Virus record (IMG/VR): IMGVR_UViG_3300047157_000184
Span: 1 to 29,844 of that record
Source: a virus
Reading direction: 5' to 3' (one strand)
DNA: 29,844 nt
Under the pieces are notes generated by a model. It was not told where the DNA came from. It worked only from the letters and a program-made list of their open reading frames with translations, and searched no databases. Of the stretch, positions 1 to 29,844 are shown piece after piece (position 1 is the stretch's first letter; each line of letters starts with the position of its first letter). Both the position numbers and the translations under genes were made by a program.

Positions 1-202
1 ATTCTACTCCTAGTATTGGTTTTATCTTGTTCTGTCTCATCGTTTGGAAAAACTTTACGCATCCAGATATAGAGCCGTGGTCTGTTATAGCACAGCTAGT
101 CACACCTAACTTAGAACACCTATTAGCGACATCTTCAGGTTTTGACAACCCATCCAAAAGAGAGTAGTGAGTATGCAAATGCAAAGGCGTATAATGTTTC
201 AT
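1..202 (-). CDS. dnaE: DNA polymerase III alpha subunit (DnaE-type), N-terminal fragment
   Basis: This is the first 67 codons of a C-family replicative DNA polymerase, the enzyme that would copy the phage genome; the rest lies outside the window. The start MKHYTPLHLHTHYSLLDG carries the PHP-domain HxH metal motif, and AITDHGSISG about 45 residues in is the second PHP motif of DnaE/PolC proteins. The ATG directly abuts the TGA of the upstream nuclease gene (TGAATG), which fixes the start and implies translational coupling. Phage DnaE polymerases are known but less common than A- or B-family enzymes. Recognition of the PHP N-terminus is secure. Whether the full polymerase, palm and fingers are intact cannot be seen. 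Confidence 0.92.
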   Translation of the reverse strand, partial: MKHYTPLHLHTHYSLLDGLSKPEDVANRCSKLGVTSCAITDHGSISGCVKFFQTMRQNKIKPILGVE

Positions 203-1234
203 TCAATCCGTACTTCCAGGAGCTTGGTAATATCCTACATGATAACCCGGCACAGTGTACTCGTCAACCACAGAATCAATTCCATTCAATTCTATATCAT
301 GCTTTACTTGCTCACACATAGTCATAAATTCTCCTTTTTCACACAACTTACCATCACGATACTCTACCATTGGCGTTATCTTGGTATCGTTAAAAGAATT
401 TTTGCCATAGTGACATAATTTTTTACACTTCCAACTTTTGCTTAATCTAGGCTTATTACATTTCTTGATTTGTTCGAATTTCTTTCTTAGCAAATCTTCT
501 GTTTTTATAATATCCGATCTATCAAAAGTCATACTAAAAGGTCCACCATCATTAATAAAATATATAGTAACTATACAATGTTTAATCTCTGGGTATAATT
601 TTTGTGCTGCGTAAAAATAGATCATTAATTGTGGATCTTTTTCTAATTTCTCTTGAGTCTTTTCCTCACCAGTTGCCCAATTAAGTCTACGACCAGTTTT
701 CCAATCAATAATTTCTAATGTGTCATCATTAACTCTAGTGATTAAATCAATAGTACCCTTCATAGCCAATGTGCCTTTTAAGTCACCATAATCATATTTA
801 GCCCATGGCTTTTCTATAGTTATATCAAACTGCTGTTCAGGATAGAGGATATCTCTATTCCTTGGGTCAAACATACCATCGGCATACGTGATGGCTTTGT
901 GTGCCCACTTTAAACAATCTTTTTGATCTTTTTCAGACCACTCATGATGATTAAAGTTTGATGTATAATACTCATAAATCTGTATACTTAATTTAGTAAT
1001 ATCATAATCGTTTACATCTACTTCGCCTACAATATCATCTGTAAAAGTTTTTTCTCCCTTTTGTTGAGTAAATTTTACAAAAGCTAAGATTTCTAATATT
1101 TTATGAACTATCGTTCCCTTGTCTGCTTTTTTATTAGAGGGTGATCTATAACCTAAAACATAATCAAACAAATATTGCTGTTCGCACATACAATGAGTAT
1201 TATATGATGAGCTACGAAAATATGTAATTATAAT
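203..1234 (-). CDS. PD-(D/E)XK exonuclease, Cas4/RecB-like, apparently with an ATT start
   Basis: Predicted single-strand DNA exonuclease of the RecB/Cas4/AddB nuclease superfamily, probably acting in phage recombination. Visible motifs are KGTIVHKILEIL (catalytic His), GTIDLI (metal-binding Asp) and LEIIDWKTGRR (D-x-K core). Near the C-terminus, KCKKLC and two further Cys could hold an iron-sulfur cluster, as in Cas4. The first in-frame ATG (position 1189) lies inside the conserved family N-terminus: the upstream codons read ITYFRSSSYNTHC and run straight into MCEQQYLFDYVLGY. The frame opens after a stop at 1247-1249 and contains no ATG, GTG or TTG before 1189. An AAAGGA ribosome site sits 8 bases before ATT at 1232-1234, which would give 343 aa starting MIITYFRSSSYN and a 7-base overlap with the kinase gene. 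The fold is secure; the exact start is inferred. Confidence 0.85.
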   Translation of the reverse strand: MIITYFRSSSYNTHCMCEQQYLFDYVLGYRSPSNKKADKGTIVHKILEILAFVKFTQQKGEKTFTDDIVGEVDVNDYDITKLSIQIYEYYTSNFNHHEWSEKDQKDCLKWAHKAITYADGMFDPRNRDILYPEQQFDITIEKPWAKYDYGDLKGTLAMKGTIDLITRVNDDTLEIIDWKTGRRLNWATGEEKTQEKLEKDPQLMIYFYAAQKLYPEIKHCIVTIYFINDGGPFSMTFDRSDIIKTEDLLRKKFEQIKKCNKPRLSKSWKCKKLCHYGKNSFNDTKITPMVEYRDGKLCEKGEFMTMCEQVKHDIELNGIDSVVDEYTVPGYHVGYYQAPGSTD

Positions 1235-1806
1235 GTTAATATTCCTTTATGTGTGAGAAAGTTTTTAATTATATTATTTTTTTCTTCAATACCACCATCA
1301 AGGTTGGCGATCACTAAATCAAAATTGGATTGGTCGTAGTTACTCTCGTCTAACGCTGTTTCACTTGCGTGTGTGGACTCATACAGGTTTCTATTAAGTT
1401 TTATTACCATACCACCAGCATTTTTAACAGCGTCAACCTCGTTAGGAAATCTACAATCTGCTATCAGTGCTAGTTTTGGTTTTTCTTTTTCTATTAGTCT
1501 GATTGTGGCTGATGACCAAACATGGTGCTGCATCCTTCTAAAAACGTCCGTTCCAACATATTGTAGAACTTCCCTAGCCGTCATTGGTGCATCAGTGCCT
1601 GGCCAATAGCAGTCTACGGTTTCGTTTTTGTTTTGATCTGTACCATAACACTGTTCTTGTGTTAAGCCTAATATGTTTATGCACAGCTGCTTTAAAGGAT
1701 CTGCAAAGTTATATATTTTGATTTCTTGGTTTGGCAAAAGACTTTGAATAAATTCACATGAAGTAGTTTTCCCAGATTGTTTTCTACCAGCGAAAGCTAT
1801 AATCAT
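1228..1806 (-). CDS. Deoxynucleoside monophosphate kinase
   Basis: P-loop kinase of 192 aa resembling the T4 gene 1-type dNMP kinases, which phosphorylate dNMPs to dNDPs for phage DNA synthesis. The Walker A motif GRKQSGKTTS is at residues 7-16. The stretches NFADPLKQLC, TAREVLQYVGTDVFR and IADCRFPNEVDAV are typical of this family: an early DPLK region, a substrate-binding region with Arg, and a D-x-R-(F/Y)-x-x-E motif. The ATG overlaps the primase stop (ATGA), so it sits in the same operon. Function fits with the ribonucleotide reductase and dCMP deaminase farther downstream. Substrate specificity cannot be read from the sequence. Confidence 0.85.
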   Translation of the reverse strand: MIIAFAGRKQSGKTTSCEFIQSLLPNQEIKIYNFADPLKQLCINILGLTQEQCYGTDQNKNETVDCYWPGTDAPMTAREVLQYVGTDVFRRMQHHVWSSATIRLIEKEKPKLALIADCRFPNEVDAVKNAGGMVIKLNRNLYESTHASETALDESNYDQSNFDLVIANLDGGIEEKNNIIKNFLTHKGILTL

Positions 1807-2963
1807 ATTCTTTCCTTTATAAAGTTTTTTATTTCTGTGTTTATTTGATCGGACGACATCTCTGCAATATCTTTTGCTGTAATTTTTATATTATATATAT
1901 TGTATGTTCTATCACAAATTTTTGCTATATTATCTGCTGCTTTCTGTCCAGCGTCATCGTTATCCATAATTGTAAAGATAGACATAGCTCCACTAGAATC
2001 TAATAAAAGCTTTTGTTGATTACTTAAATTAGTACCAAATATTGCTACGCTATTGTGTATATCGTTTTCTTCTAGTTTCCATACATTTCCCGGACTCTCT
2101 ACCAAAATTACTGACATCTTTTTTTTGATATGTTCGTTAGCAAACCAGAAATTATATAGATACTCTTGTGTTTTAAATCCACTATTATGTTTCCATTTAG
2201 AATACTTCCATAAGTTTTCAGCAGAAGGGCAGCTATCTGATGGATTATGGAAACCTCCGCACTTATCGCATTTTTCATATATACTTCTACCAGTACATCC
2301 CACCATAGTCTCATAATGCATGTCGTAGATAGGAACAACTACTCTATTATACATTTCTCTTTGTGAGTTTGTGCATAATCCTACATCATATTTATCCATA
2401 GTGTCTTTACTATAACCTCTGTTAATATAGTATTGAGCAGGAATTTCTAAGCTTTTCCTCACCATCCCTCTAGTTATAGTAGGTTTGTCTACCGTTTTCT
2501 TCTTGTGGATAGACCTCATAGCAATATTAAACTTGTGTTTGTTTTGCTGTGTTTTATTGATCTTTATATTATTTATATTAGTGTTGGTAAATTCTTCACA
2601 AAATTTTATAGTTTCTTGAAAGGTACAGGTCTGATCTCCCTCTTTGCACCAATCGTATCTTTTGCTAGATAGCAGCCCTCTAATAAAACCTATAATAGAA
2701 CCTTTGAAACACTCTTCACAATTGTGGGTTCTACACTTCCAATTGCCTCTATAGCTCTCTCCTTCAGGATATATATTAATAGCTGATGGGTTGTCACCTC
2801 CATGAATAGGGCAACACATACTATAAAATCTACCGTTGTCTTTGTATTCTATTTCGAAATAATCAAACAGATCTTCTATCCTATCACAAAGTTTGTCGCA
2901 TAGGATTTTTAATTTCTGCTGTTGACCTTTATTCGAATGGTATGGCTTCTTCACTGTTTTCAT
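1803..2963 (-). CDS. DNA primase, DnaG-like (CHC2 zinc finger plus TOPRIM)
   Basis: DNA primase that would lay RNA primers for the phage replication fork. The N-terminal CHC2-type zinc finger is visible as CCPIHGGDNPSA (about residues 50-61) followed by WKCRTHNCEE (about 75-84). The C-terminal TOPRIM domain shows ILVESPGNVWKL, then FGTNLSNQQ and the acidic IMDNDDAGQKAA, which carry the metal-binding Glu and Asp residues. A second small CxxC pair (KCDKCGGFHNPSDSC) in the middle may bind zinc. At 386 aa it is shorter than cellular DnaG and has no obvious helicase-binding C-terminal domain. I start at ATG 2963 rather than the preceding TTG because AGGAG lies just upstream. It overlaps the helicase gene by 35 bases. 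Confidence 0.9.
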   Translation of the reverse strand: MKTVKKPYHSNKGQQQKLKILCDKLCDRIEDLFDYFEIEYKDNGRFYSMCCPIHGGDNPSAINIYPEGESYRGNWKCRTHNCEECFKGSIIGFIRGLLSSKRYDWCKEGDQTCTFQETIKFCEEFTNTNINNIKINKTQQNKHKFNIAMRSIHKKKTVDKPTITRGMVRKSLEIPAQYYINRGYSKDTMDKYDVGLCTNSQREMYNRVVVPIYDMHYETMVGCTGRSIYEKCDKCGGFHNPSDSCPSAENLWKYSKWKHNSGFKTQEYLYNFWFANEHIKKKMSVILVESPGNVWKLEENDIHNSVAIFGTNLSNQQKLLLDSSGAMSIFTIMDNDDAGQKAADNIAKICDRTYNIYNIKITAKDIAEMSSDQINTEIKNFIKERI

Positions 2964-4377
2964 CAAACTCCTCAGCTGAATTTGGTTTTTGCATTAATTC
3001 CAATCTGGTCTTACCTTCGCTAATTTTAGCGCACCAACCCTTCATATTACAATTGATATAATCATTATCGTCTAAACCACCACCATGTCTACTAACCAAA
3101 GGTAATAATTTTCTATTGCCATTTTCTGGACCGTCTTCAGCTATTTCTTCATCTGTTTTTCTTTTAAATATTGTAAAGTTACTACATAGCCAAATAATTC
3201 TGTCCGATCCACTAGCCGTGTCTGTGCTTTCTTTTGTAATGCCGTCCCTGTTTAGCTGCACAAAAGCCACAATAGGAACTTTGTATCTCGTTGCAAAATT
3301 GTGAAGTTGTGTCATCATGAAACCAAGCACTTGATATTCTTTCATGTCTTGGCTCATACCAGCACTATCCATTAGCTTTAAGTAATCATAAAATATTACG
3401 CAGTCTTTGGCGGTACCGTCTTCATTAAGGCCGACCTCTTTGATTAACCATCTTCTTATAAGCGACATCTGGTCTTCAAAGGGTTGTCCAGCAATAGACT
3501 TATGATAAATACCCATCTCTTTTAATTCTTGAACAGCTTTATCTATTTTATTTTTCTTGCTAGGAGACTCAGCGAACTTACCAGTTTCTATGCTAGTAAT
3601 ATCTAGTTCTGTCATCATTGCCAATATTCTATTAATATGGTCCTCTTTCATCATCTCGGTGTCTAAATTTAAAATAGGCACCTTGTGTTTAGAAGCTATA
3701 TTAAAACCCATATTATCTGACAGTAATGTTTTGCCCGTTTTAGGTCTAGCAGCAATAACATTGACGGTTCCTTTACGCAAGCCACCACCTATAGCTTGGT
3801 CATATATTGGAAACCCTGTAGGTATGCCTATTTGATCAATAGGATTATCAATCAATGACTGTATATATTCTTCTACATCTTGACCAACCGTTGTTGGATG
3901 ATTCTCAGTATCATTTAATACAGAAGAAAAATTAAATATCACATCCTCTGCAATACCCACAATACTTCCTACAGGCTCAGTACCTTTAACTTCAGATACT
4001 TTATCTTTGGCTTTGTCTAATTCTTTTTCTAGCATTCTAGCTATTTCTAGCTTTTTAACTTTTGCTGCGAATTTGCGAACATTTTCTAACTCTACAGGGA
4101 AATTAGTTATGGCCTGTAAATGTTGTACTTCTTCTTTTTTTGTTAGGACAGCAGACAAGTGTAGTTCTTCTGCTGCGGAAAATATTGTAGCTATATCTAA
4201 AACAGTATTAGGATTCTTTTCAAAAATGTGTTTAAAGCATTTATAAAGAAATATATTACTATCTATAGTAAAAGAATTTTCTTGTAATAAATCTGCCACA
4301 TCATAGTAAGCATCTTCACCGTAATTGTATATACCTGACAGTACTGCACGTTCTGCCGACGCATCTGATAGTTTCAT
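2929..4377 (-). CDS. Replicative DNA helicase, DnaB family
   Basis: Hexameric replicative helicase of 482 aa. An N-terminal DnaB-type helical domain (about 1-110, starting SDASAERAVLSGIYNY) is followed by a linker and a RecA-like ATPase core. In the core are Walker A ARPKTGKTLL (about 210-219), the NLDTEM segment after strand 2 (H1a-like), Walker B VIFYDYLKLM (about 327-336) and AFVQLNRDG (about 371-379), matching the motif H3 Gln of DnaB/gp4-type helicases. It lies directly upstream of the primase in the same transcript, so the two are probably made together and may act as a primosome. No fused primase domain is present. Assignment is firm. Confidence 0.92.
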   Translation of the reverse strand: MKLSDASAERAVLSGIYNYGEDAYYDVADLLQENSFTIDSNIFLYKCFKHIFEKNPNTVLDIATIFSAAEELHLSAVLTKKEEVQHLQAITNFPVELENVRKFAAKVKKLEIARMLEKELDKAKDKVSEVKGTEPVGSIVGIAEDVIFNFSSVLNDTENHPTTVGQDVEEYIQSLIDNPIDQIGIPTGFPIYDQAIGGGLRKGTVNVIAARPKTGKTLLSDNMGFNIASKHKVPILNLDTEMMKEDHINRILAMMTELDITSIETGKFAESPSKKNKIDKAVQELKEMGIYHKSIAGQPFEDQMSLIRRWLIKEVGLNEDGTAKDCVIFYDYLKLMDSAGMSQDMKEYQVLGFMMTQLHNFATRYKVPIVAFVQLNRDGITKESTDTASGSDRIIWLCSNFTIFKRKTDEEIAEDGPENGNRKLLPLVSRHGGGLDDNDYINCNMKGWCAKISEGKTRLELMQKPNSAEEFDENSEEAIPFE

Positions 4378-4378
4378 T

Positions 4379-4756
4379 TCACCCAGCCATTGCGGAACAT
4401 TTGTTACATTTATATCGATCTATAGAGTCTATCAATCCTGGATTCACGGACTCTTCTTTACCACACACTCTACATCTTACTTTCACAGCATTAAAACTTC
4501 TCGTTCTAGGAACAGGAGGTTGTCTAGCAACCTTTTTGTCAAATTCCACATCTTCCTTATGCATAGAAAACTCTGCCATTTGTTCAAACTTATTAACTCT
4601 TTTACTACCTCTATCTAAATTTTTAGATTTAATAACATCATTAAATTGGTTTGATGGCTGTACTGGTTCTGTAGCTTCATTTTCTTCTTTTGGCAGCATG
4701 GCCGCAAGCATGTTAATCATTTGCTTTATTTGTTTGGGACTTAGGTTGTCATCCAT
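4379..4756 (-). CDS. Zinc-ribbon protein of unknown function
   Basis: Small 125-aa protein not assigned to a family. The N-terminal half is charged and low in order; an N-terminal helix (LSPKQIKQMINMLAAML) is followed by a basic, proline-rich linker. The C-terminus is a clear four-cysteine zinc ribbon: CRVCGKEESVNPG, then a spacer, then YKCNKCSAMAG. Such ribbons are found in DNA-binding and transcription or replication accessory proteins. The gene sits between the helicase and the possible UvsY-like gene, with its stop one base before the helicase ATG and its start overlapping the upstream gene. A role in replication or recombination is inferred from position only. Confidence 0.75.
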   Translation of the reverse strand: MDDNLSPKQIKQMINMLAAMLPKEENEATEPVQPSNQFNDVIKSKNLDRGSKRVNKFEQMAEFSMHKEDVEFDKKVARQPPVPRTRSFNAVKVRCRVCGKEESVNPGLIDSIDRYKCNKCSAMAG

Positions 4757-5240
4757 TTTTAATCATCCCCTTTGCTCTTTGTATAGAAATTAGAATATCA
4801 GATAAGTTTTTAAGTGTGCTTGATAAATACGTTAATCTATCACATCTTTGTTTAGCATACTTTTTGATTTGATTTAATTTATGAGATCTTTCGTTATGCT
4901 TAATAGCTTGTAATGATTTTTCTACATATCCATAACCTTTGTAATTATTGAGTTCATCAGCAATGGTTTCTTTAATGGTTTCATCTGCCCAATTATATCT
5001 AGCCATTTCCCTATTTAAACTTCTTTGTATATGAAAACCAAATTGACCAATCCTATATGCAATCTCTCCACATTCTGTAACAGTAAATTTTTCTAAGACA
5101 TCTCTATTCATAGTGAGATATTCCTGTAGTTCCTGTTCTGGCAGGCTGTCTCCGGCATACGCTGGTATACCTATGCCTTTTTCATATTCATCTAATATAT
5201 TATCCCAATGTGATACTTCTTCTTTAGTTGTTCTGGTCAT
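4749..5240 (-). CDS. Hypothetical helical protein, possible UvsY-like recombination mediator
   Basis: A 163-aa, probably all-helical protein with no recognised catalytic motif. The C-terminal third is rich in Lys/Arg (HNERSHKLNQIKKYAKQRCD) and ends in a long hydrophobic-repeat helix (LTYLSSTLKNLSDILISIQR). This layout (basic helix, then an oligomerising C-terminal helix near 140-160 aa total) resembles T4 UvsY, which loads the UvsX recombinase onto single-stranded DNA. The gene lies two genes downstream of the RecA/UvsX-like gene. The resemblance is by shape and context only; there is no stretch of sequence identity I would trust. It overlaps both neighbours, so it belongs to the replication operon. 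Confidence 0.7.
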   Translation of the reverse strand: MTRTTKEEVSHWDNILDEYEKGIGIPAYAGDSLPEQELQEYLTMNRDVLEKFTVTECGEIAYRIGQFGFHIQRSLNREMARYNWADETIKETIADELNNYKGYGYVEKSLQAIKHNERSHKLNQIKKYAKQRCDRLTYLSSTLKNLSDILISIQRAKGMIKNG

Positions 5241-5634
5241 CTATAATATCTTCCCATTCTGATGTTTTATTATAAGGTAGTTCAACAAAGCCAATCTCAT
5301 TCATATCGCACCAATGTTTCTTTTCTCTGTCTCTTTTTTTATGTTTTAAAAAATTAAGTTTGTTCTGATGGAAAAACGGAACATATTTATAGTGTTGTTC
5401 ACCATGAACCTCTATACAAATTTTAGCAAGCGGGAGGTAAAAGTCAAGGTACAAAATTTCAGTTCTTCTTAAAGGTATCGGAACTTCCTCTAAAATCTGG
5501 TAAGTAGGAAAAACATTTCTTATAACCTCTCTAGCTTGTAGATGTAGTTCAGATTTATTCTGTCTACTACCTTTGGCTATATGTCCTGTTAATTGCCATT
5601 TTTGTACTTTACCATCTAAATCAATAATATCCAT
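5224..5634 (-). CDS. DUF559/Vsr-like PD-(D/E)XK endonuclease
   Basis: Predicted small nuclease of 136 aa related to the DUF559/very-short-patch-repair fold. The core reads LHLQAREVIRNVFP (leading Glu/helix), LYLDFYLP (catalytic Asp) and ICIEVHGEQHYKY (E-x-H form of the E-x-K active site). A basic segment follows (KHKKRDREKKHWC), then VELPYN. The open frame extends farther upstream to 5727, but that part lies inside recA in another frame. ATG at 5632-5634, seven bases downstream of the recA stop codon at 5639-5641, is the sensible start (MDIIDLDGKVQKW). It may be a stand-alone homing-type nuclease or a repair nuclease; its position next to recA favours neither. Confidence 0.75.
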   Translation of the reverse strand: MDIIDLDGKVQKWQLTGHIAKGSRQNKSELHLQAREVIRNVFPTYQILEEVPIPLRRTEILYLDFYLPLAKICIEVHGEQHYKYVPFFHQNKLNFLKHKKRDREKKHWCDMNEIGFVELPYNKTSEWEDIIDDQNN

Positions 5635-5638
5635 ACCA

Positions 5639-6676
5639 TTACATACCCATTGTTTCTTTAACTTGAGTCCAAAGAGTATTATATACTTCTGGATTAGAAG
5701 CAATATAATTTCTAGCTTTTTCTTCACCCTGGAATTTAGGAGTATCTTTTACACAAGTGATCGTATACCAAGCACCGGCTTGGTCTACCAAACCAATATC
5801 TTTAGCTAAATTAAATACCTCCATCGCTCTGTCTATACCTTCTCCATATCGTAAGAAGCTTGTAATCTTACCACCCGGAGGACCCAAAGCAGAACAATTT
5901 ACTATCCAGTGTATTTTTTGTCCGATTTGAGTATCTTCTTTGCCTACTCTCCATGGCTCAAAATAGGTAGCTCTTAACTTAACATCAGTTTGATAAGCAA
6001 TAGCTTGTCCAGATTTTTCCTTAAACTCTACATTGCCATGTCCGGGATTGCCCATAAGATGCGTTATTCCGATTACAACATTTTTATTAACAGGAATTAC
6101 ATTCGCTACTTTTCTGCAAAACTTAGCAAGTAACTTTGCTCCGTCCGCTCTTTGCATTTTGCCCATATCGGCAGTAATTTCAGCTTCTGTACATAGTGCT
6201 GAGTAAGAATCGATAATCAGTACAGATCCTGGTTCCTCATTAATAATTCTTTCTCCAATAGACAAATATTCTTCTGCATGTAATATTTTACCTTGCTGTG
6301 ATCCTATCACATGAAATTTATCTAAGTTTAGATTAGGTATACCTTCTAAGTCCCTCTTCTTCAATCTACCCTCTATATTTAGGTAATACACATCTCTACC
6401 ATCTTTAAAAGTACTGTGTGCGTATTCTGGTTTTTGTGCTGTAGCCGCAAAGTCTAAAGAAGTTGTTGTCTTGCCACACTTAGGATGTCCGGTAAAAATC
6501 ATAAAGCTACCTTCTGGGACACCGCCGTTTAAGACCAAATCCAAACAAGGAGAGACAGGTATGGTAACTAAGTTTTGGTCTACTACTGAATTAGCAGATA
6601 GCATAATACCATCACCGAATTGTTTCTTTACTCCATCTTGAATTTTGTTTTTAACTTTAGTCTTTGTCTTGCTCAT
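5639..6676 (-). CDS. RecA/UvsX-like recombinase
   Basis: Strand-exchange recombinase of 345 aa. The ATPase core shows Walker A GHPKCGKTTT (about 63-72), a strand YYLNIEGRLKKRDLEG with the catalytic Glu region, Walker B SVLIIDSYSAL (about 151-161) and the L2-type region GITHLMGNPGHGN before a conserved SGQAIAYQTDVKLRAT. The N-terminus has only a short basic segment (KTKTKVKNKIQDG) instead of the RecA N-terminal domain, and the C-terminus contains PKFQGEEKARNYIASNPEVY. It would act in recombination-dependent replication and repair of the phage genome. Neighbours are a nuclease downstream and small conserved phage genes upstream. The start overlaps the upstream gene by 20 bases. Confidence 0.9.
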   Translation of the reverse strand: MSKTKTKVKNKIQDGVKKQFGDGIMLSANSVVDQNLVTIPVSPCLDLVLNGGVPEGSFMIFTGHPKCGKTTTSLDFAATAQKPEYAHSTFKDGRDVYYLNIEGRLKKRDLEGIPNLNLDKFHVIGSQQGKILHAEEYLSIGERIINEEPGSVLIIDSYSALCTEAEITADMGKMQRADGAKLLAKFCRKVANVIPVNKNVVIGITHLMGNPGHGNVEFKEKSGQAIAYQTDVKLRATYFEPWRVGKEDTQIGQKIHWIVNCSALGPPGGKITSFLRYGEGIDRAMEVFNLAKDIGLVDQAGAWYTITCVKDTPKFQGEEKARNYIASNPEVYNTLWTQVKETMGM

Positions 6677-7082
6677 CGTCTAAATCCTTTAGTTTGGATA
6701 AAATATTTTTAGTAGTTTGTTGTTTCTTATATGTGGACTTATCTCTATCTAAATCTATTGTAACATCTTTGTTCTGTTTAGACAAGATCTTTTCATGCTT
6801 TTTTATGACAGCAGGCAGAAATTTAGACCTTAAAGAGTAAGTCCTATAGCACTGCTTGTCTTTTATAGCTGCTATTATTGCTTTGGCGCTATTTTTCTTT
6901 AAAAGTCTATGTGCTGTAAAGATCTGATTCTTGTAAAATGAAGACCACTCCTTGTTATTCCAAAATCTATAATGTAAATCTTTTTGTTCAATTCTCGCTT
7001 TGTTCTCGCAGATTAATTCCGTAATATATTGAGCAGCACTTACTTCCTTGCCATTCGAATATTTAGAAATATATTTATCCAC
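6657..7082 (-). CDS. Hypothetical basic protein
   Basis: About 141 aa, not recognised. It is Lys-rich and predicted helical, with the segment SAAQYITELICENKARIE followed by aromatic-rich HYRFWNNKEWSSFYK and a basic C-terminal region ending in an acidic tail (KDLDDEQDKD). It may bind nucleic acid, judged only from charge. Two starts are possible: TTG at 7106 (28 bases inside the next gene upstream) or GTG at 7082. I prefer GTG because the resulting 8-base overlap matches the other gene junctions here; neither has a strong ribosome site. The gene lies immediately upstream of recA and overlaps it. Confidence 0.65.
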   Translation of the reverse strand: MDKYISKYSNGKEVSAAQYITELICENKARIEQKDLHYRFWNNKEWSSFYKNQIFTAHRLLKKNSAKAIIAAIKDKQCYRTYSLRSKFLPAVIKKHEKILSKQNKDVTIDLDRDKSTYKKQQTTKNILSKLKDLDDEQDKD

Positions 7083-7389
7083 GAGGTCTATATACAGCGT
7101 TTTCAAATTTAGAGTTGACGGGTTTATTTTTTTGTTCTGCTAATTGAGATGCAGCTTCTGTCATTATAGTAACATTTTTTGTTCTCTTGACAGCAGTTTC
7201 TTGCACAAAAGAATCCGTTTTACTTGATACCGTTTTGATATTGGCTTTATTAGAATTTTCTGTTTCAAATATAGTCTGTAAGGTTTCTACAGTAAGACTT
7301 ACTTCTTTAGCTATTTGTTTTTCTTCCATTCCAATAACTTCTTTTAAATATCTGGCTGCATATTCTTTTACCTTAGATACTTTTGCCAT
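7075..7389 (-). CDS. Hypothetical protein with an N-terminal helix-turn-helix-like segment
   Basis: A 104-aa protein of unknown function. The N-terminal 50 residues (KVKEYAARYLKEVIGMEEKQ, then IAKEVSLTVETLQTI) have the spacing of a helix-turn-helix: two helices with 'qIAkevsLt.eTLq' resembling recognition of a repressor-like or sigma-like fold. The remainder is Thr/Ser/Lys-rich and probably disordered. The start at ATG 7389 overlaps the upstream stop (TAATG). An in-frame extension to 7422 exists but would lie within the neighbouring gene. DNA binding is a guess from pattern alone. Confidence 0.65.
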   Translation of the reverse strand: MAKVSKVKEYAARYLKEVIGMEEKQIAKEVSLTVETLQTIFETENSNKANIKTVSSKTDSFVQETAVKRTKNVTIMTEAASQLAEQKNKPVNSKFENAVYRPRG

Positions 7390-7763
7390 TATTCCATCTC
7401 TCTTTCTGCGTTTCTTAACCACGCTATATTTTTAGTCTTTAAAAAGTTGATATATAATTCAAACACTCTGGGAGAAACCCCCTTAAACTCCCATGCCTTC
7501 TTGCCTATTTTAGACAAAAATTTGTTGGACTGCCCTTCTGAAAACATACCGATAGGATTATAAATTTTACCATGTGCTCCAAGCTTAATAAAATATTTAG
7601 TCTGAGTATTTAAACTGGCACTTTTGGCAAACACATTTGGATCAGTAGCTTCTTTTAGTCTTGGGTAATTATTATCATCAAGATAGTCATGATTACCAAA
7701 GATAGTAAAATATTCATACATCTTGCTGTCTGGTTCGCCGTCTTTAATTTTATAGGTTTCCAT
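7389..7763 (-). CDS. Hypothetical phage protein
   Basis: A 124-aa protein that I do not recognise. It begins METYKIKDGEPDSKMYEYFT and contains GNHDYLDDNNYPRL, then a basic, aromatic region (KIYNPIGMFSEGQSNKFLSK) ending FLKTKNIAWLRNAEREME. No signal peptide, membrane segment or classical active site is visible. GNHD resembles a metallophosphoesterase motif, but the other motifs of that family are missing, so I do not assign it. A TTG at 7778 is in frame, yet ATG 7763 avoids the overlap with the upstream gene and is preferred. The gene is coupled to the downstream gene by TAATG. Confidence 0.65.
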   Translation of the reverse strand: METYKIKDGEPDSKMYEYFTIFGNHDYLDDNNYPRLKEATDPNVFAKSASLNTQTKYFIKLGAHGKIYNPIGMFSEGQSNKFLSKIGKKAWEFKGVSPRVFELYINFLKTKNIAWLRNAEREME

Positions 7764-7765
7764 AT

Positions 7766-7981
7766 TTATTCTGGCCAAATGGTTTTTGGCCCCCTTTCCA
7801 TTCTAGACATTCCTTGAGGTAATACAGTATCAGGATCTTCTTTGCCTTTATAGTCATAGTGTTTTCTTTGTAGCTCAGCTTTATAATCATCACTAAATCT
7901 TTCACCGTTACGCTTTGCTAAATCTCCTAAGGTCTTAAGTTCAGAGTCACTTTTCTTTACAGAACTACTGAGGGTAAGCAT
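7766..7981 (-). CDS. Hypothetical small protein
   Basis: A 71-aa hydrophilic protein without recognised domains. It is rich in charged residues (LAKRNGERFSDDYKAELQRK) and ends PQGMSRMERGPKTIWPE. It overlaps the end of the PhoH-like gene by 17 bases and stops three bases before the next ATG, so it is positioned like a true member of the operon rather than a chance frame. Nothing in the sequence indicates its function. Confidence 0.6.
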   Translation of the reverse strand: MLTLSSSVKKSDSELKTLGDLAKRNGERFSDDYKAELQRKHYDYKGKEDPDTVLPQGMSRMERGPKTIWPE

Positions 7982-8555
7982 ATCTTCTTGATAGTTTCTT
8001 TAAATCTGATTGGTCTAGATCACCTGTAAGGACCATTTTGCTGTTCATGCCAATTCTTGTTAGCAACATTTTAAGTTGGTCATAAGAGGCGTTCTGACAC
8101 TCATCTGCTATAATAAAAGCATTATGGAAACTGCGACCTCTCATTAATGCTAAAGGCACAATTTCTATTTTTCTTTTATGTTTTAACATACCTATGTGAG
8201 TAGAAGTTAGAAAATGACTCAGTTCGTCAAACAACGGCAAAAGATAAGGATGTAGTTTTTCTTCTGCTGTTCCCGGTAAAAAACCAAGTCTCTCTCCTGC
8301 TTCTACTACAGGTCTTGTAATAACAATCTTTTCAACTTTCATATCTAATAGATATTCTAAAGCCATGCCTACAGCAATATGTGTCTTACCAGTACCCGCT
8401 GCACCTTGACAAAATGTAATAGTGTTTTCGGCTACATTACGGATATAGTCTTTTTGATTAATCGTCTTAGGCTTCAATCTATTTCTAAAACCAACAATGA
8501 TCTCATCGGGTTTTTCAATCCGATTTGGACCAGCATTTTTCTTTTTCTTTCGCAA
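7965..8555 (-). CDS. phoH: PhoH-like P-loop ATPase
   Basis: A 196-aa PhoH-family ATPase, a gene very common in marine phages though its role is unsettled (RNA-related ATPase or helicase-like activity has been proposed for the family). Motifs are Walker A GAAGTGKTHIA (about 51-61), VITRPVVEAGERLGFLPG (79-96), Walker B AFIIADECQNAS (146-157) and the sensor MVLTGDLDQSDL (174-185). The C-terminus stops soon after the sensor (KKLSRRYAYPQ), so it lacks the final helices seen in longer PhoH proteins. The start is TTG at 8555, supported by GAGG seven bases upstream. It follows the ribonucleotide reductase stop by 22 bases and is probably cotranscribed with it. Confidence 0.88.
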   Translation of the reverse strand: MRKKKKNAGPNRIEKPDEIIVGFRNRLKPKTINQKDYIRNVAENTITFCQGAAGTGKTHIAVGMALEYLLDMKVEKIVITRPVVEAGERLGFLPGTAEEKLHPYLLPLFDELSHFLTSTHIGMLKHKRKIEIVPLALMRGRSFHNAFIIADECQNASYDQLKMLLTRIGMNSKMVLTGDLDQSDLKKLSRRYAYPQ

Positions 8556-8577
8556 AATAATACCTCACGGTAAAGGG

Positions 8578-10780
8578 TTAAATTAGACAAGCACCTCCTG
8601 CACAACTAATTTCCTCAATCCCGGTCGTATTATCCTCCGTTTCTAGCAACTGGGTGTAATCAACCTTTTTGTAACTATCAAACAGGTCTTTGTACCTTTT
8701 CCAGTTATATACATCTTTCATGCAATATGTAAGACGCTTTTCATCACCGTCAAAATAATTTGCAGCGAATCTGTGCATCTTAGTTGCAAACAATTTTTTA
8801 TCGTCAGAATCATCTTCTTTTTCTTGTTTTAATGTAATATAGTCACATGCTGCCCATAGATTTAAATTAAAGGCGTTGAGACCTAACTCAATAAGCCCTG
8901 AACACCATAATGCAGCGTCACCATATTCTTTAACAATTTCTCTAGGAGTGTATACCGTGGTGAATGGTGCTTGAGGATAATCCTTATCACCACTCTGCGG
9001 TATCAAACTAATCCCAGCAAAGAACTTTCTATTATTATAAATAAACTTTGTAACATCTTCCCATTCATCAGGTTGTACAGTAACAGTGTTGCTGACATTG
9101 TGACTAAGGAAGTCTTGTGTACACAGTGATCTGTTTTTCCCAGAGTGTACCCAGTTCTTTTGTGCGTCTTTGACTACCGAGAGCATTTCGACTGCTGGTA
9201 ACTGATTTTTTAGTTTAGAACCGTCTGGTACTTCAATGGGAAACTTGATCACTTCATCTGTATCATTGGCAGACCATGATGACTTCTCACAAGCCTGCGG
9301 GTTGTAACTCTTGAAATGTTGAAACGGTGCTTCCAGAGTATTAGCCTGTACATGCCTAATATATCTTTTAGCATGATGAGGATGAATACCTGAACTTGTG
9401 CCTAGCATAGCACTAGATGTTCCTTCTGGTTTCAGACAGGTTACTCTTGCTGCTTGATTAATCTTAATCTTTTTAGCAAGTGACTTTGTTTGTATCTACT
9501 GCAATCTTTGCACCTTTCTTTAGTACTTTTTCTGTAAGTACTAGGTCATGCTTCTCCATGATGCCTGTAAGAGACACTCCTAGCAAGGCCTCTCTTTCAA
9601 AGATAGCATTGGTTGTTTTCCTAAGGTACTCTAGATTGGTAAACCCTGCTTGTAGTGTACCTATGATAGCCGCAGCACGACATCTTTCATAAAAATCTTC
9701 TTCATCAGCAACAGAGGAACAATTAATAGTAGAAAGATTACAGCCTTGCCATCCAGACTTACCAGTTTTTTCATCTACGGGCCACATACCTACTTCTACG
9801 CATGGGTTGAACGTCATTTCTGTAGAATCACTCCAGATAAATCCGGGTTCACCAAACTCTTTGACTGAATCCATCAGTGTTTGGAATTGTTCGTATGTAG
9901 TATCATCTTTAAGCAGCAATGCAGAGTTGTTGCTTCTGGCTCGTTGTGGATTGTCTATATACCAGTTGCCGGTTTTTGCTTTTGCCATCTCTTCATCATC
10001 TGCACTAAATAGGGCTAACGACGCACTTCTGCGAACACCACCAGATAGTACAGCATCGCTTGAGTGCATAATAATATCATAAGCATCAATCGGTCTGAGT
10101 TTCTTTTGTCTTATTTTCAACTGTCTTCTCCAATAACTCTCTAATTTTTTCTAAACCATTTTGTAGTGGCTCGAAACCGGGAGCCTTACCTACGCCAGAA
10201 GAAATACAGCACCTTTTCACGAATGTTGCTGTAATCAAAGACAATGTACTGCATCTTTATATTGTTTGAATTTTTCATCTGTAGGTTTAGTAAAGTATGA
10301 ACTAAGCAAAACACCTAAAGCATCAGCCCAGCCTTCAATGCTGTCTTCTATAATATACTTTACACCTTTATCTTTATCTTTTTTATTTTGTGTGATCGAA
10401 GGTAACTTGGCAACGTGATGTTTTTGTACAGAGAAGCCTGTGCCACTACCACATAACAGTAACCAAAAACACTCTTGAAAAAATCTAGGACTGTCACAAT
10501 AAGAACTTGTGCAGTTATAAATCTTAGCGTGTCTCTTTAGAATAGGATCTCCACCGAACTGCAATGCTCTTTGACTGCCTAGTACTTTTTTTTGTGCATC
10601 ATAGAGTAAGCCCAGTTTATATCGTCTGACTAAGCCTTCTATCTCCATATTGAGTAATGCATCATGTTTTTGTACACGCTCAACCGCTTCTTTCCAAGTT
10701 TCTCTTCTGTTTTCTGATTCTACCCAACGTGCGTACTTGCTAACAAATGTATAGTTCTGTAATTCGTTTAACGCCGACAT
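8578..10780 (-). CDS. nrdJ: Adenosylcobalamin-dependent (class II) ribonucleotide reductase, frameshifted as sequenced
   Basis: Monomeric B12-dependent ribonucleoside-triphosphate reductase, about 734 codons if the frame is restored. It would convert ribonucleotides to deoxyribonucleotides for phage DNA. Motifs in order: NCTSSYCDSPRFF (first active Cys), GSGTGFSVQKHHV, SDAVLSGGVRRSA, FNPCVEV (Asn/Cys/Glu active site), GWQGCNLSTIN (partner Cys), VTCLKPEGTSSAML, GIHPHHAKRYIRH, and the C-terminal redox pair SCAGGACLI. The reading frame breaks near 10243-10252, 10205-10218, 10100-10120 and 9484, yet conserved protein sequence continues in another frame each time (YIVFDYSNIREK, SSGVGKAPGFEPLQ, KKLRPIDAYDI, TKSLAKKIKINQAARVTC). 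At 9484 a single extra G explains the break. No substitution decay is evident, so indel artefact is more likely than a true pseudogene. The start has a strong AGGAGA site. Confidence 0.88.
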
Positions 10781-10802
10781 TGTTCTCCTGAAAAATTCTA
10801 GA

Positions 10803-10831
10803 TAAATAAATTGTAAAGTGCTAAGTGTTAA
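10803..10831 (-). promoter_or_regulatory. Weak candidate promoter before the ribonucleotide reductase
   Basis: The 108-base gap between the deaminase stop and the reductase ATG is the largest in the window. On the minus strand it contains TTAACA (10826-10831), then 17 bases, then TATTTA (10803-10808). The -35 matches sigma70 at five of six positions, but the -10 matches at only three. The gap is AT-rich, so a chance match is possible. No terminator-like hairpin with a U tract is seen in it. Confidence 0.2.
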
Positions 10832-10888
10832 TAATTCTTCATGATATGATTATATACACCGTGACAACCAAGATAAATCGGCATTTCT

Positions 10889-11309
10889 TTAAAAAATTTT
10901 CATTCCAGAATTTTTTACAAAAAAATCAAAACGATTTTTTGCCTCTTCGTCAAATAAATGTGTACCATGATTTTTTGCCATAATTACGGTTTCTACGCCT
11001 TCTTGCCAAAGGGCCATAATACAGTCGTTACAACATTGTCCGGTAACATAAGCAATTCCTTTGTCCGGTCTAAACACAGTTAGACAAGAGCATTTCTTTC
11101 AGCATGAATCATCCAATGATACTTTTCTGGACGGGTTGTTAGGAAGCAGAGAATCATCCATACCTCTAGGAAAACCGTTGTATCCTACTCCTAAAATTCT
11201 ATGATCAGTTGATCTGTAATTACACAGCCGTGTTGAGTATGTATATCATGACTACGCAGAGCAACTGCTTTGCTATTCCTAAAAAATAATCGTCCCACTC
11301 TGGTCTCAT
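10889..11309 (-). CDS. dCMP deaminase, frameshifted as sequenced
   Basis: Zinc-dependent deoxycytidylate deaminase, which supplies dUMP for dTTP synthesis. Pieced together across frames, the protein starts MRPEWDDYFLGIA and continues VALRSHDIHTQHGCVITD, HRILGVGYNGFPRGMDDSLL, RPEKYHWMIHAERNAL (the HAE zinc and catalytic motif), and RPDKGIAYVTGQCCNDCIMA (the CxxC zinc ligands), ending NSGMKIF; about 140 aa, the normal length. Frame breaks lie near 11269-11271 (one A too few), 11206-11211 (one base too few), 11133-11135 (one C too many) and 11083-11088 (one base too few). Both gains and losses occur, at or near short runs. The ATG is preceded by GGAG and follows the FkbM gene by one base. Confidence 0.85.
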
Positions 11310-11310
11310 T

Positions 11311-11961
11311 TTATCTCCACACTAAATTATTATGTATTTTTTGAGTGTACCTATAACCTAAATTTTCTAGTTCGTTACAATCAAAATCGTTGTCTTCAAT
11401 TATAATAATTGGTTTCCAGTTCTTGACTACGTCGATTGCTCCATTGATGGCATTTAGTTCGTATCCTTCTAGATCTAAATGTAAAACTGATACAGGTGTA
11501 GAGTGACATATTACATCATCTATTTTTACCTGACAAACCTTTTCTGTATCTGCACTTGCATCATCAACAACTCTGCTAAGTCCACCAATGTATTTGTCTT
11601 TGTCTTTAATTTTTAGATTTACCATTTTAGTACAACCACCCAACGCATTGTTTTTTAAGATAACATTTTTACAATCATTAAACAAACAGGTTTTTCTTGC
11701 ACAAGCATAACTTTCTGTATTAGGCTCAAAAGCAAATACTGTGTTTTTACAATGCTTAGATAGTGCTGGTAAAAAATCGCCAAAGTAAGTACCTGCATGG
11801 ATAATACTGCCATATCCACAATTGTTAATTATATATTTGATAGTATCAGGTTCCCATACTTCTCCCTCAAGAACGGTTTGCGCTGCAATTCTCCACAAAG
11901 AATTTTTAGGTATAGCATATCTTCCGTATATATTATACGCTTCGACAATTTCGTTATTCAT
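11311..11961 (-). CDS. FkbM-family SAM-dependent methyltransferase
   Basis: A 216-aa class I methyltransferase of the FkbM type, a family that methylates hydroxyl groups on sugars and natural products. The SAM-binding motif I is degenerate but placed correctly (SIIHAGTYFGDFLPALS), followed by the motif II acidic strand VFAFEPNTESYACARK, NVILKNNALGG, and the family's VLHLDLEGYELNAINGA ('D-x-E-G-x-E'), then PIIIIEDND. It is the last gene of the glycan island in the direction of transcription and overlaps the sulfotransferase-like gene by 8 bases, so its likely substrate is a sugar residue of the island's product. Soluble, no signal peptide. Confidence 0.82.
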   Translation of the reverse strand: MNNEIVEAYNIYGRYAIPKNSLWRIAAQTVLEGEVWEPDTIKYIINNCGYGSIIHAGTYFGDFLPALSKHCKNTVFAFEPNTESYACARKTCLFNDCKNVILKNNALGGCTKMVNLKIKDKDKYIGGLSRVVDDASADTEKVCQVKIDDVICHSTPVSVLHLDLEGYELNAINGAIDVVKNWKPIIIIEDNDFDCNELENLGYRYTQKIHNNLVWR

Positions 11962-12910
11962 AATTTAAAAATATTGGTATGTCAGGTAGGTCTTTTAAGA
12001 ATTCTTCAGGATTGGTGAAATGATCTTCTAACGGTTGATCTTTAGACTGTTTTACTGTTGGGTTAAATTTTTCTCTGTTTATCTTTACATTAATATTATT
12101 TTTGTCGTAAATATATTGTAAGTAGGACACCCTGTCGTCCTTGCTGTGTAGATCTTCAAAATTCACAACACACTTAGCCCCATCAAATTTTTCGTATACC
12201 TCATCAAACATATATCGGTGATTGCCGTCTAAATGATTAAATGTGCTGATGTATTCTTCTTTATCCCACAATATTTTAAAGTCTTGAGATTCTTTTAGTC
12301 TGTTCTGGTTCACACCCTTAGAGTCAATATAGTATATGTCATTACTCCAAGCTTTTTTATCGCTAATGTATATTGATAAAGCATTTTTCCTATAGGGAAC
12401 TATGATAGTATCACAAATATTTAAGACTTCTTCTATATTTATATTAGTTTTTTGTTCTTTTCTATATCCGTGTTGAGTGGGTATAAATGTAGTGTTTTGT
12501 GGAAAAAGTTTATGTGCAGTATTTTTGTTTATCTCGTTATTAAAAAATTCAGTAGCAGCAATATATAGGTCGGTAGTATTAATTTTTAAAAATCTGTTCA
12601 TTTCTACATTTTTGTCAGCCAAAATACTTTGTTCGTCAAACAAGTATCTTAAGTTTCTTCGTAAGAAAGTTGTCGCTTCAACCATCCAATCTTTGAATTT
12701 AAAAACCGAAGGACTTTCTGCTTCTAACATACACTTTATAATTAGCATGTATACAGACACATTCCAAGGAATATTGTTAAAAAACTCACCTAAGCAATGA
12801 TATGATTGGTCAGATCTGATAGAGTTCAAAATGTAATTAGACCCCACTCTTCCAGAGCCAGCAAATATACAAATATTGTTACAGTTTGTAGAAGTGTTCG
12901 ATGATTTCAT
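11954..12910 (-). CDS. Sulfotransferase-like protein
   Basis: A 318-aa protein with the hallmarks of a PAPS-dependent sulfotransferase, which would place sulfate on a sugar or lipid. The 5'-phosphosulfate-binding loop is ICIFAGSGRVGSNYILNSIR near the N-terminus (about residues 13-32). The 3'-phosphate-binding segment is probably TIIVPYRKNALSIYISDKKA in the middle, comparable to the usual 'R-x-P-x-x-x-x-x-S' motif, here with Arg-Lys-Asn and a following Ser. The C-terminal part has VNFEDLHSKDDRVSYLQYIY, a position where these enzymes recognise a Glu-Asp-Leu. It overlaps the glycosyltransferase gene upstream; AGGG seven bases before the ATG supports the start. The substrate is unknown, and overall similarity is moderate. 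Confidence 0.65.
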   Translation of the reverse strand: MKSSNTSTNCNNICIFAGSGRVGSNYILNSIRSDQSYHCLGEFFNNIPWNVSVYMLIIKCMLEAESPSVFKFKDWMVEATTFLRRNLRYLFDEQSILADKNVEMNRFLKINTTDLYIAATEFFNNEINKNTAHKLFPQNTTFIPTQHGYRKEQKTNINIEEVLNICDTIIVPYRKNALSIYISDKKAWSNDIYYIDSKGVNQNRLKESQDFKILWDKEEYISTFNHLDGNHRYMFDEVYEKFDGAKCVVNFEDLHSKDDRVSYLQYIYDKNNINVKINREKFNPTVKQSKDQPLEDHFTNPEEFLKDLPDIPIFLNYE

Positions 12911-13718
12911 TTAATTTCCCTATGTTGTTTAATTTATATAAGCCGTTATTGTCAATTTCAATATCTGTAACATTAAAATCATCAATTAGTAGCTCGTTTC
13001 TAGAATTGTATCCTCTTGTATTATATTTTCCATGATACAAATGTTCTACAACACCTTTGCAGTATGCGATTTTTTGACCATCACAAGAAATATTCTTATA
13101 GTATTCTAAGAAATCCAAAATCAAACAATTTGGCATTTGTAATAATTTAGTGTTAAATATATCGCCTAACCAAGAATAAAGCTGTAACACATCATTACTT
13201 CCTAATATATGCTTATCATAAAAGCCATTCGGTATTATTGATGTATGACAACCCCAAGCTATGCCTGGGGCAGTACTGATTGGTATTGCTGAGCCATAAT
13301 GAATCTTATCGTAAACTAGTTTTGCATAGCTAAAACAATTAAGATTATGATTGTATTCATTACTAAGTTCAACAATTCTTTCAAAAGGTTGGGCAAACGG
13401 GGTTTCGTCTAATAGTTTGTCTAAGTCATAAAGCCAGTTTTCGTTATGAAAAACAATATCAGTATCTAACCACACAATTTTGTCTGTTGTATCTGGCAAT
13501 GACTCTAAAGCTATATTAAAACACCGTTCTTTCTGCCACAATAGATTCTCTGGTTTAGCTACTATTTGTATTGCGTCATCTATAAAAAAGTCAGACTTGT
13601 GTTTTGCAATCTCTACTGTCACAAGATCATGATTAAATTGTTTTCTAAATTTAATATAATTTTGTTTTCTTACACTATCATTGTAATAATTAAAGTATGA
13701 ACATATTGCTTTAATCAT
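12879..13718 (-). CDS. Glycosyltransferase-like protein, paralogue 1 of 3
   Basis: A 279-aa GT-A-type protein that matches the two genes at 27879-29530 along its length. Shared features are an N-terminal CSYFNYYNDSVRKQNYIKFR strand-helix, FFIDDAIQI, LLWQKERCFNIALESLP, the DxD metal site IVWLDTDIVFHN (about residues 80-90), ILGSNDVLQLYSWLGDIF with an acidic catalytic-type Asp, and EHLYHG near the C-terminus. The intact DxD and HxxHG-like ending suggest an active nucleotide-sugar transferase. The start is ATG 13718 (the codon before it is TTG), overlapping the upstream stop by 8 bases. The donor sugar is unknown. The family match is inferred from fold motifs, not from a named relative. Confidence 0.75.
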   Translation of the reverse strand: MIKAICSYFNYYNDSVRKQNYIKFRKQFNHDLVTVEIAKHKSDFFIDDAIQIVAKPENLLWQKERCFNIALESLPDTTDKIVWLDTDIVFHNENWLYDLDKLLDETPFAQPFERIVELSNEYNHNLNCFSYAKLVYDKIHYGSAIPISTAPGIAWGCHTSIIPNGFYDKHILGSNDVLQLYSWLGDIFNTKLLQMPNCLILDFLEYYKNISCDGQKIAYCKGVVEHLYHGKYNTRGYNSRNELLIDDFNVTDIEIDNNGLYKLNNIGKLNEIIEHFYKL

Positions 13719-14139
13719 CAAAAGAGTCTTTCTGTAGACGATCTTTTATTGGTATATTATCGATAACATATTTTAGTATATCTATTTCATATTGTTTCCT
13801 GTTGTTATCTGCGCATATATGCGGATATTGCTCAGTGCTTTTAATAATATTAAAAAACATTTTTTTCAATCTGTCTTTATCGTTATAGTTGGAATTTATT
13901 TCTTCTAAAGCAAAGGCTGCCATGTGGTAAATATCTTCTTTGTGTGGCGCAAACCCCATATCTAAACCATACTGTACCCAGTGAAAATATAGTCTTAATT
14001 TATTGTCGATATTATTACGTTGACAATGTTCTTTGTAAAAAGGTTCTGTCTCTGGGTGTTCTTCTAAATAATATTGTTCATCAAAAAAAATATTACATTT
14101 GTTATTATTGTAAAATTGTTCTATAGATATATTACTCAT
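13711..14139 (-). CDS. Hypothetical protein with a glycosyltransferase-associated YYLxxxP repeat
   Basis: A 142-aa protein without a catalytic motif. The first half contains FFDEQYYLEEHPETEPF followed about 30 residues later by YFHWVQYGLDMGFAPHKE. This matches the short 'FDxxYYLxxnPDV...HYlxyGxxEGRxP' module often attached to bacterial polysaccharide glycosyltransferases, here as a free-standing copy. The second half (EEINSNYNDKDRLKKMFFN onward) is helical. It overlaps the GT11-like gene upstream (ATGA) and the GT-A gene downstream, so it may work with either. The module match is by eye and moderate. Confidence 0.6.
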   Translation of the reverse strand: MSNISIEQFYNNNKCNIFFDEQYYLEEHPETEPFYKEHCQRNNIDNKLRLYFHWVQYGLDMGFAPHKEDIYHMAAFALEEINSNYNDKDRLKKMFFNIIKSTEQYPHICADNNRKQYEIDILKYVIDNIPIKDRLQKDSFDD

Positions 14140-15317
14140 AATGTATTAATCCTACAAGGCACATCAAAAATTTTACTAATCCAATACACAAAACCAGACC
14201 CCCAGTTGTAAACACTGTAAGACGTATTGTTTTTGCTTTGGGAAAGAATCTTTACATCTAACGCTGTATACATTAGCTTTTCGTCTTCTATGTCTGTATT
14301 TTTAAAATCTGTTAGTATGAGTGTTGATGGTGCATAAGATGTGTGGGTGCTTTTATCATGCACAATATGTATATTGGGGTTCTTGTTAATTTTAGTTATG
14401 TATGATTTTAGATCATTGCAGTCTGACATAATAATAAGATTTTTACACCCTTGTTCTTTCAGATATTTAGTTGCTATACTATAATAGTGATCGTAGTCGT
14501 GTTCGTGTTTGTCATAGTTTTTATTTTGTTTAATAAAATCTGGCAGCTTAGATATTTCTTGATCTAAATTAGTCACACTTTGTCTATCTCCAAGACGGAA
14601 ATGTAACACATGATAATCTGGTATATTAAGATTGTTATATAATTGTTCTATACTTTTATGGAAATATATATGATCTTGAAAATATTCTTTACATTTATGG
14701 CTTAATTGGTAATCTTGTAAAAAACATTTGGCGTTATTTTCGTAGTAAGGAACAATCAAAACATCGTGATAAAAAGAAGATATAGATGGTTGTGTACAAG
14801 TGCTTATAATTTGATTCAAAGTTTTTTTCATGTGCAATGACCAATTTGCGTTTGCTCTACTCTCTTCAGCCTTGCTTTCTAAATCTATGGCGTATTTAGG
14901 CGATTTAGGACATGTTGTTAAAATAAACCTACCGATAGGGTGCTGTTTAAAATCAAGGCTTACAGGAACACCCAGCGTTTCATACAAATGAATAGAGCCT
15001 CTTAAAAAATCACCTATACCACCACTAAATTTTTTTGTATAACAATTGGTGACAGACTTAAGATATTTCGTATCTATAGGGTATATAACAGATAGTTTAA
15101 AATCAGAAAGATCATAATCGTTTTTATATAATTGTAATATAAAATTATACGGTATATCTAACTTGGCTTTTTGACAAACCACTAGGATAGATTTAACAAC
15201 CCATTCATTTAGTTCTGTCTTTTTATTACAATAATCATACTCTAAAAAATATTTAGCAAAAGGGTATGGATCGCCTGTTTCTAAAAAATCATTTAGTATT
15301 TTCTGATGATTTGGCAT
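14136..15317 (-). CDS. GT11-like (fucosyltransferase-type) glycosyltransferase
   Basis: A 393-aa GT-B-like protein. The clearest signal is HVLHFRLGDRQSV in the middle, corresponding to the 'H-x-R-x-G-D' motif that binds GDP-fucose in alpha-1,2- and alpha-1,6-fucosyltransferases (GT11/GT23). NLIIMSDCNDLKSYI resembles the following 'SDD' strand. Near the end, KILSQSKNNTSYSVYNWGSG corresponds to the 'S-N-S-x-F-S-x-W' segment. The first half has no recognised domain apart from KFSGGIGDFLRGSIHLYETL, similar to the N-terminal GGxGx motif of such enzymes. A GDP-sugar donor would fit the adjacent GDP-mannose 3,5-epimerase. I start at ATG 15317 rather than TTG 15329. Confidence 0.62.
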   Translation of the reverse strand: MPNHQKILNDFLETGDPYPFAKYFLEYDYCNKKTELNEWVVKSILVVCQKAKLDIPYNFILQLYKNDYDLSDFKLSVIYPIDTKYLKSVTNCYTKKFSGGIGDFLRGSIHLYETLGVPVSLDFKQHPIGRFILTTCPKSPKYAIDLESKAEESRANANWSLHMKKTLNQIISTCTQPSISSFYHDVLIVPYYENNAKCFLQDYQLSHKCKEYFQDHIYFHKSIEQLYNNLNIPDYHVLHFRLGDRQSVTNLDQEISKLPDFIKQNKNYDKHEHDYDHYYSIATKYLKEQGCKNLIIMSDCNDLKSYITKINKNPNIHIVHDKSTHTSYAPSTLILTDFKNTDIEDEKLMYTALDVKILSQSKNNTSYSVYNWGSGFVYWISKIFDVPCRINTL

Positions 15318-16278
15318 TCTGTTCTTCAATCCACTTATATGTTTTCTCTAATCCATTATAAAGTGTCATAGAAGGTTGCCAACCTAGTTTTTCTTGCAAT
15401 AGTTTGTTATCAGAATTTCTACCATTAACACCTACAGGTCCGTCTATATTTTGATATTTAACATCTTTGCCAGAAAGCCCTATAATCATTTCTGCAAACT
15501 GATTGATGCTCACCATTTCTTCACTACCAATATTAACTGGTCCAGCAAAATCTGATCGTGTTAATCTTAATGTGCCTTCTACACATTCATCAATATAGAG
15601 AAAAGATCGGGTTTGCTTGCCTGTTCCCCAAATATCAATAGTCCCACCTTCTTCTGCCCTAATAACTTTTCTACATAGTGCAGCAGGGGCTTTTTCTCTG
15701 CCTCCATCCCAAGTACCTTCTGGACCAAATATATTATGATACCTGGCTATGCTTACGTCTAATCCATGATTTCTCTGCAAAGCTAAATAAAATCTTTCAC
15801 TAAATAGTTTTTCCCATCCATATTCACTATCTGGTGCGGCTGGATATGCAGAGTCTTCGCTACATTTTGGGTTGTCGGGATCTTCTTGATTATATGCTGG
15901 ATACATGCAGGCACTACTGCTATAGAATAGTTTACCAATCTTTTTGCCAACAGCTATTGATCCTATATTAAGATTAATCTGTGCAGAATTGTGCATAATG
16001 CCTGAATCATTTTCCCCAGTAAAAATATATCCTGCACCACCCATATCTGCCGCTAGTTGATAAACTTCGTCGAATGCTTCTTCCTTAGGTAAAGACATTA
16101 CTCTTTCAGCATTTCTAAAATTACACAGATCTCCTACAGCATAATCATCAGCTTCTGTTTTAGAAAAATCTGGCATCTTAAGATCAGCACCTCTTACCCA
16201 ATATCCATCTGCCTTTAATCTTTTAACAAGGTGTGATCCTATGAATCCACCAGCTCCACATACTAATGCTGTTTTCAT
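15289..16278 (-). CDS. GDP-mannose 3,5-epimerase-like enzyme
   Basis: A 329-aa extended SDR strikingly like the plant and bacterial GDP-D-mannose 3,5-epimerases, which make GDP-L-galactose and GDP-L-gulose. The NAD site is CGAGGFIGSHLVKRL (residues 7-21). Family signatures are LAADMGGAGYIF (75-86), SSACMYP with the catalytic Cys at 124, EYGWEK with Tyr153 and Lys157, FGPEGTWDGGREKAPAA with the key Lys196, QTRSFLYIDECVEG and GPVNIGSEEMVSINQ. All residues known to be needed in the Arabidopsis enzyme have counterparts. It sits between a methyltransferase and a GT11-like transferase. The start follows AAGGGA, and TAATG overlaps the upstream stop. Close conservation suggests a fairly recent gain from a cellular source. 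Confidence 0.88.
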   Translation of the reverse strand: MKTALVCGAGGFIGSHLVKRLKADGYWVRGADLKMPDFSKTEADDYAVGDLCNFRNAERVMSLPKEEAFDEVYQLAADMGGAGYIFTGENDSGIMHNSAQINLNIGSIAVGKKIGKLFYSSSACMYPAYNQEDPDNPKCSEDSAYPAAPDSEYGWEKLFSERFYLALQRNHGLDVSIARYHNIFGPEGTWDGGREKAPAALCRKVIRAEEGGTIDIWGTGKQTRSFLYIDECVEGTLRLTRSDFAGPVNIGSEEMVSINQFAEMIIGLSGKDVKYQNIDGPVGVNGRNSDNKLLQEKLGWQPSMTLYNGLEKTYKWIEEQNAKSSENTK

Positions 16279-16916
16279 TATTTCCCTTTCGTTTCTATAA
16301 AGTGTTGAGGTATGGGTTTTTTAAATTCAACCCTATTCTCCCTTACGGCGAAGCAACTGATAAGCCAATCGTTAGGTATTGTTGGAGTATATTTATCATA
16401 ATCTGCAAAATCTCCATGCTCATTTAAATATGAGTTACTCGGATCAAAAAATTTCCAGCTACTGCATGATCTAGTTTTAGTACCCATGCATTTAATATCA
16501 AAATTATTAGCATAGTAAAAGTCTCTAAATAGGGCTGGACTTAAAGAATAAAATCCTCTACCAAAAAAACCAGCTAAATTACCGGTATGAAATACACAAC
16601 CTTTGTTTTTTAATAACAAAAGTATATTTTGCAATACTGTGCATGGATCAAAACAGCAATAAAGAGTGCCTGAATCTATAACCCAATCATAGCTATCTTG
16701 TAAGTCTTCTGATAGTAGGTAATTTAAATCCTTTTTGTATGTTGGATTGCCATTGATGTCGAAAGTATGGACATTGTTAAATCCCATTATTCTTTTAAAA
16801 TCACTTATGCTATGATTTTGTATATGACAATCTCCTAAAATTGCACAAGAATCCCCACTACTATTTTCTACCCTCATTCTTTTCAATACCAATAGATCGG
16901 CAGGCTCAATCGCCAT
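16278..16916 (-). CDS. Class I SAM-dependent methyltransferase-like protein
   Basis: A 212-aa protein with a Rossmann methyltransferase pattern. CAILGDCHIQNHSIS occupies the motif I position, followed by NVHTFDINGNPTYKKDL (motif II acidic residue and a 'DIN.NP' turn), SYDWVIDSGTLYCCFD (motif IV), and LKNKGCVFHTGNLAGFFG (motif VI strand). The glycine-rich loop is weak, which leaves some doubt about SAM binding. Together with its location between a nucleotide-sugar epimerase and a dehydratase it suggests a sugar or sugar-intermediate methyltransferase. The start at ATG 16916 has GAAAGG seven bases upstream; an in-frame ATG at 16931 exists but lies inside the neighbour without such a site. Confidence 0.6.
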   Translation of the reverse strand: MAIEPADLLVLKRMRVENSSGDSCAILGDCHIQNHSISDFKRIMGFNNVHTFDINGNPTYKKDLNYLLSEDLQDSYDWVIDSGTLYCCFDPCTVLQNILLLLKNKGCVFHTGNLAGFFGRGFYSLSPALFRDFYYANNFDIKCMGTKTRSCSSWKFFDPSNSYLNEHGDFADYDKYTPTIPNDWLISCFAVRENRVEFKKPIPQHFIETKGK

Positions 16917-17724
16917 TATAATACCTTTCAATTATTTGTTTTAGTCTTGGGATATCTGTTTCTGTAATGCTTATATTTTCAGGTGGTTCTTCAGCTATTT
17001 TTTCTTCTAACAAAGACTCATATTCCCCAAAATTATTATAACTGTGATATTCTCCAAAAGCTTTAGCTAAGTCATGCAACATAACTTGATAACAATCATT
17101 AAGTCTAATATAACTATCTTTGGTCTGTATATTATCTAATATAGTTTTTGCCATTGTAGAAGTTTCTACAAAATACCTAACAGAATTATATATATTTACT
17201 AAAATAGGTTTATCTTCTTGCAAACACTTATCCCATAAATATAATACGCTACCGCTAGAAAATAAAAAGTTGACACCTTGTATAACTGTATACTCATTCT
17301 CTAATACAATGTGTTCCATTAATAGTTTTGTATAACCGTACACACATGAAGGATTAATTGCCTTGTCTGTACTAACAGCAACCAGATTTTTAATTTTATA
17401 CTTTTTACTCATAAAAATTAAATTTTTACTACCGACAATATTTGTGTCAATAGCCATGGAAGGATTTTGTTGGCATAATCCAACATGCTTCATTGCTGCA
17501 GAATGAATTACATAGTCTATAGAATGTTTACTAAATATAGTTTCTAATTGAGATTGTTTGGTAATATCTGAACAGTAAATTAATACATCGGGAAACTTCT
17601 TTTTTAATGTTTGTGCTTTTTCTTCCGAATGACATAAAGCTATTGGGGTATATCCACGATCACAACACATTTTAACCAATTCAGTTCCTAATGTACCAGC
17701 TGCGCCAGTAATTAAAATATTCAT
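16906..17724 (-). CDS. UDP-sugar 4,6-dehydratase-like SDR (PseB/CapD/FlaA1 type)
   Basis: A 272-aa extended SDR of the polysaccharide-biosynthesis branch. Motifs are the NAD site TGAAGTLGTELVKM (residues 6-19), SDITKQSQLETIF, VIHSAAMKHVGLCQQNP (the 'AA-x-KHV' signature), and AVSTDKAINPSCVYGYTK with the Asp-Lys-Tyr catalytic set of PseB/FlaA1 enzymes. Enzymes of this type convert UDP-GlcNAc to 4-keto-6-deoxy sugars that lead to pseudaminic or other rare sugars. It is short: typical members run 320-340 aa and the substrate-binding C-terminal part is reduced here. It could feed the nonulosonic-acid genes farther upstream, or make a separate deoxy sugar. Overlaps both neighbours (ATGA at the start). 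Confidence 0.75.
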   Translation of the reverse strand: MNILITGAAGTLGTELVKMCCDRGYTPIALCHSEEKAQTLKKKFPDVLIYCSDITKQSQLETIFSKHSIDYVIHSAAMKHVGLCQQNPSMAIDTNIVGSKNLIFMSKKYKIKNLVAVSTDKAINPSCVYGYTKLLMEHIVLENEYTVIQGVNFLFSSGSVLYLWDKCLQEDKPILVNIYNSVRYFVETSTMAKTILDNIQTKDSYIRLNDCYQVMLHDLAKAFGEYHSYNNFGEYESLLEEKIAEEPPENISITETDIPRLKQIIERYYNGD

Positions 17725-18473
17725 TTATACCACTCTTTTCCTGCTGGAGATTCTAAATTATTAATAATGTCTTCAAATATAGAAAAGCCTTTGTTGTCAC
17801 AAAAGTAAATATGTTCTACACAGCTATCCCAAGATGCATATCCTGAGTGGTGTTGCTCTATATTTATGGATGGGTAGCATTGTAGCATTTTATATTTTTT
17901 TGAACAATCTGCTTTTATTTGTACAAAATGTTTAATGTCAGTATGTTCACAATCTCCGTAACTTATAATGTGTGTATAGTCATTTCTTCTTATGTCTTGC
18001 TGTTTGCCTGTGTGTTTGAGAAAAGGTATGTTAAGTGTAGAGAAAAATGCAAATGGTATGTGTAATTTTTGACACCATTCTTTGACATATTGAAAAACCT
18101 GTATATGTTGTGGATGCTTATGTTCATCTCCATAATAAGGGTGTGTAACAACCAAGTCAATATCTTGAGGTAGTATTTGCATATCCGGAGATATCCCAAA
18201 AAAGTTTATAGCATCATCTATACAATCAGACATGTGCTGTAATGGTTGTCCGTGTGCTGTAGGTATATTCTCTGTCCCTATAAAATAATCTTTAATACCA
18301 GCTACACTTAATGCGTTTTTTATCTCTGTGCTTCTTTCAGGATGGTGTCGTCCAGTAAGGCATAAGACGTACGGTTCTATATTAGATATTTTAGATAAGA
18401 AATTTAATGTACCACCAACCCACAAAGATTCGTCATCAGGATGTGCCACTATAAATAGTATTTTTTTAGTCAT
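17721..18473 (-). CDS. PIG-L/LmbE-family deacetylase
   Basis: A 250-aa zinc-dependent de-N-acetylase. The N-terminus shows the defining FIVAHPDDESLWVGGTL (His, Asp, Asp zinc/catalytic set) and a later VTHPYYGDEHKHPQHIQVFQ carries the third zinc-ligand region 'H-P...D...H-x-x-H'. Members remove acetyl groups from N-acetylglucosamine-type sugars in lipids and antibiotics. Within this island it probably frees an amino group on an N-acetyl sugar, which could then be modified otherwise; that is inference. Soluble, no signal peptide, so cytoplasmic. The stop overlaps the dehydratase start. Confidence 0.85.
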   Translation of the reverse strand: MTKKILFIVAHPDDESLWVGGTLNFLSKISNIEPYVLCLTGRHHPERSTEIKNALSVAGIKDYFIGTENIPTAHGQPLQHMSDCIDDAINFFGISPDMQILPQDIDLVVTHPYYGDEHKHPQHIQVFQYVKEWCQKLHIPFAFFSTLNIPFLKHTGKQQDIRRNDYTHIISYGDCEHTDIKHFVQIKADCSKKYKMLQCYPSINIEQHHSGYASWDSCVEHIYFCDNKGFSIFEDIINNLESPAGKEWYK

Positions 18474-18474
18474 T

Positions 18475-19113
18475 TTACGCCTTGATTATTATGCAGATAG
18501 AATCCCAGAAATGAATAGCTAGTGTGTTATTATTAGGCGTATCGACATTTGTCATTATAGAATTAAAAAATGGTAGGATTTGTTCTCTTTTATTGACAGA
18601 TATACCAGACGAATCTAACAAAATGTCTTTATCTTTTGATCCATAACTATTATATAAATCTTCAATAATATAAATACCTCCGGAGGAAAGTTTATCCCAC
18701 AATAAGGCATAGCTTTGTATTATGTCTTTATTAATATGACTACCATCGTCTATAATAATGTCGTATGTTGTTTTGCTAGAATTTATTTTATCTATTGTTG
18801 TTTTTTCTGTAGCGTTGCCTATTGTTATATGTATTCTTTCTTCTTCATATTGCTTACATTGCTCATCTATATCTATTCCAAAGATTGTAGCTTTTGGAAA
18901 ATATTCTTTCCAGGTTTTAAGAGAGGGACCTTTTCTTACTCCTATTTCAAGTATATTTATATTTTTATCTTTAAATTGATTAAAATAGTTTTCATAGATA
19001 CTTAAATAACAGAGATTATTTGTTCTGTTTGGAGTTGCTTTGTCTGAACCAAATTTTTGTGCTATTTGCCAAAGTTTTTGTTCTTGTGTTCTTTTTGGTA
19101 AAATAAAGCTCAT
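18475..19113 (-). CDS. Class I methyltransferase, macrocin/MycE O-methyltransferase-like
   Basis: A 212-aa SAM-dependent methyltransferase resembling sugar O-methyltransferases such as MycE/TylE (macrocin type). An N-terminal KFGSDKATPN motif ('yGSDK') is followed by NLCYLSIYENYFNQF, motif I ILEIGVRKGPSLKTWKEYFP, motif II FGIDIDEQC, motif IV DIIIDDGSHINKDIIQSY and SGGIYIIEDLYNSYG. The IIDDGSH and IEDL segments hold the metal-binding Asp/His residues that make this group magnesium-dependent. Likely target: a hydroxyl on one of the island's sugars. AGGA precedes the ATG by seven bases. Confidence 0.83.
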   Translation of the reverse strand: MSFILPKRTQEQKLWQIAQKFGSDKATPNRTNNLCYLSIYENYFNQFKDKNINILEIGVRKGPSLKTWKEYFPKATIFGIDIDEQCKQYEEERIHITIGNATEKTTIDKINSSKTTYDIIIDDGSHINKDIIQSYALLWDKLSSGGIYIIEDLYNSYGSKDKDILLDSSGISVNKREQILPFFNSIMTNVDTPNNNTLAIHFWDSICIIIKA

Positions 19114-19128
19114 ATCATTTTCCTAAGT

Positions 19129-20178
19129 TTATTTGATTTGTTCTAAAAATCTTTCATAATGATCTCTAGTTTGCATATGTCCGTTGTACAGCCTTGTGTC
19201 TAACCAAGGCAATTCAGTATAATGTGAGGGTAACCTGCTGACTAAATCATCTGTGTTTATTAGCTGTCCATCAAATTGCTGGCCGTGTTTTTGGTATAGT
19301 TTAGTAAACCAATCTTTAATTTTCTCTAACCCCTTATCTTCTCGATAATTATCATATATAACATCCATATCAAATGTAAACTTATCATAATTTTCTACCG
19401 CTTTGATCAAGGCTTCATGGGCTAAGTTGTCATCATACCAATAAACAGAATTTTGATCGTTTAAACAATCTCTACCGCTACCCAATTGGTGACCATGAAC
19501 AACAACAGGTACCTGTGATTGTAATGATTCCGCTACTACTCCGGGGCTACCTTCGCCCATTGAAAATAATGTTGATACTTTGGATGATTGATAAAAGTAA
19601 GATAATTGAGTTTTGCTTAGACCCTTAAATTCTAACTGCTCATCTAATCTCATTAAAGTAAATAATTGCCGTTCTGCCTTTGTAAACATTTCATAATATA
19701 CATCTTCTATATTTGTAAAATGATTATCTTTTGTTTCCTCATGTCTTTTAGAACAAACCAACAATATTTTATATTTATATCCTTTATCATATATTTTTTT
19801 AATTTCTCTAAAAAACAAATCTAGCCTTTTGACATTACCAGCTCTAGAAATATTGATTATATCCCAATATTTTTTTACCTCTGGATCTTTTTTGAATACC
19901 ATAGAAGTAAAATCAGAGCTTACTACAGGAATACCAAAAGAATTACTATATCTAGCACCAATATCTGTTACAGAAGGTCTGCCTAGAAAAAAATCAGCAA
20001 AATCAGGATATGGTGCTCCGTAAGAAAATCCTCCATAATGAACGCCTATAAAATATTTCCTACTTTTAATTTCATCCATAATATCTCTATGGTGATCATT
20101 ACCTCTGTATGCTTCTTCATGCGAAATAACAACTATACCATTTTGATCATCTTTTCTGTGTTTAAAAATATGTGCCAT
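19129..20178 (-). CDS. GT4-type glycosyltransferase (GT-B fold)
   Basis: A 349-aa GT-B glycosyltransferase. The nucleotide-sugar-binding C-terminal domain shows DIINISRAGNVKRLDLFFRE (motif at the start of the second Rossmann domain), KILLVCSKRHEET, LEFKGLSKTQLSYFYQSSKV and STLFSMGEGSPGVVAESLQS, the last being the E-x7-E-like element of GT4 enzymes in which the Glu of 'EGSPGVVAES' contact the donor sugar. The N-terminal acceptor domain appears shortened. Donor and acceptor are unknown. The gene lies between a methyltransferase and the HAD/cupin pair and has an AGG ribosome site. Confidence 0.8.
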   Translation of the reverse strand: MAHIFKHRKDDQNGIVVISHEEAYRGNDHHRDIMDEIKSRKYFIGVHYGGFSYGAPYPDFADFFLGRPSVTDIGARYSNSFGIPVVSSDFTSMVFKKDPEVKKYWDIINISRAGNVKRLDLFFREIKKIYDKGYKYKILLVCSKRHEETKDNHFTNIEDVYYEMFTKAERQLFTLMRLDEQLEFKGLSKTQLSYFYQSSKVSTLFSMGEGSPGVVAESLQSQVPVVVHGHQLGSGRDCLNDQNSVYWYDDNLAHEALIKAVENYDKFTFDMDVIYDNYREDKGLEKIKDWFTKLYQKHGQQFDGQLINTDDLVSRLPSHYTELPWLDTRLYNGHMQTRDHYERFLEQIK

Positions 20179-20183
20179 AATGA

Positions 20184-20480
20184 TTACCTAAAAAAATCTT
20201 CCGCTTTAATGTTTTTATCATCTATAAAAAGATCATATTGTGGTTTTCCTGAACGTATTTCATGATATTTTACTAACCAAGAATCCAATTGTTTAATTGT
20301 TAATTCTTTCCAATCTCGTCCTGTTGTTGTGCCTCTGGCTGTCCAATATACTATCTTATGTCCCTGATTATACAGATCATTCATTTTAGCTATTCTGTCA
20401 TACAGAGGTTTAGCTTTCCAATATTCCGCTGTCTCTGGAGTTGAGCATATTGTGTTGTCAATATCAACATATATTATCAC
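20184..20480 (-). CDS. Small HAD-superfamily phosphatase-like protein
   Basis: A 98-aa minimal HAD hydrolase. Motif I is VDIDNTICST (the nucleophile Asp plus the general-acid Asp two residues later), motif II is VYWTARGTTTG, and motif IV is LFIDDKNIKAEDF. Similar short proteins occur in capsule and LPS clusters and are thought to act on sugar phosphates or nucleotide-linked phosphates. The start is GTG at 20480, within TAGTG overlapping the stop of the cupin gene, with AAGGG upstream. No cap domain is present, so the substrate may be large or bound to a partner. Confidence 0.8.
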   Translation of the reverse strand: MIIYVDIDNTICSTPETAEYWKAKPLYDRIAKMNDLYNQGHKIVYWTARGTTTGRDWKELTIKQLDSWLVKYHEIRSGKPQYDLFIDDKNIKAEDFFR

Positions 20481-20821
20481 TAATCACCCTTTTCTATTCT
20501 GTAGCTATCTTCGTCAAAATGTTGAGTTGAAAATTCAAATAATTCGCTATCTTCCAAAGCTATCATTTGGTGACGTAATCCAACGGGTATGTGAAAATTT
20601 TGTCCAGGTTCTAATAAAATACTTTCTGCTTCATTGATATTATCAAACTTAGAAAATTTAACGACCAATTTTCCAGACTGTAGATAAAACACTTCGTCTT
20701 TTATCTTATGGTAATGCCATGAACATCGTAAACCTGTTTTAAAATAAAGCAACTTACCACAATATTCTTCCTTATTCACAATCCATTTTTCGTAACCCCA
20801 ACCCTTATCTACATATTTCAT
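20480..20821 (-). CDS. Cupin-fold protein, possible sugar-phosphate or nucleotide-sugar isomerase
   Basis: A 113-aa single-domain cupin. The metal-binding motif 1 is RCSWHYHKIKDEVFYLQSG (H-x-H-x(4)-E) and motif 2 is PGQNFHIPVGLRHQMIAL. The N-terminus KYVDKGWGYEKWIVN matches the 'W-G-x-x-x' opening seen in mannose-6-phosphate isomerase/mannose-1-phosphate guanylyltransferase cupin domains. A role in sugar interconversion is thus plausible; these proteins also act as 3,4-ketoisomerases in other clusters. The start at ATG 20821 is supported by AAGGG eight bases upstream and by the strong promoter just before it; an upstream in-frame start at 20857 would fall in the promoter region. Confidence 0.8.
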   Translation of the reverse strand: MKYVDKGWGYEKWIVNKEEYCGKLLYFKTGLRCSWHYHKIKDEVFYLQSGKLVVKFSKFDNINEAESILLEPGQNFHIPVGLRHQMIALEDSELFEFSTQHFDEDSYRIEKGD

Positions 20822-20847
20822 AAAGTTATCCCTTCGGTATTTATATA

Positions 20848-20876
20848 ATAATAACACATTCTTATAACTTTGTCAA
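20848..20876 (-). promoter_or_regulatory. Sigma70-type promoter inside the glycan island
   Basis: On the minus strand TTGACA (20871-20876) is followed by exactly 17 bases and then TATTAT (20848-20853). The -35 box is a perfect consensus match and the -10 box matches at five of six positions, with ideal spacing. Start of transcription would be near 20841, some 20 bases before the cupin ATG, leaving a short leader that carries the AAGGG ribosome site. TATAAATA, the T4 late-promoter octamer, overlaps just downstream of the -10 (20838-20845). The promoter would let the cupin-to-FkbM genes be transcribed apart from the SDR/NeuA/NeuB genes upstream, by host RNA polymerase. Confidence 0.75.
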
Positions 20877-20890
20877 TACGACTTAGGGCT

Positions 20891-21646
20891 TTAAAAGCCT
20901 TTAGCTAACCATCCGCCATCTACATTGATGGTGCTTGCTGTAATATAAGACGATGCATTAGATAGTAAGAATATACTGGCCCCTAATAAATCTTTTGACT
21001 CTCCCCATCTATTAAGCATAGTCCTTTTTGTACGCTCATATCGCAACAATTGGTTATCATAAGATTTTTGAGTCATTGGTGTTTTTATGTATCCAGGACA
21101 TATATTATTAAATCTTATATTATATTTAGACCAATCACAGGCAAATGCTATAGTTAATTGATCTAATCCTGCCTTTGATATTTGATAAGATGGATTGTTA
21201 GGGAAACCCAATGAGGCACCCAGACTAGTAATATTAACTACACTAGACCATTCTTTATTAGGATCGAACATTCCGTAATTATCGTCTTTAATTTTGTTAC
21301 AGAATAATGCAGTTAAATTAAATACAGAATTTAAATTAATTTGTATTGTTTGATCATAAATATCATAGTCTTCATAAGGAGTATCTGATGCAAAACTTAC
21401 TCCTGCGTTGTTTACTAATCCAGTTATGGTGCCAAATTTATCTGTTAAGTTATCAAAACTATTTTTTACTTCTTTAAAGTTGGTTAGGTCTACTGTGACT
21501 GTTTCAAAATCAATGTCTTGACGATTAAAAGATTTATCTATTCCTATCACGTTAGCGCCAGCTTTTAATAGTCCGTCAGCAATGCAGAATCCATTACCTC
21601 CATTGGCTCCGGTCACAATAATATTTTTATTTTTAATATCAAACAT
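20891..21646 (-). CDS. Classical short-chain dehydrogenase/reductase
   Basis: A 251-aa SDR. The cofactor motif is IIVTGANGGNGFCIADGLL (TGxxxGxG, residues 9-27), followed by LVNNAGVSFAS (NNAG), the catalytic Ser in NITSLGASLG, YQISKAGLDQL (Tyr-x-x-x-Lys), and NNICPGYIKTPM. The C-terminus ends ASTINVDGGWLAKGF as in typical family members. It resembles the SDRs (for example PtmA-like) that accompany sialic or legionaminic acid genes, and it sits directly beside the aminotransferase and NeuA/NeuB homologues. It probably oxidises or reduces a sugar intermediate. TAATG overlaps the aminotransferase stop and this start. Confidence 0.85.
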   Translation of the reverse strand: MFDIKNKNIIVTGANGGNGFCIADGLLKAGANVIGIDKSFNRQDIDFETVTVDLTNFKEVKNSFDNLTDKFGTITGLVNNAGVSFASDTPYEDYDIYDQTIQINLNSVFNLTALFCNKIKDDNYGMFDPNKEWSSVVNITSLGASLGFPNNPSYQISKAGLDQLTIAFACDWSKYNIRFNNICPGYIKTPMTQKSYDNQLLRYERTKRTMLNRWGESKDLLGASIFLLSNASSYITASTINVDGGWLAKGF

Positions 21647-22632
21647 TATTTTTTAGACTTAAAAGAATAAGGTGTCGGGGCATCTACATCATTAAATTTT
21701 ATGCTAGACGCATTCCAATCTTTAATTTGTTTAATAATATCAACATTATTAATATTGCCCCAATTTGTAATAATTTGAGAAAATATTTTACCTACTTTAC
21801 CATCTCCTATTTTAATTCCATTAAGGGATGTAACAGGTAACATGCAAAATGGAGTCCCTGACATAAAGGCTTCGTCTGCTGTATAAACATCATAAGGCTC
21901 AATATTTTTTTCTACAACAGGTATAGAAAGATCTGGACATAGTTCTTTAATAATATATTCTCTAGATATACCCCTTAATATGTTTCTGCCTTCTGGAGTG
22001 ATTACCGTTCCGTCTTTTACAATGAAGAAATTATCTCCGGTACCTTCTGAAATAAATCCGTCTTGATCTAATAGCAGAGCCCAGTTATTTTCTCCTTTAA
22101 CTTGACTAGCCTCAATGTTTGCCATAAGATAAAAGATTCTACTTCTGTTTTTAATTTTTGGATCTAAAAACTGAGCAGGAATATTCCTTTGAGATGTAAT
22201 TACCGCATTAATGCCAGTGTCAAATAATGAGCCCATCCCTAATACTGTCCACTTTAAAGGAAAGTCTGCAATGATTACATTTGTACCCTTGTTCAATCCT
22301 TCTATCTGATGATAAATACCCAATAGACCTCTGGAAACATCTATCATTAGTCTGTGTTCATCATCTTTATTAAAAAGGTGTTCATTAGCTTCTATCGTTT
22401 CGTAGCACGCTAACTCCATTTGTTCTGGTGTCATGTCTATAGGTATTCTTAAAATTTTTAATCCATCGTACAGTCTTTTTATGTGTTCTTTAATTTTAAA
22501 TTGTGTTTTATTAAAGGACCTAGTCATTTCAAAAACCATATCCCCAAACATTAAAGCAGAATCAAATATTGATATTTTAGCTTCAGATTCTTTAACAAAC
22601 TCTCCGTTATAAAACACCACCCTATTACTCAT
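21646..22632 (-). CDS. Class IV (branched-chain/D-amino-acid type) PLP aminotransferase
   Basis: A 328-aa fold-type IV PLP enzyme of the IlvE/DAAT/PabC group. Recognisable pieces are VVFYNGEFVKESEAKISIFD, ALMFGDMVFEMTRSFN, the lysine region NRSRIFYLMANIEASQ (Lys preceding, KIKNRSRIFY), LLLDQDGFISEGTGDNFFIV and the phosphate-binding NILRGISREYIIKEL, then DEAFMSGTPFCMLPV. This family normally uses alpha-amino acids, so it is unusual in a nonulosonic-acid cluster, where sugar aminotransferases are of the DegT type. It could make an amino-acid or keto-acid substituent for the sugar. The start at ATG 22632 follows GAAGGA and overlaps the NeuA stop. Confidence 0.85.
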   Translation of the reverse strand: MSNRVVFYNGEFVKESEAKISIFDSALMFGDMVFEMTRSFNKTQFKIKEHIKRLYDGLKILRIPIDMTPEQMELACYETIEANEHLFNKDDEHRLMIDVSRGLLGIYHQIEGLNKGTNVIIADFPLKWTVLGMGSLFDTGINAVITSQRNIPAQFLDPKIKNRSRIFYLMANIEASQVKGENNWALLLDQDGFISEGTGDNFFIVKDGTVITPEGRNILRGISREYIIKELCPDLSIPVVEKNIEPYDVYTADEAFMSGTPFCMLPVTSLNGIKIGDGKVGKIFSQIITNWGNINNVDIIKQIKDWNASSIKFNDVDAPTPYSFKSKK

Positions 22633-23294
22633 AGTATAAATTCCTTCATAAATAACGAACATATCTTCAAATCTTCAATATTGTCTATTTCATGAACTGA
22701 CCACTTAGGCATTAGTTCATAGGACATTTTACCAAACAGTCTGTTTAAATTAAATGTAAATTTATCTGTGTTAAACACATATATAGAACCATTTTCAATA
22801 ATGTTAATATCAAAATCTTGTCTTCGTTTTCTTTTTTTGTAATCGTATGTTAGACTGTTTAATTGAGGTTTTGTGGACCATAAGCAAGTGTCTTCTGCTA
22901 ATACAGCTGAGAATAAGCTGTCTAATTTATTTCTTTGAAAATTTTTAATACAATCTTCTATATTATGGGATGTTCTTAATGGAGATGTGGCTTGTAAAAA
23001 TACAGTCGTGTCGTATTGTTTAGGTATTGACTGTATGCATTGCAACAGGGCAGATTCTGAACTTGCAGTATCTCCTGATATATCTATCGATCTTTTTATT
23101 CCAATAGCACCAAAATCTTGTGCAACATCTAGTATCTTTTCACTATCTGAAGACACATATACATCATCGATTAACGAGGATTGTTTAGCCTGTTGTATAC
23201 TGTAAGCTAACAATGGCATACCACAAAAATCGACAATGTTTTTATTAGGTATGCCTTTGCTACCACCCCTTGCGGGTATGATTGCAGATATCAT
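22629..23294 (-). CDS. neuA: CMP-nonulosonic acid cytidylyltransferase (NeuA-like)
   Basis: A 221-aa cytidylyltransferase that would activate a sialic-acid-like sugar as its CMP derivative. The CTP-binding signature IPARGGSKGIPNKNI is at residues 6-20, with FCGMPLLAYSIQQA, DDVYVSSDSEKILDVA, TVFLQATSPLRTSHNIEDC, and ENGSIYVFNTDKF following in the usual order. The C-terminal half is a little short, and the canonical RR/Q-D region is altered (KKRKRRQDF). No fused acetylhydrolase is present. It overlaps the NeuB-like gene by four bases, so the two are translationally coupled. Confidence 0.88.
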   Translation of the reverse strand: MISAIIPARGGSKGIPNKNIVDFCGMPLLAYSIQQAKQSSLIDDVYVSSDSEKILDVAQDFGAIGIKRSIDISGDTASSESALLQCIQSIPKQYDTTVFLQATSPLRTSHNIEDCIKNFQRNKLDSLFSAVLAEDTCLWSTKPQLNSLTYDYKKRKRRQDFDINIIENGSIYVFNTDKFTFNLNRLFGKMSYELMPKWSVHEIDNIEDLKICSLFMKEFIL

Positions 23295-24114
23295 AAACTA
23301 TTCTTTTTCCTCAATTTCGTTAAGATTGGTATTTCAGTTTCATATACTTTCTTAATACCATCTCCTAGCATCTTTTCTGTATTTCTAATAGCTCGAATCA
23401 GCTTGTTAGAATCTTCTATAGAGGCAGCTTGATCTGAACCATAGTCAGTTCTGTCATGGGTAATGTGAAACTCTATGCATGCAGCACCCATGGCGGTAGC
23501 AGCAACACAAGCATCATGACCATTATAGTGGTTAGAAAAACCTACTTTTGTGTTTGGGTAGATTGTTTGTAAAGTTTGTATATGTTTTAAATTTAATTCT
23601 TCTTTTGCTGTAGGGTATGTGCTTGTGCAAGCTAGTACGATTTCTGCATTGTTCAGAATAAGCATGGCTTTGTCTATTTCTTTTTGCGTTGACATACCTG
23701 TAGAAAGTATAACGGGTATTCCTGTATCGTTGAGCTTTCTTAAAAAATCTCCATCTGTTAACAAAGCAGACGCTACCTTGTGGTATTTAATATCTAATAC
23801 AGAAACATCATCGACGCTTTTTTCGTCCCAACAAGACACAATAAAATCTATACCCAAATCATCACAATAGCCCTTAAGACTTTTGTACTGATCTATAGAA
23901 AATTCTAAACCCTCTTTTTGTTCTCTGTTTGTTGTTCCCCACGGAGACTCTCTGGGAGTATCAAGTTCTTGCTGAGAGTACACAGAGTCTATATCTCTTT
24001 TTGAAACTTAACAGCGTCTGCGCCGGAATTATAAGCTTGTTTAATGAGTGTTCTAGCTAGATTTTCACTACCATTATGGTTAATACCTATTTCTGCTATA
24101 ATGTATGTCATCAT
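23291..24114 (-). CDS. neuB: NeuB-type nonulosonic acid synthase without SAF domain, frameshifted as sequenced
   Basis: Sialic/nonulosonic acid synthase-like enzyme, condensing a hexosamine-type sugar with phosphoenolpyruvate. Start [19 protein letters not shown] matches the NeuB N-terminus. Later motifs are [72 protein letters not shown] and GSDQAAS. The frame breaks at an A5 run (23998-24002): one extra A gives [15 protein letters not shown] and restores the protein, about 274 aa. It ends [20 protein letters not shown], with no C-terminal SAF/antifreeze-like domain; short forms ending this way exist in other bacteria. The ATG start has GAGGG upstream. Whether the frameshift is real or a homopolymer error is unresolved. 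Confidence 0.85.
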
Positions 24115-24118
24115 TCCC

Positions 24119-24856
24119 TCAGTATAATCTATTGTGGATAAAAAAGGCCATTCGTTCTAAATTATTGTCCGTAACAAGTCCTCCACCATGATATGTGTCA
24201 GTGTCTAAAAAACATATGTCTGTAGGACTGCATTCTAAATATATTGCCTCATCTTCGTTTCTTGTAATTAATGTAGGACAGTGCTCTCTAAAGTCTACCA
24301 TTCTGTGTGCTATCCCACCCCTTAAACCTTTAGGGTTTTGAGACATAAATTGCTGTCTAATTATAGATCCTTCTTGTCTTGAGTTTGGTATTACTCTCAA
24401 AGCCCCACTCTTTATAGTAGAGCCCAAAGGGAAAAATGCTACCTTTAAAGCCTGATATGGGTCAACATGCATCCAACTATGTCTATCTAACTCACTGTTG
24501 TCAACCACATTACTTTCATAAGTAGAATATGTTTGTAAAAACTTATTGCATCTACCCCCATAATACTTTTCTACAACAGTGTTTATAAACTCAGAGCCAA
24601 AAAAATATTCCGACATATATTTAAAATGTTTATATGTAGGTGGATATATCAATATACTTTTACCTTGATCAAAATCTCCAGACATTCTAGGTTCAAAATG
24701 TTCTGTATCATAAATGCCGACACGACCATCAGGAATTTTTTCGTAAGCCTTTACCATTTCCGCCTTGAGGCTATTTGCCTGTTCCTCCGACAAATAGTTT
24801 TTGACAATAGCATATCCCTGCTCTTTGATTTGCATAGATAAACTTAGAGCATTCAT
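24119..24856 (-). CDS. PhyH-family Fe(II)/2-oxoglutarate dioxygenase
   Basis: A 245-aa phytanoyl-CoA-dioxygenase-like enzyme. The N-terminal [20 protein letters not shown] is typical. The iron site appears as [13 protein letters not shown] (His-x-Asp) and, near the end, [20 protein letters not shown] with the distal His and an Arg for 2-oxoglutarate. [12 protein letters not shown] lies between them as usual. Such enzymes hydroxylate lipids, sugars or small molecules; here the sugar made by the adjacent NeuB/NeuA genes is the obvious candidate. It starts four bases downstream of, and overlapping, the putative sialyltransferase stop. Confidence 0.85.
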
Positions 24857-25548
24857 AGATTGTTTATTTCCTTAAAAGGTATTAAAAAGTGTTTTTTTAG
24901 TATTTCTAAAGCTTGTTCCGTTGGCTTTATTACATTATTGAAACAAATTGTTGGTTCGTCTTTTATAGCACAAAAACTTGCATCAATTAGATTATTTTTA
25001 TGTAAACTTATTATAAGCGAACAATCCAAATTGTCTTGATGGTGACCATTAACAAAATCTTTTGCTTTGCCATTATATACATGATTTGCCATATCTTCGT
25101 CTAATATTGAATATCCTATTAAGAAAGGCTTTATATTATTTTTAACCAGCTCAGCTACATGCGATATTCCATTCTTGGGAAATTTATTATATCCTAAGTA
25201 TGGATGATCAATTTTATTTTTGATTAAAATTTCTATTACCGCTTGCTTGTTGTTGGCCGGATAGTGTAATATATTAATATTTTTTTTGTAAATATAATCT
25301 ACATATTGTCTCATGTAATCATGATTAATACCATAAGATTCTGCGTAGTTATTAATCCATTGTTCTGTAGTCAGCTGTCTATTATAATTGGTTATTTCAT
25401 GTGAATTTAAAACCTGTAAATCAGAATCTCTTTTGCCGTAACCACAATTTGGTATTAAAAAACCATGACGCACTATTGTATCAAAGTCATCTACTAGATT
25501 ATCAAAATTAAGATTTTCGTATTTTTTAGATCCACAACATATAATCAT
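24853..25548 (-). CDS. Unassigned protein, possible sialyltransferase-like glycosyltransferase
   Basis: A 231-aa protein with no certain family. The opening MIICCGSKKYENLNFDNLVD, then DFDTIVRHGFLIPNCGYGKR, runs parallel to the first Rossmann unit of the GT42/GT29 sialyltransferases ('G-N-G-P-S-L...I-D-x-x-L-x-x-x-D-D-x-x-R-x-N'), and GISHVAELVKNNIKPFLIGY resembles their 'S-G-x-x-x-x-x-A-x-x-x-G-x-x-x-I-x-L-x-G' helix-strand. The GPSL motif itself is missing (CGSK). Context supports a transferase for the CMP-sugar: it is flanked by the NulO genes and a GT2-like gene, and ATGA overlaps join it to both neighbours. The assignment is weak, and no other family fits better. Confidence 0.5.
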   Translation of the reverse strand: MIICCGSKKYENLNFDNLVDDFDTIVRHGFLIPNCGYGKRDSDLQVLNSHEITNYNRQLTTEQWINNYAESYGINHDYMRQYVDYIYKKNINILHYPANNKQAVIEILIKNKIDHPYLGYNKFPKNGISHVAELVKNNIKPFLIGYSILDEDMANHVYNGKAKDFVNGHHQDNLDCSLIISLHKNNLIDASFCAIKDEPTICFNNVIKPTEQALEILKKHFLIPFKEINNL

Positions 25549-26090
25549 GATATCAATTGTTTAATTTTGTCTTGTGTTTCTTTAGTAATTGGTAGTATCA
25601 ATTGTGTGCAATGATCAGCGGAAAGTAAACCAAACTCTATTCCTTCCATAAGTAAAAAATTTGCAATAGCCACACCTTTTTGAGCAGGGTTATTTGGATC
25701 CATACCTATACCAGAATCATCTACAACCAAAACGCCGCCATCATGTATACGGTCTATTACTAATTTGAATTCTTCGAATATATGATTTGCATCATTTACA
25801 CTATCTAAAAAAACAAAATGATAAATATCTTTGTCTTGCTTGAAATACTCTATAGAGTCTGATAAAATCCATTCTACATTAGTAGCATTCTGGCATATGT
25901 CTTTAGAAATAGCTAGACTTTTTTCACTATTATCAATAGACTTTAGGTGTCCTTTATTTTGCAATGCTTCTGATATATGTCGAGTGCTTTCATGTTTTTC
26001 GTCATAACTTCTAATTGTTCCAGTTTCTATACACTTAACAAAATCAAATTTATCTAATAGAGACTGAACAGTATTCCTAACTTCAATCAT
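25545..26090 (-). CDS. Class I SAM-dependent methyltransferase
   Basis: A 181-aa methyltransferase-like protein. VKCIETGTIRSYDEKHES holds motif I, here E-T-G-T-x-R-S in place of the usual glycine loop. LKSIDNSEKSLAIS is the motif II acidic region, NVEWILSDSIEYFK motif III, and IYHFVFLDSVNDANHIF motif IV; GGVLVVDDSGIG follows. This order matches the methyltransferase_24-type families seen in glycan clusters. I start at ATG 26090, which has an AAGGGAG site six bases upstream; the frame stays open to 26162, but that part overlaps the GT2-like gene. The substrate is presumably a sugar. Confidence 0.72.
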   Translation of the reverse strand: MIEVRNTVQSLLDKFDFVKCIETGTIRSYDEKHESTRHISEALQNKGHLKSIDNSEKSLAISKDICQNATNVEWILSDSIEYFKQDKDIYHFVFLDSVNDANHIFEEFKLVIDRIHDGGVLVVDDSGIGMDPNNPAQKGVAIANFLLMEGIEFGLLSADHCTQLILPITKETQDKIKQLIS

Positions 26091-26988
26091 TAAAATCTCC
26101 CTTAAGATATCTAGACTTAGTATAATTTTTAATGGAATTTTTAATAGTCTCATCCCACTCAAACTCAGTAACTAGCTGATTATACGGTTCTGTGTTTTTC
26201 CAGTTTTTTGCGTAATGTTCCGCATTGCTGTGTTCGCCCCATTCTCCAATATACTTAGCGTTCATAGTAAATGTAGAAACCTTCATAAAATCATGCAGCA
26301 TTAAAAAGGCTGAAGTAACACTATCTTGACTTGTTACTGTTTTATTAGTGTCTATTCCGTATTGATCAATATATTGCAAAATATGTTCGTGTGGTCTACC
26401 TCTATAGTCATCAGGAATCATAGCGTAGTATCCCTCCATAAAAGGTCGAATAGTATGCCATGCATGTCTTGTCAGACCGTAAGCCCAGAGATGTTCAGCT
26501 TGCATAAATTTGTGTTTATTGCGATCTTGACATTTATGCCAATCATCATATTTTGTTAGATGATTCATTCTAGGATATATGTCTGGATGTCTATTACTTT
26601 CTCCAAAACAAGAAACAATAGCTATATCTTTGTCTTCTTTAAACTTATCCATTAATAGATTCAGTTGTTTGATATAATATTCATTGATAAGAATATCGTC
26701 TTCTATAAATATAGCAGATTCAAACCTATCAAGCATAAAATCTCTAGCACGCTGTTGATTAAAGGCTACGCCAAGATTTACCGGACTGTGAAATACAGTA
26801 CCATGAGGAAAGTGTTTTTTGAAAACATTTACACTTTGTTCAACTTTATCTGTTTCGTTTAGTAAAATCCTTGCTCCATCTTGAAACAAAAAGATTTCGC
26901 TGTCTTCAACCTGGGGCTTTAAAGACATTAAACACTGGTTAAGATAAAAAGAACGATTATATGAATATATTGCTATTGGTCTTGACAT
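26083..26988 (-). CDS. GT-A glycosyltransferase, GT2/GT13-like
   Basis: A 301-aa glycosyltransferase. The N-terminus PIAIYSYNRSFYLNQCLMSL matches the GT-A opening, followed by IFLFQDGA, VFHSPVNLGVAFNQQRARDF (the 'N-x-G-x-x-x-x-R' nucleotide-sugar site) and AIFIEDDILINEYYIK, whose E-D-D is the metal-binding DxD equivalent used by GnT-I-like enzymes. HLWAYGLTRHAW and the acidic/aromatic middle are typical of the acceptor side. It is the first gene of the island in the direction of transcription, apart from the small genes upstream. Donor and acceptor are unknown. Confidence 0.83.
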   Translation of the reverse strand: MSRPIAIYSYNRSFYLNQCLMSLKPQVEDSEIFLFQDGARILLNETDKVEQSVNVFKKHFPHGTVFHSPVNLGVAFNQQRARDFMLDRFESAIFIEDDILINEYYIKQLNLLMDKFKEDKDIAIVSCFGESNRHPDIYPRMNHLTKYDDWHKCQDRNKHKFMQAEHLWAYGLTRHAWHTIRPFMEGYYAMIPDDYRGRPHEHILQYIDQYGIDTNKTVTSQDSVTSAFLMLHDFMKVSTFTMNAKYIGEWGEHSNAEHYAKNWKNTEPYNQLVTEFEWDETIKNSIKNYTKSRYLKGDFND

Positions 26989-27013
26989 TATAATCCTAGA
27001 TACTGTAGTGGAG

Positions 27014-27262
27014 TTAACTCTTTGTTAGTTTATTATAAACCAAAAGAGCAACTACGCCACCACCAATCCCCATAAAAATTCCCGCAGGCTCTAACGCACT
27101 ATAAAATCCTAATAAATAAGATGCTGCTCCGCCGCAATACGACCCAGCAACACCAAGGGCTACTGTTTGAAAAAACCCTAATTTTTCTTCACCAGGAACT
27201 ATACTCTTAGCAATAGACCCTACAAAAATACCGTATACACACCATATTAATAAACTAAACAT
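27014..27262 (-). CDS. GlsB/YeaQ/YmgE-family membrane protein
   Basis: An 82-aa inner-membrane protein with three hydrophobic segments: LLIWCVYGIFVGSIAKSIV, TVALGVAGSYCGGAASYLLG and AGIFMGIGGGVVALLVY. The glycine-rich pattern and 'VPGEEKLGFFQT' loop match the GlsB/YeaQ (transglycosylase-associated) stress-protein family of bacteria. Why a phage should carry it is unclear; possible roles are envelope protection or in lysis or superinfection control. It overlaps the end of the single-TM gene upstream by 8 bases and is followed at once by the GT2-like gene after AGGA, so all may be in one transcript. Confidence 0.85.
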   Translation of the reverse strand: MFSLLIWCVYGIFVGSIAKSIVPGEEKLGFFQTVALGVAGSYCGGAASYLLGFYSALEPAGIFMGIGGGVVALLVYNKLTKS

Positions 27263-27623
27263 TGCTTACCTCTATTAAAGAATGAACTTGTTCGTGACTC
27301 AAATCGCTTGCAGCGTCCAATATTTTCTCACACAAAACACTTCCATGTTTTTTATATTCTTCCCTTGGCATATTTTGTCGTAATATTTTTTTAAGACGCA
27401 TTTTGGTATACCATCCACGCCTTACACTTAATGTTTTAATATGACTAGCATAAGCAGTACATTTTTGTTCAGTACTAGTCAGCATTTTGAGTTCTGTTTT
27501 GTTACAATCTTGTATAACTCTGATCAAAGTAAGAAATACCCCAATCAACATAATAACAACTATGACACTACCAAAGTTAGCCTTTGGGTCTATGTCAGAA
27601 TCTATAGCAATTTTTTCCTGCAA
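27255..27623 (-). CDS. Single-TM protein of unknown function
   Basis: A 122-aa protein with one membrane helix near the N-terminus (NFGSVIVVIMLIGVFLTLIR, about residues 16-35) and a basic, mostly helical tail (RRGWYTKMRLKKILRQNM). The predicted topology, one helix and a long soluble domain, is seen in holins, spanin-like and accessory lysis proteins, but nothing fixes which. The start is TTG at 27623 in this sequence. The more natural start would be ATG just upstream (MNELEKIA), thrown out of frame by a 13-base tandem duplication; removing one copy gives MNELEKIAIDSDIDPKANFG. Confidence 0.6.
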   Translation of the reverse strand: MQEKIAIDSDIDPKANFGSVIVVIMLIGVFLTLIRVIQDCNKTELKMLTSTEQKCTAYASHIKTLSVRRGWYTKMRLKKILRQNMPREEYKKHGSVLCEKILDAASDLSHEQVHSLIEVSNV

Positions 27624-27630
27624 TTTTTTC
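27605..27630. repeat. Imperfect 13-base tandem duplication at a gene start
   Basis: Two copies of an 11-base unit, GCAATTTTTTC on the plus strand, lie at 27607-27617 and 27620-27630, so the repeat period is 13 bases. The unit matches at 11 of 13 positions between copies. Because 13 is not a multiple of three, the duplication shifts the reading frame of the gene starting here. Confidence 0.75.
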
Positions 27631-27646
27631 TAATTCATTCATAATG

Positions 27647-27886
27647 TTAACTCGGTTTAATTTGAATGTAAAATTTACCACCTTTGGCTTGGGTTTTCAG
27701 CTTGCCATCTGATGCAATACTGGCTTTAGCTTCAACCGCTGGACCGCCACCTACTACTGTTGGAGGATAGCCTCCAGTATTAGTACCAGCAACAGGAGCA
27801 TACCCTGCAGTATTATACACTATATTGTCGTCGATATCATCTATAGTTTGATTTAAAATTTTATTGTATAATTCTTTATCACTCAT
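27647..27886 (-). CDS. Hypothetical Gly/Ala-rich small protein
   Basis: A 79-aa protein that I do not recognise. The N-terminus is acidic (NQTIDDIDDNIVYN), the middle is a low-complexity stretch rich in Gly, Pro and Thr (TAGYAPVAGTNTGGYPPTVV), and the end is KGGKFYIQIKPS. Low-complexity, no membrane segment or catalytic motif. Such sequences occur in virion or linker proteins, but no further conclusion can be drawn. The start overlaps the glycosyltransferase stop by 8 bases. Confidence 0.55.
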   Translation of the reverse strand: MSDKELYNKILNQTIDDIDDNIVYNTAGYAPVAGTNTGGYPPTVVGGGPAVEAKASIASDGKLKTQAKGGKFYIQIKPS

Positions 27887-28724
27887 CGTCTTTCCGGTCT
27901 ATAAAATATTGACATATATCTTGTTTTAATTCTGGCTTATTTGGGAGTAATTCTATAAGTCCTTTGTGTATCCCAATGTCTGTTTCCGGATCATACATAT
28001 GTTTTTGTAAAATCTTATTTTTAGCCCAATACTGTCTATTGCTAGCATTACCATGATATAGATGTTCTATGCTACCTTTAATACACCCAATTCTACCATT
28101 GACATTCTCATTATTTTTTATTGCCCACAACAAGTATTTTTGCCGCATGTGTGGTGGCAAAGCCAAAACCTGTTGATGATCCCACCAACCTAGCCAAGCT
28201 ATTAATTGTAAAGAATCGTTATTTCCTAATATATCTAAATCAAACAAACCATCATCTATTACGTTTCTTCTCATTGCCCAACTAAAACCTATGGCTGGCC
28301 AATCTTGTTTTTCTTCATTAAGATAGTCTTGTGCAAATGACATGTTGTTGTGTGTAGAATTAATAGAGCTTTCGTACACCTGATCGAAGCATTGTGCCAC
28401 AGGATATTGATTTAAAACTTTATCTATGTCTTTTAATATACTGTTATTATTAAAAACAATATCACAGTCTACCCAAACAATAATATCTGTATTATGAGGT
28501 AGAGTTTCTATCAAAAGATTTAATAGTCTCTCTTTTTGCCAAACTATATTGTTTTCTGTTGCCGTAAACTTAAGGCTGTCGTCTATAAAGAACTGTTGGT
28601 GATTTAATGCTAGTTCTGCTGTGTATAGCTTGTAAGGAAAACGCTTGCGAAATTCTATATAATTATTTTTAATTCTTTTAGAATCTGTAAAATTAAAGTA
28701 CGACGTTATGAATGCTATACTCAC
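27879..28724 (-). CDS. Glycosyltransferase-like protein, paralogue 2 of 3
   Basis: A 281-aa GT-A-type protein, clearly paralogous to the gene at 12879-13718 and to its neighbour at 28721. Aligned landmarks are FITSYFNFTDSKRIKNNYIE, FFIDDSLKFTA, IVWQKERLLNLLIETLP, the DxD site IIVWVDCDIVFNN, WAMRRNVIDDGLFDLDILGN, NNDSLQLIAWLGWWDHQ and IEHLYHGNASNRQYW. It keeps the DxD, the catalytic-type Asp in NNDSLQL and the HLYHG segment, so it should be active. The start is GTG at 28724, inside the GTGA shared with the upstream stop. Donor and acceptor unknown. Confidence 0.75.
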   Translation of the reverse strand: MSIAFITSYFNFTDSKRIKNNYIEFRKRFPYKLYTAELALNHQQFFIDDSLKFTATENNIVWQKERLLNLLIETLPHNTDIIVWVDCDIVFNNNSILKDIDKVLNQYPVAQCFDQVYESSINSTHNNMSFAQDYLNEEKQDWPAIGFSWAMRRNVIDDGLFDLDILGNNDSLQLIAWLGWWDHQQVLALPPHMRQKYLLWAIKNNENVNGRIGCIKGSIEHLYHGNASNRQYWAKNKILQKHMYDPETDIGIHKGLIELLPNKPELKQDICQYFIDRKDDE

Positions 28725-29530
28725 AAAATATCTTTAACCTCCTTATGCAATCCAGGTTTATCACTAGTCCACTGCCATAAACCATTACTGCCGATTGCTA
28801 TGTCTTCATCTATATCAAAAAGAAAATCATTTAAAGCATAAGTATATACAGTTCTAATTGTGCTAGTAGTAGTAATTTTTATATCATGTAAATAACTTAG
28901 ATGATTTTTCACACTCAGAAAATCTTGCATAGGTCTAGACAATATTGGTACAGCAATTTCTGGAACAAACATCTGACAATAAGCATTGTTCCATGCTCCT
29001 TGCCATGTTAAAATTTGTTGTAAATGATTATTTCCTACAACAGAAAAATCATAAATACCATTAGATATAATCTCTCTTCTTGCAGCCCAAGCCAAATCAT
29101 ACCTTCCAGGATTAGCTACGACATTAGTTTGTCTAAAATCATAAGTCGGATCTTGTGCTTTAGCCAAATATCCTTTCTCATCATTAACATCGCTAAATAA
29201 TTGACACACTATATTTGTGTCTAAGCAAGTCTGAGTTTTTTTAAACCACAACATATCTTCAAAAATAATAGTGGGATCAAACCATGCAACTTGGTCTACA
29301 GTATTTTTTAAAGACTCTATACCTATATTGATTAGTCTTTCTGGTTGCCATAGCATGTTAGACTCATCAGCAGATATCCGAATAGAATTATCTATCCAAA
29401 ATGACTGTCCGGGATAAGCTACCTCAACCACAGTTAAGGGTGCATTAAAGTTGTCTTTAAAGTTGACAAAATCCTGTCTGATCTTATCAGAATTTTTAGG
29501 ATTAAAATAGTAGGTTATACAGCGTAGCAT
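28721..29530 (-). CDS. Glycosyltransferase-like protein, paralogue 3 of 3, with altered active site
   Basis: A 269-aa paralogue lying in tandem with the gene just downstream. The framework is kept: ITYYFNPKNSDKIRQDFVNF, FWIDNSIRISADESNMLWQP, ERLINIGIESLK, AWAARREIISNGIYDFSVVG. The catalytic positions differ: the DxD region reads AWFDPTIIFED, losing the second Asp; NNDSLQL became NNHLQQILTW; and HLYHG became LSYLHD. Loss at three separate sites makes a catalytic role doubtful. It may be a binding or structural partner of the active paralogues, or use a different chemistry. It overlaps the secreted zinc-finger gene only by spacing of one base. Confidence 0.7.
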   Translation of the reverse strand: MLRCITYYFNPKNSDKIRQDFVNFKDNFNAPLTVVEVAYPGQSFWIDNSIRISADESNMLWQPERLINIGIESLKNTVDQVAWFDPTIIFEDMLWFKKTQTCLDTNIVCQLFSDVNDEKGYLAKAQDPTYDFRQTNVVANPGRYDLAWAARREIISNGIYDFSVVGNNHLQQILTWQGAWNNAYCQMFVPEIAVPILSRPMQDFLSVKNHLSYLHDIKITTTSTIRTVYTYALNDFLFDIDEDIAIGSNGLWQWTSDKPGLHKEVKDIL

Positions 29531-29531
29531 A

Positions 29532-29804
29532 TCATCTATAGATTATATTACTGGTTTGTTTTGATCCATCTTCTGGCTCGCAATAATTGCAATCAATTTT
29601 CTTAATTCCGTCACCACTAATATACCATCCTTTACCTTTGCAAACAGGACAGTCTTTACGTTTTGGTTTTTTAATAACTGTATCAGTACCGGCAGCAGCT
29701 TTTAAAACTGCTCCAGCCAAAGTTACTACAGAAGTGGTACTATATTTAGGTGTTGCAGCAAAGGCGACTGTCATCATTAATACTACACAAAATAATTTAT
29801 TCAT
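29532..29804 (-). CDS. Small exported zinc-finger protein
   Basis: A 90-aa protein with an N-terminal signal-like or anchor segment (MNKLFCVVLMMTVAFAATP; basic, hydrophobic, then Ala-x-Ala cleavage-like site) followed by a DnaJ-type zinc-finger half: CPVCKGKGWYISGDG, then KIDCNYCEPEDG. Two Cys-x-x-Cys pairs about 18 residues apart give a four-Cys zinc knuckle. Export together with a zinc knuckle is unusual, as cysteines would be exposed to oxidation outside the cytoplasm. Function unknown. The ATG overlaps the stop of an upstream gene (ATGA). Confidence 0.7.
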   Translation of the reverse strand: MNKLFCVVLMMTVAFAATPKYSTTSVVTLAGAVLKAAAGTDTVIKKPKRKDCPVCKGKGWYISGDGIKKIDCNYCEPEDGSKQTSNIIYR

Positions 29805-29844
29805 TTCTTAAGCCACCTATCTAATAAATCTTTTAATGGCCTTT
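29801..29844 (-). CDS. C-terminal end of an upstream gene (partial)
   Basis: The last 14 codons of a frame that ends RPLKDLLDRWLKK, with its TGA at 29801-29803 sharing bases with the next gene's ATG. This four-base overlap is the same arrangement seen at many junctions in the window, which suggests that a real gene runs off the edge. Too little is visible to name it. Confidence 0.35.
   Translation of the reverse strand, partial: RPLKDLLDRWLKK

Follow-up and report, generated by a model that had tools for sequence, protein, structure and literature searches.

A predicted phage nuclease family with probable, recurrent ATT, ATA or ATC start codons and strong Shine-Dalgarno sequences

The nuclease gene and its neighbours

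The window, that is, the whole stretch of DNA analysed, is a 29.8-kb virus record (29,844 nt, IMGVR_UViG_3300047157_000184). Its replication genes lie on the minus strand and include those for a DnaB-type helicase, a primase, a deoxynucleoside monophosphate (dNMP) kinase and a nuclease, together with the start of a polymerase-like gene. The nuclease coding sequence (203..1234, minus strand) has 343 codons from an inferred ATT start (1232..1234), followed by the stop codon TGA at 205–203. Upstream lies the dNMP kinase gene (1228..1806, minus strand; Pfam DNMK 54.7 bits, PHROG 139), with its TAA stop at 1230–1228 inside the sequence ATTATAA, where it overlaps the nuclease start; this overlap was not mentioned in an earlier sequence-only reading of the same DNA. 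Downstream, a TGA-ATG junction leads into an open-ended reading frame that is cut by the window end (2..202, minus strand) and appears to be the start of a PHP-domain DNA polymerase-like gene, from a motif recognised by eye about 30 nt past the nuclease stop.

Two other regions of the minus strand were noted. A ribonucleotide reductase gene (PHROG 367; 8578–10780) is divided into three ORFs in the window, against one ORF of about 734 codons in relatives, and probably reflects either decay or a sequence error. At 15289–21646 there are nucleotide-sugar epimerase, glycosyltransferase and FabG-like genes, perhaps for surface-sugar modification.

The nuclease was matched by Pfam PF12705 (62.8 bits; cut-off 22) and by PHROG 69, exonuclease. 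Its best PDB match in Foldseek was 9iac (ACE1, Cas4-family; E 1.2e-6), followed by AddAB and AdnAB, with query-normalised TM-scores of just 0.28–0.42 among the first ten matches listed. Residues H44, D163, D177 and K179 were invariant in 24/24 aligned homologues, and by motif mapping we take them to be the invariant His, Asp and (D/E)xK of PD-(D/E)XK nucleases. Four cysteines (C17, C270, C274 and C307) were also invariant in 24/24 homologues. The Cas4/AddB subgroup has four cysteines for an iron-sulfur cluster, and the spacing of those seen here differs from the Cas4 pattern. By profile, fold and catalytic residues, the product is a predicted PD-(D/E)XK nuclease of the RecB/Cas4-like kind, alike in all three respects to ACE1, AddAB, Cas4 SSO0001 and phage RecB-like exonucleases. 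A tblastn search with the window protein against a phage collection, from which near records may be left out, gave no relative at E ≤ 1e-5, and the homologue from locus L100 gave five weak matches in that collection at E ≤ 10 (best 3e-3); with these two queries no near relative was found among cultured phages.

The nuclease frame is open on the minus strand from a TAA at 1249–1247 down to the TGA at 205–203. From its upstream limit the order is TAA, AGG AAT ATT AAC, ATT (1234–1232), IITYFRSSSYNTHC and then the first in-frame ATG (1187..1189; codon 16). The sequence-only reading had placed the start at the ATT rather than at this ATG, and had pointed to an AAAGGA eight bases before the ATT. We confirmed this Shine-Dalgarno (SD) sequence on the minus strand (1243..1248), overlapping the upstream TAA (1247..1249). 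The frame indeed has no ATG, GTG or TTG between that TAA and ATG 1189, but the number of open codons, given earlier as 17, is 19, or 15 when counted from the ATT. The peptide ITYFRSSSYNTH is the sequence that would mark translation upstream of ATG 1189.

Start codons and N-terminal conservation among homologues

Homologues were collected in four scans of viral contigs and in a scan of bacterial genomes. The first viral scan contributed 39 loci, and each of the other three its 80 best matches, out of 481, 533 and 561 (2 of the last 80 already in the set); the bacterial scan gave one locus (L121, from a Flavobacteriales metagenome bin), a duplicate of L109. Loci identical over positions −60 to +150 were counted once, and L072, with its 5′ end cut, was dropped. 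The 161 loci, including the window, represent the top-scoring members of a larger family; the best-80 lists sample it with bias, and loci that are distinct need not be independent. The start position was set by the conserved N-terminal motif or taken from the point where the tblastn alignment starts. For L283 the match began at residue 5 and the start position was moved by four codons.

Among the matches listed, the codon at the homologous start position was ATT in 92 of the 161 distinct loci, ATG in 40, ATA in 21, ATC in 5 and GTG in 3. Loci with ATT, ATA or ATC (118/161) are here called AUN loci; the remaining 43 had ATG or GTG, and any other codon was absent (0/161). Because the same class recurs at the same position in 118 loci and is replaced by ATG or GTG in all others, its presence at the nuclease start is, on this comparison, not a matter of chance. 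The sequence-only reading had asked for a check of whether the equivalent codon is ATG in homologues; it is in some relatives, but most of those sampled had ATT or ATA.

This distribution also bears on whether the ATT could stem from an assembly or sequencing error, or from gene decay. The interrupted reductase indicates that the record may contain errors or decayed genes, but the same codon class recurs across different metagenome records, in 118 distinct loci, and the reading frame of the nuclease is both intact and conserved. The probability of such an origin is negligible.

An upstream in-frame ATG, GTG or TTG was absent in 107/118 AUN loci. The other 11 (L159, L163, L165, L170, L171, L192, L193, L196, L198, L209 and L218) have an in-frame ATG or GTG 13 codons upstream, because a conserved Asp-Gln-Cys in the kinase frame forces RTG at that point. 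This codon was considered as a start and rejected: L205, with similar upstream sequence, has stops after codon −13, and a start there is therefore not needed in that locus. The ATG or GTG that the kinase imposes on the nuclease frame in these 11 loci could mislead start prediction.

The strength of selection was then compared on the two sides of the start. Across the 118 AUN loci, pN/pS was 0.09 for codons 2–3, 0.24 for codons 4–15 and 0.18 for codons 16–45, and it rose upstream of the start to 1.20 (codons −4 to −1) and 1.23 (codons −13 to −5). The corresponding values for the 43 ATG/GTG loci were 0.02, 0.25 and 0.19, with 0.97 and 1.14 upstream. When codons 4–15 of the first 67 AUN loci were read in either of the other frames, the ratio was about 1.9; in these loci Ser and Arg codons swapped codon boxes with the residue unchanged. 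As judged from these ratios, constraint at the protein level begins at the ATT in AUN loci, as it does at the ATG in their relatives.

If translation instead began at ATG 1189, codons 2–15 would be untranslated and their purifying selection would be unexpected. It is true that codon 16 is ATG in 109/118 AUN loci, and AlphaFold2 was unsure of residues 1–16. However, the codon encodes Leu or Phe in the other 9/118, its equivalent had no SD in 93/93 loci tested, and the Pfam match begins ahead of the Met (at residue 13 of P0001, in which this Met is residue 20). We therefore find a start at codon 16 scarcely credible. The AlphaFold2 model, built from 24 sequences, had a mean pLDDT of 78; because residues 1–16 fell below 50, it speaks neither for nor against their being structurally required, and conservation speaks for it. 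Both the ATT start and a conserved segment ahead of ATG 1189, as first proposed from the window, are strongly supported by the homologues, and the spacing of the SD also fits the ATT.

Shine-Dalgarno strength, gene overlap and start codon class

An SD was defined as strong and well spaced when it had a dG of −4 or lower and an aligned spacing of 3–7 nt. By this definition it was present in 118/118 AUN loci and in 8/43 ATG/GTG loci. The background, taken from ATG genes in the window together with those in eight related records, was 257/725; the figure is approximate, since starts were taken as the first ATG and the records are partly close kin. The AUN loci lie far over this background in a test that ignores kinship, and the ATG/GTG loci lie under it (p 0.03, kinship likewise ignored). 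In 78/101 AUN loci the best pairing with a 10-nt anti-SD had an aligned spacing of 4 nt, and in 98/101 it fell within 3–5 nt. Three marks of an AUN-start gene were found together: homologues with ATG or GTG at the codon (43/161), no canonical codon upstream (107/118) and a strong SD in every AUN locus.

To take relatedness into account, start class was mapped onto a nuclease tree of 157 of the 161 loci, four short ones being dropped. The tree requires a minimum of 22 changes of class, 15 or more of them on supported branches, and shows 36 codon changes overall. Fifteen independent pairs could be drawn; on average the strong SD accompanied AUN in 12.8, the opposite held in 0 and there was no difference in 2.2 (median p 0.00024). 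In a prior set of 132 loci, for which the SD was defined less strictly, there were 14 pairs: 10.3 in the same direction, 0 opposite and 3.7 without difference. On a tree of the upstream kinase (125 loci), supported branches yielded 6 pairs, of which 4.4 agreed in direction, 0 were opposed and 1.6 showed no difference (median p 0.125); the nuclease tree of the same 125 loci yielded 9, with 7.5 in agreement, 0 opposed and 1.5 without difference (p 0.008). With 6 pairs and a p of 0.125, the kinase tree alone does not establish the association.

The number of switches may be smaller than counted, since the upstream gene may carry SD and start codon along with it as a cassette. Compared with its ATT neighbour L002, the window has 91% DNA identity upstream of the start and 87% downstream; compared with its ATG neighbour L003, identity is 77% upstream and 85% downstream. 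This pattern suggests that at least some switches brought in a different upstream gene, SD and start codon as a single cassette.

RNA structure at the start did not distinguish the two groups. Folds of 70 nt were no stronger than mononucleotide shuffles (median z +0.61 for AUN and +0.56 for ATG/GTG loci), and their strength did not differ between the groups (p 0.73).

A dNMP kinase homologue was found upstream of the nuclease in 101/101 AUN loci examined. Relative to the nuclease start, the upstream stop lay at +4 or +7 in 76/79 ATT loci, at +1 in 17/17 ATA loci and at +4 in 5/5 ATC loci, so that the two genes overlap in 98/101. The exceptions are L100, L120 and L151, all ATT, where the kinase ends at −11 and a TGA closes the nuclease frame at codon −2; overlap is therefore not essential. 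An ATGA overlap with the upstream stop was seen in 24/32 ATG loci examined. Reassignment of TGA was considered and rejected: TGA is the stop in 16/38 window genes and in 24–43% of genes in the eight related records, and with TGA in normal use as a stop its reassignment does not explain the avoidance of ATGA.

The relative frame of the overlap, the same in most loci, would also allow the nuclease to be made only as a fusion, by a −1 slip from the kinase frame and with no separate start. In L100, L120 and L151 this is impossible, because with the kinase stop at −11 and the nuclease-frame TGA at codon −2 there is no stretch in which both frames are open. Moreover, a strong SD at near-constant spacing would not be expected ahead of a fusion. 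Production by frameshifting alone is very unlikely. The overlap itself suggests that translation of the nuclease may be coupled to that of the kinase.

Proposed restrained initiation and its relation to known AUN starts

There is direct support for the start position, for selection on codons 2–15, for the strength and spacing of the SD and for the association of SD and start class across the nuclease tree. On these grounds we consider it highly probable that the nuclease has a near-cognate AUN start, in which a weak codon is offset by a strong SD to give restrained output, and which has been exchanged repeatedly with AUG or GUG and a mostly weak SD. With their first two bases, AUU, AUA and AUC pair with the initiator anticodon. 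The window nuclease would be initiated with fMet at the AUU (1234–1232), and its relatives at AUA or AUC in the same position. The third-base mismatch would make initiation poor, a strong and correctly spaced SD would keep the weak start usable, and ribosomes arriving from the overlapping kinase gene may help it in most loci. Nuclease synthesis would thereby be restrained. In other lineages AUG or GUG would be combined with an SD that is weak in most cases, and the repeated replacement of each arrangement by the other may mean that both give similar output and that restrained output is itself selected.

Alternatively, a strong SD and coupling might make the start codon unimportant, so that AUG decayed without consequence. 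Three different AUN codons do occur, and they interchange with AUG across the 36 codon changes of the nuclease tree. However, neutral tolerance would also be expected to yield TTG, CTG and ACG (0/161). In the 17/17 ATA loci examined, a change from ATA to ATG would merely turn the upstream TAA into TGA, yet ATA persists. Nor does neutrality predict that a strong SD should be rarer in ATG/GTG loci than in the background. A limited screen for other AUN-start genes took in 241 ORFs, antisense ones among them, in which synonymous change was sufficient; the 45 with the lowest ratios were read and their strand was judged by eye. Six rows were the nuclease, and the others resembled antisense ORFs or the interrupted reductase, or had only 6–7 upstream codons, as in a 615-codon ORF (L149) and a 289-codon ORF (three records); no other clear case was found in this screen, which counts against neutral tolerance. 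We regard neutral decay as unlikely. TTG or GTG would be a milder means of lowering output; since TTG was found in 0/161 and GTG in 3/161 loci, a deep reduction, or sensitivity to initiation factor IF3, may be what is kept under restrained initiation.

Expression of Escherichia coli pcnB, a bacterial poly(A) polymerase gene, is reported to be limited at translation by an AUU start (Binns and Masters 2002); the likeness is the AUU-limited expression and the difference the kind of gene. Phage T4 gene 26 has an internal AUU start that yields a shorter product, and so resembles the present case in AUU initiation in a phage but differs in not being the main-product start of a whole family.

The gene for IF3 itself, infC, starts with AUU in E. 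coli, AUC in Streptomyces and AUA in Staphylococcus aureus (PMC5472188, PMC13009471), and its start is often misannotated in Streptomyces (PMC5472188). It shares with the nuclease an AUN start mismatched at the third base only, and an extended SD is predicted for it in S. aureus (PMC13009471). The difference is that IF3 limits its own synthesis, whereas the present product is a phage DNA nuclease. The sequence-only reading had proposed self-limiting expression by analogy with infC, as suited to a nuclease that may be toxic: restrained output does fit a strong SD with a weak codon, but autoregulation of the infC type cannot be carried over because it requires the product to be IF3.

The S. aureus genes ccpN (AUA) and cvfC1 (AUU) are similar in their conserved starts, extended SD and lowered reporter output (PMC13009471). 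There, output from conserved AUU/AUA starts with an extended SD is reported to be about 10% of that from AUG in poor medium, reaching as much as 30% for ccpN when the medium is rich (PMC13009471). These are chromosomal bacterial genes, whereas here AUU, AUA, AUC and AUG interchange in one family within a phage replication module. In Streptomyces sigR (GUC) and Yersinia pestis rcsD-Hpt (AUU) too, the start is non-canonical and follows a ribosome-binding site, an extensive one in the former and a predicted one in the latter, and substitution of a canonical codon raised output or function (PMC5472188, PMC10191623). Both are single bacterial genes, and the passages cited describe no recurrent exchange with AUG and a weak SD. 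By analogy with infC, sigR, ccpN and cvfC1, the AUN-start nucleases may have low output and be sensitive to IF3.

Katoh and Suga report that with IF3 only Watson–Crick pairs are tolerated at the first two bases, and that the third is more tolerant with weaker pairs still excluded (PMC10158994). Non-canonical starts and coupled re-initiation at an AUG lacking an SD are both described as inhibited by excess IF3 (PMC2268962). These reports, together with the AUN codon in 118/161 loci the lack of a strong well-spaced SD in 35/43 ATG/GTG loci and, tallied separately, the ATGA overlap in 24/32 ATG loci, raise the idea that the conserved property is sensitivity to host IF3 and not the start codon itself. 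We offer this only tentatively and think it improbable. If true, the phage nuclease would be tied to the host ratio of IF3 to 30S subunits, sensing the state of translation during infection, and many of the switches would be swaps between two IF3-sensitive arrangements. IF3 itself was matched in 0/26 related phage records, which may be fragments.

AUU and AUA starts are known, mostly from single genes; here they form part of a class found in 118/161 sampled members of one phage family. The open-access literature searched yielded no recognised report of a phage gene that conserves an AUU/AUA start, nor the T4 gene 26 case, nor a phage family in which such starts are kept interchangeably with AUG and a weaker SD. 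Where AUN and AUG/GUG have replaced each other independently, SD strength in most cases shifts too, and these switches amount to a natural mutagenesis experiment on the trade-off between start codon and SD. A gene finder restricted to ATG, GTG and TTG would truncate or misplace the start in most of these nucleases, and a search for families that mix ATG and ATN at an aligned start could expose further genes of this kind.

An initiator tRNA supplied by the phage was considered and rejected: no tRNA genes were found in the window, and no tRNA with a CAT anticodon was present in 46 stretches of eight related records. In two related phage records, tmRNA genes were seen (L123:11331–11670 and L136:6737–7093), each with a tRNA-Leu 6–7 kb away. 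Groups of tRNA genes occur in L144 (10 at 4340–13031) and L135 (7 at 2377–5976), and a tRNA-Ile with anticodon TAT is present in both L144 and L136.
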